The position numbers were made by a program, and so were the translations under genes. Positions 1 to 64,000 of a stretch of DNA of 64,000 bases are shown here, piece after piece (positions within the stretch are counted from its first letter, which is position 1; every line of letters starts with the position of its first letter). Under the pieces are notes generated by a model. It searched no databases. It worked only from the letters and a program-made list of their open reading frames with translations, and had not been told where the DNA came from. Origin of the DNA: Polynucleobacter sp. JS-Safj-400b-B2 (GTDB lineage Bacteria; Pseudomonadota; Gammaproteobacteria; Burkholderiales; Burkholderiaceae); contig NZ_JACVPJ010000007.1 of assembly GCF_018881975.1 (NCBI RefSeq), positions 1-64,000 of the forward strand. Reading direction: 5' to 3'.

Positions 1-1332
1 CCAGCGACGCTTCACAAAACCTAGAGGCGCCTTATTGGAGATTTTGCGTATGCTATCTCGATTTAATGTACGCATTAGGTCAATGCCTTTCATGACCTCT
101 TTAGCTGCCGGCGCCGCTTTAAACTGCAACACCTGCAAGAACTCAGGGGTATAGCGCCTTAACATGGCATAGCTATCGTTAACGCGGTGCAGAAAATCAA
201 AATCATCAGGTTGGGCCAGTTGCTGCGCTTCCTGCACGCTACACACAAAATCATCTCAATTGATGATTGATTCAATTGCTTTAAATGGATCTTGTTTCTG
301 CTCTCGGGCATCGACCAGGGCCTTGCCAATGCGACCATAAAGTTGAACCTTCTTATTTATTGCTCTACCTGATTCTTGAAACTGCTGGTGGTGCTTATTT
401 TTTGCCGCATTAAAAATACGTCCTAAGATCTTGTCATGCAAATCAATGATTTCATCAATCACGGTTGCCGTGCTTTCAATGGCGATAGCTACCAAGGTGG
501 CATAACGTCTGGCAGGTTCAAATTTTGCTAAATCGGCTGAACTCATTTGACCGCCTTCGCGCGCTATCTTGAGCAACCTATTTTGATGCACCTGCTTTTC
601 AATTCCCTCGGGAAGACCCAGAAACTGCCAGGCATGCAAGCGCTCAATATGCTATATCATCTGACGCGAATTGCTTCTTCCTGGCGATTGGCGCATCCAC
701 GTGAGCCAAGTGACAGTTGATTGGGTGCGACGCTCTAGAAGATGGTCAAGGCGTTCTTTGTGGGTAGCGGTGAGAGAGGAATGTAAGACCTTGAAAATTT
801 GACGATTAGCCTGCGTTAGGGCTTGAGCGCAGGCCCTCTCAATGACATCAATATTTGGAACAATAATGCTGTTATTTCTCAGGTGGGTTACTGCATATTC
901 TGCCAATACAATGCCTTTATCAGATTGACTGGCAAGATTTGTTAGCGCCAAGACTAACTGTCGGCGCTCACTGATCCCAAATGCCGCAATCTTCAAATAA
1001 GCTCTTAAGACAAGTAAATGTTCGCGCCTAGTTTCCGACCTTAAAGCGTAACCGTCCCATTGGTCTGGATCAATATTAAGTTGCTTGGCAACCCAAGTTA
1101 CCAATTCATTGGGGACTTGGGTGGGTGAATTTGGCAATAAACCCTGCCCAGGGTATAGCAATAAGCAAATTTGAATTGCCATTCCCAATCTATTTTGATC
1201 GCCACGTCTTTGATTCACCCAGGAAATATCTTTCTCACACAATGTGTAGCGCTCAATTAGGCCTTCCTTGTCAATGGGGATTGCTATTAACCCCTCTTTT
1301 TCTACTGCGGATAATATTGAGCGACGTGGCAT
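1..1332 (-). pseudogene. tnpA: Tn3-family transposase, disrupted and cut by window edge
   Basis: This is the N-terminal part of a Tn3-type DDE transposase, which would bind the transposon ends and carry out replicative transposition. The ATG at 1330-1332 opens the DUF4158-like N-terminal domain (MPRRSILSAVEKEG). The same frame runs to the window edge without a frameshift but is broken by two in-frame stops: TAG at 652-654 and TGA at 256-258. Downstream of each stop the reading continues with Tn3-like sequence, for example [12 protein letters not shown] and [17 protein letters not shown], then LRRYTPEFLQVLQFKAA near position 130. The C-terminal catalytic domain lies outside the window. Two independent nonsense mutations argue for an inactive gene. 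It is divergent from the recombinase at 1523, an arrangement known in Tn3 transposons that use a tyrosine recombinase for resolution. Confidence 0.85.
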
Positions 1333-1429
1333 CGAAGTTTTCCTTTAGAGAAATAGCCTGCTTTTATGCTTGCAATGAAACTACTTTTGCATATTAAGTT
1401 GAAAAATATTTAAAACTAATTCTATAATC

Positions 1430-1476
1430 GTTATTATGGACATAACTATAAAATAATCATAAACTCACTTTTATGA
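1430..1476. promoter_or_regulatory. Candidate recombination (resolution) site with two palindromes
   Basis: The AT-rich gap between the transposase pseudogene and the recombinase holds two inverted repeats. At 1430-1446, GTTAT and ATAAC arms (with TTATG/CATAA nested inside) flank a short centre. At 1457-1476, perfect 7-bp arms TCATAAA and TTTATGA flank the 6-bp spacer CTCACT. Short arms around a 6-8 bp core are the usual architecture of a tyrosine-recombinase crossover site, and in TnpI-type Tn3 elements the site lies between tnpA and the recombinase gene. Assigning a site function here is inference; the palindromes could instead be operators for the divergent promoters. Confidence 0.4.
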
Positions 1477-1522
1477 AAACATCTTTAACAACCATTCACC
1501 TCCTTTGGCAACCTTCGAATCT

Positions 1523-3232
1523 ATGACCGATTTCCCCAATGAACCGCAATTAGCTGCTTTGCGGGCATGGTACGCTGGTGTAAGCTCACGGGAAGCGGTA
1601 GAGCGCTATCTCCCAGAGCAAAAGCAAAGGGGGCAATCAGCCAGAGGGATGATTGGGCAAATCCGCGCGCAACTGATTGCCATCGCCAAAGAAAAACACC
1701 AGGCTGCTTTGCTGATAGTCATCGCCCATCCAGAAAAAGACAAGCGCAAGATGGCCGGTAAGGTGATAAATGCCATTGATCAGCTGAAGATTGCCGTAGT
1801 GCCGCAGCCCTTAATCAGTGATGCGATTGGGATGTGGTTTTCGCAGCGAATTGCCAGAACTCTCAAGGAGCATGGCATTGCTACCTTGGCGGATTTAACG
1901 GTGCGCATCCCAAGACGCAAACGCTGGTGGCTTGCGTTGCCAGGATTGGGCGCAGCCAGCGCTAAAAAGATTGAAGCTTTTTTTGCCAACCATCCCCAGC
2001 TCACCGCCAAGGCTAGAGCGCTAATCATACAAACTAGTCCAGAGATTGTTCCTTGGGAAAATCTACCGACCATGGTGTTGCCTGGCGACCTTAATGGTGC
2101 ACGCGGCACCTTTAGAGCGCCTCGTGCGCACTGCACTTTAGATGCCGGTAATGACTATGAAGCGGTGCAAGCTTGGTTGTCCTTACATGAAAACAAAGTC
2201 ACGCACGACTCGTACCGCAAGGAAGTAGAGCGCCTGATTCTGTGGTCTATTAAAGAACGGGGGCGGGCTTTATCGTCTTTGACCACGGAAGATGCCGTCG
2301 CTTATCGACAGTTCCTGCGCCATCCCTCGCCAAGATCACGCTGGATTGGTCCAGCGCGTCCCAGGTTGTCATCTGAATGGAAACCTTTTGTAGGCCCGCT
2401 ATCCCCTAGATCGGTTGCCTACGCTTTGACCGTGATTACCGGTTTATTTCGCTGGCTCATGGATAAGGGCTACATGCTATCAAACCCCTTTTCTGGAATC
2501 AAAGTCAAAGGTGCAAACAGAGCCAATGCCATGGAAATTAGCCACACTTTTACATCCGGGGAGTGGCAACTCATTCGCTCGATTGCCGATGGCTTGGAAT
2601 GGTCTTATGGTTGGCAAGAAAAAGCGGCTCAGAGATTGCGATTTATTTTGGATTTTTCTTATGCCACCGGATTGCGGGCCAGTGAATTGGTTGGCGCCAT
2701 ACTAGGCGCCATTGAAAAAGATAGTCGTGGAGATTATTGGCTCCATGTGATGGGTAAGGGTCAAAAGATCGGCAAGGTGGCACTGCCACCGATGGCTAAG
2801 TTAGCTCTAGAGCAATACTTGGTCGCTAGAGAATTGCCCACCACCCCGCGATATTGGAAAGCGGATGCGCCGCTCATTGGCTCGCTTCAAAAGAATCAAT
2901 CCAATACGAGTGAAAATAAAAATGAGGGTAAAGACCAGAGCAAACATGTCGCGGGGATTACTTCTGCACGCCTGCGCAAGCTCTTAGGGCGCTTTTTTGA
3001 AACCGTTGCCACTACTGTTGAAAGCGAGCAGCCCGCATTAGCAGCAAAGGTGCGTCTTGCCACCCCCCATTGGATGCGCCACACCCACGCCACCCACTCA
3101 TTAGCCAAAGGCGTCGATCTGACAACTGTGCGAGATAATCTGCGCCATGCCTCAATTGCCACTACCTCCATCTATCTACATGGAGATGATATTAAGCGGG
3201 CCAAGCAGATGCGGGAGGCTTTTAGGACTTAG
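1523..3232 (+). CDS. Tyrosine recombinase with long N-terminal domain (TnpI-like)
   Basis: Site-specific DNA recombinase of about 569 residues. The C-terminal third is a tyrosine recombinase catalytic domain. The first catalytic Arg is in TGLRASELVG, the His/Arg box is HWMRHTHATHSL, the second His is in NLRHASIATTS and the nucleophile Tyr follows in SIYLHGDD. The long N-terminal part resembles the DUF3701-type domain of phage-integrase-like proteins, with a helix-hairpin-helix-like LPGLGAASAKKIEAFF. I chose the ATG at 1523; a TTG at 1505 in the same frame is possible and neither has a clear ribosome binding site. It is divergent from a Tn3 transposase, so a role in cointegrate resolution is likely. 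The frame is intact while its transposase partner is broken. Confidence 0.8.
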   Translation: MTDFPNEPQLAALRAWYAGVSSREAVERYLPEQKQRGQSARGMIGQIRAQLIAIAKEKHQAALLIVIAHPEKDKRKMAGKVINAIDQLKIAVVPQPLISDAIGMWFSQRIARTLKEHGIATLADLTVRIPRRKRWWLALPGLGAASAKKIEAFFANHPQLTAKARALIIQTSPEIVPWENLPTMVLPGDLNGARGTFRAPRAHCTLDAGNDYEAVQAWLSLHENKVTHDSYRKEVERLILWSIKERGRALSSLTTEDAVAYRQFLRHPSPRSRWIGPARPRLSSEWKPFVGPLSPRSVAYALTVITGLFRWLMDKGYMLSNPFSGIKVKGANRANAMEISHTFTSGEWQLIRSIADGLEWSYGWQEKAAQRLRFILDFSYATGLRASELVGAILGAIEKDSRGDYWLHVMGKGQKIGKVALPPMAKLALEQYLVARELPTTPRYWKADAPLIGSLQKNQSNTSENKNEGKDQSKHVAGITSARLRKLLGRFFETVATTVESEQPALAAKVRLATPHWMRHTHATHSLAKGVDLTTVRDNLRHASIATTSIYLHGDDIKRAKQMREAFRT

Positions 3233-3330
3233 CCTGGATTAGGCGCTATGGGAAGCCAATTTAATCCTCAAGCCCCAATGTCATTACTGATAACATCAAA
3301 AACTCGATAAAATTGACTTTAAATAATGCA

Positions 3331-3729
3331 ATGAAGATGCTTAGCCACCCTAAACAATCCATGTCACATTACCGACAAGCCATGAAAGAGCGAAAGAAAA
3401 AAGAGATTACTTCTTTATTGGCCGTTGCTGGTCCCATGGAGGCAAAATCGATCATCGAGATGATTGAAGATATCAGTGAAGTCACCGCCCATCGCTATCT
3501 AGATGAGTTACTTGCTGCTGGTCATATCCGCAAGGTGCGGGCACAAGGCAAGCGAAAAAATATTCGTGCCTATGAGTTTTTAAGCGAGTATGGCGCAAAA
3601 ACAGATATGGTCAGTCGTGCGCTGTCCCATCCACTGCATCAACTTACCCTGTCTTTTGCCAGAAAAGATAAGTCACCCCCAAGAAATCGCTCAATAAGGG
3701 TGGATGCTGACAAATCTCATGAGCCATGA
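3331..3729 (+). CDS. Small winged-helix DNA-binding protein
   Basis: A basic protein of about 132 residues with a central winged-helix-like segment: a helix region (ITSLLAVAGPMEAKSII), a probable recognition helix (SEVTAHRYLDELLAAGHI) and a wing (RKVRAQGKRKNIRAYEF). It probably binds DNA and may regulate the neighbouring element genes. The start is uncertain: ATGs at 3331, 3337 and 3361 are in frame, a TTG at 3313 is also possible, and no strong ribosome binding site is visible. It lies 98 bp downstream of the recombinase on the same strand. I do not recognise a specific family. Confidence 0.6.
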   Translation: MKMLSHPKQSMSHYRQAMKERKKKEITSLLAVAGPMEAKSIIEMIEDISEVTAHRYLDELLAAGHIRKVRAQGKRKNIRAYEFLSEYGAKTDMVSRALSHPLHQLTLSFARKDKSPPRNRSIRVDADKSHEP

Positions 3730-3757
3730 TTAGCATCATGAAAATCAAATCCCGCAT

Positions 3758-4088
3758 ATGAAAATCGATATTGATCAACTTTCCGAAATTGAGCTTACTC
3801 ATCTAAACCGGCGCATTGTGCAACGTTTGCAGTTTTTACAAAAGGTGCGAACCCATCACACATGCTGCAATTTTCGATCGGGCAATCCGTTTCATTTGAG
3901 CCTTCTGGCTATCCTAGGCTCTTTGGCATCATCGCTAAATACAATCAAAAACAATTACCGTAATTACCCAAGATGGACAGCATTGGAATGTTTCTCCTGC
4001 CTTGCTGCGAGAGGTCAAAGACTGCGACGCTCATGGCAATGACCATCGTCATGGCGCTGCTGTCGACAGAAAGCGTTTACCAAGGTAG
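3758..4088 (+). pseudogene. Small conserved protein broken by two frameshifts
   Basis: Reading from the ATG at 3758 gives a plausible N-terminus (IDQLSEIELTHLNRRIVQRL) up to about 3860. There the coherent protein moves to another frame (MLQFSIGQSVSFEPSGYP, then GIIAKYNQK), and near 3957 it moves again (VITQDGQHWNVSPALLREV) to end at TAG 4086-4088. The three pieces join into one sensible chain of roughly 110 residues that resembles a family of small proteins I recall from mobile elements. Each single frame is truncated or low-complexity. Function unknown; the copy is decayed, like the transposase to its left. Sequencing error is an alternative explanation for the shifts. Confidence 0.6.
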
Positions 4089-4146
4089 GTAATTCTGAGT
4101 CCATTTAAAATTTACCGAACCATATTTATCCGACTGGAAAACTTGC

Positions 4147-5535
4147 ATGCCTATTCCTAAAAATGCCTTATGTCCTTGTGGCAGTGGTAAACAATATGAG
4201 TACTGCTGCTCGACTGCTTTGAATCTTTTGATGACCCAATCGCACCCCAAGAATCATGAGGGCGCAGCGTCCAAAGCACTTGCCTGGTTATTTGATCGTC
4301 ACCGCAAAGGGATGCGAGTTGCGCGCGAAAAATTGCTAAGTGAAGTCCTCGCTCCCGAAGAAATCAAAGCCCTCGATAAATTACATGCCGATACCTACAC
4401 TGGCGTTGATATTAATTTAACTGAGTGGCTGTTGGCGCAAGGCAGTATTTTAGTCAAAGGCTCTTTACGCAATATTGCTGATCATGTCCTGGGCGAAGGT
4501 GGCCCCACGCTTACCCTGGGGCAGCGAGCCTGGATTGCACAGCTCTCTAGGCAGCCGCTACGCTTATACGATGTGACCGATGTTGTTCCGGGAGCGCAAG
4601 CAACACTGTGTGATGCAGTCGATTTGCAAGCGCCCCCAATCGTAGTGCGCGAACGCTCGGGGACACGTAACCTTGAGCCAGGCATGCGCCTGGGATGTCG
4701 CGTCATGACCGTGCAAGATCATTTCGAATTATCGGGCTGCGCCTATCCCTTCTCGAGAATAGTGGGTCATATGGTTACACAGGTCTATGAAACCTATCTT
4801 GAGGAATTTAGCAAAGATCGCAAAAAAGCCAAACAAGAAGAGCTCAGCCTCATTATTCTGTCTCAGTGGCTCAAACAATTTGTAGCGCCTTTGCCAATGC
4901 CACAAATGATCGATGCCTTTAGTGGCGATCCGATGTTATTTATTACAGATCACTACTTGGTTCACAGTTGGAAGTTGCTCGCGCAGCGCCTAGAAAACGA
5001 ATTGGATGTTGAAGGCAATATCACGGATGGCTGGGCTCGCCATCTTGAATGCACTGACGGGCAAATACGTCCGACTGTCAGTATTGAGCCTGATACTACA
5101 AGCAATCAAGTCGCTGTTTTTAATAAAACGCAGCGCTATGCCGATCAAGGCCGTATTTGGTTTGATGCGCTAGCAGGCGATGCAGTCAAGTTTCAAACAC
5201 GCGAAATGATCGACCAAGCGACCCCTATTTCAAAGCAAAAGCCCAGCGCAGCCAAAAAGAAATCTCCAAGCATCCAAGACGACATCAGCTCAGTCGAAAT
5301 TACCAAGGTAATTGAATCAGCGTTGCATCGGATGTATGCCAACTGGGCAGATGAGCCTATCCCCATACTTGAGAATCAAACTCCAAGGCAAGCCATGACG
5401 ACCCCTGCAGGGCTAGAGCGCGTTAAAGGTTTAATTCGAAGTTATGAAGCTTCAGAGCAATTATCGGCAAAAGAGCAACAACGCGAACCAGTTTCATATG
5501 ACTTTTTGTGGGAGGCATTAGGCCTTACGTATTGA
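4147..5535 (+). CDS. SEC-C motif protein
   Basis: A 462-residue cytoplasmic protein starting with a SEC-C zinc-binding motif: the N-terminus MPIPKNALCPCGSGK followed by YEYCC supplies the CxCx8CC ligands. In other proteins this motif binds zinc and docks to partners such as SecB or the ribosome. The remaining 430 residues show no motif I recognise. They include a Lys-rich linker around residues 360-380 and end in a helical region. It probably belongs to the passenger block of the Tn3-like element, following the winged-helix gene and the frameshifted gene on the same strand. Mobile elements often carry SEC-C proteins of unknown role. The start is the ATG at 4147, which begins directly with the motif. 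Confidence 0.7.
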   Translation: MPIPKNALCPCGSGKQYEYCCSTALNLLMTQSHPKNHEGAASKALAWLFDRHRKGMRVAREKLLSEVLAPEEIKALDKLHADTYTGVDINLTEWLLAQGSILVKGSLRNIADHVLGEGGPTLTLGQRAWIAQLSRQPLRLYDVTDVVPGAQATLCDAVDLQAPPIVVRERSGTRNLEPGMRLGCRVMTVQDHFELSGCAYPFSRIVGHMVTQVYETYLEEFSKDRKKAKQEELSLIILSQWLKQFVAPLPMPQMIDAFSGDPMLFITDHYLVHSWKLLAQRLENELDVEGNITDGWARHLECTDGQIRPTVSIEPDTTSNQVAVFNKTQRYADQGRIWFDALAGDAVKFQTREMIDQATPISKQKPSAAKKKSPSIQDDISSVEITKVIESALHRMYANWADEPIPILENQTPRQAMTTPAGLERVKGLIRSYEASEQLSAKEQQREPVSYDFLWEALGLTY

Positions 5536-5644
5536 TTTGTCGCCCTTTAGTGTTGCTATGGGACTACTCCATCTTTCAGTTGCTCAAACGAATATTTGGG
5601 TTGGACAAATTCCGCTGGTTTAGGCTTAGAATCCCAATAGAGCC

Positions 5645-5969
5645 TCAAAGGACCGCTTCTAAGCCTTTACGCTCTAGTAGGCTAAGTAACTTTAGCGATG
5701 GTCCACTAGGATGCTTGTCCCCAACCTCCCATTTGCGCACCGTTGATAAGCTTGTATTGAGCACGGCTGCCAGAACAGCTTGACTCAATTGAAGGTGATC
5801 GCGCAGGGCTCGAATCTTTCCGCTGTCATATTCTGGAATTGGATCAAGACATAGAGCGTCGAACTTATTCATCTTTCGCTTATCAATAAATCCCAGGCGA
5901 TGTAGATCACTGGCTGTTTCATGAACAGCTTCAAATATTAGGCTTTTAGCCTTGGTTTTAATTGCCATT
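5645..5969 (-). CDS. HigA-like antitoxin, XRE-type HTH
   Basis: Antitoxin and autorepressor of a type II pair. The C-terminal half is an XRE helix-turn-helix: IRALRDHLQLSQAVLAAVL followed by SLSTVRKWEVGDKHPSG. The N-terminal half is helical. The chosen start ATG at 5967-5969 is preceded by AGGAG seven bases upstream, so the upstream extension of the frame is probably untranslated. It overlaps the 3' end of the toxin gene by 12 bp, giving toxin-first order as in HigBA systems. Repression probably acts through the palindrome at 6344-6362. The family resembles NadS/HigA regulators. Confidence 0.8.
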
Positions 5970-6335
5970 GCAAATCTCCTGTAATGAACCATCTTCAACC
6001 GCTGCATTGAGTTGCTGCCCCGTTCTGGCTAACAGCTGTGTTGCGATATCCTTTAACGCTTCTAACTCATCGTCTGCAATATTGGCCCGATCACTTTTCT
6101 CGAACCCGTAGACGAAAAACCATCTATTGCCTTTATTGGTCGCAACTAATGTTCGAGCGCCACCACGTTTGCCTCTACCGGCAAGACCAATGCGCTTTTT
6201 AACGACTCCGTTACCAAGATCGACATCAATTAGGCCATGCGACATCTCTGCCACAGCCTGACATAACGCGCTCTCAGTTAAATTTGTCTTGCGCAACCAC
6301 CGACTAAAGTAACGGGTTTTAAATACTCGCTTCAT
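5958..6335 (-). CDS. RelE/HigB-type toxin
   Basis: Probable mRNA interferase of 125 residues. It resembles the DUF1044/HigB2 branch of the RelE superfamily: an N-terminal FKTRYFSRWLRKTNLTESAL helix region, a basic beta-strand segment (KKRIGLAGRGKRGGARTLVA) and an aromatic strand (NRWFFVYGFEKSDRANI). Such toxins cut mRNA on the ribosome and are neutralised by the cognate HTH antitoxin encoded just downstream. Toxin-first order and a 12-bp overlap fit a HigBA-type operon. The start ATG at 6333-6335 lies a few bases from the operator palindrome. Confidence 0.8.
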   Translation of the reverse strand: MKRVFKTRYFSRWLRKTNLTESALCQAVAEMSHGLIDVDLGNGVVKKRIGLAGRGKRGGARTLVATNKGNRWFFVYGFEKSDRANIADDELEALKDIATQLLARTGQQLNAAVEDGSLQEICNGN

Positions 6336-6343
6336 TTGTTTAT

Positions 6344-6362
6344 TATGCCACTAAGTGGCATA
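6344..6362. promoter_or_regulatory. Operator palindrome of the HigBA-like operon
   Basis: A perfect inverted repeat with 9-bp arms, TATGCCACT and AGTGGCATA, around a single central base, directly upstream of the toxin start codon. The position and symmetry are those expected for the autoregulatory operator bound by the HTH antitoxin. Binding is inferred. Confidence 0.6.
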
Positions 6363-6393
6363 TATTGTCTAGCCGTTGTTTAGAGGGGATTTG

Positions 6394-7017
6394 CTAAAAG
6401 GGTCTTAACGTACGATTTGTTCCGTTTTCTGTGGCGACCCCACCTTGAACAGTAATGAGGCCCTCACCTAGCAATTTTTTTGATTGGCTGTCTGTAATCT
6501 TACTTTCCACTAAAAGCGCTGGCGTTTTTGAGTTCACACCACCTGCATAAGCGGCTGCGTTCATAGCTAAACCAATTGGAGTGAAATTCCAGGGCTGCAA
6601 GCTGTCTGCAGAGCTTTCAGCACCAGTAATGCCAACCGATACGCGTGCAACTCCAGGGCCGGGCTGAGTCACGATTCTGATGGTTCCACGTGCATTGACT
6701 GCCTCAACCATGGATGCCTGTAACGCAGCTTTCGCCTTATTAATCACGTCGATACTCACATCTTTAGTTGCACTTTGATTGAGATAAATCGGATCAAGAA
6801 TGACAGATGTATAAGCGCCAGGATTTACGCCAGAGATGCGATATCTCCAAATACGGACATCCTTATCATTGGTTGCCATTGGAACCAAAAGATTGTAGTC
6901 AGGCAAGAATCCCGATCTAGGCATAGATTCTGTTGCTAATTTTGGCGCATTGCTACACGCTACCAAAGTAATTGCGGCAACTAAAGAGGCCAGCAATAAG
7001 TTCATTTTTTTCATCAT
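6394..7017 (-). CDS. DUF3313-like lipoprotein
   Basis: Predicted lipoprotein of 207 residues. The signal sequence MMKKMNLLLASLVAAITL ends in a lipobox (LVACS), so the mature protein begins at Cys about residue 21 and is membrane-anchored. The body resembles DUF3313 (RSGFLPDYNLLVP near residue 34, then a domain with alternating strands and helices). The function of the family is not known to me. It is monocistronic in appearance, with the small lipoprotein at 7086 upstream on the same strand. It precedes the island array and is probably ordinary chromosome. Confidence 0.7.
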   Translation of the reverse strand: MMKKMNLLLASLVAAITLVACSNAPKLATESMPRSGFLPDYNLLVPMATNDKDVRIWRYRISGVNPGAYTSVILDPIYLNQSATKDVSIDVINKAKAALQASMVEAVNARGTIRIVTQPGPGVARVSVGITGAESSADSLQPWNFTPIGLAMNAAAYAGGVNSKTPALLVESKITDSQSKKLLGEGLITVQGGVATENGTNRTLRPF

Positions 7018-7085
7018 CAGTCCGAGTGTTTGGTTGTAATAGTTATAAGACTAAATGTATTAGAGATCATCATACCCACATCTGA

Positions 7086-7481
7086 TTAATCTGGTGCCGG
7101 GCACGGTAATGTTCCGCCAGTCTTTTTATGGATTTGAGGCTTGCAATCAGCCTGCGATGGAGTCGATTTAGCTGCACTGGTTGCTGCTGGTATTGCAGTA
7201 TTTGATGTGGAAGTAACGACAGATGTTGCGCCCACAGCAACAGGAGCAGCAGAAGAAGTATTTATTGTTGGAGTAGGCTTAGCCGGCGCAAGGCCTACTT
7301 CTCTGTAAAACGCTTTATCTGAACCAGGACATGGCATTAAAGTGCCAGTTTTTGGGTTCACAACATCTTTACATTGGGGGTTGGCCTCAAGACGGGCCTC
7401 TAATTTGGCAACCGAGCAGGCAGAAGATAGAAATAGAGTGCCAAGCACTAGGAAAGCAATATTAATTAATCTGATATTCAT
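7086..7481 (-). CDS. Small lipoprotein with duplicated Cys/Lys-Thr-Gly motif
   Basis: A 131-residue predicted lipoprotein: signal peptide MNIRLINIAFLVLGTLFL with lipobox LSSAC. The mature part has the same motif at both ends of a Ala/Ser/Thr-rich linker: CKDVVNPKTGTLMPCPG near residue 38 and CKPQIHKKTGGTLPCPA near the C-terminus. Each copy has two Cys separated by KTG and ends in PCP, suggesting two small disulfide-bonded loops. I do not recognise the family. It lies between the DUF3313-like lipoprotein gene and the first tRNA-Arg fragment. Confidence 0.6.
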   Translation of the reverse strand: MNIRLINIAFLVLGTLFLSSACSVAKLEARLEANPQCKDVVNPKTGTLMPCPGSDKAFYREVGLAPAKPTPTINTSSAAPVAVGATSVVTSTSNTAIPAATSAAKSTPSQADCKPQIHKKTGGTLPCPAPD

Positions 7482-7562
7482 TGGATCATTCTAAGGCAAA
7501 GAAGTAGATGAAAATAAGTATGCAGCTATAAATTGGGGCGCACCAAAGAGAAAGACTTTGGC

Positions 7563-7600
7563 CTGCCCAGCACGATTCGAACGTGCGACCTACGCCTTAG
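7563..7600 (-). repeat. tRNA-Arg 3' fragment, attachment core copy 1
   Basis: Identical to the 3' part of the intact tRNA-Arg gene at 46255-46331, from the acceptor stem through the T-arm to the anticodon stem, and in the same orientation. A copy of the terminal CCA precedes it at 7559-7561. Identity stops at CTTAG, inside the anticodon region. Partial tRNA copies of this kind mark attachment-site crossovers of integrative elements. This is the leftmost boundary of the array. Confidence 0.85.
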
Positions 7601-7977
7601 CTAAAAGTAGTACGTAAGGTCTCAACAAATATATCCGCCTGATTAACTGCCCAAGCGGCATCTTCTTCTGAAACAGCATCACCTTTGTAATCCGCCATTA
7701 AACGAAGATCCTCAACCTTGTTAAGGGACTTGCCAAGCTCTAAAGAAACTTGATCAGATTTAACAAGCTCAAGACTGAATTTTGATATGAGGCCACTATG
7801 GGTCTTTGTATTAACTGTTGACTCATCGATACCAGATGCCAAAAGAGCTGCCCTAGCAGCATCAAACATAGCGTAATAAGCACGGTTACAAGCACCATCA
7901 ACATCCCCAGCATTTAACAAAATTCGAGCTGAAGCTGCTGCAGTTTGAGCTTTAGCAAACAGTTCTTTTGCTTTCAA
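7597..7977 (-). CDS. HEPN-domain toxin-like protein
   Basis: A 126-residue all-helical HEPN protein (PF05168-like), with the characteristic CNRAYYAMFDAARAALLA segment at about residues 31-48. HEPN proteins paired with MNT nucleotidyltransferases act as toxins, often RNases, or as abortive-infection effectors. The gene follows the MNT gene with an ATGA overlap (7974-7977), so they are translationally coupled. Its stop codon TAA (complement of 7597-7599) lies inside the tRNA-Arg fragment, so the attachment core supplies the end of the protein. The pair is the only content between cores 1 and 2. Confidence 0.8.
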   Translation of the reverse strand: MKAKELFAKAQTAAASARILLNAGDVDGACNRAYYAMFDAARAALLASGIDESTVNTKTHSGLISKFSLELVKSDQVSLELGKSLNKVEDLRLMADYKGDAVSEEDAAWAVNQADIFVETLRTTFS

Positions 7978-8318
7978 AGAACAATGCCTTCATTTTGAAT
8001 ATTTCTTAAAAGACTGGGGTTGGAATAATTCTCTGGGTGATCCCACTCTTCCTGCCAAATAGGCAAAGGTTGAATGCGAATGCCGGAATCCAACAGAACG
8101 TCATAGGCCAAATCATCCATCGCAAATTTAGTAGCCATAAAGCGGCTCGGTTTGCCTCGCAATAAAATAGCAATATCTGCATCACTCTCGCTTTGGTGTG
8201 TATTGCGGGCACGACTACCAAACAGGAAGGCCTTACTTACATCATATTGACGCGCAATTTTCTCCATAAATGCATGAGCTGCATTTTGGGTGGCTATGTC
8301 AATCATGGCTGAATTCAT
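7974..8318 (-). CDS. MNT-domain nucleotidyltransferase antitoxin-like protein
   Basis: A 114-residue minimal nucleotidyltransferase. The signature FLFGSRARNTHQSESDADI holds the GSxRAR motif and the metal-binding Asp pair of the polymerase-beta fold. MNT partners of HEPN toxins can neutralise them by AMPylation. It is the first gene of the two-gene operon and overlaps the HEPN gene by 4 bp. A perfect palindrome 26 bp upstream of the start (8344-8362) is a likely operator. The C-terminal tail (WDHPENYSNPSLLRNIQNEG) resembles other stand-alone MNT proteins. Confidence 0.8.
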   Translation of the reverse strand: MNSAMIDIATQNAAHAFMEKIARQYDVSKAFLFGSRARNTHQSESDADIAILLRGKPSRFMATKFAMDDLAYDVLLDSGIRIQPLPIWQEEWDHPENYSNPSLLRNIQNEGIVL

Positions 8319-8343
8319 ATGACGTAATTATGCTAAGAAATAG

Positions 8344-8362
8344 GTATCTGAGCAACAGATAC
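8344..8362. promoter_or_regulatory. Operator palindrome upstream of MNT/HEPN operon
   Basis: A perfect inverted repeat with 7-bp arms, GTATCTG and CAGATAC, around AGCAA, 26 bp upstream of the MNT start codon. The position fits autoregulation of a toxin-antitoxin operon. It is unrelated in sequence to the T and U palindromes of the elements. Confidence 0.45.
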
Positions 8363-8396
8363 ACAGTAAATAGTGGTACTAGTTGAAGTTTTTCGC

Positions 8397-8437
8397 CTGC
8401 CCAGCACGATTCGAACGTGCGACCTACGCCTTAGAAG
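8397..8437 (-). repeat. tRNA-Arg 3' fragment, attachment core copy 2 (left end of element 1)
   Basis: This 41-bp copy of the tRNA-Arg 3' part extends to TTAGAAG, three bases further into the anticodon loop than copies 1 and 3, and matches copy 4 in extent. It separates the first HEPN/MNT cassette from the B-type end of element 1. Confidence 0.85.
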
Positions 8438-8639
8438 CTGTAAAAATGAGCTAAAACAACAGCAGAAACAATGGCATAAGCCTAGCTAAAAAAGGTGTCC
8501 AGTACGCACCGAGATCACTGGAATCATATGGAATTCAATGGTTTTGATATGGCATTGACAGATGTAGGGTTGGTTAAAGCGTCACTACATGGTGTCGCGT
8601 TACGTGACACAGCATAAAGAATTGGTCTAGCATCAGCCC
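8438..8639. repeat. B-type end of integrative element 1
   Basis: This non-coding stretch aligns along about 170 bp with 19245-19420, which also follows a tRNA-Arg core; shared blocks include CAGAAACAATG, GAATTCAAT and GTTTTGATATGGCAT. It holds a degenerate U palindrome at 8569-8583 (GTTGGTTAAAGCGTC) and a T palindrome at 8592-8610 (GTGTCGCG...GACAC). The same pair, in mirror order relative to the core, occurs at the opposite end. It is interpreted as the arm-site-containing terminus of the element. Confidence 0.7.
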
Positions 8640-9302
8640 ATGTCCTCCAAAAAACCTACGGGTCAAATTGGTCCAGTAAGCCTTACCCAGGCGAAGTATC
8701 CGTCCATCACATGGGAGCAGATTAACTTCCCTAAGGCGAAAGATCAAATTGAAGCAAAAATAGTTAATTATTTTGTTGCAGCTGGAACAGCCGTAGGTTT
8801 CAGGGTTTTAGAGGTAACTCAAAATATTGAAAATGATATTGATTACTCCCTAACACTTCCAGGCGGTAGGATTGACCTAGAGCTAAGTGAAATTATTTAC
8901 TCAGCTGAACCCGGAAACCCGTATATTTCAGGGTCAATGCCTATAAAGTGCAGGGACTTTTCTCGTCAAATTATTGATCTTGTAATGAAGAAGTCTTCGA
9001 AATATTCCCCACTGAATGCGAATCCCATTCATCTTCTTCTATACATAACGCATTGGAGTTTTTTGCCAAACGAACTGGTAATAAGATTAATTCAACATGA
9101 GCTGAACATTGCAAAGCATATCTTCGAAAATATTTTTCTTCTTATTCCACTGGATTCCAAAAACGCAAATCTTCGAGTTCTTTACCCCTCAAAAAACCCG
9201 CTTGAGAAGTATTCACCACAAGAATTTTATGACTCCACGTATATAGGTCTTGGGATTCTTGCCCATCCGAGATATGCGCCAAGCCACGTAGTCATCCACT
9301 AG
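8640..9302 (+). CDS. Uncharacterised protein with chimeric C-terminus
   Basis: A 220-residue soluble protein. Around residue 70 it has a GGRIDLELSEI stretch that could be a nuclease-like acidic strand, but I cannot assign a family. From about position 9242 the frame reads antisense through the decayed integrase gene, so the last 20 residues (IGLGILAHPRYAPSHVV) are not native. An equivalent antisense translation exists at the intact integrase (around 38965). The native C-terminus was therefore lost at a deletion or insertion junction. The gene sits between the B-type end and the integrase remnant of element 1. Confidence 0.5.
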   Translation: MSSKKPTGQIGPVSLTQAKYPSITWEQINFPKAKDQIEAKIVNYFVAAGTAVGFRVLEVTQNIENDIDYSLTLPGGRIDLELSEIIYSAEPGNPYISGSMPIKCRDFSRQIIDLVMKKSSKYSPLNANPIHLLLYITHWSFLPNELVIRLIQHELNIAKHIFENIFLLIPLDSKNANLRVLYPSKNPLEKYSPQEFYDSTYIGLGILAHPRYAPSHVVIH

Positions 9303-9710
9303 CTCTTGGGTAATGTCATTGACCTGGTAGCCACCAAAGAATGGGATCAAGTACTTGGTGTAGATGTGTATGTAATCAACATGAGTACGTTTATTGGGAT
9401 TGGCCTGGACTACTCGGGCAGCCATAGCCAGCTCTTGCGTGGCTAATTGCCGAAAAGTCCGAGTCTTAATGGCTAGATCACTGGCTAGCTTGACCTTGAC
9501 TGTTTCATAGATGGCAATGGCTTGGGTTGTGGCTTCGGCCACCTGATCTGAGCCAGTACTTGTGGAATGCCAAGCCCCCGTAGCAAGCTTAAAGCGGCAT
9601 TGCCAATGGTGACTCGTAGGCCTCTTATAGAGAGTGAGAACTCCACCAAGAAGCTTGATAGGCTCAGTCTCGGCGGCAGTACTGGAAAATAAGAGCGATA
9701 AATTATTCAT
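9242..9710 (-). pseudogene. Truncated tyrosine integrase of element 1
   Basis: This is the N-terminal 157 or so residues of an integrase nearly identical to the intact one at 38224-39432. Both begin MNNLSLLFS and share TGAWHS, EATTQAIAIYETVKVKLASD and the SAM-like core-binding domain. Homology ends at KNPKTY near 9242, and the whole catalytic domain is gone. An open frame continues to a stop at 9213 through unrelated sequence. The start ATG at 9708-9710 abuts the T palindrome. The product cannot be catalytic; it might still bind DNA. Confidence 0.85.
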
Positions 9711-9799
9711 TACAAGTGTCTCGTTACACGACACTTGTAAGCTTAATTTCAGATTTGCGTTTGGGCGACCTGAATTATTTACTGTCGGTTAAACCGACA
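9711..9799. promoter_or_regulatory. Integrase upstream region with T and U palindromes, element 1
   Basis: Directly upstream of the integrase start lies a T palindrome with perfect 10-bp arms, TACAAGTGTC (9711-9720) and GACACTTGTA (9730-9739). A U palindrome with 8-bp arms, TGTCGGTT and AACCGACA, follows at 9783-9799. The region through about 9900 aligns with the upstream region of the intact integrase (39433-39600). Because the same two motifs occur at the element ends, they are likely bound by the integrase or an excision/regulatory factor. Confidence 0.6.
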
Positions 9800-9900
9800 A
9801 TGCAGCGTCAAGGCCACGATAGACTGTTGCTGATCACAAAGCAGACCTTCGCCATACTTAAGGATGGCAGGCTCAAAACGACCCATAGCAGACATCGGCA

Positions 9901-10015
9901 TTAAAAAGGAATAATCAATTCTTCCATTAAATATCTATAGAAATAGTAAGGGCCAAGAAATCCTGCCATCTTGCCATAACCTGCCCGAGTCTTAAAGAAG
10001 CAATCATTGTCATAC
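9901..10015 (-). pseudogene. C-terminal remnant of an outer-membrane barrel gene
   Basis: Reading the minus strand up to the TAA at 9901-9903 gives FFKTRAGYGKMAGFLGP, then YFYRYLMEELIIPF. This matches the end of the fragment at 45693-46043 almost residue for residue. The terminal Phe and aromatic strand pattern are typical of outer-membrane beta-barrels. Only about 37 residues remain, cut off directly at the end of the glycosyltransferase gene and in a different frame from it. Confidence 0.65.
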
Positions 10016-11470
10016 TCAGTCTTTTATTTTGATTTTGTCAAGAGGTGATAAATATCCAGTACGCACTCGATAGCCATATGCAATCTTCCCCTTAATAAGA
10101 AGGTCGTAGATCCCCATAATCCGGCTATATGTATGAAATTGGTGATAACCAAATTGTTCGAAAAACCCTGTCATCAGAAGACGTATCAGGCTGCTTGTTT
10201 TATCTTGCCGAAAGCGTGAAAACTCCTGCAATAAAACAGCACTTACCGAGACCACTACTCCTAGCACTACGCCAAATATAAAAAATAAGGCAATGTCTGT
10301 AAGACTTGCAAGGCCTACAAAATAGGCAAATGGGGCTAGCAGCATAGTCAAGCCCTCCACTAAAGCAGAAAGAGCCTCAAAGATAAAGAAAAAAGGAACG
10401 CCGAACATACCTACCATGCGATAACGGGGGTTAAACATCATGTCGCGATTCCAAATGAGGGATTGTAAGATTGCCCTCTGCCAAAAGTTTCTTTGAGAAT
10501 TCAGCGCCTTCCAAGTTTCTGGCACTTCTGAGTAACAACCAGGATCTGGTATGTAGGCAATCCTTAAAGGGCCTAACTCTTTATGATTTTGGATATACCG
10601 ATGAATACTCACGGTCAATTCAAAATCGTCCACTACTGCATTCAGATTAGCGCCACCAACTTTCAAAAAAATATCCTTACGGACTAAAGTGTATGCACCA
10701 GACATGCAAAGCATGCTATTTAACTTTGATAAACCTGCCCGGGCCCACTGAAACGCCCTGAGATACTCAACATACTGGAACATTGGCAGCCAATTTTTTG
10801 GCAGTCCACGACTAATGATTTTTCCTTCATGGACTATGAGTCCATTTGAGGGTCGAATCATCCCTGTTGCCGCTACAACATATTGATCATCCAAAAATGG
10901 ATGAATCATTCTTAGCAATGCATCCTCTTCTAGAACGCAATCAGCATCAATCTGACAAATAATAGGATAGCGTGCATGCTCTACTCCTGCATTATTGGCA
11001 TCAGCTCTACGACCATTTTCCTTATCAACTACTAGTAAGTTAGGATATTTTTCGGAAAGATATACACCATGCACTAGCTTTGTCTGTAATTTTTTACTAA
11101 AGACGTGCTTAGTAGGAAACATTTTGAAACGCTCTATCAGCAGTCTCAAGGTAGCGTCCTCTGAGCCATCGTTTACGACGATTACTTCAAATCGAGGGTA
11201 GCGCAGTAAAAGACTATTCAGAACAGTTTCAATAATCATCTTTTCTTCGTTATACGCAGAAATAACAATTGAAATAGGTAGTGTCAAGCTTGATTCACTG
11301 ATGCGTTTGAACTCTCCAAAATGAATCCCTTGGTGATATTTTCTTTGTTCCCAGGCGCCTAGAATAATTAATAAGAAATAGATACCATGCATTAACAGGA
11401 AATACACCAAAATCGCTTCAATTAAAAATTTTGCTAATGTAATAAGCGCTGGATCAAACGCAATACTCAT
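10016..11470 (-). CDS. Membrane glycosyltransferase family 2 (exopolysaccharide synthase type)
   Basis: A processive-type GT2 enzyme of 484 residues that would polymerise sugar from a nucleotide donor and help move the chain across the inner membrane. It has a TM segment at about residues 10-35, then the GT-A domain: VVNDGSEDA (UDP-binding Asp), GRRADANNAG, the metal-binding IDADC, the VVDDFELT box and a QRNFWQR segment in the place of QxxRW. Several C-terminal TM segments follow from about residue 355. It overlaps the upstream HEAT-repeat gene by 4 bp, so the two are translationally coupled. It is the last gene of a five-gene minus-strand locus with a YaiO-like porin and two nucleotide-sugar enzymes. 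Confidence 0.85.
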   Translation of the reverse strand: MSIAFDPALITLAKFLIEAILVYFLLMHGIYFLLIILGAWEQRKYHQGIHFGEFKRISESSLTLPISIVISAYNEEKMIIETVLNSLLLRYPRFEVIVVNDGSEDATLRLLIERFKMFPTKHVFSKKLQTKLVHGVYLSEKYPNLLVVDKENGRRADANNAGVEHARYPIICQIDADCVLEEDALLRMIHPFLDDQYVVAATGMIRPSNGLIVHEGKIISRGLPKNWLPMFQYVEYLRAFQWARAGLSKLNSMLCMSGAYTLVRKDIFLKVGGANLNAVVDDFELTVSIHRYIQNHKELGPLRIAYIPDPGCYSEVPETWKALNSQRNFWQRAILQSLIWNRDMMFNPRYRMVGMFGVPFFFIFEALSALVEGLTMLLAPFAYFVGLASLTDIALFFIFGVVLGVVVSVSAVLLQEFSRFRQDKTSSLIRLLMTGFFEQFGYHQFHTYSRIMGIYDLLIKGKIAYGYRVRTGYLSPLDKIKIKD

Positions 11471-12504
11471 ACGCTTACCTCTGAATGACTTCGATCCAAA
11501 ATCATTTGGGATATTTCTCGAGCAAATCGATCAGGGCTTTTTAGACTTTGAAGCAAGGCCTCTTTTCCATCGACGCCTAGATCCCCTAAAGATGAAGCGC
11601 AATTGAATCTGACCCACCAAACCCTATCGGTTAATCCCCGCTGAAGTGCGCTAATACTTACAGCCCCGGGGAAATATCCTAAGGCTTTAGCAGATGCTGA
11701 TCTTATTTCCCACCGATCATCAAGCATGCCGCCCAAAATCATTGGAAAAGCGCTAGCATCTTCAATTGACCCCAAAGCGCCATAGGTCTCGATTCTGATT
11801 TCCAGATTAATATGCGATGTCAATTGAGTCAATGTAGAAATACTTGAGCTTGCTTTCTTATAGCCTAAAACTGCAATGGCGACTTGTATACCCGATTCGC
11901 TTGCCGCAGGATCCTTTAAGTACTGAACCAATATTGGAATAGCGCGATCATCAAAACGCAGAATAATTTCAATTAAGCGTTTTATAGGCCACGAACCTTG
12001 TAGAGCTAAACTAGCAAGAATAGGCCTGATTGATGACGGGTCATCGAGCTCAGAAAGAGATTGTGCTGCTGCTATACGGACATCTAAATACTCATCACCA
12101 AGGCCATGGAGCAGTGGTTGAGTCGCAATCTCGGCGGAAGTAATGAATGGCAAATAAGTCATTACATTGAATCTATCAAGCCAACTAGTCGACTTTAGCC
12201 TATATAGTTCTTTGCTAATAATGAATTCACAATGACATTCGGGAATGACCGACAGTAATCTTGCTCGATATACTGGATTTGCTGACTCACCCATTTGCGC
12301 TAACACTCCAACGAGTTCAGCATTTTGAGAATGAATCAGTTTTTGTAACGCATTAGCCGATAGATTGCCATGCAGGTAAGACTCAATACAGTTTTTTAAC
12401 CACTCTCTGCTCAGAGCAATCCTCTTTTGCCTATAGTTCGCATACAGGTTATAAAAGATCACCGCCACTGAAAGAATACTTACTATCGCCAATAGAACTA
12501 ACAC
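11467..12504 (-). CDS. Membrane-anchored HEAT-repeat protein
   Basis: A 345-residue protein with one N-terminal TM segment (LLAIVSILSVAVIFYNLYA). A series of HEAT-like helical repeats follows, for example GDEYLDVRIAAAQSLSELDD, DDRWEIRSASAKALGYF and DRVWWVRFNCASSLGDLG. Such solenoids are scaffolds for protein contacts. Its stop overlaps the start of the membrane glycosyltransferase by 4 bp, which points to a stoichiometric partner of that synthase at the inner membrane. I infer an accessory or assembly role in polysaccharide export; no catalytic motif is visible. The start used gives the TM segment within the first 20 residues. Confidence 0.75.
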   Translation of the reverse strand: MLVLLAIVSILSVAVIFYNLYANYRQKRIALSREWLKNCIESYLHGNLSANALQKLIHSQNAELVGVLAQMGESANPVYRARLLSVIPECHCEFIISKELYRLKSTSWLDRFNVMTYLPFITSAEIATQPLLHGLGDEYLDVRIAAAQSLSELDDPSSIRPILASLALQGSWPIKRLIEIILRFDDRAIPILVQYLKDPAASESGIQVAIAVLGYKKASSSISTLTQLTSHINLEIRIETYGALGSIEDASAFPMILGGMLDDRWEIRSASAKALGYFPGAVSISALQRGLTDRVWWVRFNCASSLGDLGVDGKEALLQSLKSPDRFAREISQMILDRSHSEVSV

Positions 12505-12558
12505 ACCATAAGCAAAATAAATAAGGAAGAATGGGGTGTTAAATTAATAAGAGCCTCG

Positions 12559-13545
12559 CTACGTCAATTCAATTGAGTTTTTATCGGTACTCAGAGCAAT
12601 TAATTGATCAATCGTTGCATCCAAGGTCCATTGTGATTTGAATCCAGTGAGCGCCAGAAGCTTTTTGAGCACTGGGCGTCGATGAGTAATATCCTCAAAT
12701 TCCAATCCATAAGCTTCTTCGTAACTGATATATTCGATGCTTGCTTGCTTACCAGAGCGTTCAATAATGCGCCTTGCTAAATCTCCAATAGAAATTTCTT
12801 CATCGCTACCAACATTCACAATCTCACCATTTGCGGCAGGATTTGATGCAAGAAGATCTAAAGCTCGAACCGTATCGGCCACATTGCAAAATGAACGAGT
12901 TTGTGTACCGTCGCCAAATACTGTTAACCCTCTTCCTTCCATGGCCTGTTTGATGAAATTCGGAAAGACCATTCCATACTTTCCGCTTTGATGGGGGCCA
13001 ACAGTATTAAATAACCTAGCAATGACTACTCTGATATTCGATTTCTTCATAAATGCGTAGGCTAGATACTCATCGGATAACTTTGTCACTGCATAGCACC
13101 ACCGCAATCTACCTGCTGAGCGCAAGACAATATCATCGGTTTCTTTGAACGCAAGTTTTGTATTAAATCCATACACTTCAGAGCTTGAAGCCACTACCAC
13201 TTGAGATAATGGGTTTACTTCAGCAACCGATCTAAATACCCGTTCTGTGCCGGCGATATTGGTAGCCATCACAGCGCGCGGATCTTCAAGCACTTTCTTT
13301 ACACCAACAATTGCTGCCATATGGTATATACGATTGGACCAACGTACTTCAGCTTTTAAACCATCCCAGGTCAGTATATTGGCTTCTTGAAACTGAAATT
13401 TTGGATTTTGAAATAGAACTCCAATATTGCTAATTTGCCCAGTGGATAAGTCATCTACTACATGAACCACATCATTCTTAGCTAAGTGATAGGCCGCTAA
13501 ATGTGAACCAATAAATCCTGCTCCGCCAGTAATCAATATATTCAT
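12559..13545 (-). CDS. NAD-dependent nucleotide-sugar epimerase/dehydratase
   Basis: Extended short-chain dehydrogenase of 328 residues acting on a UDP-sugar. The N-terminal Rossmann motif is TGGAGFIGSH (GxxGxxG, residues 6-15). The catalytic set is ASSSEVYG plus CYAVTKLSDE, supplying Ser/Thr, Tyr and Lys. The remainder (RLFNTVGPHQSGKYGMVFP) is typical of UDP-glucose/GlcNAc epimerases and UDP-glucuronate decarboxylases; which reaction is catalysed cannot be decided from motifs alone. It lies in the polysaccharide locus next to a nucleotide-sugar dehydrogenase and 6 bp before the YaiO-like gene, so a role in precursor supply is likely. Confidence 0.85.
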   Translation of the reverse strand: MNILITGGAGFIGSHLAAYHLAKNDVVHVVDDLSTGQISNIGVLFQNPKFQFQEANILTWDGLKAEVRWSNRIYHMAAIVGVKKVLEDPRAVMATNIAGTERVFRSVAEVNPLSQVVVASSSEVYGFNTKLAFKETDDIVLRSAGRLRWCYAVTKLSDEYLAYAFMKKSNIRVVIARLFNTVGPHQSGKYGMVFPNFIKQAMEGRGLTVFGDGTQTRSFCNVADTVRALDLLASNPAANGEIVNVGSDEEISIGDLARRIIERSGKQASIEYISYEEAYGLEFEDITHRRPVLKKLLALTGFKSQWTLDATIDQLIALSTDKNSIELT

Positions 13546-13551
13546 ATCTTC

Positions 13552-14424
13552 CTAAAAAGTGACTCGTAAGCCAAGTTGTCCACCATTACGCTGGTAGTAA
13601 GAGCCCTCTTTACCATGCCATAGCGCTGTAGTAACACCGATAGTTTTTGTAATCCAGTACAGACTATCGATTTGCACATACTGAAATTGAATACTTGCTA
13701 GATTATTAAGCGCCACTACTGCAGGCTCCATCCCTTGTGCGTATGTAAGGCCTAAGCGGTTTTCGCTAGACCCGATCCATTGCCCTTGAACCTTCGAAGC
13801 AAAAGATCCTTGATTACGATTAATAGAGGAAACCATACCAACATAGGCAAATCTAAACTCACCAATATATTTTTCTAGCCCTAAGCTATACATATTGGTT
13901 GCAGCATTGGCATAGGATTCAGAGTACTGTTTTTGGTTTGCAGCAACTATATAACCAAAACCCTCAGGAAGTTTTCCGTTCCACCCTATTCCAAAAGATG
14001 TCTGAGGTAGAAAATTAGGGTTCGCTGAATATCCTCCATCTAGATTAATCACTCCAAGTTTTGTTGGATATGCATAAGTAACATTGAGATCTTGGTCGAC
14101 CATACTAAAACGTTGGACATTTTGAGCTTGGACATTGACTAAGCCATTTTCTTTAAGAGGCAGAGAAAGATTAAGGTACTGTGCACTCCAGGATGCATAG
14201 TTATTAGTTAACTGATCATAGTTCGACCCAATTTCTATATACGGCGCAGCATCAAATACTGCTGGCCTCCCCGCATTATCAGGTAGAAGCTCATCTAAAG
14301 CTGAAGCCCCAATCTGTACATTGAGGGCTTCTTGCGCTGGAGTCGATCGGTTGCTGACTAAGAACAAAATAGGAATTATGCATTTTGCATAATTTATTAA
14401 TAGATTGCGAAGGGCTATGCGCAT
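13552..14424 (-). CDS. YaiO-family outer-membrane beta-barrel protein
   Basis: An outer-membrane protein of about 290 residues with an N-terminal signal sequence (NYAKCIIPILFLVS) and a beta-rich body of alternating aromatic strands. It ends in LGLRVTF, with the terminal Phe recognised by the BAM machinery. The YaiO family is the best match I recall: repeated strand-turn units such as YEEIGSNYDQL-like and GIGWNGKLPEGFGY. I chose ATG 14422-14424 because it gives a signal peptide near the start; an in-frame TTG at 14467 is less likely. Within the exopolysaccharide locus it is a candidate outer-membrane export channel. Confidence 0.7.
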   Translation of the reverse strand: MRIALRNLLINYAKCIIPILFLVSNRSTPAQEALNVQIGASALDELLPDNAGRPAVFDAAPYIEIGSNYDQLTNNYASWSAQYLNLSLPLKENGLVNVQAQNVQRFSMVDQDLNVTYAYPTKLGVINLDGGYSANPNFLPQTSFGIGWNGKLPEGFGYIVAANQKQYSESYANAATNMYSLGLEKYIGEFRFAYVGMVSSINRNQGSFASKVQGQWIGSSENRLGLTYAQGMEPAVVALNNLASIQFQYVQIDSLYWITKTIGVTTALWHGKEGSYYQRNGGQLGLRVTF

Positions 14425-14514
14425 CACAACTACAGAGCGCTTAGGGGTAAGCAGCGAGGTCGTATACAAGGAAATAGCAGACTTATCATGACATCTTTAA
14501 TGCCGCCTGATTAT

Positions 14515-15795
14515 TCATAACCGCCATACTGAAAATCCAGCATTCTCAAGAGCAGTTCTGGAAATTGCGCTTTGAACATCAATAAAACAACCATGGGAAC
14601 GTAGTTTGCTAGTTAATTTCTCTATCGACATTGCCATAAATTCATCATGACTTATAGCAAAAATGATGGCATTAACAATTGGCAAGTCATCCCACTGAAT
14701 CAATTCAACCCCATAAACTGAATAAGCCATCTGCGGCTTTACCACTGGGTCGTAAACTATTACTTCAACTCCAAATGACTCGAGCTCTTTAACTGTGTCA
14801 ATAATCTTAGAATTACTAAGATCCTGAACGTTTTCCTTAAACGCCAATCCAAAAATACAAACCTTAGCTCCATTAATAACAATTCCTGCAGCGATCATCT
14901 GTTTCACCGTCTGATCGGCGATGTATTTACCCATACCATCATTAATTCTTCTGCCTGCCAAAATAACATCTGGGTGGTACCCCAACATTTCTGCTTTGTA
15001 GGTCAGGTAGTAAGGAACTACTCCAATACAGTGACCGCCTACTAAGCCAGGTCGTATTGGGATAAAATTCCACTTCGTAGATGCGGCATCAATAACTTCC
15101 TTTGTATCAATGCCTACCAAGTTTGAAATAATAGCGACTTCATTCATTAAACCGATATTCAAATCGCGCTGCGTGTTTTCTACTACCTTTGCAGCTTCGG
15201 CAACTTTAATGCAAGAAGTGCGATATACACCTGCTTTAATAATCTTTTCATAAAGAGTTGCAACACTCTCTAAAGTTTCTAATGTATCACCAGAAACAAT
15301 TTTTATGATGTCTACTAAGGTATGTTTTTTATCGCCAGGGTTGACTCTCTCCGGGGAATAACCCACATGAAAATCTATTTTCCATTTCAGGCCAGATGCA
15401 GCCTCCAATGCAGGAATGCATACCTCTTCAGTGGCACCGGGATAGACAGTTGATTCATATACAACCGTTACCCCCGGCTTCATATACTTTCCAACCATCT
15501 TACTTGCCGTGACCAGAGGATTTAAATCAGGTTGATGCATTGCGTTAACTAGAGTTGGAACTGCCAAAATAATAAAATCTGCAGCAGCCAAACAATGAGG
15601 ATCATCGGAAAAGGTGAGATTTGGAGAATCGGCTAGTTCCTTTGATTCGACCTCGCCTCCTGGCGCATGGTGCGCTTGGAGGAGCGCCACTTTCTCCGCA
15701 GAAATATCAAAACCAACTGTTGGGAAATGTTTGCCGAACTCTACAGCAAGCGGTATACCTACGTACCCCAGCCCAACTATTGCAACAGATGTCAT
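14515..15795 (-). CDS. UDP-N-acetylhexosamine 6-dehydrogenase (WbpO/TviB type)
   Basis: Nucleotide-sugar dehydrogenase of about 426 residues that oxidises the C6 hydroxyl of a UDP-HexNAc to the uronic acid in two NAD-dependent steps. The NAD-binding motif is VAIVGLGYVGIPLAVEFGK at the N-terminus, and the catalytic Cys is in GLVGGHCIGVVPYYL. The STVYPGATEE and GYSPERVNPGDK segments are typical of the Vi/O-antigen branch. I chose ATG 15793-15795, preceded by GGGGTAAG; a TTG five codons upstream also exists. It probably supplies an acidic precursor for the polymer made by the locus and is the first gene of the minus-strand block. Confidence 0.88.
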   Translation of the reverse strand: MTSVAIVGLGYVGIPLAVEFGKHFPTVGFDISAEKVALLQAHHAPGGEVESKELADSPNLTFSDDPHCLAAADFIILAVPTLVNAMHQPDLNPLVTASKMVGKYMKPGVTVVYESTVYPGATEEVCIPALEAASGLKWKIDFHVGYSPERVNPGDKKHTLVDIIKIVSGDTLETLESVATLYEKIIKAGVYRTSCIKVAEAAKVVENTQRDLNIGLMNEVAIISNLVGIDTKEVIDAASTKWNFIPIRPGLVGGHCIGVVPYYLTYKAEMLGYHPDVILAGRRINDGMGKYIADQTVKQMIAAGIVINGAKVCIFGLAFKENVQDLSNSKIIDTVKELESFGVEVIVYDPVVKPQMAYSVYGVELIQWDDLPIVNAIIFAISHDEFMAMSIEKLTSKLRSHGCFIDVQSAISRTALENAGFSVWRL

Positions 15796-15966
15796 GGCCT
15801 TACCCCGCAAGGATTAAATTAACTTTAAAATCTAGGGCGATAGGATTAGCAGGATGCTAATTCAGTTCAGAGGTTCACATCTTCAGCATATATTAGATAT
15901 TTAAGTGTCTTTTGATCTAGATCAATCAACACCCGTCTATCTTATCATCATTTACTTCTTGGTTTA

Positions 15967-16449
15967 TTAAGCTTTGCCTCGAATTAAATCAGCAACTTCT
16001 CTTGCTTGATTGGAAAGCTTGACTGCTTCAGCCGCTGAATCGGCTGCCATCCTCGAGGCATTAGCGGCTTCAGACGAAGCTTTTAATAGAGACTCTTCTG
16101 CTTGATGGGCTACTGCTGATGCTGCTGCGGCTGTGGCTGACTCCACTGCGGCCAACGCTGCTGCTACTGCGGCTGTTACTGCAGACTCAACTACGGCCAT
16201 TAGGGCGGGATTTCCAGATGCCTCTTTAGCTGCCAACATCGCATTCATTGCGGCAATTCGGGATTGCTCGGTGGATTTGGCTGCTCGTTTTGCCGCTTCA
16301 GATGAATGCAGAGTTAAATCATTTAAGGTATTTAGAGCAATAGCGTAACTCCTGCTGACACCCTTATAAGTAGACCTGAGATCATCAAGATTCGTTTTAA
16401 GTGCTGCTATTTGAATATAGACTTGCTCTAGTTCTCGTGTTTGTGTCAT
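15967..16449 (-). CDS. Alanine-rich coiled-coil protein
   Basis: A 160-residue protein that is almost entirely helical. The first 60 residues form a heptad-like coil (ELEQVYIQIAALKTNLDDL) and the middle is extremely Ala-rich (VESAVTAAVAAALAAVE). No signal peptide or enzyme motif is present. It may be a structural or signalling coil. It is divergent from the GGDEF-HD-GYP gene at 16571, sharing a 120-bp intergenic region, which suggests a functional link. I do not recognise a family. Confidence 0.6.
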   Translation of the reverse strand: MTQTRELEQVYIQIAALKTNLDDLRSTYKGVSRSYAIALNTLNDLTLHSSEAAKRAAKSTEQSRIAAMNAMLAAKEASGNPALMAVVESAVTAAVAAALAAVESATAAAASAVAHQAEESLLKASSEAANASRMAADSAAEAVKLSNQAREVADLIRGKA

Positions 16450-16570
16450 GACTTCCTATAGTTTGACTACTCTTTTGAGGATACTCGCTATTCCAATGCA
16501 GAAGTAATGTATTTAACTTGCTTTGTGACAGTTAAAAGCCCTTTTATTAAAGTATTGAGCGCATACTGAA

Positions 16571-18142
16571 ATGATGCCATCAAAATCTAGCTCTATTACG
16601 TCTGAACATATGCGTCTGTCTGACCTAATTCAGCAATTGGATTTAATGCGCAATGAGATTAACAAAGACCGTGAATCCTTAAAGTCTATCAATACCCCGA
16701 TATCTCTCATGATCGTTCGTGCAGAGACTGCAGAAGCTGCTCTCATTAATAGCGATATAGCTTTAAAAGCTCTAAAGCTACTCCTGGCGAATAGCCTTGC
16801 AATTATTCATTCTGGTAAAATCGTCATTGCATCCATGCAAGCCACTATCAAAGAAAATGATGAAGATAAAGCCATCAAACTGCTTGCTTTGGCTGAGCTA
16901 TCTAAGATTATTGAAAAGAATAAGGAATCGCTCAAAGCAAGTGCTGAGGCACTTTCTGCGGTCAAAGAGCTTGCCTTTACTGATGCTCTAACACGTCTAC
17001 CCAATCGAAGACTGCTTAATGATCGCCTAAGTCAAATCATTAAATCTAATAAACGCTGGACTTCTTATGGCGCAGCTATTTTTCTAGACTTGGATAAATT
17101 CAAAAAAATTAATGACGAGTATGGCCATCAAGCAGGAGATGATTTATTAATTTTAGTAGGAAGTCGACTTAAATTGGCTGTGCGTGAAACTGATACTGTC
17201 GCACGGTATGGAGGAGATGAGTTTGTAGTTTTACTAAATCGTCTCAATGGCAATCTAATTGATGCCAGAGTTGAGTCTGAAATCATTGCCAAGAAGATTC
17301 TTGCTGCGCTAGAGCCACCCTATACCCTCCATGTCCAAATGCCCGATGGAGTAACGAAGAGGATTGAATGCAGGATTTTTGCCAGTCTAGGCGTGGCAAT
17401 CTTTAATGGGGACTTGAAAACAGAAAGCGTCATTTTAGACTGGGCAGATGAGGCGATGTATTGGGCTAAAGCTGAAGGCGGTAGAACTATTCGTTTTTAT
17501 GACGCCAAAAATTCTAGTGACCAAACATTAACCAAGCTGTATCAATTAGCTATTGATAATGACGATGAATCCAGCAATCACGGCATTCGCACTCGAAAAT
17601 ATGTAAAAACTCTAGCGCATCGCGCTCAGCAAATGAATTTGTATCCCAATCAGTTGAGCGATGAGATTATTGAACGATTATTCAAAACCACCCAATTACA
17701 CGATATAGGCAAGACAGAAGTTCCATATGCCATCCTTCATAAAAAGACAAAATTTACACCACAAGAATGGGAGGTTATGAAAAACCACGCAGCACTTGGC
17801 GGCATGCTTCTTGAGGCTGCTAAAAAGCAAAATGTGGAACTTTCTGACCTTCTCAATACGGCAATTGATATTGCAACTAGCCATCATGAAAACTGGGACG
17901 GGACAGGCTACCCAAAGGGTCTTGCTGGAAATGCCATCCCTTTAGGTGGACGCTTGATGGGAATTGCGGATGTCTATGATGCATTGATCAGTAAAAGGAG
18001 TTACAAAGAGGCTTGGAGCCATGAAGATGTCTGTAAAGAAATCATCTCGCTTTCTGGAACTAAATTTGACCCTTACCTTATAGAAGCGTTTAAGCGCGAA
18101 ATGGACAATTTCAAACTCATTGCTGAGATCGCAAAAGACTAG
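16571..18142 (+). CDS. GGDEF-HD-GYP protein (cyclic-di-GMP synthesis/breakdown)
   Basis: A cytoplasmic protein of 523 residues with a coiled-coil N-terminus (1-130), a GGDEF diguanylate cyclase domain (about 135-310) and an HD-GYP phosphodiesterase domain (about 335-515). The cyclase signature YGGDEFVVLL is intact, preceded by RETD at the inhibitory I-site spacing. The HD-GYP part has LHDIGKTEVP and HHENWDGTGYPKG. Both activities look competent, so net output must be regulated, perhaps through the coil. It lies at the right end of element 1 beside the exopolysaccharide locus, whose product may be the c-di-GMP-controlled output. Two ATGs lie in tandem at the start; the first is used. Confidence 0.88.
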   Translation: MMPSKSSSITSEHMRLSDLIQQLDLMRNEINKDRESLKSINTPISLMIVRAETAEAALINSDIALKALKLLLANSLAIIHSGKIVIASMQATIKENDEDKAIKLLALAELSKIIEKNKESLKASAEALSAVKELAFTDALTRLPNRRLLNDRLSQIIKSNKRWTSYGAAIFLDLDKFKKINDEYGHQAGDDLLILVGSRLKLAVRETDTVARYGGDEFVVLLNRLNGNLIDARVESEIIAKKILAALEPPYTLHVQMPDGVTKRIECRIFASLGVAIFNGDLKTESVILDWADEAMYWAKAEGGRTIRFYDAKNSSDQTLTKLYQLAIDNDDESSNHGIRTRKYVKTLAHRAQQMNLYPNQLSDEIIERLFKTTQLHDIGKTEVPYAILHKKTKFTPQEWEVMKNHAALGGMLLEAAKKQNVELSDLLNTAIDIATSHHENWDGTGYPKGLAGNAIPLGGRLMGIADVYDALISKRSYKEAWSHEDVCKEIISLSGTKFDPYLIEAFKREMDNFKLIAEIAKD

Positions 18143-18464
18143 CTATATGTCCACTATAGGCCATTCTCTGCCACCACCAATCATCACCCAAATTGAACGT
18201 CAGCAAGCCAACCCATAAGAGCCACCTGACCGTCGCGTAACCGGACATCCGATAGTCGGGTCAAACCGACACTAAATGACTAAGGTCAAAAGTGAATTAG
18301 CCCTGAGTTTCTATCCACCCCACCCAGTCGCAGGGTCACACATAGTCAAAAGGATCTCCCACGCTAGACCCAAGGCCACTTTTACGCTAGACAAGCTCAT
18401 CCATGATCAGCCACAATCGAGCCAATACATAAGCCTGAAACAACATTAAATAGTGAAATTTGGC
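18143..18464. repeat. A-type end of integrative element 1
   Basis: I see no gene in these 322 bp. From about 18250 the sequence aligns with the stretch before the intact tRNA-Arg (46066-46258), sharing CACGCTAGACCCAAGG, GACAAGCTC, CCACAATCGAG and ATAAGCCTGAAACAACA. A degenerate T palindrome lies at 18230-18248 (13 of 19 positions match the 8592 copy) and a U palindrome at 18255-18270 (GTCGG...CCGAC). Order T, U, core mirrors the B-type end. Confidence 0.7.
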
Positions 18465-18500
18465 CTGCCCAGCACGATTCGAACGTGCGACCTACGCCTT
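18465..18500 (-). repeat. tRNA-Arg 3' fragment, attachment core copy 3 (right end of element 1)
   Basis: A 36-bp copy of the tRNA-Arg 3' part, ending at CCTT. It closes element 1 and opens the second HEPN/MNT cassette, whose HepT stop codon lies four bases further on. Confidence 0.85.
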
Positions 18501-18504
18501 GTTT

Positions 18505-18861
18505 TTACTGAGCTTCGATTATTTTTGTTATCTGGGTTTGAAGGTTAGGCAGATTGATCTCGATTGTTTTCCAAACAATTTGCAGATCCACCTTAAAGTA
18601 ACCATGTGCTAATGCATTGCGCATTTCATAGGCAACCAACAGAGGAAGTTCAGGATGCTTAGCTAAAAATTCAGGAAAATGGCGCTCAATATTCTTGCTG
18701 GCCTCGCCAATCACTTCGAAATTCCGAATAACCGCATCTTGAATTAATTGGCTGTTGATAAAACCAAGTTCATCAATATCGGCACAGTAATCCTCTATTC
18801 GCTTTATAGCCTCAAGAATATGCTCTAAATAGTCCTGCAAACGCTGTGGATCACGCGTCAT
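18505..18861 (-). CDS. hepT: HepT-like HEPN toxin (DUF86)
   Basis: A 118-residue all-helical HEPN ribonuclease-type toxin of the HepT/DUF86 family. The catalytic RX4H motif is visible as RNALAH at about residue 82, followed by the conserved Tyr (GYFKVDLQIVWKTI). In HepT-MntA pairs the MNT partner AMPylates this region to block activity. The gene overlaps mntA by 4 bp (ATGA). It is a different HEPN family from the one at 7597, although the cassette layout is the same: both lie between two tRNA-Arg fragments. Its stop codon lies only four bases from the core. Confidence 0.85.
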   Translation of the reverse strand: MTRDPQRLQDYLEHILEAIKRIEDYCADIDELGFINSQLIQDAVIRNFEVIGEASKNIERHFPEFLAKHPELPLLVAYEMRNALAHGYFKVDLQIVWKTIEINLPNLQTQITKIIEAQ

Positions 18862-19148
18862 ATTGGCATTGCGCCTGCAATCACTGAGTTGCGAAACTTT
18901 TCCGGCAGAGCATTTGGGGTCAAAACATCCACTGGAACACCCAGTAATTGCTTTAATTTATAGCGGATTGCGCCAATATCAAATAATGTTGTTTCGGGAC
19001 TAGGATCAATCAAAACATCTAAGTCACTACCATCAGTGTCGGTGCTGTTCGCCACTGAGCCAAAAACGCGTGCATTACTGGCATGATGCGCTTCAATGAT
19101 TAAGCGAATCTGGGCACGGTTGGCGTTCAGGGCAATCGAAGGTTTCAT
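18858..19148 (-). CDS. mntA: MntA-like nucleotidyltransferase antitoxin
   Basis: A 96-residue minimal nucleotidyltransferase. The ARVFGSVANSTDTDGSDLDV segment supplies the GSxA-like motif and the Asp pair (DLD), with a third acidic strand at PVDVLT. Family members AMPylate their HepT partner. It is the first gene of the operon and ends within the hepT start. The 55 bp between its start codon and core 4 show no palindrome. Confidence 0.82.
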   Translation of the reverse strand: MKPSIALNANRAQIRLIIEAHHASNARVFGSVANSTDTDGSDLDVLIDPSPETTLFDIGAIRYKLKQLLGVPVDVLTPNALPEKFRNSVIAGAMPI

Positions 19149-19203
19149 GTCTCTAGATTATGCAAATATTTGGCCTGAAGATCAACACAAAGGATGTTTT
19201 GGC

Positions 19204-19244
19204 CTGCCCAGCACGATTCGAACGTGCGACCTACGCCTTAGAAG
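19204..19244 (-). repeat. tRNA-Arg 3' fragment, attachment core copy 4 (left end of element 2)
   Basis: A 41-bp copy identical in extent to copy 2, ending at TTAGAAG. It is followed by a B-type end, as copy 2 is, which defines the left boundary of the urease/kai element. Confidence 0.85.
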
Positions 19245-19715
19245 CTTTAAAAATGAGCAAAAACAATAGCAGAAACAATGACTTAAGCCTTACTAGATCA
19301 GGCGTGGCATACGCATCGAGATCATTGGAATCATGTGGAATTCAATAGTTTTGATATGGCATCTACAGAAGTGAAGTCAGTTAAACCGACGCTGGATGGT
19401 GTCTTGTTACGTGACAGTCAGTTACTCTGCATCGCCCGACCCACCAGTTATACAAAGGGATCGCAGAAATGTGGTCCCTTTTCTTTTGGCTATTTGGAAT
19501 GTGTTGGCAACTGTGTGGACTCAATAGAAGATCTATTGGACCGTGATGAGCGGGGATGGTCTACGCTGATTGACCGTGAGCGTCTCAAAACGCAACAGAT
19601 AATAACGCTTGTCGGGTTAACCGACAAACTGGGCAATGCCCCCATTTCGAGTTACTCAAAGCAACATCAATCTATCTTAAGCAGATATTCAAGAGTGATG
19701 AGGTTCTGGAAAGAC
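19245..19715. repeat. B-type end of integrative element 2 and gene-free spacer
   Basis: Positions 19245-19420 align with the B-type end of element 1. A U palindrome lies at 19376-19390 (GTCAGTTAAACCGAC) and a T palindrome at 19399-19415. A second, clean U copy with arms TTGTCGG and CCGACAA lies at 19609-19627. An open frame crosses this region (19335-19724), but its start overlaps the repeat and its product has no recognisable feature, so I treat it as non-coding. Confidence 0.65.
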
Positions 19716-20336
19716 TTAACTTGATAACAAACCTTTTTTCTCAATAAACTCAATAATTCCTTTAAGCCCATCGCCTGACTTTATGCTACCCATGATAAAT
19801 GGTCGATCACCACGCATCTTTTTGGCGTCTGACTCCATTATGGGTAAGGAGGCTCCAACATAAGGTGCAAGATCGGTCTTATTGATTACCAATAAATCAG
19901 AGCGTGTAATTCCAGGCCCGCCTTTACGAGGAATCTTTTCCCCTCCAGCTACATCAATCACATAAATCGTCAAGTCAGAAAGCTCTGGGCTGAAAGTTGC
20001 CGCTAAATTATCACCACCAGACTCAATAAAAATAATATCTACATCTGGATACTGATTCTGCATACGGTCAACGGCTTCTAAATTGATAGAGGCATCCTCT
20101 CTAATGGCGGTATGAGGGCAACCACCTGTCTCAACCCCCATGATTCGCTCTGGATCTAAAGCGCCTGCAACAGTAAGTAAACGCTGATCTTCTTTAGTGT
20201 ATATATCGTTGGTAATCACTACCAAGTCATACTGATCACGCATTGCTTTACAAAGCATCTCGAGCAAAGTTGTCTTGCCTGAACCTACAGGGCCACCAAT
20301 ACCAACTCTTAAAGGGGGATTTTTTTTAGTTCTCAT
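19716..20336 (-). CDS. ureG: Urease accessory GTPase UreG
   Basis: SIMIBI-class GTPase of 206 residues that couples GTP hydrolysis to nickel delivery into apo-urease as part of the UreD-UreF-UreG complex. The P-loop [11 protein letters not shown] (residues 14-24) and the nickel-binding [15 protein letters not shown] motif (CPH) are intact, as is [11 protein letters not shown], the guanine-specificity NKTD. Length is usual for the family. It is the last gene of the operon, 12 bp after ureF. Confidence 0.97.
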
Positions 20337-20348
20337 TATTTCTTTTGT

Positions 20349-21041
20349 CTATGAACGGAATAATCGGGAATACTGAGTCTCGTGCCTGGAAGAAAGGATA
20401 GCCAACATTGGTGAAAAATTGTCAACCATCGATAAACCAGATTTAGCTCTTTGTTCAGCCTGCTCAACCATTTCAGGAACAAGCAAGCGAAGCTTTGTTA
20501 AGGCATGCTGCCCTGCTACTTGACCCAGCGGTATAGCTTTTAAAGAAGCTGCTACTTGGTTTTCTATCCATGAGAATGCATAAGCTGCAAGCCCATTCTT
20601 TGACTGTATATTTAGATGAAAACAGGCATAGCTATGGGCCGTCAATAATGACAAAGGTTTGATTGCGGATAATTTAGTAAGGTATTCGCTACCCCAACCC
20701 AAAGACTGAGCAATTTGCAATAAAGACCAACCCATCTGCTCAGTTTCTGATCTGAGCTCTGAGGTTTCGCGACTGGCTAAAAAATAGTCGTTCAGACTTT
20801 GGGCGGAATCAATATCATTTTTTGCCCATGCCTCATAACTGAGAAGCCAAAGTGGGGCTTCAGATCTGACAAAGACGCCTAAAAATACATCTTTTATCCA
20901 TGCTTCTGCAGTAAGAGCATCGTTTACCAAGCCAGAATCAATGGCAGCTTCTAAGCCCTGAGAATAGCTATATCCACCGATTGGCAATGCTGGTGATGCC
21001 AACTGCATCAATGCAGTGATTTCGTTTAGATCAATGCTCAT
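20349..21041 (-). CDS. ureF: Urease accessory protein UreF
   Basis: All-helical accessory protein of about 230 residues that bridges UreD and UreG during urease activation. The N-terminal [20 protein letters not shown] is the family signature. The start was chosen at ATG 21039-21041 because it places this motif at the expected position; the longer open frame reaches far into ureE. It overlaps the ureE 3' end by 11 bp, consistent with translational coupling. Confidence 0.95.
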
Positions 21042-21627
21042 GTGAATGATCATGATCGCCGTGATGATGGTGAGAGCATCCAGGCCCATGAACATGTGGC
21101 TTCTCATGTTCGGCATACACTTTTTGAGCTAAGGCATAGTCACTATCAAATGTCTCAGCATGACTATGGCGATGTCCACCTCCATACGCACCTGTTTCAG
21201 GCTCAAACGGGGCAAATTCATGCTTAGACTCCAACCCCAATTGATGAATCATGCCCTCTAACACTGAGTCAGGCTCAATCCTCAAGAATCCCAAGCCCAC
21301 CTGAACAGGAATATGTCGATTACCTAAGTGGTAAGCAGCCCTCATCAGCTGATGTGCGTCGGTAGAGGCAATTGTTATTACCTCTTGATCCGCCGCGGAG
21401 ATTCGAATCATGGATCCATCATCTGCAATCAAAATATCATCACTTGCCAGCACATTACCTCTTGGCAGAAAAAAGTGTGCCTCGCGACCATCGGAAAGTA
21501 TTTCTGAAAAACGGCTTTTATTGCGTACCTCAAATGGCAACTTTAGTTCGAGCGCTCTAGCAATAACTGCTTTGGCTAAGCCCTGTCCTTTGGGGATGAT
21601 TTTCTCAACGCGAATTGGTTCTGACAT
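21031..21627 (-). CDS. ureE: Urease accessory nickel chaperone UreE
   Basis: Metallochaperone of 198 residues that carries Ni(II) to the activation complex. The N-terminal peptide-binding domain and the C-terminal ferredoxin-like metal domain are present ([20 protein letters not shown] with the conserved interface His). The C-terminus is strongly His-rich ([20 protein letters not shown]), a nickel-storing tail present in some UreE proteins and absent in others. It lies 8 bp downstream of ureC. Confidence 0.95.
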
Positions 21628-21635
21628 AATTTTTC

Positions 21636-23339
21636 CTAGAACAAGAAATATCGTTGAGCCATTGGTAATACTTTTGCTGGCTCACAAGTTAATAGTTCGC
21701 CATTTGCTATCACTTGGTAGGTTTCTGGATCTACGGAGATATTTGGCTGCCAATCGTTGTGGACCATATCTGCCTTGGTGATAGATCGACAATTCTTTAC
21801 CACCTCAACTTGCTTCTCTAATCCATAAGCATCGCGAATATTGGCATTCATAGCCGATTGAGAAATGAAAGTTAACGAGCTATGACGTATCCCTTGGCCA
21901 ATACCCGCAAACATATTTCGGTAATGAACGGGCTGCGGCGTTGGAATAGATGCGTTTGGATCGCCCATAGCCGCTGCCGCAATAGACCCACCCTTTAATA
22001 TTAATGAAGGCTTGACGCCGAAGAAGGCAGGCTTCCAAAATACTAAATCCGCATACTTACCCACCTCAATAGACCCAACAACATGAGAAATGCCATGGGT
22101 AATGGCAGGATTAATGGTGTACTTAGAGATGTAACGCTTGACTCGGAAGTTATCGTGACGATTTGCATCACCCGGAAGCAAACCACGCTGTACTTTCATC
22201 TTGTCAGCAGTTTGCCAGGTACGAATAATTACCTCACCCACACGACCCATCGCTTGAGAATCTGATGAAAGCATCGAGAATGCGCCTAAGTCATGCAAGA
22301 TATCCTCAGCAGCGATTGTTTCACGACGAATGCGCGATTCTGCAAAGGCAATATCTTCAGCGATAGATGCATCAAGATGATGGCACACCATCAGCATATC
22401 CAAATGCTCATCTAATGTATTAACCGTAAATGGTCTGGTGGGGTTAGTTGAGGATGGCAATACATTTGACTCGCCACACGCACGAATAATGTCGGGGGCA
22501 TGACCGCCGCCAGCGCCCTCGGTGTGATAAGTGTGAATAGTGCGCCCCTTAAATGCAGCTAAGGTAGTTTCAACAAATCCAGACTCATTTAAAGTGTCGG
22601 TATGAATTGCCACCTGAGTATCAGTTTCATCAGCAACACCCAAACAACAATCAATCGCTGCTGACGTAGTCCCCCAGTCTTCATGCAACTTCAATCCAAT
22701 TGCGCCTGCATCAACTTGCTCTCGTAATCCAGCTGGCAAGCTAGCATTGCCTTTACCCAATAGGCCAATATTCATAGGATATGCGTCAACCGATTGCAAC
22801 ATTCTTTGAATATGCCAAGGACCAGGCGTGCAAGTAGTTGCAAAAGTACCAGTTGCTGGGCCCGTACCGCCACCAATCATGGTGGTTACCCCAGACATTA
22901 AAGCCTCTTCAATTTGCTGCGGACAAATAAAGTGGATATGAGTATCAATACCACCCGCCGTCACTATCATTCCTTCGCCAGCAATAATTTCGGTACCAGG
23001 GCCAATGACAGAAGTAATCCCCGGTTGAATATCTGGGTTACCAGCCTTACCAATATTAGATATTCTGCCATTTTTAATAGAGATATCAGCTTTGATAATG
23101 CCCCAGTGATCAATGATTACCGCATTGGTAATAACAGTATCGGCACAGTCCTTTGACTCGCGTTGACTTTGGCCCATACCATCACGAATGACTTTACCAC
23201 CGCCAAATTTGACTTCTTCGCCATAAATAGTGAGGTCCTTTTCAACCTCAATCATGAGGCCGGTATCCGCTAGTCTTAAACGATCACCTACAGTAGGGCC
23301 AAACATTTCAGCATAGGCTTGACGACCAATCTTAGCCAT
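21636..23339 (-). CDS. ureC: Urease alpha subunit UreC
   Basis: Catalytic subunit of urease, hydrolysing urea to ammonia and carbamate in the cytoplasm. The 567-residue chain has every active-site residue at canonical numbering: H134 and H136 (IDTHIHF), the carbamylated K217 ([12 protein letters not shown]), H246, H272, the mobile-flap C319-H320 (MVCHHL) and D360 ([12 protein letters not shown]). The nickel centre should therefore be functional. Its start codon shares one base with the end of ureB. Confidence 0.98.
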
Positions 23340-23677
23340 TAGAGGCCCCCCATAACGCGGCCAGCAAAGCCATAAATCTTCTTCTCACCAGCCACCTCTA
23401 CAAGCTCAATAGTGCGCTTTTGGCCTGGCTCAAAACGCACAGCAGTTCCTGCAACAATATTTAATCGCATGCCCTTCGTTTTATCGCGATCAAATAACAG
23501 GGCATCATTTACTTCAAAGAAGTGAAAATGAGAACCAATTTGAATAGGACGATCACCACTATTAGAGACTTCAATTGAAAGTGTTTTTCGGCCAACATTC
23601 AATTCAATATCCCCAGGCTCCACAAACATCTGCCCCGGAATAAAGCGTTGGCTATTTGCACTTGATGGTGTACTCAT
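23339..23677 (-). CDS. ureB: Urease beta subunit UreB
   Basis: Structural urease subunit of 112 residues, separate from UreA as in most proteobacteria. The central signature ([20 protein letters not shown], then [11 protein letters not shown]) is intact, along with [14 protein letters not shown]. It overlaps ureJ by 4 bp and ureC by 1 bp, so translation of the three is coupled. Confidence 0.97.
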
Positions 23678-24306
23678 GTCGAAGCTCCACCAAGCAGCGC
23701 AAAGGAAAGTTGACTGATTAATACCCAGCCATATATCACACTAGCAAACCCAGTCACTCTTGCAAAGATCGCTGTCTTGTCCCTAAGGAGCTTGACCAAT
23801 AGAGCGCCTGATAGATGCAAGATCCCTGTCGCCAAAATCAAGCCAGCCATATCTTGCGCTACCAAGGAGGCTCCAAGGGATCCATTTGAAAATAATGCAG
23901 CGTGGGCAAACCCATGAAATATTCCAAAACAACCAATTAAGGCAAGGATTGGATTATTGGAGTACTGGCGCTGTACAAGCAACAATAATCCCATTGCAAT
24001 TACAGAAGCAGCGATTCCAAATTCAAAGATATGAAGAGGTAAATTACTTAGGCCAGCAAATACCCCAAGACACATGCCTAATATAAAAACACAAGGCCCA
24101 AGCCAGATTTTTTTCTGCATGAAAGCACTCCAAAATCCTACGAGCACAATGACTAAAAAATGATCAAAGCCACTAAATGGATGCATCAGACCCGATAGAA
24201 AACTAACCGAAGTTTCATGTCCTGGGTGGGCATAAACCAAATTTGAAGATAGAACTCCGATCAATCCAACAAAAGCTAACAATATTTTTTTTATATGAAG
24301 ACTCAT
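23674..24306 (-). CDS. ureJ: HupE/UreJ-family nickel permease
   Basis: Integral membrane protein of 210 residues that probably brings nickel into the cell for urease. A signal-like first segment is followed by the mature N-terminal metal motif HPGHE, the [11 protein letters not shown] box and a second His pair ([13 protein letters not shown]). About six TM segments are predicted. Position between ureA and ureB with coding overlap is the usual place for UreJ. Confidence 0.9.
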
Positions 24307-24317
24307 TTGTATTGCTC

Positions 24318-24620
24318 CTAAACAATCGGGTTATGAACTGTGACTAATTTTGTTCCATCAGGGAATGTTGCCTCAATCTGAATATCTGGAATCATTTCTG
24401 GAACCCCTTCCATGACATCTTCGCGACCTAGTATCGCTTGCCCTTCGTGCATCAGTTGTGCGACCGTTTTGCCATCACGCGCACCCTCCATAATCGCAGC
24501 GCTAATTAAAGCGACTGATTCCGGATAGTTCAACTTGAGGCCTCGAGCCTTTCTGCGCTCCGCTAAGAGTGCCGCTGTGAATATTAGTAATTTATCTTTT
24601 TCGCGTGGAGTTAATTCCAT
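24318..24620 (-). CDS. ureA: Urease gamma subunit UreA
   Basis: Smallest structural subunit, 100 residues, the standard length. It starts [20 protein letters not shown] and holds the conserved [20 protein letters not shown] and [19 protein letters not shown] stretches. It assembles with UreB and UreC into the urease holoenzyme. It lies 18 bp after ureD and 11 bp before ureJ in the same operon. Confidence 0.97.
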
Positions 24621-24638
24621 ATCTCACCTATAACAATC

Positions 24639-25544
24639 CTAAGAAGCCCAAAGCCGTAATGGCTGAGCTGGCACACCATGAACTATCGGTCTTAATTTAG
24701 ACCATACATCAATCATAAAATTTCTAGCTATCTCCATATCACTAGAGACTGCCCTCACCAAAAAGACGCCTTGTGGCATCAACGTCACCCCAGCCCGTAA
24801 TGAATCAGTCCAAGTCATCATCTCAGCAAAGGTTTCAACTAAATTAGCTGAGCACCTTGGTCCTACGGCCCATAGAGTTGCACAAACAGGCCAAGACCCT
24901 AGTTGAGGTAAAGATCTGGAGTATTGATCTTCGGCATCTATATGCCCGTTCTCCATCCAAATTAACTTTCCATCACGCCTTATTTCATTGAGCATATGAA
25001 TGTGGCCACTAGACCATTCCTCGCCAGAGGCATGGCGTCCTAACATCAGGGCGTCCCAACCAATAAATGAAGCATTCGATGAAAGGCTCATCCTGGTAAT
25101 AACGTTAGAGTTTGCGCCTTTAAAAAAAAGATTCTCTTGAGGTAGCCAATCTAATTTTGCATTCTCACCCAGCTCAAATTGAATATTTTGAGTAGCAGGA
25201 TTTTTAAATGATTTGTACCATTTAGTGGCACTTGGAGTAGATAGAACCACATGACTACCCTTGCCAACAGCAACCTGGATATCTAAGGTATCTCCGCCTG
25301 CGATACCTGCTGGCGGGTGAATAATGACAGTGTGGCAAATATCATCACCTTCGGGATATAAAGCTTTTTGAACTCGCAGTGGCCCCTCATGCAAACTTTT
25401 CTTTAGTACAGTGCCAATTACAGTGCGCTCATAAGATAGGCTCAGTTTGGCTAGCCAACTAGGACTTAGAGACCTAAATAGCTGTTTTACTGCGTTATCT
25501 GGAGCCAAAAACATGTGGGTAAACCATTTCAGTGAATTCAGCAT
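24639..25544 (-). CDS. ureD: Urease accessory protein UreD
   Basis: Accessory protein (also UreH) of about 301 residues that binds apo-urease and forms the scaffold for UreF-UreG during nickel insertion. Family signatures include IIHPPAGIAGGDTLDIQV, the TPSATKWYKS segment and LPQENLFFKGA. The exact start is uncertain; several in-frame ATGs lie in the first 12 codons (MLNSLKWFTHMF). It sits 5 bp after urtE, which makes urea transport and urease one transcription unit. Confidence 0.93.
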   Translation of the reverse strand: MLNSLKWFTHMFLAPDNAVKQLFRSLSPSWLAKLSLSYERTVIGTVLKKSLHEGPLRVQKALYPEGDDICHTVIIHPPAGIAGGDTLDIQVAVGKGSHVVLSTPSATKWYKSFKNPATQNIQFELGENAKLDWLPQENLFFKGANSNVITRMSLSSNASFIGWDALMLGRHASGEEWSSGHIHMLNEIRRDGKLIWMENGHIDAEDQYSRSLPQLGSWPVCATLWAVGPRCSANLVETFAEMMTWTDSLRAGVTLMPQGVFLVRAVSSDMEIARNFMIDVWSKLRPIVHGVPAQPLRLWAS

Positions 25545-25549
25545 CCACT

Positions 25550-26242
25550 TTAAACCGAAATCATCTCCTGAACACCATTGAGATCCATATCAGCACCTTT
25601 GCCTTGCGCGACGACTTCACCGCGGCGCATCACGATATAGTTATCTGAGAGCTCTTTTGCAAAGTCGTAATACTGCTCTACTAATAAAACAGTGATGCCC
25701 ATCTCATCGACTAATTTACGAAGACAGCGCCCAATGTCCTGAATGATAGATGGCTGGATACCCTCGGTAGGCTCATCCAAAATGATCAACTCTGGCTGAG
25801 ACATCAATGCACGCCCAATTGCTAACTGCTGTTGTTGGCCACCTGACAAATCACCGCCCCGACGCGCCTTCATATCCGACAGAATTGGAAATAGCTCGTA
25901 AATATATCCTGGGATATTTTTTGGGCTTGAGAATTTTGCCGCTCCAATGAGCAAGTTTTCTTCGACTGTGAGTCTTGGGAAAATTTCTCGACCCTGAGGA
26001 ACATAGGCAAATCCACCGTCCACCCGAGACCACGGGGGTAGATTGGCCAATTCTTTTCCATCCCAAGCAATCGAGCCAGTCTTTACTTTCACCACACCCA
26101 TGAGCGATTTGAGCAAAGTGGTTTTGCCAACGCCATTTCGCCCAAGCAAACTGGTTAATTGACCTTTGGGGACTTCAAAATTCACATTACGCAAAATATG
26201 GCTTCCGCCATAATATTGATTGAGATCTTTGACGATAAGCAT
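25550..26242 (-). CDS. urtE: Urea ABC transporter ATP-binding protein UrtE
   Basis: ATPase subunit of the high-affinity urea transporter, 230 residues, of the LivF type. Walker A is GRNGVGKTTLLK (residues 34-45), the signature is LSGGQQQQLAIGRAL and Walker B LIILDEPTEGIQPSI. It pairs with UrtD at the inner membrane. It lies 2 bp after urtD. Confidence 0.95.
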   Translation of the reverse strand: MLIVKDLNQYYGGSHILRNVNFEVPKGQLTSLLGRNGVGKTTLLKSLMGVVKVKTGSIAWDGKELANLPPWSRVDGGFAYVPQGREIFPRLTVEENLLIGAAKFSSPKNIPGYIYELFPILSDMKARRGGDLSGGQQQQLAIGRALMSQPELIILDEPTEGIQPSIIQDIGRCLRKLVDEMGITVLLVEQYYDFAKELSDNYIVMRRGEVVAQGKGADMDLNGVQEMISV

Positions 26243-26244
26243 GA

Positions 26245-27042
26245 TTAACGCCCTAAATACGATTCGATTACGCGTTCATCACGCTTTACTTCATCCAAAG
26301 TGCCCTCGGCTAGAACTGAACCTTCAGCCAATACAGTCACCTTACCTTTTGGGCCCGCTAAAGCAGCAACAAATTCCATATCATGCTCAACTACCATCAT
26401 CGAGCATTGACCACGTAATGAATTTAGAAGCTCAGCTAAGCGCATTGTTTCTTCGTCCGTCATCCCTGCAACGGGCTCATCAAGCAATAACAGCTTGGGC
26501 TGCTGCATTAGAAGCATACCAATCTCTAAGCGTTGCTTTTGACCGTGAGAAAGAAGGCCAGCTTCACGATAAGCTTCTGACTCTAACTGTGTAAGGGCAA
26601 GCACTGATTCCATCAAACGACGGCCCTCTAGATCTACTTTAGCAATCAAGGAGTGATGCCATGATTTATCTCCAGCCATTGCCAATTCAAGATTTTCCCA
26701 AACAGGGTGATGCTCAAATACCGTGGGCTTTTGAAATTTACGGCCAACGCCAATTTGGGCAATTTGTGGCTCGTTCATGGTCATAAGATCAATGGTCGAA
26801 CCTAAATAAACGGAGCCATCAATATCGGCAATGTTAGAGCGAGTTTTACCGGTAATGACATCCATTAAGGTAGTCTTACCAGCGCCATTGGGCCCAATCA
26901 CACAGCGCAGTTCGCCGACATCAATCGTCAATGACAATTTATTAATGGCCTGAAAACCGTCAAAATTGACCGATAGATCATCCACATAGAGGATTCCAGT
27001 ATGAGAAGTATCGATTCCCTTCTCAAGAAAGTGAGCGCTCAT
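26245..27042 (-). CDS. urtD: Urea ABC transporter ATP-binding protein UrtD
   Basis: Second ATPase subunit, 265 residues, of the LivG type. Walker A GPNGAGKTTLMDVI (around residue 52), a LivG-like signature LLSHGQKQRLEIGMLL, and Walker B LLLLDEPVAGMTDEE, whose MTDEE end is characteristic of UrtD. It overlaps urtC by 4 bp. Confidence 0.95.
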   Translation of the reverse strand: MSAHFLEKGIDTSHTGILYVDDLSVNFDGFQAINKLSLTIDVGELRCVIGPNGAGKTTLMDVITGKTRSNIADIDGSVYLGSTIDLMTMNEPQIAQIGVGRKFQKPTVFEHHPVWENLELAMAGDKSWHHSLIAKVDLEGRRLMESVLALTQLESEAYREAGLLSHGQKQRLEIGMLLMQQPKLLLLDEPVAGMTDEETMRLAELLNSLRGQCSMMVVEHDMEFVAALAGPKGKVTVLAEGSVLAEGTLDEVKRDERVIESYLGR

Positions 27043-28190
27043 TTTGACCCACCCTTCTTAACAACGAATTTGTGATAGATACCCAGCAATCCATTCGGTA
27101 GAAACAAGGTCACCAATACAAACATCATTCCTAAGAAAAACAGCCAATATTCTGCAAAGTTAGTGGTAAAAAAACTCTTAGCCCCGCTCACCGCAAATGC
27201 GCCAATAATTGGACCTAGCAAGGTGCCGCGGCCACCTACTGCTACCCAGATCGCCATCTCAATCGAGTTTGTTGGAGACATCTCTCCAGGATTAATGATG
27301 CCCACCTGCGGAACGAATAAAGCTCCAGCAATGGCGCATAGGATGGCAGATAGAACCCAAATAAAGAGTTTGTAACCTAAGGGGTTGTACCCACAAAACA
27401 TCAAACGAGATTCTGCATCCCGTACCGCTGTAATCACCCTTCCCATTTTTGAGGTCACCAGGGCTCGGCAAAGAATAAAACTGCCCAACAGGACTAAGAA
27501 GGTAACAATGAAAAGTGTGACGCGAGTACTTGGCGCGCTGATGGAGTAACCCAATATCCGCTTAAAGTCCGTGAAACCATTGTTGCCACCAAAGCCCGTT
27601 TCATTCCTAAAGAAAAGAAGCATAGCGGCATATGTTAAGGCTTGGGTAATGATGGAGAAGTAAACCCCTTTAATTCTGGAGCGAAAAGCAAAGTATCCAA
27701 ACACCCAAGAAATCGCTCCAGGAACCAGAATCAACATCAAAAGCATCCACCAGAAATGATCGCTCCCTTTCCAAAACCAAGGTAACTCTTTCCAGTCTAA
27801 GAAAACCATGAAGTCAGGTAATTCGCTTTTGTATACACCTTCAGTTCCTATCTGGCGCATGAGATACATGCCCATGATGTAACCGCCAATAGCAAAGAAC
27901 AATCCATGCCCCAAACTCAATATTCCGCAATAACCCCAAACCAAATCAAGCGCTAAGGCCGCAATTGCAAAGCACATAATTTTGCCAATTAAACTAAGCG
28001 CATAAGCAGACATGTAGAATATACTAGTCTCGGGAACCAGCAAAGAAAATATTGGCACACCAATTAATACGCACAGTGTCAATGCTGCTAAGGCAATATA
28101 GGCACGCTTGCTGAGTATGGATTCACGCTCAGGAATTGCCAAACTAAAGCTAGATGAAGGAGCAAGCTTTCTAATATCCATATTAATCAA
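27039..28190 (-). CDS. urtC: Urea ABC transporter permease UrtC
   Basis: Inner-membrane permease of about 383 residues with 8-10 TM segments, LivM-like. Characteristic stretches are LDLVWGYCGILSLGHGLFFA near residue 80 and AVGGRGTLLGPIIGAFAV near residue 317. It forms the channel with UrtB. The frame overlaps the urtB end by 8 bp; either of two ATGs (MINM) may be used. Confidence 0.95.
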   Translation of the reverse strand: MINMDIRKLAPSSSFSLAIPERESILSKRAYIALAALTLCVLIGVPIFSLLVPETSIFYMSAYALSLIGKIMCFAIAALALDLVWGYCGILSLGHGLFFAIGGYIMGMYLMRQIGTEGVYKSELPDFMVFLDWKELPWFWKGSDHFWWMLLMLILVPGAISWVFGYFAFRSRIKGVYFSIITQALTYAAMLLFFRNETGFGGNNGFTDFKRILGYSISAPSTRVTLFIVTFLVLLGSFILCRALVTSKMGRVITAVRDAESRLMFCGYNPLGYKLFIWVLSAILCAIAGALFVPQVGIINPGEMSPTNSIEMAIWVAVGGRGTLLGPIIGAFAVSGAKSFFTTNFAEYWLFFLGMMFVLVTLFLPNGLLGIYHKFVVKKGGSK

Positions 28191-29766
28191 CGCTCCTGCC
28201 TTTCAGTGCGAAGAGGCCTTGAGGACGTCTTTGGATAAAAATAATAATGAACACTAAGATAGCAATCTTGGCCAATACGGCACCAATAAATGGCTCTAAT
28301 AATTTGCTGGTGATACCAAGTCCAAATGCACCATAAATAGTGCCTGCAAGCTGACCTACTCCACCGAGTACCACCACCATGAAGGAATCAACAATATAGC
28401 TTTGACCAAGATCGGGACCTACGTTACCAATCTGTGAGAGGGCTACACCACCAAGACCGGCAATGCCTGCGCCAAATGCAAAGGCATACATATCCACGCG
28501 CACTGTTTTGACACCCACGCATGCAGCCATAGTCCGGTTTTGAGTAACCGCCCTGACGAAAAGCCCTAGACGAGTTTTGTTTAATACTAGCCAAGTCACG
28601 ATTACTACCGCAATCGCAAAAGCAAAAATAATGATCCGGTTATAGGGCACAACCAAGTTAGGTAGTACCTGCATGGCACCAGACATCCACGTTGGATTAG
28701 CCACCTCGACATTTTGAGCGCCAAAAATAGCTCTGGTCATCTGAATCATCAGCAAACTGACGCCAAAGGTGGCTAATAAGGTTTCTAGCGGACGACCATA
28801 TAAAAATTTAATGACCGTTCTTTCGATCAAAATACCCACTAAGGCGGCGGCAATAAAAGCAACCGGCAAAGCGAATAACAAATACCAATCTAAATAGCCA
28901 GGAGCATATTGCCTGAAAAATCCCTGCACAACATAAGTTGCATAGGCACCAACCATCAGGAACTCGCCATGCGCCATATTGATGACGCCAATCAAGCCAT
29001 AAGTAATCGCCAAGCCCAAAGCGCAAAGTAACAAAATACTTCCATAACTAAACCCAGCGATCACATTACCCAGGATTTCGCCGCTAAACTCAGACTTCTT
29101 AATTTTGGCTAAAGCCTTTTCAGCCGCCTCTTGCACTGGGCCACCCTCTTTTGCCAAAGGCGCCAGCAATGCAGCAACTTGTGGATCACCACTATCGCCT
29201 AAGAGTTCAATTGCCTTTAGTTTTGATTCTTGATTGTCAGATTGCAAAGCAAGGAGCGCCCAGAGCTTCTGTACTTTTGGCTTGAGCGCAGGATCCTTTT
29301 CGGTAGCCAGTAAGTTTTCAACCAATGGGAAGGTGTCTGGCTCGGGATCCTTGATTAAAGAGTCGACTGCCTTAGCGCGAATCTGTGGATCTGCAGAAGC
29401 TAGCTGTAAACCTAGCAAGGCATTATCAACTTTACCGCGCAGTTGATTATTCAGAATAACGTCTTGCAGTTCATCCGGCTTGACTGAAACACTTAGTCCG
29501 GTTAAGGGATCTAAATATTGATCGCCCTTTTGAACTACAACACCTTGGGGCGACAAGAAAAGGCTTTCTGCACTGAGAGCCTGAAGAATTTCTAAGGCTT
29601 CGGGACTACCTTCTTTAGATAAATTTTGGACCACTTTAACTTTGGCATCAAAGTTATCACTAAACAGGGGCTTTAAATCTGCAACATTAATTTTTGCAAA
29701 AGTAATCCCACATGCCAATACACAAGCAGCAGAAAGGATTAGTTTTGAAAAGATTGGAAATTTCAT
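28183..29766 (-). CDS. urtB: Urea ABC transporter permease UrtB with N-terminal domain
   Basis: Permease subunit of 527 residues. A signal-like N-terminus is followed by a periplasmic domain of about 200 residues with repeated helices (LGLQLASADPQIRAKAVDSL), and then the LivH-type membrane domain from about residue 230 (ALGLAITYGLIGVINMAHGE). The long N-terminal extension is a known feature of UrtB and distinguishes it from amino-acid LivH permeases. It follows urtA after a 51-bp gap that holds a hairpin. Confidence 0.95.
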   Translation of the reverse strand: MKFPIFSKLILSAACVLACGITFAKINVADLKPLFSDNFDAKVKVVQNLSKEGSPEALEILQALSAESLFLSPQGVVVQKGDQYLDPLTGLSVSVKPDELQDVILNNQLRGKVDNALLGLQLASADPQIRAKAVDSLIKDPEPDTFPLVENLLATEKDPALKPKVQKLWALLALQSDNQESKLKAIELLGDSGDPQVAALLAPLAKEGGPVQEAAEKALAKIKKSEFSGEILGNVIAGFSYGSILLLCALGLAITYGLIGVINMAHGEFLMVGAYATYVVQGFFRQYAPGYLDWYLLFALPVAFIAAALVGILIERTVIKFLYGRPLETLLATFGVSLLMIQMTRAIFGAQNVEVANPTWMSGAMQVLPNLVVPYNRIIIFAFAIAVVIVTWLVLNKTRLGLFVRAVTQNRTMAACVGVKTVRVDMYAFAFGAGIAGLGGVALSQIGNVGPDLGQSYIVDSFMVVVLGGVGQLAGTIYGAFGLGITSKLLEPFIGAVLAKIAILVFIIIFIQRRPQGLFALKGRSVD

Positions 29767-29779
29767 GGTGATTGTGAAA

Positions 29780-29803
29780 ACCCTCCCCCAATTGAGGGAG
29801 GGT
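29780..29803 (-). terminator. Hairpin between urtA and urtB (attenuator or mRNA stabiliser)
   Basis: An 8-bp perfect GC-rich stem, ACCCTCCC (29780-29787) with GGGAGGGT (29796-29803), lies between urtA and urtB. On the coding strand it is followed by TTTTC. Leaky hairpins after the first gene of binding-protein-dependent transporters commonly keep the binding protein in excess, so partial termination or 3' protection of the urtA message is likely. Confidence 0.6.
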
Positions 29804-29817
29804 ATTTCTATTGAAAA

Positions 29818-31077
29818 TTACTGTACTGAATCAGGCTTGCCTGCATTACCGTCGATATACTGACTCCATGGTTTGGCTGGAATAGCTGTTGGAGTTTTGT
29901 AGATTACGTTGAATTGTCCGTCTGCCTTGATTTCACCAATCATGACCGGCTTAGATAAATGGTGATTAGCACCCATCACCTCAAGATAACCACTTGGAGT
30001 GTTAAGTTTTTGACCAATCATTGCCTTACGAACAGCATCAACATCGGTTGTGCCCGCTTTCTCAACAGCCGCTTTCCACATCAAGATACCGGTACGACTA
30101 GCCTCCATTGGGTCATCTGTCAAAGGCTTGCTAGCCCCTGGCAACTTTTTCTCTACAGAGTAAGCAGCCCACTGTTTTTTCCACTCGTCATTAACTGGGT
30201 TCTTAACTGACATGAAGTAATTCCATGCAGCCAATTGACCTACCAACGGCTTGGTATCAACGCCACGCAATTCCTCTTCACCAACAGAGAATGCCACTAC
30301 TGGAACATCTTTCGCTTTCAAGCCTGCATTACCCAATTCTTTATAGAAAGGAACGTTTGAGTCGCCGTTAATAGTAGAAACAACTGCTGTCTTGCCGCCT
30401 TGAGAGAACTTCTTGATATTGGCAACAATAGTTTGATAGTCTGAGTGACCAAATGGTGTGTATGTTTCTTGAATATCATCATCTTTAACACCTTTAGACT
30501 TCAAGAATGCACGCAAGATCTTATTGGTTGTGCGTGGATATACATAGTCAGTACCCAAAAGCACCCAACGCTTAGCCCCGCCACCTTCTTTACTCATCAA
30601 GTACTCAACCGCTGGAATAGCCTGTTGATTTGGCGCTGCGCCAGTGTAGAAAACGTTACGAGACATTTCTTCGCCTTCGTACTGCACGGGGTAAAATAGT
30701 AAGCCATTGAGCTCTTCAAAAACTGGCAGTACAGATTTACGTGATACGGAAGTCCAGCAGCCAAAAACAACCGAAACCTTATCTTTAGTTAAAAGCTGTC
30801 GAGCCTTTTCAGCAAATAATGGCCAATTGGAAGCTGGATCAACTACTACTGGCTCTAATTTACGACCCAATACGCCGCCGCTTTTATTAATCTGGTCAAT
30901 CACCATCAAATCCATATCTTTAAGTGATGTTTCGGAGATTGCCATTGTTCCGGATAGTGAATGCAAAATACCAACCTTAATTGGCTCCTTGCTTTGAGCC
31001 ATCGCCAAATGACTTAAACCTGTAAAACTCAAAGCCGCAGCCAAAGCTGACAACTTCAAAATTGATCTACGCTTCAT
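29818..31077 (-). CDS. urtA: Urea ABC transporter substrate-binding protein UrtA
   Basis: Periplasmic urea receptor of 419 residues. The signal peptide begins MKRRSILKLSALAAALS, with a twin-arginine-like RRS that might direct Tat export, and is cleaved after AMAQS or nearby. The mature protein is a type I periplasmic binding fold (VGILHSLSGTMAISETSLKD). It is the first gene of the urtABCDE-ureDAJBCEFG operon. Confidence 0.95.
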   Translation of the reverse strand: MKRRSILKLSALAAALSFTGLSHLAMAQSKEPIKVGILHSLSGTMAISETSLKDMDLMVIDQINKSGGVLGRKLEPVVVDPASNWPLFAEKARQLLTKDKVSVVFGCWTSVSRKSVLPVFEELNGLLFYPVQYEGEEMSRNVFYTGAAPNQQAIPAVEYLMSKEGGGAKRWVLLGTDYVYPRTTNKILRAFLKSKGVKDDDIQETYTPFGHSDYQTIVANIKKFSQGGKTAVVSTINGDSNVPFYKELGNAGLKAKDVPVVAFSVGEEELRGVDTKPLVGQLAAWNYFMSVKNPVNDEWKKQWAAYSVEKKLPGASKPLTDDPMEASRTGILMWKAAVEKAGTTDVDAVRKAMIGQKLNTPSGYLEVMGANHHLSKPVMIGEIKADGQFNVIYKTPTAIPAKPWSQYIDGNAGKPDSVQ

Positions 31078-31220
31078 GTCTCACCTCTTGAGTAAATTAA
31101 TCAGTTGGGCACATATAACCACTGCCTTCATTGATTAGAGGATGTTTCATGTTGGTGCCAATTCAAATAATCACCAAAACAGAGCGCCTGCACCAAAAAA
31201 AAGCGTCATCAAATTAAGAA
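31078..31220 (-). promoter_or_regulatory. urtA upstream region with TTGGTGC/GCACCAA half-sites
   Basis: The promoter of the urea operon should lie here. An inverted pair TTGGTGC (31152-31158) and GCACCAA (31190-31196) resembles NtrC-type half-sites, and a related TCACCAA lies between them at 31171. Nitrogen control is expected for urt/ure operons. No convincing sigma-54 -24/-12 element was found, so this assignment is tentative. Confidence 0.3.
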
Positions 31221-31287
31221 TTGCACTAAGAATAGGAATTTATGCAATTACAAAGGGGATGCCCTATTTTCCACTTTGTCATTTTTG

Positions 31288-31371
31288 ATGGAACCATGGA
31301 CACTTGAACTAGGACAACTTTTTGTCGGTTATGGGATTGATAGTCTAGCCCTGTTTATGGGGGTTAAATGA
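31288..31371 (+). CDS. Possible 27-residue peptide
   Basis: A short open frame, ATG 31288 to TGA 31369-31371, encodes a small hydrophobic peptide (MEPWTLELGQLFVGYG, then LALFMGVK). Amphipathic composition and intact frame are the only evidence; there is no clear ribosome binding site. It lies in the 395-bp gap between urtA and the GIY-YIG-like gene, next to the strong T palindrome. It could be a remnant or chance. Confidence 0.2.
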   Translation: MEPWTLELGQLFVGYGIDSLALFMGVK

Positions 31372-31376
31372 CTTGT

Positions 31377-31399
31377 AAGTGTCGCGAAACGCGACACTT
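31377..31399. repeat. Strong T-family palindrome
   Basis: Perfect inverted repeat with 10-bp arms AAGTGTCGCG and CGCGACACTT around AAA. It is the strongest member of the T family and lies at the junction between the urea operon and the plasmid-like block. The remainder of the 31078-31472 gap shows no gene apart from a doubtful peptide. Confidence 0.7.
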
Positions 31400-31472
31400 A
31401 GCCAATAAGGGTCGGGCCTATTGTTTAAATAGCACTTTCCTGACAAGATTATAAAAAACGTAAGGAATTAAT

Positions 31473-31769
31473 ATGGCTACCAAAAAAACCACGCCCCTCA
31501 CAAAAGCTGGTATCAGGAAGATATCAAGCGAAAAACCAGGAGTTTACGATATCAAAAATCAACAAGGTGATTCGGAATACGTCGGCATGGCAAAAAAGGG
31601 GCGGATGCAAGGACGAGTGGAAGAGCATTTGCCAACGAGCGCAAAAGATCCAGTAAAAAATGGTAGTAAGGTAAAAATTACAAATACAAAAACTAAAGAA
31701 GCGGCCTTAAAGAAGGAAAAGCAGCTCATCAAATCAAAGCAGCCGCCGCAAAATAAAAAAGGTAAATGA
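31473..31769 (+). CDS. Small GIY-YIG-like protein
   Basis: A basic 98-residue protein. The region PGVYDIKNQQGDSEYVGMAK resembles the GIY...YIG strands of the GIY-YIG nuclease fold (GVY then YVG, 12 residues apart). A following Arg (GRVEEHL) and Glu near the end (KKEKQLI) could complete the site. The N- and C-termini are Lys-rich. Function is unproven: it may be a nuclease or a DNA-binding derivative. It is followed one base later by the next gene, so the two form an operon. Confidence 0.55.
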   Translation: MATKKTTPLTKAGIRKISSEKPGVYDIKNQQGDSEYVGMAKKGRMQGRVEEHLPTSAKDPVKNGSKVKITNTKTKEAALKKEKQLIKSKQPPQNKKGK

Positions 31770-31770
31770 A

Positions 31771-32178
31771 ATGAGCGCGATAATCTACGATTTAAATGAT
31801 GTACCCGTAGCCGTATTTAATGGCAATGACATCTATACATATGATGGTCATGCAGCAGCATATGTAGAGGGACAAGTTGTGGTGGGATGGAATGGGCATG
31901 AAATATGCATATTCAAAGATGGGGTCTTTTATGACAGAAATGAAATAAAGGTTGGGTCAATTACTCCCCAAAAACATAATCCCAATTCTCCACCCAGAAG
32001 ACCATTGTGCCGCCACAGCCCTCAAACTAAGGTTCCTTATCCACCAGCGAGAAAATCTCAGGTAGCAAACCCTATCTCAGACCCACAATCCCTTGATCAA
32101 ATAATTAGAAGTGGAGCTATTTCAAAGTTACCGCCTCCATCGCAGCAGCTTGTCCCAACTCCGCCTGCCCAGCCTTAA
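31771..32178 (+). CDS. Beta-repeat protein (four-fold beta-flower type)
   Basis: A 135-residue protein. Its first 65 residues are built from repeated strand-turn units (DLNDVPVAVFNGNDIYTYDG, HAAAYVEGQVVVGWNG, HEICIFKDGVFYDR), which I recall as a small four-fold beta-flower domain. A Pro-rich, probably disordered tail follows from residue 70. Its function is unknown. Its start lies one base after the stop of the GIY-YIG-like gene. The tail overlaps the opposite-strand small gene at 32117-32302. Confidence 0.5.
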   Translation: MSAIIYDLNDVPVAVFNGNDIYTYDGHAAAYVEGQVVVGWNGHEICIFKDGVFYDRNEIKVGSITPQKHNPNSPPRRPLCRHSPQTKVPYPPARKSQVANPISDPQSLDQIIRSGAISKLPPPSQQLVPTPPAQP

Positions 32179-32302
32179 TCTTCTGTCTAGCCCTTTCAGC
32201 TTTAACGGCTTGCTGATCACGCTTTACACGATCCTTCATTGATTTAAGTCTTGCCTGTTCGGGGCTTAATGGCTTTTGCGGGGCAATTTCATCGAATCTC
32301 AT
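32117..32302 (-). CDS. Small basic helical protein (61 residues)
   Basis: Starts two bases after the stop of the 48-residue gene at 32305 (TAACCATG), so it is probably co-translated. The protein begins MRFDEIAPQKPLSPEQARL and is rich in Lys, Arg, Gln and Ala. It resembles small proteins I recall from plasmids and conjugative elements that begin with a similar MRxDxIxPxKPL sequence. It overlaps the tail of the convergent gene at 31771. Function unknown. Confidence 0.5.
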   Translation of the reverse strand: MRFDEIAPQKPLSPEQARLKSMKDRVKRDQQAVKAERARQKIKAGQAELGQAAAMEAVTLK

Positions 32303-32304
32303 GG

Positions 32305-32451
32305 TTAACCAATCTGCAATGGTTGATGTGGCACGTTATTAGCACCAAAGATAGCTTGAAACAGTTTGTATGCTTGAGCTTGATTTTGGGCATAGAGAAT
32401 GGTTTCCACCCACACCCCCGCCGCATTGACTGTCGCTTTATATCTTTTCAT
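32305..32451 (-). CDS. Very small protein (48 residues), plasmid-type
   Basis: ATG 32449-32451 to TAA 32305-32307 encodes a 48-residue protein (MKRYKATVNAAGVWVETILY, then AQAYKLFQAIFG). Strand-strand-helix spacing suggests a small folded domain. Similar short proteins, with a W-V-E-T core and a helix with Ala/Gln, occur in plasmid blocks as far as I recall. It is followed two bases later by the 61-residue gene, supporting a bicistronic unit. No strong ribosome binding site is visible. Confidence 0.5.
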   Translation of the reverse strand: MKRYKATVNAAGVWVETILYAQNQAQAYKLFQAIFGANNVPHQPLQIG

Positions 32452-32513
32452 ATAGATATTTAGCAAACATCTCTTTTCTGTATGAAGATCAGCATTTAAA
32501 TTGACTACAAATA

Positions 32514-33083
32514 CTATTTCGATATGGGCGGCTTTGTAAATAAATGGGCTGCCACCACTGGCACAGTACGTTTGCCAGAGCCAAGAGTGCTCAATAGATG
32601 CTGGATCTCTACCAAAACACAGGTAATTGAGAAATGAAATTTACTTTGTAGCGTCTTTGGTTCATCAGGGTGAAACCGACTAGGATTCATCTCCAAAACC
32701 CAATTCTTAATTTTCTCCGCCTCAAAGTTACAGCCTTCCCAGTTATGGGCAAATTCATTTCGTATTTTTTTCAATAGCTCAAGATCTGCCATCTGCTCGC
32801 TAGACAGTAAACCCATGGCGTAAGCGGCTTTGATTCGAGCTGAAAACGTGCCTAGAGGAGCATTGAATCCCTCTATAAGGTCATTCGCTGGTTTTCCAGG
32901 CCTTAGATATCCATGCAATAAGCGACTGAGACACTCCTCAGAAAAAGCCGCCATCGATAAAACTAGCCCTCTCTCGTCTTCTTCCGCGGTCAAACTTAGA
33001 AGCCTATTAAATTGACCAAAAACTTCATCTTTTTCCGAGTCATGCTCAGGTGCAACTTGCTTTGATTTGTATGATTCAGCCAT
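32514..33083 (-). CDS. MltR-like / DUF4145-type protein
   Basis: A 189-residue helical protein related to the mannitol-repressor MltR family. The segments VLSMAAFSEECLSRLLHGYL and LLKKIRNEFAHNWEGCNFE are the recognisable core; the latter R-N-x-F-A-H motif also resembles the HEPN RX4H motif. No DNA-binding motif is visible. In mobile regions such proteins are often defence or toxin-like rather than sugar regulators, so a HEPN-type role is possible. The start ATG 33081-33083 is preceded by AAGG. Confidence 0.55.
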   Translation of the reverse strand: MAESYKSKQVAPEHDSEKDEVFGQFNRLLSLTAEEDERGLVLSMAAFSEECLSRLLHGYLRPGKPANDLIEGFNAPLGTFSARIKAAYAMGLLSSEQMADLELLKKIRNEFAHNWEGCNFEAEKIKNWVLEMNPSRFHPDEPKTLQSKFHFSITCVLVEIQHLLSTLGSGKRTVPVVAAHLFTKPPISK

Positions 33084-33157
33084 AGTAACCTTGAGTTCAA
33101 TTAAATACTCTTCATCATGTTACATGGACTGAACCTGTCAAATGGATGATCACATAA

Positions 33158-33598
33158 TCACCTCTTAAACCCACTCCTCAAGCCTGCACTAGCAACCTCA
33201 ATCTGCGCATCTAAATCCCCTGCTTCCACGGCAACCTTTACCGTTTCTAGCGCCTTGATTAAGTCCTCGGCACTATCCACTTGAATGCTGGGCTTTCCCT
33301 TTGCTAGCTCAATCGTCCAGCTCCCATACCTAATAGAAACACAGACTTTGCCCTCCTCGGTCTTAAACCACCAGGGCTTGATCCTCTTAGGAGCCTCTAC
33401 TTGCTTACGCACCCCTGTGTGAGCATCCTTAATGCTACGGAACTTCATTAATACAAATGGAGTTCCCGATAACTGCCCTTTTGCTAATTGAATCTGCTCC
33501 CACAAATGACTAGACAACTTATTCCTACGAATAACAATGGCTGGTTGGTGCATGGGCTTTTTGACTGCTACTAGGTTGAGGCTACTTAATTGACTCAT
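33158..33598 (-). CDS. DUF6641-like plasmid protein
   Basis: A 146-residue protein beginning MSQLSSLNLVAVKKP and carrying KRIKPWWFKTEEGKVCVSIR and a helix with DLIKALETVKVAVEAGDLDA. I recall a similar protein, DUF6641, from plasmids and conjugative elements. Its role is unknown. A strong ribosome binding site (AAGGAGA) precedes the ATG at 33596-33598. It is transcribed away from the iteron-like region at 33762-33906. Confidence 0.55.
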   Translation of the reverse strand: MSQLSSLNLVAVKKPMHQPAIVIRRNKLSSHLWEQIQLAKGQLSGTPFVLMKFRSIKDAHTGVRKQVEAPKRIKPWWFKTEEGKVCVSIRYGSWTIELAKGKPSIQVDSAEDLIKALETVKVAVEAGDLDAQIEVASAGLRSGFKR

Positions 33599-33761
33599 TT
33601 ACGTCTCCTTGTGGTTAATGGCGTGATTGCCTATATACAAGTTAATTTCAGAGCTTTATAAGGTCGACCTCTTTTTAGATCACAGGCAAATCGGCTCATT
33701 TTGGACATAAAAAATACGGTTTTTATTAACAAGGGCTAAATATTTACGAGTCGCGTAATGA

Positions 33762-33906
33762 GTTGCATTGAGATGCGAAGAAGAAATAAGTTGCAGTAAG
33801 AGATGCAGTTAGTTGCTGTATTGGGGGCAAATGAGTAGCTCTGAACAGCAACTCAAGCAACAGCAACTATCTTTTGTCTCTGCTACTCCTTGCATCTCAA
33901 AGCAAC
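33762..33906. repeat. Iteron-like cluster of direct and inverted repeats
   Basis: GTTGCATTGAGATGC at 33762-33776 is repeated with a 2-bp insertion at 33790-33806. It is repeated again inverted, with one mismatch, at 33892-33906 (GCATCTCAAAGCAAC). Inside lies AGTTGCTGT (33811-33819) with its perfect inverse ACAGCAACT at 33845-33853, and a second direct copy of the latter at 33860-33868, 15 bp on. The cluster fills the divergent gap 33599-33941. It could be a replication origin, an operator array or a partition site. Confidence 0.6.
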
Positions 33907-33941
33907 ACCGCGACTCCTTTCAACATTCAAGGAGATTAAAA

Positions 33942-34475
33942 ATGAAAGAAATCACAGCCCGCTTATGGGAAAACAAAATGTACGGAACAACCTTTGGTAA
34001 AGGTCAATATCGCAAAGCTATCTACAACGGCACATTAGAGATCCCCAGTCCTTATGCCAAGTATTTAGTAGATTTTGAGGAAGTTGAGGCTTGGTTTCAT
34101 TTCCCTAAGAGTCCAGTGCATATGGAAATGGCAGGACGCTTAAGCAATATCCCAGCAAATGAAGATGGGGTTTTAATGAGCTGGATCTATCGATATGAAG
34201 CTGGGATCAAAAGCGCAGTTAAAGGCTATGCGTCTTTGGATATGAACTACAGTCGTATCACCATTCAAATTGACGATACTGCGCATGGAATCGATGAATA
34301 CTGGGAGCTACCTGTACGTAGTTGTATTGCCAGAATTCCTGGAAAACCCACGCCTGCACTGATTGCTACTACACAATCCGAGCTAAATTCACCTCAAAAA
34401 CCGTCTACAAACGGCGTATTTTCTGGGGGACATAAGCAAGCACTTGAGAGCTTACAAAAACACGCTATCAAGTGA
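33942..34475 (+). CDS. Uncharacterised protein of plasmid-like block
   Basis: A 177-residue soluble protein. The chosen start ATG 33942 has a strong AAGGAGA ribosome binding site eight bases upstream; the longer frame into the repeat cluster is rejected. The sequence begins MKEITARLWENKMYG and has a mixed alpha/beta pattern (YRKAIYNGTLEIPSPYAKYL). I do not recognise the family. It lies directly downstream of the iteron-like repeats, so its expression may be controlled by them. Confidence 0.55.
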   Translation: MKEITARLWENKMYGTTFGKGQYRKAIYNGTLEIPSPYAKYLVDFEEVEAWFHFPKSPVHMEMAGRLSNIPANEDGVLMSWIYRYEAGIKSAVKGYASLDMNYSRITIQIDDTAHGIDEYWELPVRSCIARIPGKPTPALIATTQSELNSPQKPSTNGVFSGGHKQALESLQKHAIK

Positions 34476-34716
34476 TTTGAAGCATTAGCTAGGGTCGTCG
34501 TCTAAAGACGACAGATCTCAGTAGATTTTGCTAAATACTTATAAGCAAATACTGGTTAAGAAAATAACTATATTCTTAACCCGATTTGTAAGTCATTGAT
34601 TCTTGGAAGGTCTTTTTGTCCTGTTACACGACACTTAGCAAACAAACTGAGGTCGACCTTTTCCCGTTAAGGAAACATACTTAAAACGCACATTTTATTT
34701 ATGACAGGAAAACCAA
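34476..34716. other. Gene-free spacer with three palindromes
   Basis: No gene is seen here. The spacer holds GTCGTCT-AA-AGACGAC (34497-34512, perfect), a weak T-family copy at about 34616-34634 (TTGTC...GACACTT), and AGGTCGACCT at 34650-34659. The same AGGTCGACCT decamer occurs at 33661-33670 on the other side of the neighbouring gene. Confidence 0.5.
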
Positions 34717-35283
34717 ATGGCACAAGCAAAAACCTTATCTCAAGCAGAACTTGATCAAGTTCTTAATTACGTCAGTACCAAAAAATACGCTTTGCGTGAC
34801 AGAGCAATCATTCTTACCAGTTTCTTAGGCGGCCTTCGTGTCGCCGAAATAGCCTCACTCACCATGGGTGATGTAGTGAACCCCGATGGATCGATTAAGA
34901 ATGAGATCCGTTTATCAGCGGCACAAACTAAAGGCAAATACCCCCGAACCGTGTTCGTATCACAGCGTTTACAGGGGGAATTGGCCAACTACCTCACAAC
35001 AAGACATGCCAAAGGCGCTGATATTCCACTCTTTCATACCGATCATCGCTTACGTTTTAGCCCCAATGGCTTATGCGTGTGGTTTCATCAACTTTATAAG
35101 AATGTGGGCATTAGCGGCGGAAGTAGCCACTCGGGAAGAAAATTTTTCATAACAACTTTGGCTAATAAAGGCATCGGCGTTCGAATCTTAGCCAGTCTTG
35201 CTGGTCACAGATCGATTGCTGTAACGCAAAGATATATCGATGTAAATGATGAACAAAAGAGAAATGCTGTGGAGCTTATCTAA
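34717..35283 (+). CDS. Minimal tyrosine recombinase
   Basis: A 188-residue recombinase with only the catalytic domain, lacking the usual N-terminal arm- and core-binding domains. Catalytic residues visible are Arg in LGGLRVAEIASLT, Lys in QTKGKYPRTV, His and Arg in SSHSGRKFFITTL, His in LAGHRSIAVTQ and nucleophile Tyr in QRYIDVND. Short stand-alone enzymes of this type (FimB/XerH-like size) act in inversion or plasmid-multimer resolution. It is followed by a convergent nucleotidyltransferase pair. Its target site might lie among the palindromes just upstream. Confidence 0.75.
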   Translation: MAQAKTLSQAELDQVLNYVSTKKYALRDRAIILTSFLGGLRVAEIASLTMGDVVNPDGSIKNEIRLSAAQTKGKYPRTVFVSQRLQGELANYLTTRHAKGADIPLFHTDHRLRFSPNGLCVWFHQLYKNVGISGGSSHSGRKFFITTLANKGIGVRILASLAGHRSIAVTQRYIDVNDEQKRNAVELI

Positions 35284-35297
35284 TATAAAGTAAGGCA

Positions 35298-35831
35298 TTA
35301 CTCTAAATTGAGTGATGCCTTATCTTCGGCAACACGTTGCTTAACCGATTTTTCTTCGAAATCATCCAAGAAAGCGGTTTGACGTAAGCGATACTCAATG
35401 GTGGGCATTGAAAGTAAATCAGCTTTTAAGCCCTCTTTAATCCAAATGCGATCCCTAATTTCACCCCGAGCATATTTGGAGATTGCAGCGTCATTTAACT
35501 CAAGAAATAACGCCCGCACATTGCCAAAGTCGTGAACAACAAAGCGGTCCTCCCAACCATCAGGTAGTGTTGGTAAGTCTGGACTGGCTGCATCTACGTA
35601 ATAACCGAATTCATCTTCAAACGCACTACCTTGACCAATAATCGCAGCAATCTCACCTGCGCGAGCGGGATCATCTTTTGGATACATATCTACATCAATA
35701 GATCTCACCATCTCATCCGGAGGGGGAACTTCAAGACCCAGGGCGGTCAGGCTACCAATAATGACGTAGTCAGTGTGATTGGTAATCTTTTTAGCTTCAG
35801 TTAATACGTGATGAATATGATTCAGGTTCAA
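35298..35831 (-). CDS. DUF6036-like nucleotidyltransferase
   Basis: A 177-residue nucleotidyltransferase-fold protein. It has IIGSLTALGLEVPPP (GS motif) and SIDVDMYP (catalytic Asp pair), with a helical C-terminal part (RLRQTAFLDDFEEKSVKQRV). The translation start is TTG 35829-35831, overlapping the stop of the preceding gene (TTGA), so it is coupled. The arrangement resembles a type IV or MNT-type toxin-antitoxin, but which member would be toxic is unknown. Confidence 0.6.
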   Translation of the reverse strand: MNLNHIHHVLTEAKKITNHTDYVIIGSLTALGLEVPPPDEMVRSIDVDMYPKDDPARAGEIAAIIGQGSAFEDEFGYYVDAASPDLPTLPDGWEDRFVVHDFGNVRALFLELNDAAISKYARGEIRDRIWIKEGLKADLLSMPTIEYRLRQTAFLDDFEEKSVKQRVAEDKASLNLE

Positions 35832-36160
35832 CGAACTTCTTTCATCAGAAAGCTAAATGGGGAATTTTGTGCAAGCGCATGTGCCTGAGGAGCGTCACCA
35901 CAAACCTCTTGCTCCATTTCAGACGGGTCGGCATTTATCAATCTTCTCCAGGAGTCAATGTAAAAACGACTGCACAACTCCTTTTCCTCCCACATCCGAA
36001 TACGAACTTCAGCTTGATGTACTACATCATTGCGACGATCAGATCGAAGCAATATCAGAGCGTGACGATGCAACCTACCAAGTTTTTCGTACTTCTCGGC
36101 ATCAGCTTTGCGTGCTAATGCACGCATGGAGAGGGATGGATTAGGTTTAACGCTTTGCAT
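35828..36160 (-). CDS. Partner of DUF6036-like nucleotidyltransferase
   Basis: A 110-residue basic helical protein (ALARKADAEKYEKLGRLHRH, then RMWEEKELCSRFYIDSWRRL) with no recognised domain. Its stop overlaps the start of the nucleotidyltransferase gene, which makes the two a translationally coupled pair. By analogy with other nucleotidyltransferase operons it could be the antitoxin or DNA-binding partner; this is inference. Confidence 0.5.
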   Translation of the reverse strand: MQSVKPNPSLSMRALARKADAEKYEKLGRLHRHALILLRSDRRNDVVHQAEVRIRMWEEKELCSRFYIDSWRRLINADPSEMEQEVCGDAPQAHALAQNSPFSFLMKEVR

Positions 36161-36660
36161 AGCTTAAGTATATATAGGAGCCAAAAGAAGAGCAAGATCG
36201 GCTAAAAGACCTAAAAATCCGCTTGTTTTAGCAAAAATCAAGTTAATTCCGCCAAGTAAAAAATAGTTCACACCTCTATCGTCGATCTTATAAAGCAATG
36301 CCTTCTGAGTTCTTAATCGATATTCAAAAAGCCATAATCTCCTAGTAAAAATATTTCTTTAAACTGGCCGCATTTTCGAGCTAATTTGTTGCTGTCTTCT
36401 TAGTCAAATTTCAACATCATTTTTATTAAATTTCTTCAAATAGAGTTTTTTGGTGATTTTTTCTCAAAAATAAAATCGCCCTACAAGCCCGTGTTCATGG
36501 GGCTTTGATTTTTCGGAATTTTCTGTCAAGGAAATAAAACAACGTCCTGATTTGCGTGAAAAATACGAAAAAAATTAGACTGCTTCCATCAACACAAAAA
36601 GTTTCATCAGCATTCTCGCTAAAACGTGTTGGTAATTTTATAACTTGAAGGAGCAACACC
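36161..36660. other. AT-rich gene-free region
   Basis: 500 bp without a plausible gene. It is AT-rich with A/T runs (for example around 36420-36480) and separates the minus-strand nucleotidyltransferase pair from the plus-strand gene at 36661, so it must contain both promoters. I see no convincing iterons or hairpins. It may be a regulatory or origin-like region. Confidence 0.4.
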
Positions 36661-37437
36661 ATGAGAATCACAGCAAATCAAAAGCATGAAATCGCCAGTG
36701 CAACATTAGTAAAACTCGATGCACTAGCAAACCGTCGTCAAGTATGGCAACGGGACTTTTACGACAAATCCAATAAGGGTCTTTATGCCCTTCTCTCAGA
36801 ATGTCTTGGCATGTATTACGAGATCAAAGGCAGCCCTGCTGAGAAGGTTGTATTAGAAGGCATTAAAGCCAACCTAGAAGGTCGTGGCATTAAAGTGCAA
36901 ACCAGCACCCCGGTACTGACCTTACTCGTTAAATACGTGTTTAATGCCGAGCGCCGCCGTGCAAGCGCATATTCACGTGCATTACGAGTGGCGGCTAAGG
37001 AAGCGGTTTCTGTTGGCAATTTTGCTGAATGGGTAACCAAGGTTGGTGGCATTGAGGAAGTAGCCAGTACCAAAGGTATTACCGATGAGACTATTAAAAA
37101 GCGTAGCCAGCTTGATAATAAGGTTGCCGAGGTTAAGCAATTATTAGTTAACCAACTACAACACCCGTTGAGTTTGGTACCAAAAACTGCCTTAGCGCAT
37201 CCAGCTGATTCTGCCGAATACACCTTACTCATTGGCAAGATGCTAGCTAGCGGTCAAACGCAAGTCTTAAGCGTAGTGCCTGGCTCTACTACTGCCATGA
37301 TCGAGCAAGCCATTCGCAAGATTGCGCAAGAACTACTCAATAAGGTTGATGAGCATATCAAAGCCCAAGCAGAACTTGCAGCGCAAGCGGCAATTACTGA
37401 AGCGGCTAACCAAGCCTACTTCAAAGAGATGGCATAA
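36661..37437 (+). CDS. Uncharacterised helical protein
   Basis: A 258-residue protein, mostly helical, with no signal peptide. A distinctive N-terminal segment is KLDALANRRQVWQRDFYDKS; a central part has basic helices (AERRRASAYSRALRVAAKEA) and the C-terminus is Ala/Gln-rich coil. Ribosome binding site GGAG lies upstream of the ATG. It precedes the AAA+ gene at 37514 by 76 bp and may be its substrate or regulator. I do not recognise the family. Confidence 0.55.
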   Translation: MRITANQKHEIASATLVKLDALANRRQVWQRDFYDKSNKGLYALLSECLGMYYEIKGSPAEKVVLEGIKANLEGRGIKVQTSTPVLTLLVKYVFNAERRRASAYSRALRVAAKEAVSVGNFAEWVTKVGGIEEVASTKGITDETIKKRSQLDNKVAEVKQLLVNQLQHPLSLVPKTALAHPADSAEYTLLIGKMLASGQTQVLSVVPGSTTAMIEQAIRKIAQELLNKVDEHIKAQAELAAQAAITEAANQAYFKEMA

Positions 37438-37513
37438 GCCATTGTTCATTATTTGACAGGGGTTTAGGACTGATCAACCGCCCCTGCTTTTACCCAATTA
37501 GAAAGGAAATACC

Positions 37514-38227
37514 ATGAGCTTCGCACTCAAATATGCACCTAAGACTCTCGATGAGGTTGTTCTAGGTAGCATCACTCTCAAAAACAAGCTAGCTGAATAC
37601 ATTAATGGGCGAGACTTAAAGCCATTAATACTTCATGGCGGGGTTGGTACTGGTAAAACCACGATTGCCAATCTATTACCCCACGCCATTGAAGGTAAAA
37701 AGGCTGAAGTTACCCGTCTTAAAGCAGTGGAATTTAATTCCATCAACGATGTCATGCAGACTTTTGAAGATCACACGATGTTTTATCAAGTGTTTACGAT
37801 CAATGATCAAAAGCGTAATTACATCATTTCCAATGAAATTAATTTCACACCTAAAGCAGCGATCGCGTTTAGAGATGTAATCGATGACATGATCGGACAT
37901 ACCCAGTTCATCTTTACAACGAACTACATTGATCAAGTGGACATTGCCTTGCGAGATCGTAGTAGCTGCCTGGTAGTGCCTCCAGTTTCGGCTAAGGATT
38001 GGCTACCCAGAGCGCAGTGGATCTTGCAGCAAGAAGGTATTGCCCTGCCAGATGATCAGCTACTCAAAGTCCTCTCAGCACAATTACAAATAAGCTCTAG
38101 CAATCGTAAATTATTGGAGCGCCTTGAAGACTTTGTTAGGTCGGTACGAAATCCTCCAAGCAATCCTGGCGGAGTAATTTTAGAAGTGCCAACGCCTGAG
38201 CCAATTAACCCGCTCATGGCAGCTTAA
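37514..38227 (+). CDS. Clamp-loader-like AAA+ ATPase
   Basis: A 237-residue AAA+ protein resembling the small subunit of clamp loaders (RFC, T4 gp44, DnaX type). It starts ALKYAPKTLDEVVLG, has Walker A LHGGVGTGKTTIA (about residues 40-52), a degenerate Walker B (NYIISNEINF, the Asp replaced), sensor 1 FTTNY, and RDRSS in the position of the SRC arginine finger. A short lid follows. It lacks the C-terminal collar of complete loaders. No sliding clamp or polymerase gene is near. It converges on the integrase gene with a 4-bp overlap. Confidence 0.65.
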   Translation: MSFALKYAPKTLDEVVLGSITLKNKLAEYINGRDLKPLILHGGVGTGKTTIANLLPHAIEGKKAEVTRLKAVEFNSINDVMQTFEDHTMFYQVFTINDQKRNYIISNEINFTPKAAIAFRDVIDDMIGHTQFIFTTNYIDQVDIALRDRSSCLVVPPVSAKDWLPRAQWILQQEGIALPDDQLLKVLSAQLQISSSNRKLLERLEDFVRSVRNPPSNPGGVILEVPTPEPINPLMAA

Positions 38228-39432
38228 GCTAATTTGGCGGCCGCCATCATAGGAGTAAGCTTTGAGTAATGTTTTTCAATCATCAGTGTTGAGGTGCCCA
38301 TTTGCCTGGCTAAGGTATGTATGTCAATACCTTCAGCTAGAGCAAAGGTGGCATAAGTATGGCGTAGGCTATACAGGGTTCTGTTTTTACCAGTAGCATC
38401 CTTTAATAAGTTAGATTCAACCATTAGCCGCTCAAAAACATCATCTAGACTATGCGGAGCATCTCCTTCGGGAAATGCAAATACTTTCTTATCTAATTTG
38501 GCCTCAATCACAGCCTCTAGGTTCTTATAAGGTAGCTTTTGCCAAGCAATTAACCGCTCTAAAGCCTCGATCACAAAATGTCTTGCGATTAGGTATCTAG
38601 GGCCCGTTTTGCCTGATACCCAAATTCTTAGGTAACGCTGCTCACCAATCCAATGCCACTGCAGAGCTTTCCAGCGAATCGGCATACTCTCCGTTCCCTG
38701 CCTAATACCCGTTCCCAGCAAGAACTCTACATAGACCCGGCACAGTCTACGCATATGGTTACTACGTTGATTGCGACCAAAACGCTCCCAGTCCCACATG
38801 TATTCCAGCAAGTAATTGACTTCTTGCTGATTAAAAGCAGGCCTAATTTCTGCCCTATCAGCGTTTACCTCCAATAAGGGAATGGTGCGATTTCGATTGA
38901 TTAGGCCCTGCTCTCTAGCCCTTTCAATTACCCGCTTATAAAGACCAGCATGGCGCCTTTGAGTATAGGTCTTGGGATTCTTGCCCATCTGGGATATGCG
39001 CCACGCCACATAGTCATCCACAAGCTCTTGGGTTATGTCATTAATCTGGTAATTACCAAAGAATGGAATCAAGTACTTGGTGTAGATGTGTATGTAATCA
39101 ACATGAGTGCGCTTATTGGGATTGGCTTGAACTACCCTGGCAGCAGCAGCTAGTTCTTGCGTGGCTAATTGCCGAAAAGTCTTGGTCTTAATGGCTAGAT
39201 CGCTGGCTAGCTTGACCTTGACTGTTTCATAGATAGCAATGGCTTGGGTTGTGGCTTCGGCCACCTGATCTAAGCCAGTACTTGAGGAATGCCAAGCACC
39301 CGTAGATAACTTAAAACGGCATTGCCATTGGTGACTATGGGGTCTTTTATAGAGGGTGATGGCACCATCAAGGAGTTTGATGGGCTCATCATCAGTGATA
39401 ACGGTAGAAAATAAGAGCGATAAATTATTCAT
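38224..39432 (-). CDS. Tyrosine integrase of element 2
   Basis: An intact site-specific integrase of 402 residues, with an N-terminal arm-binding part, a SAM-like core-binding domain (residues 95-165) and a C-terminal catalytic domain. Catalytic residues: Arg in GTGIRQGTE, Lys in VSGKTGPRYL, His/Arg in YSLRHTYATFAL and Tyr in IEKHYSKL. ATG 39430-39432 was chosen over an upstream codon because the element 1 homologue starts identically (MNNLSLLFS). It is the likely enzyme for integration at tRNA-Arg(UCU). It lies inside the element, far from both ends, between the plasmid-like block and the kai module. Confidence 0.9.
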   Translation of the reverse strand: MNNLSLLFSTVITDDEPIKLLDGAITLYKRPHSHQWQCRFKLSTGAWHSSSTGLDQVAEATTQAIAIYETVKVKLASDLAIKTKTFRQLATQELAAAARVVQANPNKRTHVDYIHIYTKYLIPFFGNYQINDITQELVDDYVAWRISQMGKNPKTYTQRRHAGLYKRVIERAREQGLINRNRTIPLLEVNADRAEIRPAFNQQEVNYLLEYMWDWERFGRNQRSNHMRRLCRVYVEFLLGTGIRQGTESMPIRWKALQWHWIGEQRYLRIWVSGKTGPRYLIARHFVIEALERLIAWQKLPYKNLEAVIEAKLDKKVFAFPEGDAPHSLDDVFERLMVESNLLKDATGKNRTLYSLRHTYATFALAEGIDIHTLARQMGTSTLMIEKHYSKLTPMMAAAKLA

Positions 39433-39650
39433 TAAAAGCGTCACTTAACAAGACACTTGTTAGCTTAATTTCAGATTTACGTTTGGGCGACCTGAATTAT
39501 TTACTGTCGGTTTGACCAGACACTACGGGGTCAGGGCTGGCGATGGACTGTTACCGATTAGAAGGCAGACCTTCAATCCACTTATTGATGGCAGGCTCAA
39601 AACGACCCAAAGAAGTCACCCGAGGCAAGTTTGGGTGATACAAGCCTTCC
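39433..39650. promoter_or_regulatory. Integrase upstream region with T and U palindromes, element 2
   Basis: Aligns with 9711-9900 of element 1. A T-type repeat lies at 39434-39460 (AAAAGCGTC...GACACTTGT) and a U-type repeat at 39506-39521 (GTCGGTTTGACCAGAC), with 67 bp between motif starts, close to the spacing in element 1. It likely contains the integrase promoter. Confidence 0.6.
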
Positions 39651-40802
39651 CTAAGAAAAAGAAAACCTTTTCTCTTTAAAAAGTTTTATACAGGCATCAA
39701 CAGCTTGCGCATCATAAAGGGTGCCTCGATGCTGCTTAATCTCATCAAGCGCTGCATCGATTCCCAAAACAAAGCGATAAGGGCGATGTGTCGACATCGC
39801 TTCAATCACATCAGCTACGGCAATAATTCGTGAGCCAAGTAAGATTTCATCACCCTTGAGGCCCTGAGGATAGCCACTACCGTCCATCCGCTCATGATGC
39901 TGATAGATCATTTGCGCAATAGGCCATGGAAATTTAATATTCTTAACAATGTCATATCCCGCCTCGGCATGGGTTTGAATCAACATATATTCGACATTAC
40001 TTAGCTTTCCAGGCTTAGTTAAAATTTCTACAGGAATTGAAATCTTGCCCACATCATGAATAGTTGAGGCTAATTCAATACCGTGGATCATATCTTCTGA
40101 TAATCCAAGCTCTCTAGCTATTGCCGGGGCTAATTGGCCGACTCGCTTCATGTGGCCGGCGGTATATTCATCACGTGATTCCACTGCATAGGCAATAGAC
40201 TTAATCGACTCCTCTAAACTTTGCTCAAGTTCTGTAGAGGCCTGCAATGCAGCTAATGCAGTCTTTTTGGCTGAAACCATTTCCTGCAGTTGCTTTTCTT
40301 CAGTAAGGTCAGTGGCAACTAAGCAGTAAATATCCGCTTCTCCACCTGAACTTAACTTGCTAACAGAAAGATAGATGGGTACTTGCTCTCCATCTTTGTT
40401 TAGCAAATTCAATTCCATACGTCGTTTTTCAGGTAAGCCTACCTTTAGAAAGGCTTCAAGAATCTTGTCATTCTCGGGGTCTACCCATTTATAAATGCCA
40501 CTGCCAACAATTGTGCTCATTGGTGACTTGACCATCTCCGCAAATCGTTGATTACAAAATAAAATAAGTCCATCTGCTGAAATAGTTAAGGCACCCTCAC
40601 TCATTTCCTCTAGCAACAATCGGTATGGGTGGTCTGCGTTAACTAGCGTGAAAATTCTTTCGCCAGATTTACCAGCAACCACTAAAGCGTCAACCGCTCC
40701 ATCGCGTATCGCATCTAGCGTTTGCTGAGCATCAAGCCACTTCCTGCGCAAGTCATCAATTTCTTGCAGGAGTTGTGAATGTGATTTTGAGTCTTCTTTC
40801 AT
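39651..40802 (-). CDS. PAS-HD-GYP cyclic-di-GMP phosphodiesterase
   Basis: A response protein of 383 residues. N-terminal coil (LQEIDDLRRKWLDAQQTLDA), PAS domain at about 70-175 (EGALTISADGLILFCNQRFA), a short coiled linker, and an HD-GYP domain at about 195-375. HD-GYP motifs are complete: TIHDVGKISIP and YQHHERMDGSGYP. The enzyme should hydrolyse c-di-GMP in the cytoplasm. It begins 3 bp after the second kaiB, in one operon with kaiC, so a KaiBC-type timer probably controls its activity or abundance. PAS binding partner is unknown. Confidence 0.88.
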   Translation of the reverse strand: MKEDSKSHSQLLQEIDDLRRKWLDAQQTLDAIRDGAVDALVVAGKSGERIFTLVNADHPYRLLLEEMSEGALTISADGLILFCNQRFAEMVKSPMSTIVGSGIYKWVDPENDKILEAFLKVGLPEKRRMELNLLNKDGEQVPIYLSVSKLSSGGEADIYCLVATDLTEEKQLQEMVSAKKTALAALQASTELEQSLEESIKSIAYAVESRDEYTAGHMKRVGQLAPAIARELGLSEDMIHGIELASTIHDVGKISIPVEILTKPGKLSNVEYMLIQTHAEAGYDIVKNIKFPWPIAQMIYQHHERMDGSGYPQGLKGDEILLGSRIIAVADVIEAMSTHRPYRFVLGIDAALDEIKQHRGTLYDAQAVDACIKLFKEKRFSFS

Positions 40803-40805
40803 TGT

Positions 40806-41153
40806 TTAATTAGACTTTAAATCTAGACCGACTAAAACTTTTTCTGTATCAGAGAGATCACCAATAATGCGACGCAACGGTGGGGGTAATTCCTTGATAA
40901 GGGTCGGTATTGCAATGATTTGATGGCCAGCAGCCAAGAGAGGTTGCTGATAAAGATCGATTACCTCTAAAGTGTATTGACCTGCCAGCTGCTCATCACA
41001 AATCTTTTTAATATTGGTAATGGCCGCAACCGAACGTGCCGTCGCACCTGCAACGTAGAGTCGAAGAATATATTTCTTTAACCCAGCCACTTTGACGGGC
41101 GAACTCCCTTCTTTTTTGGGATGCACCCGTAAATCAATCGATTTATCAGTCAT
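40806..41153 (-). CDS. kaiB: KaiB-family protein, second copy
   Basis: A 115-residue KaiB-type protein. After a Lys-rich start it contains [20 protein letters not shown] and [10 protein letters not shown], the thioredoxin-like beta-alpha-beta of KaiB, and ends with a [19 protein letters not shown] stretch. KaiB switches fold to bind KaiC and sequester output or KaiA. It overlaps the upstream kaiB by 4 bp. Sequence differs clearly from the first copy, so the two may act at different phases or form heteromers; this is inference. Confidence 0.9.
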
Positions 41154-41464
41154 TTGTTCAAGCCTCCCCCTAAACTGATCTGAGCTAGCACTTCCTCGAT
41201 ATTCGAGAGGTCTCCAACGACTTTTTTAACCGGCTTGGGGTGCTTGCGAACTAAGGTCGGGATTGCTAAGATTTCGTCCTCTTCGGAGAGCTTTGGATTT
41301 TCCAATAAATCAACTACCTCGAGCTCATACGGATCACCAATATGAGCATCGCATATTTTTTTGAGATTGCTCAGAGCCATTATCGACTTGGGCGTCTGTC
41401 CAGCCACATATAGTCGCAACTTTAAAATCGAAGTTTCGCCGCTTACTGCAGCAGACTTAGTCAC
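41150..41464 (-). CDS. kaiB: KaiB-family protein, first copy
   Basis: A 104-residue KaiB homologue close to the usual size. [38 protein letters not shown] and [19 protein letters not shown] are the family signatures. It overlaps kaiC by 4 bp (ATGA) and is the nearer KaiB to it, hence the probable primary partner. KaiB binding to the CI ring of KaiC is the known mechanism in cyanobacteria. Confidence 0.92.
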
Positions 41465-43248
41465 TTTGACCTCTTTTTGGCTACTAACGGAGCAATTTCA
41501 ACATCAGACTTGCGCATTTTTTCCATGGCAGTCTTATCTACACTTAATTGACCTGAGCGAAGTTTCTCCTGTGAGATTAATTTAATATTGGCAGCTTCTT
41601 GCGCCGCAAATTCAGCCCGCATTGCTGCAATCTTAGCGTCCAAAACGTTACGTTTATTTTCCAAATCGAAGTGGCGAAGCTCGACTTCTTCTTGCATCTG
41701 GATTTCTTGGGCCTTTTCCTTGGCTAGCATGCTAAGACGTGCGCCACCGGTTAAGACACCACCAATACCAGAATAGACGTCGATTAATTCCACGCCATTA
41801 TTGGTAATTAAGAATTCTCGAACTTGATTGGAATGCGCCATACCGCGCGACTTGAGAATGTACAAACCGCGATTACGCTCCCCATTGCTCTCGATGTCCC
41901 TTAATAGAATCCATGAATCAATTAATGAGGAAATTGCGACGTGAGATGACTCAGGCGAGGTTCCGCTGGCAGTTAAGCTGGAGAACATCGCTGTAACTCC
42001 TTCGGCCTTTAAAAAGTCCACTAACTTCATCAGGATTCTTTTCACTTGATTTGGATTTCGATTGTCTCCAAAGCTAGTAATAGGGTCCATGATGACCACT
42101 TGGGGCTTAAATTCATTCACCATTTTTTGAATCATGATCAGATGCATATCAAGCCCATACTGCGACGGCCTAGTAGACTCGAGCTTGAGCAGACCTTTCT
42201 TTATCCAAAAGTCTAAATCCATACCAATAGATTTCATGTTTCTTGCAATCTGACTTGGTGACTCTTCAAAAGCAAAATACAAGACTTTTTCACCCCTTTT
42301 ACAAGATGCATTAGCAAAATGTGACAAAAAGCTAGTTTTACCAGCACCCGCCGTACCCGAAACCAAAATAGAGCTGCCACGGTAGAAACCTTTATTACCC
42401 AACATTGAATCTAGTCGCTCAATACCACTAGAAACTCTGCCTGTTACCGCTTCGTAATTCAGCCTTGCAGAGGTAATTGGTATTAATGAAATTCCATCTT
42501 CATCAATTAAAAATGGATATTCATTAGTTCCATGAAGTGATCCGCGATACTTAACGATACGCAATCTTCGCGATGAAACCTGATCGTCAATGACGTTGTC
42601 TAATAAAATGACGCAATCAGATACGTACTCCTCTAATCCTTGACGAGAAATAGTATCTACCCCACTTTCGCCAGTGATAATGGCAGTGACCCCCTTGTCT
42701 TTTAGCCAGCGGAAAAGACGCCTTATTTCAGCGCGTAATATTGCAGGATTTGGGAGGCTTGAAAAAAGTGACTCAATGGTATCGAGCACAACCCGTTTTG
42801 CGCCAATTGCATCAATCGCAGCGCCTAGTCGAATAAAAAGAGCATCTAGGTTATATTCACCCGCCTCGGCTATTTCATCCTTGTCTATATACACATAGTC
42901 AATGGCAATTTTTTTACTTTTAATGAGCCCTTGTAGATCAAACCCAAGCGAAGCGACGTTGGCCATTAAGTCTTTGGTTGACTCTTCAAAAGCCATAAAA
43001 ACACCAGGCTCATTAAATTGAGCAGCCCCCCTAACCAAAAACTCCATTGAAAGCAATGTCTTGCCACAACCAGTATTACCGCACACTAGCGTAGGGCGTC
43101 CTTTTGGAATACCCCCATTAGTAATGGTGTCCAAACCCTCAATCCCCGTTAAGACTTTGGGGAGTTGAGTTCGGGTTACCTGCACGAACTTCGGCTTTAA
43201 AGTAGTTTTCGGCTTTGTAATTACTTTGCTGGGCTTTGCTTTAGTCAT
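41461..43248 (-). CDS. kaiC: KaiC-family double RecA ATPase/kinase
   Basis: A 595-residue KaiC with two RecA-like domains. CI: Walker A GNTGCGKT (57-64) and catalytic E88-E89 (FEEST). CII: Walker A GTAGAGKT (298-305) and E328-E329. The phosphorylation pair of cyanobacterial KaiC (S431/T432) aligns with S440-S441 (HVAISSLIDSW), so autophosphorylation is plausible. The C-terminus differs from the cyanobacterial A-loop tail: residues 505-595 are a charged coiled coil (EKAQEIQMQEEVELRHFDLE), possibly a new interaction surface. No kaiA is present. First gene of the kaiC-kaiB-kaiB-HD-GYP operon. Confidence 0.93.
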   Translation of the reverse strand: MTKAKPSKVITKPKTTLKPKFVQVTRTQLPKVLTGIEGLDTITNGGIPKGRPTLVCGNTGCGKTLLSMEFLVRGAAQFNEPGVFMAFEESTKDLMANVASLGFDLQGLIKSKKIAIDYVYIDKDEIAEAGEYNLDALFIRLGAAIDAIGAKRVVLDTIESLFSSLPNPAILRAEIRRLFRWLKDKGVTAIITGESGVDTISRQGLEEYVSDCVILLDNVIDDQVSSRRLRIVKYRGSLHGTNEYPFLIDEDGISLIPITSARLNYEAVTGRVSSGIERLDSMLGNKGFYRGSSILVSGTAGAGKTSFLSHFANASCKRGEKVLYFAFEESPSQIARNMKSIGMDLDFWIKKGLLKLESTRPSQYGLDMHLIMIQKMVNEFKPQVVIMDPITSFGDNRNPNQVKRILMKLVDFLKAEGVTAMFSSLTASGTSPESSHVAISSLIDSWILLRDIESNGERNRGLYILKSRGMAHSNQVREFLITNNGVELIDVYSGIGGVLTGGARLSMLAKEKAQEIQMQEEVELRHFDLENKRNVLDAKIAAMRAEFAAQEAANIKLISQEKLRSGQLSVDKTAMEKMRKSDVEIAPLVAKKRSK

Positions 43249-43478
43249 TCTGGCACTCGCTTTGATGAAGACAGTCTAATGAAATTGAAAATAGGACTTA
43301 CTGATAGGCATTTGACTGCTCAGCAAACCATTTAACTCTTTTTACTTTATAACTTCTATAACTTTTGAGTTTGATCTAAGTCAAATAACGAAGGAATTGA
43401 GGATTGCCTAGGGCTAACCCTTATGAAATATATCGGTTGGAAGTGGCCCAATAAAAGGCTACTTAATTAATTTAAAAA

Positions 43479-44711
43479 TCAATCAGTTGCCCCCCCCCCC
43501 AAATCTAGACTTTCCTTGCCGTCAAACAGCTTAACGGCTGCAGAGACCACCATGGCGTCTAATTGCTTGCCAGATTCAGCTTTAATTTGAGCGATTGCAG
43601 CAGGCAGCCCAAGGGCGGCCCTGTAAGGGCGATGGGTAGACATGGCTTCAAGCGTATCGGCAACTGCCAAAATCTTCGCGCCCGGGAGAATCTGATCCCC
43701 TCTTAAACCCAGGGGGTAGCCAGAGCCATCGATACGCTCGTGGTGTTGACGCACCATATCTGCGACCGGCCAGGGAAACTCAATGTCTTTTAAAAGTTCA
43801 TATCCCTGCTCAGGATGCAGTTGGACCAACTTTTCTTCAAACCCTGATAAGGCTGATGGTTTAGTCAGAATTTCAGCGGGTACAGCAATCTTGCCAATGT
43901 CATGAATGAGCCCAGCCATTTTGAGGCCAACAATACTCTCTTCATCTAAACCCATCTCGGCGCCAATAGCTTTAGCCAAATCACCTACATGCTTTTCATG
44001 ACCAGCGGTATAGGGGTCCCGCAATTCAACCAGAGCCCTAGCTATATCAATTGTTTCCATCAAAGACAATTGTAATTTTTCATGATTGATTGCCTCGAGC
44101 TTGGAAATCACCAACTCAGCAACCATCTTGGCTTTTACTTCCATCGCCACCACTAATTCTGCCGCTCGCTTTGCTTTCTCCTCATTGGCGATAATAAGCT
44201 CATCAGCTCTCTTGGTTTTTTCTTCATTTGCGACAACTAGCTCAGCTACTCTCTTGGCTTTTTCTTCATTTTGAAAAGCAAGCTCTTCGTTAGCAATAAT
44301 GAGTTCTGCGGCTCGTTTTGCTTTTTCCGCATTAGCAATCTTGAGCTCATCAACCCGTTTGGCTTTTTCTTGGTTTTGATATGCCAACTCTTCATTGGCA
44401 ATAATTAGCTCTGCCGCCCGCTTAGCCTTTTCTTCATTGGCAATAACGAGCTCAGCAACTCTTCTTGCCCTCTGTTCATTTTGATGGGCAAGCTCTTCAT
44501 TCGCTATCACTAAATCTGCGGCTCTTTTGGCTTTCTCTTCATTAGCGATAACCAGCTCTGCTACTCGCTTGGCTTTTTCAATATTAGCAAGAACTAGTTC
44601 AGCTACACGCTTAGCTTTCTCTTCATTTTGAAAGAGTAGTTCTTTATTAGCAATAATTAAGTCAGCAGCTCGCTTAGCTATCTCAGCATCAGTCGTTTCT
44701 ATTTTTTTCAT
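43479..44711 (-). CDS. HD-GYP protein with repetitive coiled-coil N-terminus
   Basis: A 410-residue protein. Residues 1-200 are tandem variants of a coil unit (KRAAELVIANEELAFQNEEK) found in sensory proteins. An HD-GYP domain follows at about 215-400 with LIHDIGKIAVP and RQHHERIDGSGYP intact, so c-di-GMP hydrolysis is expected. The repeats make 44100-44690 a tandem-repeat region in DNA. Its 3' end carries an 11-bp C/G homopolymer at 43490-43500. It lies 230 bp upstream of kaiC on the same strand, so it may be a separate transcript or leader gene of the operon. Confidence 0.85.
   Translation of the reverse strand: MKKIETTDAEIAKRAADLIIANKELLFQNEEKAKRVAELVLANIEKAKRVAELVIANEEKAKRAADLVIANEELAHQNEQRARRVAELVIANEEKAKRAAELIIANEELAYQNQEKAKRVDELKIANAEKAKRAAELIIANEELAFQNEEKAKRVAELVVANEEKTKRADELIIANEEKAKRAAELVVAMEVKAKMVAELVISKLEAINHEKLQLSLMETIDIARALVELRDPYTAGHEKHVGDLAKAIGAEMGLDEESIVGLKMAGLIHDIGKIAVPAEILTKPSALSGFEEKLVQLHPEQGYELLKDIEFPWPVADMVRQHHERIDGSGYPLGLRGDQILPGAKILAVADTLEAMSTHRPYRAALGLPAAIAQIKAESGKQLDAMVVSAAVKLFDGKESLDLGGGATD
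43490..43500. repeat. 11-bp homopolymer tract in the HD-GYP gene end
   Basis: Eleven consecutive C on the plus strand code for Gly-Gly-Gly just before the end of the HD-GYP protein (LDLGGGATD). Slippage would only change the last few residues: loss of one base gives GGGQLIDF and a stop, gain of one gives GGGGN and a stop. A contingency role is therefore weak. The tract is also error-prone in sequencing. Confidence 0.7.
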
Positions 44712-44838
44712 TTAAAAACCGCTTTTTCAGGAACCCTTTATTTGTTCAGTGTATACCCATTAGCTCTTATATCTATAGACTTTTTAACGCTTTATAGGTG
44801 TAATGGACTTACTCTACTTTTGAGATACGAGGTACATT

Positions 44839-45684
44839 TTGTATATAGCTATTAGCCTTTACTGCCTATCGCTGCTATGTCAGGTTCTTGCCTCACTAAT
44901 TAGCCTTTCGTTATTTCGGCATTCAGCAACCATATATCGCTGGGCATGGCTATTGTTAGCTATCGGCCTTAGCTTAATGGTAGGCAGAAGACTTGTTCCG
45001 ATAATTCATGTCTATGAGTCTGGTAACTTCGACTTATTAGACGCAATCCTATCGCTACTAATTTCAGGATTCTTATTGCTCGGCGTCCTTGGTCTTAAAA
45101 AATTACTTTTCAAGGCTGACAATAATCAACTGACGCTCGAAACTCTTGCTCAGCACGATCCCCTCACCAATAGTTTAAGTCGCACCGAAATACTTTATAG
45201 AATCTCGGAAGAAATTAATCGCTCACGCAGAAATAAACATTCTTTTGCTCTACTTGAAATGGACATTGACCATTTTAAAAATGTAAACGATCAATTTGGT
45301 CATCATGTTGGTGATACGATTTTAGCCAATCTAGTAAGGCACTCTCAAGAAGCAGTTCGCTCTATTGATATAGTTGGACGAATTGGGGGGGAAGAATTTT
45401 TGATACTGTTGCCAGAAACAGCGGCCGAGGGAGCTGCACAAATTGCTGAGCGTTTGCGGGAACATATTGCCAATACAGCAAATGTTACAAGTGCTTCAAA
45501 ACCAATAAACATCACCATTAGTATTGGAGTTGCGATTTTTAACCCCAAAAAAAATCCCACAATAGAGCGGGGCATACTCTTAAATGAGTTAGTAAATCAG
45601 GCTGACCTAGCAATGTATCAAGCAAAAAATGAAGGGCGAAATCGCGTTGCCTTTTGGAGTCTCTCTACCCCCTCCTTTAAATAG
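44839..45684 (+). CDS. Membrane diguanylate cyclase (GGDEF)
   Basis: A 281-residue protein. The first 95 residues hold about three TM segments (LLCQVLASLISLSLFRHSAT, then WLLLAIGLSLMVG). A GGDEF domain follows at about 110-275 with signature GRIGGEEFLILLPE, preceded by RSID at I-site spacing, so it should synthesise c-di-GMP with product inhibition. The start is a TTG at 44839, preceded by GAGG six bases upstream. It is divergent from the HD-GYP/kai genes and supplies the opposing activity. It sits at the right side of element 2. Confidence 0.87.
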   Translation: MYIAISLYCLSLLCQVLASLISLSLFRHSATIYRWAWLLLAIGLSLMVGRRLVPIIHVYESGNFDLLDAILSLLISGFLLLGVLGLKKLLFKADNNQLTLETLAQHDPLTNSLSRTEILYRISEEINRSRRNKHSFALLEMDIDHFKNVNDQFGHHVGDTILANLVRHSQEAVRSIDIVGRIGGEEFLILLPETAAEGAAQIAERLREHIANTANVTSASKPINITISIGVAIFNPKKNPTIERGILLNELVNQADLAMYQAKNEGRNRVAFWSLSTPSFK

Positions 45685-45692
45685 CTAGGATC

Positions 45693-46043
45693 TTAAAACG
45701 GAAAGATAAGCTCTTCCATTACATAGCGATAAAAGTAGTTCGGCCCAAGAAATCCTGCCATCTTGCCGTAACCAGCCCGAGTCTTAAAGTAGTAATCGTT
45801 TGATGCCACAGGACTGGTTGCCGCTAACTCATAGAGCTGTGTGGTTGTGCTTGGATCTTGATTGACTGTTTGTCGTCCAACGCCTGCTGTACCACTAAGC
45901 ATCCAGCCATTGATACGCTTACGTGCTCCAAAGGCAATCATAGTCTCGCTATAAGTGGATGGGTTGAAGTAGTTATTGGGAACATTAGTATTGGTATCTC
46001 TATATTGGCGATACCTAACCGAATAACAACCGGCAGCTAACAA
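45693..46043 (-). pseudogene. C-terminal fragment of an outer-membrane barrel protein
   Basis: A 116-residue fragment with alternating beta strands (SETMIAFGARKRINGWMLSG, then YYFKTRAGYGKMAGFLGP) ending in LIFPF, as in outer-membrane barrels. It lacks a signal peptide and N-terminus; the frame opens abruptly next to the T palindrome at 46045. The last 35 residues match the remnant at 9901-10015 of element 1. It probably derives from a polysaccharide- or TPR-associated porin once carried by both elements. Confidence 0.65.
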
Positions 46044-46044
46044 A

Positions 46045-46254
46045 GTGTCGCGTTAAGTGACACTGAAAGGTCGGGTCTAACCGACACCACAAGCTCAGCC
46101 CCTAAATTTCATTAAAGTCGCAGAGTCACTAATAGTCACACAGGATTCTCCACGCTAGACCCAAGGCTTCCCTTACGCCAGACAAGCTCGCTCATGATCA
46201 AGCCACAATCGAGACAATAGATAAGCCTGAAACAACAATAATTAATAGGGTTCG
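46045..46254. repeat. A-type end of integrative element 2
   Basis: Non-coding terminus homologous to 18250-18464. T palindrome at 46045-46063 (GTGTCGCGTTAAGTGACAC), U palindrome at 46070-46085 (GTCGGGTCTAACCGAC), then a conserved stretch to the tRNA gene. Here the crossover restores a complete tRNA-Arg, as expected at the attachment end that keeps the functional gene. Confidence 0.75.
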
Positions 46255-46331
<77 letters not shown>

Positions 46332-46366
46332 AATGTGCTGGGTATAACTAGAACAATAAGGGAAAG

Positions 46367-46443
46367 TGGTCGGAGTACAAGGATTCGAACCTTGGACCCC
46401 CTGCTCCCAAAGCAGGTGCGCTACCAGGCTGCGCTACACTCCG
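46367..46443 (-). tRNA. tRNA-Pro (UGG)
   Basis: A complete 77-nt tRNA gene with encoded CCA (46367-46369). The acceptor stem is CGGAGTG paired with TACTCCG, the anticodon loop TTTGGGA gives anticodon TGG, and the T-loop is TTCGAAT. It lies 35 bp upstream of tRNA-Arg on the same strand, so both are probably processed from one transcript. Confidence 0.96.
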
Positions 46444-46503
46444 ACGGAACCGATATTCTACACCGAGAGGGCTGTTACAGGCAAATCCTGTAACATTCGT
46501 GCC

Positions 46504-46872
46504 ATGAGTGCCTATTTTTCAAGCAAATTTACGAAGCAAATTCAGACCGCTTTTACAGCGGCATTGCTCGTATTTTGCTTGCTCGGAACCCACTGGATAG
46601 GTCTTTCCCACAGCATTTCGCACGCGGGCCTCCAAGGCCAATCCACCGAAATAAGCAAATCATCTGTTGTTGATAAAACCTTTAGTCATACCTCTGATAG
46701 TTGTCACCTGTTTGACGCACTTTCGCTTGCCGGATTTATTCCATGCGACCAATCTTCTGCTGTGGCAACTCACCAAGGCGCAATAGATCAACCCAATACA
46801 AATAATTCATTTTTAAGAAATTCAATAGCTAGCGTTTATCAATCGCGCGCTCCCCCCACTTTCATCCTTTAA
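46504..46872 (+). CDS. Small His/Cys-containing exported protein
   Basis: A protein of about 122 residues with an N-terminal hydrophobic segment (FTAALLVFCLLGTHWIGLSH). It then has scattered His and Cys residues: HSISHAG, HTSDSCHLFDAL and FIPCDQS. It could be a metal-binding periplasmic or membrane protein. The start ATG at 46504 was chosen because the longer open frame runs through the tRNA-Pro gene. It is 61 bp upstream of a TonB-dependent receptor on the same strand. A similar pairing is known for zinc or copper uptake receptors, but the metal is not determined. Confidence 0.6.
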   Translation: MSAYFSSKFTKQIQTAFTAALLVFCLLGTHWIGLSHSISHAGLQGQSTEISKSSVVDKTFSHTSDSCHLFDALSLAGFIPCDQSSAVATHQGAIDQPNTNNSFLRNSIASVYQSRAPPTFIL

Positions 46873-46933
46873 AACATTAGCGCTGCATTGCGCATTCCCG
46901 TTTTAATTAATCACCATCAATTGGTGAATTTGG

Positions 46934-49030
46934 ATGAATATGAATTACCGCTCTAAACCATTTTCTTGCTCACCATTATTGGTAGCCATTACATTTTTTC
47001 TGAACAACCCTGCTTGGTCACAAAATCAAGCGGAAGCTTTACCTCAGCTTGATGTCACTGGTGTGCACGAAGGTGGTCAAGGGTTTTTATCGCCAAATAA
47101 AGTATTGGCTGGGGATGAGTTGCAAAACAAACTATCCGGAACGCTTGGAGCAACTTTAGCAAATGAGCTCGGCGTCTCGGCAACAGGCTATGGTGCAGGC
47201 TCATCAAGGCCTGTTATTCGTGGTCTTGAAGGTGCGCGCGTTCAGATTCTGCAAAATGGATTATCCGCCGGCGATGTTTCAAGTATTTCCGCTGATCATG
47301 CAATAGCAAGCCCAATGCAAAATACCCATCAGATTGAAATTCTGCGTGGTGCCTCTGCTCTTCAATATGGATCAGGCTCCAGCGGTGGCTTAATAAACGT
47401 TGTAAATGATCGAATTGTTACGACGATGCCTGACACTCTATCTGGTGCAGTCAATACCAGCTACGAAACAGTGAACCAAGGTAAAACAGCCAATATAGAG
47501 CTCGATGCACCAGCAGGTCCCCTTGCTTTGCATTTTGATTCAGCCATAAGCAATTCGAATAACTATCGTATTCCAGGATTTGCTGAACAAGGCGGACCAA
47601 ATGCAAATTGGGCTATCAACCCAGGTGAGCCGGTAAATATTCCCTATAGTGGAAAACTACCATTCTCTTTTAGCAATCAGAATAGTTTAGGTTTAGGAGC
47701 AAGTTATGTTCGCTCGGATGGATATACAGGCCTCTCTTTAGAGCGCATGAATCATAACTATGGAATACCCACCGCAGAGGGCGGCTTTATTCAACAGTCA
47801 CAAAATCGTTACGACATTGCCCATCAAACTAACGACCCTTTTGATGGCTTTAGCTCGGTGAAGATTAGCGCTGCTAATACAAATTATCAACATACTGAAT
47901 TTACCAATAATGGTGTTGCATCAACCAAATGGAATAACACTGCTACTGAAGCTCGATTGGAATTAGCTCATAAAGAGTTGCTGGGATCAAAAGGTATTCT
48001 GGGCCTACAAGTCATAGGCTCAACTCTCAATGCAACAGATTTATCGACAAATAATTACGCAATAGCTCCCCAGACAAAATCAAATTCAACTGCCCTCTTC
48101 TTGGTTGAAGAAGGTCGATATGGACCATTAAAAACGAGTCTCGGAGCTCGATATAACTACGTAAACCAAAATCCAAATTCTGGAACCCAGTTTCCTAGCG
48201 CTAGCAGTCAAGAATTTATTCCAACGTCTTATGGCCCTCCTGCACTTCAAAATCGCCAATTTAATTTAATGTCTTATTCAGCAGGAGGCCTGCTAGATGT
48301 TGCCAAAGGTTATGGGATAGGTCTTGCCTATACAGTTTCTCAAAGATCACCCAGTGCTCAAGAGCTCTATTCATATGGGCCGCACGATTCAACGGCAACA
48401 TTTGATATTGGAAACTCAAATTTAGGCGTTGAAACTTCACACAATCTTGAGCTTAGTTTTCAAAAGACTCTGGGCTTGATCCGCAGTAAAGCCAGTATTT
48501 ATAAAAACCAGTTTAATAATTTCATATATGGTTACTACACCGGTGCCTATAGTCAAGCTAATGAAAATTTTTCAGTTGTGCAGGCTTCTCAAGCAAATGC
48601 ATCAATTCAAGGGGCGGAAGCAGAACTTACCTATAACTGGAATGAAACTGGCGTTGGTGGACGAATATTTGGTGATGTCTCTCAAGGCACCTTTACTTCC
48701 GGCGGAAATCTTCCTTTGCAGCCAGCGCCACGTCTAGGGACCGAATTAGGATACCAACGCAATGGGTGGTTAGCAGGCGCAACTTACATCTATAGCTATC
48801 AACAAAATAAATTAGCTAGCTGGGAAATCGGGCCAACGCCAAGCTATAACCTTGTCAATGCTAACTTGTCTTATACAGAGCGGATTGGAAAGGTAAATTG
48901 GGCTGGGTACTTAATTCTCAAGAACTTACTGAATGAAGAGATTCGTTATGCAACCTCACCTATGGCTGTGAGGCTGTATGCGCCGCAACCGGGAAGAAGC
49001 GTGATGGTCGGCGTACGGGCTGCGTTTTGA
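46934..49030 (+). CDS. TonB-dependent outer-membrane receptor (ZnuD-like)
   Basis: A 698-residue receptor with signal peptide (LLVAITFFLNNPAWS) and a plug domain at about 40-160 (SRPVIRGLEGARVQILQNG, then HQIEILRGASALQYGSGSSG). A 22-strand barrel follows, ending in MVGVRAAF with terminal Phe. It imports a metal or chelate across the outer membrane using TonB energy. Overall plug sequence resembles the zinc receptor group. It follows the small His/Cys protein gene, which supports a metal role. The TCACC...GGTGA inverted repeat at about 46908-46924 upstream could be a regulator site. Confidence 0.85.
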   Translation: MNMNYRSKPFSCSPLLVAITFFLNNPAWSQNQAEALPQLDVTGVHEGGQGFLSPNKVLAGDELQNKLSGTLGATLANELGVSATGYGAGSSRPVIRGLEGARVQILQNGLSAGDVSSISADHAIASPMQNTHQIEILRGASALQYGSGSSGGLINVVNDRIVTTMPDTLSGAVNTSYETVNQGKTANIELDAPAGPLALHFDSAISNSNNYRIPGFAEQGGPNANWAINPGEPVNIPYSGKLPFSFSNQNSLGLGASYVRSDGYTGLSLERMNHNYGIPTAEGGFIQQSQNRYDIAHQTNDPFDGFSSVKISAANTNYQHTEFTNNGVASTKWNNTATEARLELAHKELLGSKGILGLQVIGSTLNATDLSTNNYAIAPQTKSNSTALFLVEEGRYGPLKTSLGARYNYVNQNPNSGTQFPSASSQEFIPTSYGPPALQNRQFNLMSYSAGGLLDVAKGYGIGLAYTVSQRSPSAQELYSYGPHDSTATFDIGNSNLGVETSHNLELSFQKTLGLIRSKASIYKNQFNNFIYGYYTGAYSQANENFSVVQASQANASIQGAEAELTYNWNETGVGGRIFGDVSQGTFTSGGNLPLQPAPRLGTELGYQRNGWLAGATYIYSYQQNKLASWEIGPTPSYNLVNANLSYTERIGKVNWAGYLILKNLLNEEIRYATSPMAVRLYAPQPGRSVMVGVRAAF

Positions 49031-49042
49031 TGCGACTAAGCC

Positions 49043-49567
49043 CTAAAGATATTTCAGTAGAAAATATCCAAGCAATCCAGACCCTAGAATTACAAACACC
49101 GGATTGATTTTTGTTCTCAAAATAAGATAAAGAGAAATTAAGGCTAATCCAAGGGTTATTGGGCTAACGATAGAAGATTTGGCTACAGCATAGACACCGG
49201 AAGCCATTAAGCCGATTGAAATGGGCTCTAAAGCATTCTGGATACTCCGTCTCCAAGGGCTTTCGCCAAAGTTATCCCATATGCGTCCGGCATAGAAGCA
49301 CAAAATACTGGATGGCAAGAAAAAAGAAAGGAGAACAACTCCAGCGCCTACTAAGCCTGCAACCTGAAACCCGATCACCAATACCATCAACATATTAGGG
49401 CCTGGTGCAATTTGACCAATACTATAAATATGTACAAAACGCAGATGATCAATACCAAATTGATGTGCCAATAGGGTTTGCATCTCCGGTAATACGGCAG
49501 TGCCGCCTCCAACTGCCAGAAGTGACAGCATGCTAAAGCTGAGTGCTAATGACAGTAAGTGATTCAT
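49043..49567 (-). CDS. chrA: Chromate transporter, half-size CHR protein (second)
   Basis: A 174-residue membrane protein forming one half of a split ChrA transporter. Motifs MLSLLAVGGGTAVLPEMQ and YSIGQIAPGPNMLMVLVIGF identify the CHR domain; five to six TM segments are predicted. It overlaps the other half by 4 bp. Paired short CHR proteins act together and may export chromate, although other anions are possible. Confidence 0.82.
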   Translation of the reverse strand: MNHLLSLALSFSMLSLLAVGGGTAVLPEMQTLLAHQFGIDHLRFVHIYSIGQIAPGPNMLMVLVIGFQVAGLVGAGVVLLSFFLPSSILCFYAGRIWDNFGESPWRRSIQNALEPISIGLMASGVYAVAKSSIVSPITLGLALISLYLILRTKINPVFVILGSGLLGYFLLKYL

Positions 49568-50130
49568 GAGCTCACTTTTGGGCGGTAAATGTAAATTGCA
49601 ATCGGGGCCATTATTAAGAGAACGATCGGCAGACTGAGTTTTACAAAACTCATCAAAACAAAGGTCGGAACGATTATGAAAAGCGACTTGAGATGCTTCC
49701 AGTGATCATCCCCTATTCGATAAGTAATTGCTGCTAACAAGCCGCATGCAGCAGCTGCCACTCCTGACAAAATTAAGTTTGCCAATGGGTGATCAGTATT
49801 AGTGGTGTAGGCAATACCAATGATCAATACAAATAGTGATCCAGGAAGAATTAAGCCGATTGTTGCTACAAAAGCGCCTAAAGCGCCACGCAAATGATCT
49901 CCTGTAAGCACCGCTAAGTTCACTGAATTTAAGCCCGGCATAGTTTGGCTAATCGCGAGATAGCCCATAAATTCGTCGGCTGTAAGCCAGCGTCTTTTTT
50001 CAATCAGAAGAATGCGCTCATAGGCAATGATGCCGCCACCAAAGCTTACGGCGCCAATGAGCAAAAACTGAAAAAAGAGGTCAAATAAACTAACCGGAGC
50101 GCTCTCATCAGTAGAGCTTTGGATGCTCAT
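49564..50130 (-). CDS. chrA: Chromate transporter, half-size CHR protein (first)
   Basis: The companion half, about 188 residues. Conserved segments are FFQFLLIGAVSFGGGIIAYE and YLAISQTMPGLNSVNLAVLT, the usual CHR signatures. ATG 50128-50130 was chosen; it overlaps the stop of the upstream CYTH-like gene (ATGA). The two halves and the CYTH-like gene form one operon. Confidence 0.82.
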   Translation of the reverse strand: MSIQSSTDESAPVSLFDLFFQFLLIGAVSFGGGIIAYERILLIEKRRWLTADEFMGYLAISQTMPGLNSVNLAVLTGDHLRGALGAFVATIGLILPGSLFVLIIGIAYTTNTDHPLANLILSGVAAAACGLLAAITYRIGDDHWKHLKSLFIIVPTFVLMSFVKLSLPIVLLIMAPIAIYIYRPKVSS

Positions 50131-50954
50131 TCGGGTTTTCCATAAATTAATGCTGTTTTTGTACTGCCAATTTCTAACCAATCAGCCAATTCAATTTGTA
50201 GCTTTTTGAAAAATTTATCTGCCCTCTTATGTGCCTTAACTTGCGCGCGATTTTCATCGTTTACCCGATAAGAAAATGCGAGTTCACCTACGATAGGATC
50301 GCCGGCAGTCCTCATCCAAATGGCAATCTCACAATGGGCTTGTACGCCATCACCAAAGACTAGGTTACCTAGCGGTAAACACGCTTCAAGAATCTTGTTT
50401 TTAGGTCCACCAACAATATTCACAGGGGTTTTTTTATCAATCGAAAGATTAGCCATTCCTGGGAAATACTTGCAAATTGCACTTATGGATCTGTCAAATA
50501 AACTATCAATTGGAACGGCATCCAATATTGCATTATTTGAGAATATTTGACGTTTAGACCCCAAGGCATCGCCACGTAAGATTTCCTCCTTAAAACGTGA
50601 TCTTGCTTTAATTTTCTTCTGTGGAGTTGGATTGAACTTCGAGGCATTCTCCATGTCATGAGTTCGACACTTGAGCGTTACCTCTGCATAGTCATCTACC
50701 CACACATTCTGACGTGACTCCCGAACACGCAAAATAATGTTATTAAGACGAAAATCCTCACCAGGGGTATCGTAAAAGTAAATATTTCGTAATCCTGTGT
50801 CTGCATTATCAAGATGAAAGAAATCAACTTTATTTTTCTTACAAAACTTTACGATTTGCTCACTAAGAAGCAAAATTCTTCCGCGACGATCAAGACCTTT
50901 GGGCTTGATTAGCAGTTTAAATTCTCTATTGGTAATTGATGGGTGTAATTTCAT
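50127..50954 (-). CDS. CYTH-like domain protein
   Basis: A 275-residue protein with CYTH/triphosphate-tunnel features. An N-terminal EFKLLIKPKG (the ExExK-like motif in degenerate form, REFKLLI) is followed by strands with charged pairs: ILRVRESR, AEVTLKCRTHD and GELAFSYRVND, then a C-terminal helix (AHKRADKFFKKLQIELADWL). CYTH proteins bind or hydrolyse triphosphates. Exact substrate is unknown. It is translationally coupled to the split ChrA genes, which is unexpected and has no evident explanation. Confidence 0.55.
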   Translation of the reverse strand: MKLHPSITNREFKLLIKPKGLDRRGRILLLSEQIVKFCKKNKVDFFHLDNADTGLRNIYFYDTPGEDFRLNNIILRVRESRQNVWVDDYAEVTLKCRTHDMENASKFNPTPQKKIKARSRFKEEILRGDALGSKRQIFSNNAILDAVPIDSLFDRSISAICKYFPGMANLSIDKKTPVNIVGGPKNKILEACLPLGNLVFGDGVQAHCEIAIWMRTAGDPIVGELAFSYRVNDENRAQVKAHKRADKFFKKLQIELADWLEIGSTKTALIYGKPE

Positions 50955-51037
50955 ACGTTAAATCCTGCTTTCAAGAATTTAAATTAAATGATGAGGTGAT
51001 GCATGGTTTAGAAAAACGCTTAAGACTGCTTATATAG

Positions 51038-52381
51038 TTATGCGGTTGGCACTAAATCAGCAATACTTTTGGCTGCACGCATAGCTGTATCAGCTTCTTT
51101 AGCCTCTACCATTACGCGCAATAAAGGCTCTGTGCCAGAGGCTCGTATTAATAATCTGCCACTATTTTTTAGCTCAGCCTCAACCCTAGCAATTTGTTTT
51201 TTTAGATTTTCGTCTGACTTCCAGTCATAACCAGGTTTAAATTTCACATTTAAAAGAACCTGTGGGTAAAGCTTAACTGAATCTAGTAGTTGTGCAAGGC
51301 TCTTCTTATTTTGACTCATGGCTGCCAACACTTGAAGAGCGGCGATCGTCCCATCTCCAGTAGAGTGTTGATCGAGGCAAATTATGTGGCCAGAGCCCTC
51401 ACCACCAATAATCCAGCCATTCTCTTTGAGTGATTCCAAAACATAGCGATCACCAACGTTGGCGCGCTCAAAACCAATTCCGAGTGCTTTGATGGCATTT
51501 TCAACGGCAAGATTGGTCATGAGCGTGCCCACTGCGCCACCAAGCAGCTGTCCACGATCTAAGCGATCTTTAATCAACACATATAGCAGTTCATCGCCGT
51601 TAAAAAGACGGCCTGAAGCATCAACCATTTGTAAGCGATCAGCATCTCCATCTAAGGCAATGCCTAAATCCGCCCCTACCTCTTTAACTTTAGCAATTAA
51701 AGCTGCTGGAGCTGTTGCACCACAGCCTTCATTGATATTTCGACCATCGGGACTCACGCCAATAGGGATAACCTCGGCTCCTAGTTCATGAAAAACATGA
51801 GGTGCGATGTGATACGCAGCTCCATTCGCACAATCAACGACAAGCTTTAAACCCTTAAGATTGAGTTCCCCTGGGAATGTGGATTTACAAAATTCAATAT
51901 AGCGTCCTGCAGCATCATCTAATCGATATACCTTGCCCAGTTCTTTTGAATTAACACAGCCCATAGGCTTAGCCAATTCAGCCTCAATATCAAGCTCGAA
52001 TTGATCGGATAGCTTGTCACCTTTGGCTGAGAAAAACTTAATGCCGTTATCTTGATACGGATTATGTGAGGCAGAGATCACTAGGCCTGCTGATAGTCGC
52101 AAAGCTTTTGTGAGGTAGGCGACACCAGGAGTCGGAATGGGCCCACAAAGCATGACATCTACTCCGGCGGCAGCAAAACCTGCTTCCAAAGCAGCCTCCA
52201 ACAGATAGCCAGAAACCCGTGTATCTTTGCCGATCAAAATTTTGCAGCGCTCACCAGGTTTAGCGTCACGAGTCAATACTTTGCCAGCCGCATAACCTAA
52301 GCGCGTCATAAATTCCGGGACAATCGGAAATTGCCCTACTTCGCCTCGAATGCCGTCAGTACCAAAATATTGTTTTTTCAT
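51038..52381 (-). CDS. glmM: Phosphoglucosamine mutase GlmM
   Basis: Converts glucosamine-6-phosphate to glucosamine-1-phosphate for UDP-GlcNAc and hence peptidoglycan and LPS. 447 residues from ATG 52379-52381, which gives the family N-terminus [15 protein letters not shown]; an ATG three codons upstream is less likely. The phosphoserine loop is [13 protein letters not shown], the metal loop [11 protein letters not shown] and the sugar-binding GGEGSGHII. It follows folP, the conserved order in proteobacteria. Confidence 0.96.
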
Positions 52382-52410
52382 GGATCTCATTATAAAACTT
52401 AGATACTTCG

Positions 52411-53256
52411 CTAAGAATTTACCGCCTCCCAAAGTTTAAGAGCATCTACGGTCTGGGCTACATCATGAACCCGAATAATTTTAGCGCCCCGATCGGCTGC
52501 CATAATGGCCGCGGCAATACTGGCTGCAACGCGCTCATTGGTATCTTTACCTGTGATTTTTCCTAGCATCGACTTTCGGGATAGGCCTGCTAATACCGGA
52601 AGACCCAAGCTTGAGAACTGTGCAAGGTTTGCCAGCATCCTAAGGTTGTGCTCTAGGTTTTTACCAAATCCAAAGCCAGGATCAATGGCAATGCGATCTC
52701 CGCTGATGCCTTTAGCAATCAATAACTCAACCCGTGCCTTTAAGAACTGTTTAACATCAACAATGACATCGTGATAATCAGGATTAAATTGCATGGTGAG
52801 GGGGTCACGCTGCATATGCATGAGAACAATGCCGCAATCCTTACTTGCTAAAATAGCATTTACTGAACCATCTTGTCGAAGGGCCCAAATATCATTTACG
52901 CAATCTACGCCAAGATGCAATGCTTGACGCATAGTTTCAGATTTGTAGGTATCAATAGATAGAGGTACTCCACAGTCTTTCAGCGCTTCTATTACTGGAA
53001 GGACCCTATCTAACTCTTCTTGCAATTGCACGGGCTCTGCGCCGGGTCTTGTAGATTCACCGCCAATATCAATGAGATCAACGCCATTGGCAATCATGTG
53101 CTCTGCCTGGGCGACAGCGTCTTTTAGGGTTCTGAATTGTCCACCATCAGAAAATGAGTCTGGTGTTGCATTGAGAATGCCCATAACAATTGGGCGTTTA
53201 CGTTTGTTGAAGTCAAAAAGAAAACGCCCACAACGCCAAGTTGTGGGCATATCCAT
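52411..53256 (-). CDS. folP: Dihydropteroate synthase FolP
   Basis: Condenses 6-hydroxymethyl-dihydropterin diphosphate with p-aminobenzoate in folate synthesis. About 281 residues. Motifs are [32 protein letters not shown] and [13 protein letters not shown], with SRKSMLGKI. The start is ATG 53254-53256, preceded by AAGG; an upstream in-frame TTG is less likely. It sits between ftsH and glmM on the same strand. Confidence 0.96.
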
Positions 53257-53297
53257 GTGACCTTGATTCAGAATCAAAGCGAAGCCATCAAGCGCGC

Positions 53298-55175
53298 TTA
53301 TGCAGTAGCAGGAGCGCTACCAGTCGCTGGGCCGGGTGTTCCAGCAGAGTTGCCAAACTGCGTTGCAGATGAAGTTTTTGGCGCCCTTGGTGGTCGACCT
53401 TCCATGATGTCAGTAATTTGCTCAGCATCAATAGTTTCCCATTCAAGCAAAGCAGTCACCATCGCTTCAACCTTATCGCGATTTTGCTCCAAGATTGATT
53501 TAGCCAAAGCGTACTGACTATCCACCAATGCACGAATCTCTGCGTCAACTTTTTGTTGAGTTAACTCAGAAACTGTTTTAGTGCTGTTGCGACCAAAAAT
53601 GCTTTCTGACTCAGTGTCAACATAAACCATCGTACCAAGGCTATCACTCATACCGTAGCGAGTAACCATATCGCGAGCCATCTTGGTGGCACGCTCAAAG
53701 TCATTAGAAGCGCCTGTACTTGAAGAATGTAAAAACACTTCTTCCGCAGCTCGACCGCCAAACAGAATGGCCAACTCTTCCATCATGCGATCTTTATACA
53801 AGTTCACACGATCAAACTCTGGCAACTGCCAAGTCACACCCAATGCCATACCTCGCGGCATGATGGTGACCTTATGGACAGGATCAGCCTTAGGAAGTAC
53901 CTTGGCAACCACTGCATGTCCAGACTCGTGATATGCCGTATTACGACGCTCTTCTTCGCGCATCACAGCAGACTTACGCTCAGGACCCATATAGATCTTG
54001 TCTTTTGCATCCTCAAAATCCTTCATATCTACTGCACGCTTATTACGACGTGCCGCAAACAATGCGGACTCGTTTACGAGGTTCGCCAAATCTGCACCTG
54101 AGAAACCTGGAGTACCACGAGCCAAAACAGCAGCATTTACATCAGGATCAATAGGAACTTTGCGCATATGCACTTGCAAGATTTGCTCACGACCCCGGAT
54201 ATCAGGCAAGCCTACGTGAACTTGACGGTCAAAACGTCCTGGACGCAATAAAGCCTTATCCAATACATCGGAACGGTTGGTCGCGGCAACTACGATCACG
54301 CCGCTGTTGCTTTCAAAACCATCCATCTCAACCAACATTTGATTGAGAGTTTGTTCGCGCTCATCATTACCGCCGCCCATACCAGCACCGCGGTGACGAC
54401 CAACAGCATCGATCTCATCAATAAAGATGATGCAAGGGGAATTTTTCTTAGCATTCTCAAACATATCGCGTACGCGAGATGCGCCAACACCAACAAACAT
54501 CTCAACGAAGTCAGAGCCGGAGATTGAAAAGAACGGAACCTTCGCCTCACCTGCAATAGCACGTGCTAAAAGGGTTTTACCAGTACCTGGAGGGCCCACA
54601 AGTAATACGCCATGTGGGATACGGCCACCGAGCTTTTGAAACTTTTGTGGATCCTTCAAGAAGTCAACGATCTCAAAGACCTCTTCTTTTGCTTCATCAC
54701 ATCCAGCGACATCGGCAAAGGTAACTGTGTTGCTATTCTCATCAATTAAACGGGCTTTAGATTTTCCAAAAGAGAATGCCCCGCCTTTTCCACCGCCTTG
54801 CATCTGACGCATCATGAAAAACCAAAAACCAATAATCAATAGTGTTGGCCCAAGATAGTACAAAGCAGAAACCAGCATATTAGGCTCATCATCAGCCTTA
54901 CCGGTAACTTGAACTCCGTATTTCATGAGATCGCCAACCATCCAGATATCTCCGGGAGAAATAATGGAATATTTAGCGCCATCAGCAGGTGTGACTTGTA
55001 ATGTGCGACCTTGCACATCTACTCGCTTAACTTTGCCAGCCTTGGCATCGTCCATAAATTGAGAATAGGTAACTTGTGTTTGGTCCTTGGGCTTATCGAA
55101 CTGTTTAAAGACAGTAAAAAGCACCAAGCCCACAATGAGCCACACACCGATTTTTTGGAACATATTGCTGTTCAA
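53298..55175 (-). CDS. ftsH: ATP-dependent zinc metalloprotease FtsH
   Basis: Membrane-anchored AAA protease of 625 residues that degrades misfolded membrane proteins and regulators such as LpxC. Two TM segments (about 8-24 and 103-121) flank a periplasmic domain. The AAA domain has Walker A GPPGTGKT (194-201), Walker [12 protein letters not shown] and the SRH; the zinc motif is HESGHA. The start is a TTG at 55175 with GGA about 10 bases upstream, giving [10 protein letters not shown], which fits the betaproteobacterial N-terminus. Confidence 0.96.
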
Positions 55176-55319
55176 AATGAGTCCTTTTCTGGATTGATCC
55201 AGGAGTTAAAGCGAATCGCTACCTTAGTATTTGATTCTACTACCAGCCTTTTTCAAGAGCGAATGGCATATTTATTTAAAAAGCCCTACTATTTTTGGGT
55301 CAATTAGCCTTTTAGGGGC

Positions 55320-55994
55320 TTATTTTGTAGGTTTTAGGTTTTTACCCAGCAGAAAGATCTCTGAAGACTTTGCCCTTGATGCCTTAGGCTTACGGGAGGC
55401 AACTGTTTTGAAGACCTTTTTAAAGGATTCCACAATCTGGCTATAGCCACTTCCGTTAAAGCACTTAATCAACAGCGCACCTTCAGGCTTGAGATGGGCA
55501 GTGGCAAAGTCTAATGCTATCTCAGCTAAAAAAGCCATCCTGGCGGCATCAGCTACGCCAACTCCAGATAGATTGGGCGCCATATCGGATAGAACCAAAT
55601 CCACCTTGCCTTCAGCCTCTTTAGGAAGTAATGCCTCAAGCGCAGCAAGACCCTCATCTTCACGGAAGTCTCCTTGAATAAAGCTCACATCAGCAATATC
55701 TTCCATCGGCAGAATATCAATCGCAATAATCTGTCCATCAGGTTTGCCAGACTCAATCTTAGGATTCGTTTTACCAAGCTCCGTTAGGCGATTGCGGACG
55801 TATTGAGACCAGCTCCCAGGGGCGCTACCCAAGTCCACAATAGTCATACCCGCTTTGATGAGGTGATCTTGCTCGTCAATCTCACTGAGCTTATAAACCG
55901 CCCTCGCACGATAACCCTCTTTTTGAGCCATCTTTACGTAGGGATCCGTTAGGTGATCCTGCAACCAACTTTTATTAAATTTATTCTTTGCCAC
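55320..55994 (-). CDS. rlmE: 23S rRNA 2'-O-methyltransferase RlmE (FtsJ/RrmJ)
   Basis: Methylates U2552 in the A-loop of 23S rRNA during late 50S assembly. 224 residues. The SAM site is [14 protein letters not shown], and the catalytic K-D-K-E set fits [15 protein letters not shown] and [10 protein letters not shown]. The N-terminal [20 protein letters not shown] is typical. It is upstream of ftsH on the same strand, a conserved neighbourhood, and divergent from yhbY. Confidence 0.95.
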
Positions 55995-56120
55995 AACTTA
56001 CCCACTTTCGGCATCTATTTTCCTATTTTCCGCCCCCTAAAGCAAAAGGAATTAAGCAATATATTGTTAAATTTGCTGTAATGAGCTGAATTACACGTTG
56101 AATGCTCTATCATCAAGCTC

Positions 56121-56747
56121 ATGACTGCACTAATCCTTACCCCCACTCAACGTAAATCCCTCAAAGCCGACGCTCATGACTTAAGTCCTGTTGTGATGGT
56201 TGGTGGTGATGGTTTAACTCCTGCTGTAGTTAAAGAAGCTAAATTAGCAATTCATCACCATGGCCTAATCAAGATTCGTGTTTTTGGAGATGACCGCGAA
56301 GCTCGCACAGCTATTTATGAAGAGCTCTGCGATAAGTTAGATGCCGCTCCTGTTCAGCACATTGGCAAATTGCTGGTGCTATGGAGACCAAAAGATGCTG
56401 TTGAGGAAGCATTTAGCAATCTCGGACGCTCAAGCAAGCAGACTAAAAAGTCACTGCAAGCACCACGTACCAAACGCCAGCCTAATCGCACGGATACTAA
56501 AGCAGGTGTACGAACATGTACTTCAGAAAGATCTGATCGTCGCTCTGTCTCTAACAAGTCCCCTTTTGAGCGAGTTGCAGCAGTGAAGTCGGCAATCCCC
56601 AAGAAACGGGTATTGCGTTCAGAAGCGGCTGAATCAAAAATTGGCTGGTCTTCACCTGGCTACAGAAAAGCTACAGCCGCACCAGCACCAATTAAGAAAC
56701 GTAAAGTAAGAATGAGCAGCACCAAGAAAAAATTATTAGGCTCTTAA
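56121..56747 (+). CDS. yhbY: YhbY-family RNA-binding protein with basic tail
   Basis: A CRM (CRS1-YhbY) domain protein that binds pre-50S ribosomal particles. The domain covers residues 1-100: LTPTQRKSLKADAHDLSPVV, the VGGDGLTPAVV loop (GxxG) and IRVFGDDREAR. At 208 residues it is twice the length of E. coli YhbY. The extra C-terminal half is highly basic (KKSLQAPRTKRQPNRTDTKA) and probably disordered, suggesting added RNA binding. It is divergent from rlmE, also a 50S maturation gene. Confidence 0.92.
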   Translation: MTALILTPTQRKSLKADAHDLSPVVMVGGDGLTPAVVKEAKLAIHHHGLIKIRVFGDDREARTAIYEELCDKLDAAPVQHIGKLLVLWRPKDAVEEAFSNLGRSSKQTKKSLQAPRTKRQPNRTDTKAGVRTCTSERSDRRSVSNKSPFERVAAVKSAIPKKRVLRSEAAESKIGWSSPGYRKATAAPAPIKKRKVRMSSTKKKLLGS

Positions 56748-56776
56748 TAGGTTCTTAATAGACTCTAGATTCAAAG

Positions 56777-56802
56777 AAAAACGCTGCTAGTCGGCGTTTT
56801 TT
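56777..56802. terminator. Bidirectional Rho-independent terminator
   Basis: AAAAACGC (56777-56784) pairs with GCGTTTTTT (56794-56802), giving a short stem with A and T runs on both sides. It ends yhbY on the plus strand and the DUF4149/greA operon on the minus strand; the stop of the latter lies in the loop. Confidence 0.75.
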
Positions 56803-57260
56803 GTTGCCCGCCAAACAAGTGCAAGCCCAAGCAAGGCTTGGATCATAAATAAAATACTAGAGGCGCCATGCAGGCGACCAAATAAAACTGCATAAGATGA
56901 TTCGCGCACAGAAAGGCCTGAATACAAGGCCTGGTCCCTTAGGGAGTTCATCCAGGGTATTAGGATAAATGCAGCGCCCACTGCGCATGCCAACATACCT
57001 AGCAATATCCAGCGCATTGAACGGTAGCGCGACAACTCATGACGCACTAAAACGCTTGCCATCACCATTAATAGCGAGGAGATAACAACGCCTGCATAGG
57101 CTGTGACTTTAAAAAGATTCGCGGCCACCATGCCGGCGACTTGCCTATCACCTAGGCTTGAAAAAAGAATAGGTATAACTAAAAAACCAATAGCAATAAA
57201 GCCACCAACCCAGAGTCCTGATATCAGGCTAAATATTCTCTGGGTTCGGATGTGATGCAT
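56787..57260 (-). CDS. DUF4149 membrane protein
   Basis: A 157-residue inner-membrane protein with four TM segments, the first being LWVGGFIAIGFLVIPILFSS. DUF4149 members have a similar N-terminal segment and a mid Arg-containing loop. The function is unknown. Its start overlaps the stop of greA by one base, so it is part of the greA operon, a common betaproteobacterial arrangement. Confidence 0.85.
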   Translation of the reverse strand: MHHIRTQRIFSLISGLWVGGFIAIGFLVIPILFSSLGDRQVAGMVAANLFKVTAYAGVVISSLLMVMASVLVRHELSRYRSMRWILLGMLACAVGAAFILIPWMNSLRDQALYSGLSVRESSYAVLFGRLHGASSILFMIQALLGLALVWRATKNAD

Positions 57261-57736
57261 TAGACGTAACGCACAGCCAAGATTTCAACTTCGCGATTAC
57301 CACCTGGTGCTTGCACTGCAACAACATCACCCTCTTCTTTGCCGATCAATGCACGAGCAATTGGAGAGCTGATAGAAATTTTATTGAACTCAATGTCAGC
57401 TTCATCGTCACCCACTATCTGATAGGTCAATTTAGTACCATCTTCTAGATCTTCCAAATCAACAGTCGCACCGAAAACTACGCGGCCTGTCACATCAAGT
57501 GAGGCTGGATCTATGATTTGTGCTGCCGAAAGTTTGCCCTCTAGCTCTTGAATACGGCCCTCAATAAAGCCTTGTTTTTCTTTAGCAGCATCGTATTCAG
57601 CATTCTCTGACAAGTCGCCTTGAGCGCGAGCTTCGGAGATGGCAACAATTACTGAGGGGCGCTCTACATGCTTAAGGCGGTGCAACTCTTCCTTGAGAAG
57701 TTCTGCACCGCGCTTGGTAATCGGAATTGTGCTCAT
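57260..57736 (-). CDS. greA: Transcription elongation factor GreA
   Basis: Rescues stalled RNA polymerase by stimulating transcript cleavage through the secondary channel. 158 residues, the usual length. The N-terminal coiled coil (residues 1-75) has the tip with acidic residues ([20 protein letters not shown]) and the C-terminal FKBP-like domain includes [20 protein letters not shown]. It lies 58 bp downstream of the carB start region's opposite end and precedes DUF4149. Confidence 0.97.
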
Positions 57737-57794
57737 GCTACTAACCTAACTTAATTTCGTGCGCAAAATTACGCGTATAAATGTCAATTTTAGA

Positions 57795-60700
57795 TTAAAT
57801 AAGCGCCCGATGTAAGTTTTGTAATGAATAGACCTCAAGCGACTCAAGCTTGCCATTTTGTGAAGCCAGCAACCCATCCATAACCGCACGTGCCGCGCTA
57901 ATCGTCGTGTAATACGTCACACCATTAGCTTGTGCGCTAGTTCGAATCGATCTTGAGTCAGCAATCGCCGTCCGGGTCTCATCCACGGTAGTAAATACCA
58001 GCGAAATCTCACCATTCTTGATGAAATCCACAATATGTGGACGTCCATCCTTCACTTTATTAACCACCTTAACTGGTAAACCAGCTGCTTCAATTGCTGC
58101 TGCAGTACCTTTAGTCGCAACCATCGGGAAGCCCAGTTGATGTAACAACTTAGCAACTTCAATTGCTTTAGGCTTGTCACTATCTTTGACAGTCAAAAGA
58201 ACTGTTCCGCTCTTAGGCAATTTGATGCCGGCACCCAACTGCGACTTAAATAAAGCCTCGCCAAAAGTCTTGCCAACACCCATCACTTCGCCAGTGGAAC
58301 GCATTTCTGGTCCGAGAATTGGATCAATACCTGGAAATTTATTAAATGGGAATACAGCCTCTTTAACAGAGAAGTATGGCGGCTTCACTTCAGTCTTAAT
58401 ACCCTGCTGCTCTAGAGTCTGACCAACCATACAACGTGCCGCAATCTTCGCCAACTGCAAACCAGTGGCTTTTGATACAAACGGTACGGTACGTGAAGCG
58501 CGTGGATTTACTTCCAAGACATAGATGACATCTTTGCCATCTACATTCTGAATCGCAAACTGAACGTTCATTAAACCAACAACATTCAGTCCTTTAGCCA
58601 TCGCTGCAGTTTGACGTTTAATTTCATCAACCGTTTCATCTGACAAAGAATATGGCGGCAAAGAACAAGCTGAGTCGCCAGAGTGCACACCGGCCTGCTC
58701 AATATGTTCCATTACGCCGCCAATGAAGACGGCCTCACCATCGCTAATACAGTCCACGTCGCACTCAATGGCATCATTTAAAAAACGATCTAACAGAACT
58801 GGAGAGTCATGTGAAACCTTTACAGCTTCACGCATGTAACGCTCAAGGTCGCGACCATCATGGACGATTTCCATTGCGCGACCACCTAAAACATAAGAGG
58901 GGCGAACTACTAATGGGTAGCCAATTTCTTCAGCAAGCTTGAGAGCTTCTTCTTCAGTACGTGCCGTACGATTAGGTGGCTGACGCAAACCAAGATCTTG
59001 AAGTAGCTTTTGGAAGCGTTCACGATCTTCTGCAGCATCGATCATGTCAGGCGAGGTACCAATGATTGGCACACCATTACGCTCTAGATCGAGAGCCAAT
59101 TTCAAAGGGGTTTGACCGCCATACTGAACGATCACACCTTTTGGTTTTTCTTTGGCAACAATTTCTAATACATCTTCGAGTGTTAATGGCTCAAAGTACA
59201 AGCGATCAGAAGTGTCGTAGTCAGTAGAAACGGTTTCAGGGTTGCAGTTGACCATAATGGTTTCATAACCATCATCACGCATTGCTAAAGCAGCATGTAC
59301 ACAGCAATAGTCAAATTCAATGCCTTGACCAATTCGGTTCGGACCTCCGCCCAAAACCATAATCTTCTCTTTATTGGTCGGCTGTGACTCGCACTCACCA
59401 TGCTCCGCTTCGTAGGTTGAATACAAGTAGGCGGTGTTTGTTGAGAACTCCGCAGCACAGGTATCGACTCGCTTATAGACAGGGACCACTTTCAAGCGAT
59501 GACGTGCAGCACGAACTGAAGCCGCGTCAACTTTAAGTAGCTTAGCTAAACGACGATCAGAAAAGCCTTTTTGCTTTACAAAACGCAATTCAGGCGCTGT
59601 TAGGCTATCAATCTTGCGCTGCTTAAGTTCAGTTTCAATCGTAATGAGCTCTTCAATTTGCTCTAAGAACCAAGGATCAACCTTCGTTTCAGCGTAAATC
59701 TCATCAAGACCCATTCCCATGCGGAAAGCATCTGCTAGGTACCATATCCGATCAGGGCCTGGCTCATTGATTTCATTAATGATGTCATCTAGGTCCGTAG
59801 AAAACTCGTCAAGACCATCAACACCAACCTCTAAACCACGGAGTGCCTTTTGGAAAGACTCCTGGAATGTGCGGCCAATCGCCATTACTTCACCAACAGA
59901 CTTCATCTGGGTTGTTAAACGAGAATCAGCTTGCGGGAATTTCTCAAATGCAAAACGAGGAATCTTCGTAACAACGTAATCGATTGAAGGCTCAAATGAT
60001 GCTGGTGTTGCGCCACCAGTAATATCATTCTTGAGTTCATCGAGCGTATAGCCAACAGCCAATTTAGCAGCAATCTTCGCAATCGGGAATCCCGTAGCTT
60101 TAGAGGCCAACGCCGATGAGCGTGAGACCCGGGGATTCATCTCAATAACGATCATACGACCGTCAACTGGATTTATCGAGAACTGAACGTTTGAGCCCCC
60201 TGTATCAACGCCGATCTCTCTTAGAACCGCAATCGATGCATTACGCAGAATTTGATACTCTTTATCCGTTAAAGTTTGCGCGGGTGCTACGGTAATGGAG
60301 TCGCCGGTATGAACACCCATCGGATCTAAGTTTTCAATTGAGCAAACAATGATGCAATTGTCACTGCGGTCGCGCACGACTTCCATCTCGAACTCTTTCC
60401 AGCCAAGGAGAGACTCTTCAATTAAGAGCTCACGTGTTGGTGATAAATCGAGACCACGCTTACAAATTTCTTCAAACTCTTCGCGGTTATAAGCAATACC
60501 GCCACCTGATCCGCCCATAGTGAATGATGGACGAATGACTACTGGGAAACCGGAACTGCCGGTCTCTTTCATAATTTGTTGCTGAACTTCATGCGCCTCG
60601 TCCATTGAGTGCGCAATGCCCGACTTTGCAGAGCCAAGACCAATTTTGGTCATCGCCTCTTTAAATTTCTGACGATCTTCTGCTTTATCAATGGCTTCTG

Positions 60701-61058
60701 GTGAGGCGCCAATTAATTCACAACCGTATTTTTCTAACACGCCATGACGATGAAGATCTAATGCACAGTTCAGAGCTGTTTGGCCACCCATGGTTGGCAA
60801 AATTGCATCGGGCTTTTCAGTAGCAATAATCCGTTCAACCACTTCCCAAGTGATTGGCTCAATGTAAGTCACATCAGCCATCTCGGGGTCGGTCATGATG
60901 GTTGCGGGATTACTGTTCACCAAAATAACTTTGTAGCCCTCATCACGCAATGCCTTACAGGCTTGCGCTCCAGAATAGTCAAACTCACAGGCCTGTCCAA
61001 TCACAATCGGACCAGCACCAATAATCAGGATGCTCTTAATGTCGCTACGCTTAGGCAT
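57795..61058 (-). CDS. carB: Carbamoyl-phosphate synthase large subunit CarB
   Basis: Large synthetase subunit of 1087 residues that makes carbamoyl phosphate from bicarbonate, ammonia and two ATP, for pyrimidine and arginine synthesis. Both ATP-grasp halves are present: [20 protein letters not shown] at the start and [18 protein letters not shown] in the second half. The C-terminal allosteric MGS-like domain starts near residue 950. It overlaps carA by one base, as is usual. Confidence 0.98.
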
Positions 61059-62254
61059 TATTTGCCCTCCTTCTTGCTGGCAGCATTCATAAGCTCCACA
61101 AATCGATCAAATAAATAGGCAATGTCATGAGGACCAGGGGAGGCCTCAGGATGACCCTGAAAACAGAGTGCTGGCTTATCTTTCCAAGCCAAACCTTGTA
61201 AAGATCCGTCGAACAAGGAAACATGAGTGACGCGAATATTGTCTGGCAGAGTATTCGCATCAACAGCAAAGCCATGATTCTGCGAAGTGATCGCAACGCG
61301 ACCGGTATCTAAATCTTTCACTGGATGATTAGCGCCATGATGACCAAACTTCATCTTCAAAGTTTTTGCACCAGCAGCTAAACCCATGATTTGGTGACCC
61401 AAACAGATGCCAAAAGTCGGCACACCCTTTTCAATAATTTCTTTTGCAGCTGCAATGGCGTAGTCACATGGGCCAGGATCTCCAGGGCCATTTGAGAAGA
61501 ACACGCCATCGGGATTCATTGCCAAAACTTCTGCGGCAGTAGTTTGTGCTGGTACCACCGTCAATTGACAGCCACGCTCAGTCAGCATGCGCAAGATATT
61601 GCGTTTCACACCAAAGTCGTAAGCAACTACCTTTTTGATTGGCTTGCTGGTATTCAATGTTCTATAAGCAGGCGTGCCATTTGGCCCATGAAGATCCCAT
61701 TCGGCCTCGCGCCAATCATAGGCTTTCTTGGTAGTCACTACCTTTGCAAGATCTAAGCCTGACATGCCAGGAAAAGCTTTAGCCAGCTCAAGAGCCCTCG
61801 CTCCCAAAGATTCATAGCTATCGCCTAATTTGCCAGCAACAATAGCGCCGGATTGCGCGCCTTTGTCTCGCAGAATTCTGGTGAGTTTGCGTGTATCTAT
61901 GCCAGCAATTCCTAAAACACCTGCTTTAGTAAGGTAGTCATCCAAAGAACCCTCTGAGCGGAAATTGGATACGCGTTTTGGAAGATCCTTCACTACCAAG
62001 CCTGCCGCATGAATCTGATCTGATTCCGCATCTTGAGCGTTTACACCGACATTACCGATGTGCGGATAAGTTAAGGTAACAATTTGGCGTGAGTAGCTGG
62101 GATCAGTAATGATCTCTTGATATCCAGTCAATGCGGTATTGAATACGACTTCGCCAGTAGTTTCGCCAGGGGCGCCAATGCTAAAACCGGGAAATAATGT
62201 GCCGTCGGCTAGGGCCAACACGGCTGGGGGAAAAGAAGGAAGCAAGGGTGACAA
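61058..62254 (-). CDS. carA: Carbamoyl-phosphate synthase small subunit CarA
   Basis: Glutaminase subunit of 398 residues that supplies ammonia to CarB. The amidotransferase triad is visible as [12 protein letters not shown] (Cys) with [11 protein letters not shown] (His, Glu). The N-terminal small-subunit domain has [18 protein letters not shown]. Start is a TTG at 62252-62254 preceded by GGAGA; the family N-terminus fits. It is the first gene of the carAB unit; its 5' region (62255-62435) shows no gene. Confidence 0.96.
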
Positions 62255-62435
62255 ACCATCTCCAGTCCCTGCTCCATCCGACGCTCAAAACCCCAAAAAA
62301 GACTAGCCCGGGGATATTTTTGCGGGTGGTGAGTGTCTTTAAGCGCTAGGGTATTTATTAAGTTTCGAACCTTGCAATCATAACATTTTTGCTCGTAAAC
62401 CCTTGGATATGCAGCCAAATGGGGGCTGGAAGGTA

Positions 62436-62468
62436 AAAAGCTCCCCTAGCCTAATGGATGGGAGAGCA
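62436..62468 (-). terminator. Terminator of the acyl-CoA synthetase gene
   Basis: On the minus strand CTCCC (complement of 62461-62465) pairs with GGGAG (complement of 62442-62447 region), and the stem is followed by CTTTTT (complement of 62436-62440). It lies 22 bp beyond the stop of the prpE-like gene. Confidence 0.6.
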
Positions 62469-62489
62469 ATTTATCTAAAAATGGGTGTT

Positions 62490-64000
62490 TTAAGTCTTGG
62501 CGCCTTGCTCAATGATGGTCTTAATTTGAGCTAAAACAGACTGGTCATCCATCGTGCTGATATCGCCAGGATCGCGTCCTTCGGCTACAGCCTGAAGTGC
62601 GCGACGCACAATCTTGCCTGAGCGTGTCTTTGGCAACGCAGTAACTATATAAACTCGCCCAGGTCGCGCAATCGCTCCTAAGGTGGTATCGACAGTCTTC
62701 ATACACTCTGCCTCTAAGGCAGCAGTATTGGAGGCGTCTTTAGGAATCACAAATGCAATTGCAGCCTGGCCTTTCAACTTATCTTCAATGCCAACCACGG
62801 CAACCTCTGAAACATTCGGATGACTAGAAATACTTTCTTCGATTTCGCGTGTACCAAGTCGATGCCCGGCAACATTAATCACATCATCGGTGCGCCCTAA
62901 GATAAAGAAGTAACCATCCTTATCTTTGATACCCCAGTCAAAGGTTGAGTAAATTAACTTACCAGGAATGGTTTCCCAATAGGTGCTGACAAAGCGCTTG
63001 TCATCACCCCAAACTGTTTGCATACAACCAGGAGGTAATGGGCCTTCGATGGCAATAACACCCTTTTGATCTGGACCCAGCTCCTCAGAGGTGGCATCGT
63101 CGAGCAATTTCATGTTGTAACCAAAAGAAGGCACGCCTGGTGAGCCAAACTTATGAGGCATCACCTCTACTCCGTGTTGAATGGCTAGCATTGGCCAGCC
63201 AGTCTCTGTCTGCCAGTAGTTATCGACAATCGGCTTATTAATTGCTCCATGAATCCAACTTGCAGTTGGCTCATCTAAAGGCTCGCCCGCTAAGAATAAA
63301 GCGCGTAATTTTGAAAGATCGTACTTCGTTAAGAATGCAGGATCTTGCTTCTTAAGAACTCGCACAGCTGTTGGTGCAGAAAACATTACAGACACTTTGT
63401 ACTTATCTACCAGCTCCCACCAAATGCCTGCATCAGGACGCAATGGCGTACCTTCATACATGATGGTAGCCATACCAGAAAGCAAGGGCGCATAAATAAT
63501 ATAGCTGTGACCGACAACCCAACCAATGTCTGATGTACAAAACATCGTTTCGCCAGGATTACCTGTGAAGATGTGCTTCATAGAAGCTGCTAGTGCCACA
63601 GCATAACCACCGGTGTCGCGTTGAACGCCTTTGGGCTTACCAGTTGTACCGGAGGTATACAAAATATAAGAAGGATGAGTCGCATCAACCCACTCAACCG
63701 GAACCACATCATTCAGATGCTTTTGACGCTCGCTTGCGTAATCTAAATCACGACCTGCCTCTATTGTAAATTCAGTGAGACCGCGATTCACAATCAATAC
63801 TTTTTCTGGTTTGTATTCAGCCAAAGTAATTGCTTCGTCTAACAATGGTTTGTAAGGAACAGCCTTACCGCCACGAGCGCCAGCTTCGGAAGACACAATC
63901 AGCTTTGGTTTTGCGTCGTCAATACGGGATGCCAAGCTATGTGATGCAAATCCACCAAACACTACAGAGTGAATAGCGCCAATACGCACACAAGCAAGCA
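62490..64000 (-). CDS. prpE: Propionyl-CoA synthetase (PrpE-like), 5' end outside window
   Basis: Adenylate-forming enzyme that activates propionate (or acetate) to the CoA thioester. About 503 residues are visible; the start lies beyond 64000 and the frame continues to the edge (ACVRIGAIHSVVFGG). The P-loop is ILYTSGTTGKPKG and the A8 loop GRTDDVINVAGHRLGT, with the acylated Lys in SGKIVRRAL. Similarity to PrpE rather than Acs rests on the overall pattern (WETIPGKLIYSTFDWGIKDK), so acetate use is not excluded. Confidence 0.88.
   Translation of the reverse strand, partial: LACVRIGAIHSVVFGGFASHSLASRIDDAKPKLIVSSEAGARGGKAVPYKPLLDEAITLAEYKPEKVLIVNRGLTEFTIEAGRDLDYASERQKHLNDVVPVEWVDATHPSYILYTSGTTGKPKGVQRDTGGYAVALAASMKHIFTGNPGETMFCTSDIGWVVGHSYIIYAPLLSGMATIMYEGTPLRPDAGIWWELVDKYKVSVMFSAPTAVRVLKKQDPAFLTKYDLSKLRALFLAGEPLDEPTASWIHGAINKPIVDNYWQTETGWPMLAIQHGVEVMPHKFGSPGVPSFGYNMKLLDDATSEELGPDQKGVIAIEGPLPPGCMQTVWGDDKRFVSTYWETIPGKLIYSTFDWGIKDKDGYFFILGRTDDVINVAGHRLGTREIEESISSHPNVSEVAVVGIEDKLKGQAAIAFVIPKDASNTAALEAECMKTVDTTLGAIARPGRVYIVTALPKTRSGKIVRRALQAVAEGRDPGDISTMDDQSVLAQIKTIIEQGAKT

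Follow-up and report, generated by a model that had tools for sequence, protein, structure and literature searches.

How KaiBC systems deliver their signal outside cyanobacteria is an open question. SasA of cyanobacteria reads KaiC through a KaiB-like domain. One survey reported SasA homologues outside cyanobacteria to be devoid of this domain, and central factors of the output pathway to be absent there (PMC5520375). The question arises concretely in a 64,000-nucleotide stretch of the genome of Polynucleobacter sp. JS-Safj-400b-B2 (henceforth the window), in which kaiC and two kaiB genes are followed by an HD-GYP gene. The N-terminal module of that last gene product offers a testable answer.

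A preliminary description had proposed a four-gene operon of a double-domain kaiC, two divergent kaiB genes and a c-di-GMP phosphodiesterase gene, and our analyses agree with it on each of these points (Table 1). All four genes lie on the minus strand. The kaiC/kaiB and kaiB/kaiB junctions are 4-bp overlaps, and 3 bp separate the second kaiB from the HD-GYP gene. The two KaiB proteins share 48% identity over 83 residues. Predicted promoters and terminators around the operon showed no excess over shuffled sequences (7 against a mean of 9.7 and 3 against 4.7, respectively).

Table 1. Coordinates in the window of the kai operon and of the island that carries it
Feature	Position	Strand	Evidence or remark
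kaiC, double-domain, 595 aa	41461..43248	-	Pfam KaiC domain 5.1e-114; Ser-Ser pair; coiled-coil-type tail
kaiB, first-position type, 104 aa, GTG start	41150..41464	-	Pfam KaiB 6e-26
kaiB, second-position type, 115 aa	40806..41153	-	Pfam KaiB 1.2e-27
Effector gene, 383 aa: Kai-linked N-terminal module, signalling helix, HD-GYP domain	39651..40802	-	Pfam HD_5 1.8e-37 and PAS
Helix, beta hairpin and PAS that form the effector's Kai-linked N-terminal module	40275..40802	-	Alignment, whole-genome searches, model
HD-GYP domain of the effector, motifs HDVGK, HHER, GYP, AVAD	39654..40232	-	Pfam, motifs, fold search
Second HD-GYP protein, close upstream of kaiC, with coiled-coil-like repeats over ~200 residues	43479..44711	-	Associated, outside the conserved operon
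Diguanylate cyclase (GGDEF), divergent	44839..45684	+	Homologue also divergent beside kaiC in L007
tRNA-Arg (tct), integration target; 3' 41-45 bp = att core	46255..46331	-	Repeat comparison
Island's tyrosine integrase	38224..39444	-	Pfam; congener search
Probable element gene for an AAA ATPase, overlapping the convergent integrase gene by 4 bp	37514..38227	+	Comparison with L092
Far boundary of the 27-kb kai island, a directly repeated tRNA-Arg 3' end	19198..19244	.	
The same att core, directly repeated, in the adjacent island unit	18459..18500	.	
Direct repeat of the tRNA-Arg 3' end, neighbouring island unit	8391..8437	.	
Outermost repeat	7557..7600	.	Point contiguous with 46255 in congeners G037 and G034 (empty site)

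KaiC carries both P-loops (GKT at 62-64 and 303-305) and both catalytic Glu-Glu pairs (FEES from 87 and 327). Its closest solved structure is that of Rhodobacter sphaeroides (Cereibacter) KaiC (8dba; 621 bits, residues 31-581). The Ser-Ser phosphosite pair at 440/441 aligns with the corresponding pair of that protein, as does a C-terminal extension (residues 496-595), whose coiled coil is predicted from sequence only. By these features we assign the window protein to the KaiA-free, coiled-coil-tailed R. sphaeroides type. The operon had also been described as lacking KaiA. Consistent with this, the KaiA model PF07688, which would not exclude a KaiA3-type protein, had no match in the whole genome; in a control set of 14 genomes it matched in Synechococcus elongatus only. 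Judged as a KaiABC circadian oscillator, the system thus has neither a KaiA by PF07688 nor an effector with a SasA-type KaiB-like domain. Two other identities were discarded: a phage origin of kaiC, for which 50,697 phage records yielded nothing at E ≤ 1e-20, and a defence system, for which all PADLOC matches were low-scoring (the best was KaiC to mad8, 46 bits) and were taken as shared-fold matches. Among plasmid records, 16 kaiC matches were found at E ≤ 1e-60, all with <60% identity.

The effector retains the metal-site motifs of its class (HDVGK at 249, HAEAGY at 278, HHER at 302, GYP at 310 and AVAD at 328), and it is accordingly predicted to be of the c-di-GMP phosphodiesterase type. We modeled the protein with moderate quality (mean pLDDT 76.5, pTM 0.58, pLDDT <60 over about residues 250-280), and Foldseek recognized the HD-GYP fold (4mcw, 1.5e-13; 9rbz, 5.1e-13 and weaker). 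In this search the HD-GYP domain was 36-37% identical to that of c-di-GMP-bound DvhD (PDB 9rbz, 9rc0), a protein that likewise has a PAS followed by HD-GYP and whose entry titles name no Kai link. The families matched in the effector are PAS and HD. There was no KaiB family match, so homology to SasA gives no ground for predicting contact, and in this the effector differs from the likewise Kai-driven SasA/CikA-RpaA output of cyanobacteria.

What ties the effector to the Kai proteins is its N-terminal module. We searched a module profile against a class sample (369 genomes) and an order sample (399 genomes), listing hits at E ≤ 1e-15 in the former and E ≤ 1e-10 in the latter. At E ≤ 1e-15, all 9 class hits (8 genomes) and all 10 order hits (10 genomes) were encoded directly downstream of kaiB. 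These are 18 distinct hits because the window is in both samples, and they include one in G224 that was counted as adjacent although the neighbouring kaiB has an internal stop. The order search gave nine weaker hits (E 2.7e-14 to 8.3e-11). None of them begins before profile position 53, so they are PAS domains that lack the helix-hairpin part, and their genomes are absent from the KaiB-positive list. We note that the profile was made from members beside kai genes, and free copies that have diverged would miss the threshold. The converse association is looser. The module at E ≤ 1e-15 is present in 8 of 28 (class) and 10 of 18 (order) genomes above the KaiB cut-off. It was also sought in 36 stretches drawn by KaiB alone, which came from 17 of 27 class and 15 of 17 order KaiB-positive genomes, excluding that of the window, the rest being weak or broken hits. 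An ORF reaching at least 50 bits to the module was found in 16 of these stretches, and in 6 of the 18 that have a c-di-GMP enzyme. The module is not a universal KaiB partner, and this counts against the reading that we prefer below.

The part behind the module varies. Among 81 scanned effectors it is a histidine kinase in 36 (HATPase_c), HD-GYP in 14 (HD_5), or a GGDEF or GGDEF-EAL protein in 10 (GGDEF 10, EAL 8), and some effectors have nothing there. The HD-GYP arrangement is conserved: apart from the window effector, 13 others combine this module with HD-GYP, so the conservation test set by the preliminary description came out in its favour. Supported branches force two label changes on the KaiC tree and three on the HD-GYP tree. 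HD-GYP has apparently been joined to the module more than once, although one gain followed by later losses also fits two to three changes. In the 36 stretches drawn by KaiB alone, manual reading found a c-di-GMP enzyme adjoining a kai gene in 18 (full tally 18/13/1/4). In an automated neighbour test, such enzymes accounted for 17 of the 53 adjacent genes and for 9 of the 202 other genes (p = 1.9e-7, Fisher, uncorrected). This test missed L192, L194, L195 and L188 because of overlapping ORFs, and scored L184 via a gene beside a second kaiC.

We compared the operon to published systems. The nearest is the KaiBC hourglass of R. sphaeroides (kaiC-kaiB-HWE histidine kinase), which shares with the window the tailed KaiC type, the Ser-Ser pair, the absence of KaiA, the kaiC-kaiB-effector order and the same effector module (76.9 bits in the operon kinase). 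It differs in having one KaiB of the first-position type, a histidine kinase output and a plasmid location, whereas the window has two KaiBs, HD-GYP and a tRNA island. The Rhodopseudomonas palustris kaiC-kaiB-PAS/histidine kinase operon is described with the same gene order and Ser-Ser pair (TSS), and with a histidine kinase rather than an HD-GYP output (PMC4794148). The preliminary description knew of no circuit of this composition. That holds for the HD-GYP version, which our literature searches did not find, but not for the arrangement, since a histidine kinase or GGDEF/EAL protein after kaiC-kaiB has been in print since 2011 (PMC3164672). The term HD-GYP does not occur in the main text of that paper, and in the passages used here the kinases and GGDEF/EAL proteins are not said to share a module. 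What is new is the last gene, with HD-GYP as one of several interchangeable outputs on a Kai-linked module.

We consider it rather probable that the operon encodes a KaiA-free KaiBC hourglass or energy-state switch with c-di-GMP breakdown as its output. The coupling, its direction and its timing would then be as follows. At high ATP/ADP, KaiC would autophosphorylate, as measured for R. sphaeroides KaiC, for which a KaiBC mechanism has been described (PMC10076222). When ATP/ADP drops, KaiB-bound KaiC would dephosphorylate. The helix-hairpin-PAS module would sense either the KaiB-KaiC complex in one of its states or KaiB set free from it. Through the long helix after the PAS, the HD-GYP domain would then be prompted to cleave c-di-GMP, with the neighbouring cyclase working against it. 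Since relatives carry the same module before a histidine kinase or GGDEF-EAL protein, the module would be the conserved Kai partner and the output exchangeable. Against this reading, L. pneumophila KaiB and KaiC reportedly do not interact. An in vitro study of S. elongatus KaiC saw no consistent response to added c-di-GMP and inferred that the link is indirect (PMC13001216).

On a broader proposal our judgement is evenly balanced: that helix-hairpin-PAS is a dedicated Kai reader, the output port of window-type KaiBC timers outside cyanobacteria into which histidine kinase, GGDEF-EAL and HD-GYP have repeatedly been plugged, and that the window timer is wired to c-di-GMP hydrolysis without a phosphorelay and carried as cargo of tRNA-Arg islands. 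If true, the HD-GYP version would give a post-translational timer a one-step, mobile connection to second-messenger breakdown. With full-strength modules (E ≤ 1e-15) found only beside kaiB in both samples, varied outputs and a tractable R. sphaeroides operon, the proposal is open to direct test on small proteins, at any rate where this KaiC type is concerned.

The last gene could instead be an input, with the PAS sensing redox, oxygen or a ligand and informing KaiBC and the catalytic domain being secondary. A redox-input role has been proposed for the R. sphaeroides operon kinase (PMC5520375, PMC10931921). In addition, in 13 operons, each with the label Bacteroidota, the module (232-242 aa) stands alone with no output domain behind it, in some cases with a kinase gene next in line. 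It may therefore act otherwise than through its own C-terminus, a point that also weighs against our preferred reading. We nevertheless regard an input role as unlikely. The part behind the module has been swapped among three classes of output enzyme, which is the usual pattern for outputs, and KaiC of this type can itself read ATP/ADP (PMC10076222).

Operon adjacency alone cannot show contact, and the genes may simply be co-transcribed stress-response genes whose products do not touch. The link of a Legionella KaiC2 homologue to stress response (PMC5520375) and the many KaiB loci without the module fit such shared regulation. It is nonetheless a distinctly improbable account: where the full module is found, it stays beside kaiB across phyla despite the changes of output, and a single conserved module is more than co-regulation by itself would require.

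The mobile location was borne out and sharpened to a 27-kb island at tRNA-Arg, bounded by copies of the tRNA 3' end and with att repeats, a tyrosine integrase and an empty site in congeners. Full-length copies of the integrase (83-95% identity) occur in 8 of 100 other congeners searched. The island might use KaiBC and c-di-GMP for its own benefit, to set when it excises or transfers or when its host changes between motile and sessile living. Its setting would suit this: the 38.7-kb tRNA-Arg array holds 3 of the 5 HD-GYP and 2 of the 6 GGDEF matches of the whole genome, a single 6.2-kb contig (L003) carries a tRNA-Arg, a kai operon, a GGDEF gene and the same integrase type, and in another system island-borne cyclases change the biofilm and motility of recipients (PMC10672970). 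We give an element-serving circuit little probability, since among the 80 related loci, many on short contigs, L003 alone showed a homologue of this integrase in the sequence available, and the R. sphaeroides operon is on a plasmid. It and our preferred reading, an hourglass or switch that acts on c-di-GMP, are not mutually exclusive.

A further HD-GYP gene and a diguanylate cyclase gene lie just upstream of the operon. We rejected this pair as part of the Kai system: a stretch homologous to window positions 44283-46013 lies elsewhere in the congener G012, which has no KaiB match, so the pair is listed as associated only.

Two KaiBs had been called unusual, and we considered whether they make the operon special. 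They do not: two are present in 60 of the 80 related loci, where the copies fall into two old paralogue groups, although a tandem kaiB pair occurs in only 7 of the 36 stretches, a sample not drawn by similarity to the window KaiC. A pairing of the module with the second-position KaiB type only had been suggested by L059, which has a decayed effector and only a first-type KaiB, and by single-KaiB HD-GYP loci. This too was rejected, as R. sphaeroides and other loci (L163, L170, L172, L176, L206, L208 and L209) combine a single first-type KaiB with the module.

The gene behind kaiB carries a kaiB-linked module whose outputs are exchangeable, HD-GYP being one kind. In the window, the four-gene operon proposed in the preliminary description is real, judged by gene positions, junctions and Pfam assignments. 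The kaiC/kaiB and kaiB/kaiB junctions are 4 bp overlaps and the kaiB/effector gap is 3 bp. The two KaiBs are 48% identical and are the only KaiB matches in the whole genome (2.63 Mb, 37 contigs), in which no match to KaiA was detected. A further HD-GYP protein, at 43479-44711, contains ~200 residues of near-repeat coiled coil, with repeats detectable in the DNA.

Operon genes and tRNA-derived repeats in the window
Feature	Position	Strand	Remark
kaiC	43248-41461	minus	Pfam KaiC
kaiB, first	41464-41150	minus	Pfam KaiB
kaiB, second	41153-40806	minus	Pfam KaiB
PAS-HD-GYP effector gene	40802-39651	minus	Pfam PAS + HD_5
tRNA-Arg(tct)	46255-46331		3' end recurs as direct repeats
Direct repeat of tRNA-Arg 3' end	19200-19244		45 bp, 97.8%
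Direct repeat of tRNA-Arg 3' end	8397-8437		41 bp, 100%
Direct repeat of tRNA-Arg 3' end	7559-7600		42 bp, 97.6%
Direct repeat	18459-18500		over 42 bp identical to copies at 7557 and 19198

We compared the operon with related Kai loci (the best 80 of 178 confirmed). A gene after kaiC, on the Kai strand, resembles the N-terminal part of the window effector in 78 of the 80 loci; in the two without a match, L052 and L063, the locus runs into a contig edge. An alignment of 27 effectors, A2, comprises an N-terminal helix, a hairpin region starting with the consensus AIRxGEVDALVV, and a PAS domain. The predicted model of the window effector (mean pLDDT 76.5, pTM 0.58) has a helix at residues 8-33, strands at 39-44 and 47-52, and a PAS-like part to about 165, followed by a long helix (167-210) and the HD-GYP domain.

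We searched A2 as a profile against two samples of whole genomes that had previously been screened for KaiB. The class sample (369 genomes, 33 with KaiB, 28 of these over the cut-off) yielded nine matches at E ≤ 1e-15 in 8 genomes, all nine directly downstream of kaiB. The order sample (399 genomes) yielded 19 matches at E ≤ 1e-10, and the 10 strongest (E ≤ 1e-15) are all directly downstream of kaiB. The nine weaker matches (2.7e-14 to 8.3e-11) start at profile position 53 or later, are PAS domains without the helix-hairpin, and occur in none of the 21 KaiB-positive order genomes. Counting the window once, as it is in each sample, 18 of 18 distinct strong matches lie beside kaiB, including one (in genome G224) whose adjoining kaiB has a stop. 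The converse fails: a module match this strong exists in 8 of the 28 class genomes and 10 of the 18 order genomes that exceed the KaiB cut-off. Within the collected Kai loci, 99 of 101 ORFs scoring at least 50 bits adjoin kaiB and the other two are just upstream of kaiC, a count biased to Kai neighbourhoods. Because the profile was made from Kai-adjacent members, it could miss free copies that have diverged.

The outputs were scanned in 81 effectors: the window's, 78 from the 80 loci and two from further genomes. Pfam assigned HATPase_c to 36, HD_5 to 14, GGDEF to 10 and EAL to 8. Thirteen complete proteins of 232-242 aa, all labelled Bacteroidota, consist of the module only, and for 4 of them the next gene holds a kinase-type motif; others among those without a Pfam output are truncated by a contig end or stop early. 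In L059, a locus with a single first-type KaiB, a decayed effector (10118-10456) has the module fused to an HD-GYP domain fragment; it counts as HD-GYP in the scripted count and not in Pfam. The neighbourhood proved to be conserved: L006, L007 and three Oscillochloris loci (L027-L029, in which additional domains intervene) share the window's exact order kaiC-kaiB-kaiB-module-HD-GYP, and eight loci (L003, L004, L005, L008, L009, L017, L019 and L083) have a one-kaiB version.

On the KaiC tree the HD-GYP label needs 4 changes, 2 of them forced by well-supported branches. On the HD-GYP tree (23 rows, with a background of only 7 HD-GYPs without a Kai link) 3 changes are forced, and the module-linked HD-GYPs fall into three groups: the window clade with Chlorobi, L017 and G140; L019; and Oscillochloris. 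On both trees these changes can be gains or losses. Separate gains of HD-GYP would be the simpler reading because the Oscillochloris HD-GYPs have low similarity (about 121 bits versus 336 or more for L003-L009).

The preliminary description regarded two KaiBs as unusual, which is wrong for this operon type: 60 of the 80 related loci have two and 20 have one, including the two that stop at a contig edge. On the KaiB tree (n = 145; few columns, so that many forks are unresolved), the label 'first of two' needs 3 changes and 'second of two' 5, each against a shuffle mean of 47, across Pseudomonadota, Bacteroidota, Chloroflexota, Nitrospirota and Candidatus Methanoperedens. Given so few changes, the pair is an old feature of the operon type. 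When stretches were sampled by KaiB alone, a tandem pair was present in only 7 of 36. The idea that the module strictly accompanies one type of KaiB failed when checked across loci. In L162 (G487) and L161 (G274), at least two Kai clusters follow one another; among them are KaiB-KaiC repeats with intervening ~272-aa genes that match none of the seed domains used.

Among solved structures, R. sphaeroides KaiC (8dba) is the best relative of the window KaiC, scoring 621 bits over residues 31-581, compared with 372 bits for the best KaiC outside the R. sphaeroides set (8zn5) and about 330 bits for Synechococcus-type chains. The window and R. sphaeroides proteins align at both ATPase sites, at the Ser-Ser pair (440/441) and in the C-terminal extension. 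Excerpts of PMC10076222 describe an experimentally shown, KaiA-free hourglass driven by ATP/ADP in R. sphaeroides, with a KaiC dodecamer held together by a coiled-coil tail. By analogy, we infer behaviour of the same class for the window KaiC. The R. sphaeroides operon kinase carries the module too (76.9 bits), and in strain KD131, from which the published KaiBC structures come, kaiC is plasmid-borne (NC_011962.1).

In the likely mechanism, cell energy state would set KaiC phosphorylation and KaiB binding, the KaiC/KaiB state would act through the effector module on HD-GYP activity, and this activity would change c-di-GMP and thereby motility or attachment. The first step is established for R. 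sphaeroides KaiBC. Adjacency, conservation and output exchange suggest the link between KaiBC and module, and output exchange points to the effector being an output, not an input. The HD-GYP motifs of the window effector are intact, and its predicted fold matches c-di-GMP-bound DvhD.

As a wider sample, we read manually 36 stretches taken from the class and order KaiB searches. In 18 of them, a kai gene has a c-di-GMP enzyme as its neighbour (15 GGDEF or GGDEF-EAL, 3 HD-GYP); the neighbour is a kinase in 13 and a module protein with an unrecognised output in 1, and 4 have none of these. An automated tally, which has known misses, gave c-di-GMP enzymes for 17 of 53 adjacent genes versus 9 of 202 other genes (p = 1.9e-7). 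A module ORF of at least 50 bits is present in 16 of the 36 stretches; among the 18 that have a c-di-GMP enzyme, only 6 contain one. Therefore, Kai and c-di-GMP enzymes neighbour each other also without the module.

Kinases or GGDEF/EAL proteins beside kai genes are already in print: excerpts of PMC3164672 (2011) give this rule, the term HD-GYP being absent from its main text, and excerpts of PMC4794148 and PMC3899966 describe kaiC-kaiB-PAS/HK operons. The Synechococcus study PMC13001216, as excerpted, concerns c-di-GMP effects on the cyanobacterial clock. HD-GYP as a Kai-linked output was not found in the open-access literature searched, which is weak evidence of absence.

The finding holds: the arrangement is real, conserved and carried on a mobile element. 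The suggested mobile location was borne out by the tRNA-Arg att repeats, an integrase and an empty site: in two congeners (G037 and G034; L105, L106), window 6441-7600 runs unbroken into 46255-48999 with the att core shared. The repeat copy starting at 18459 ends a 179-bp stretch that is 84% like the tRNA side. From the att repeats and the empty site, the kai operon lies in the last unit of a tandem array, at about 19.2-46.25 kb. Full-length integrase copies (83-95% identity) occur in 8 of 100 other congeners searched, in 5 of them (G007, G011, G012, G016 and G038) 2-13 kb from the same tRNA-Arg. Besides the window's genome, KaiB was found in 3 of 149 relatives, none of the window's genus. Among the 80 loci, within the DNA compared, only L003, from another assembly, has a homologue of the island integrase (81% nucleotide identity); its tRNA-Arg, kai operon, GGDEF gene and integrase lie within 6.2 kb. 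L006, labelled Sheuella (Alcaligenaceae), has 87% DNA identity to the window over 3.3 kb of operon.

The array holds 3 of 5 HD-GYP and 2 of 6 GGDEF matches of the window's genome, which has one PilZ match, just over the cut-off. An ORF with GGDEF and HD-GYP (16571-18142) lies by an att copy just inside the neighbouring unit, thus placing c-di-GMP genes at the same end of two units. That unit also has an integrase fragment (9213-9734) 84% identical to island integrase residues 2-166. The 27-kb kai unit includes, at 19716-31077, urease genes (alpha subunit, UreE, UreG) and a urea ABC transporter (UrtA, two permeases, UrtD, UrtE). Also inside the island are a second, short Phage_integrase protein (34717-35283) and a DUF6036 nucleotidyltransferase gene (35298-36160) that a small ORF upstream of it overlaps; the two may form a toxin-antitoxin type pair.
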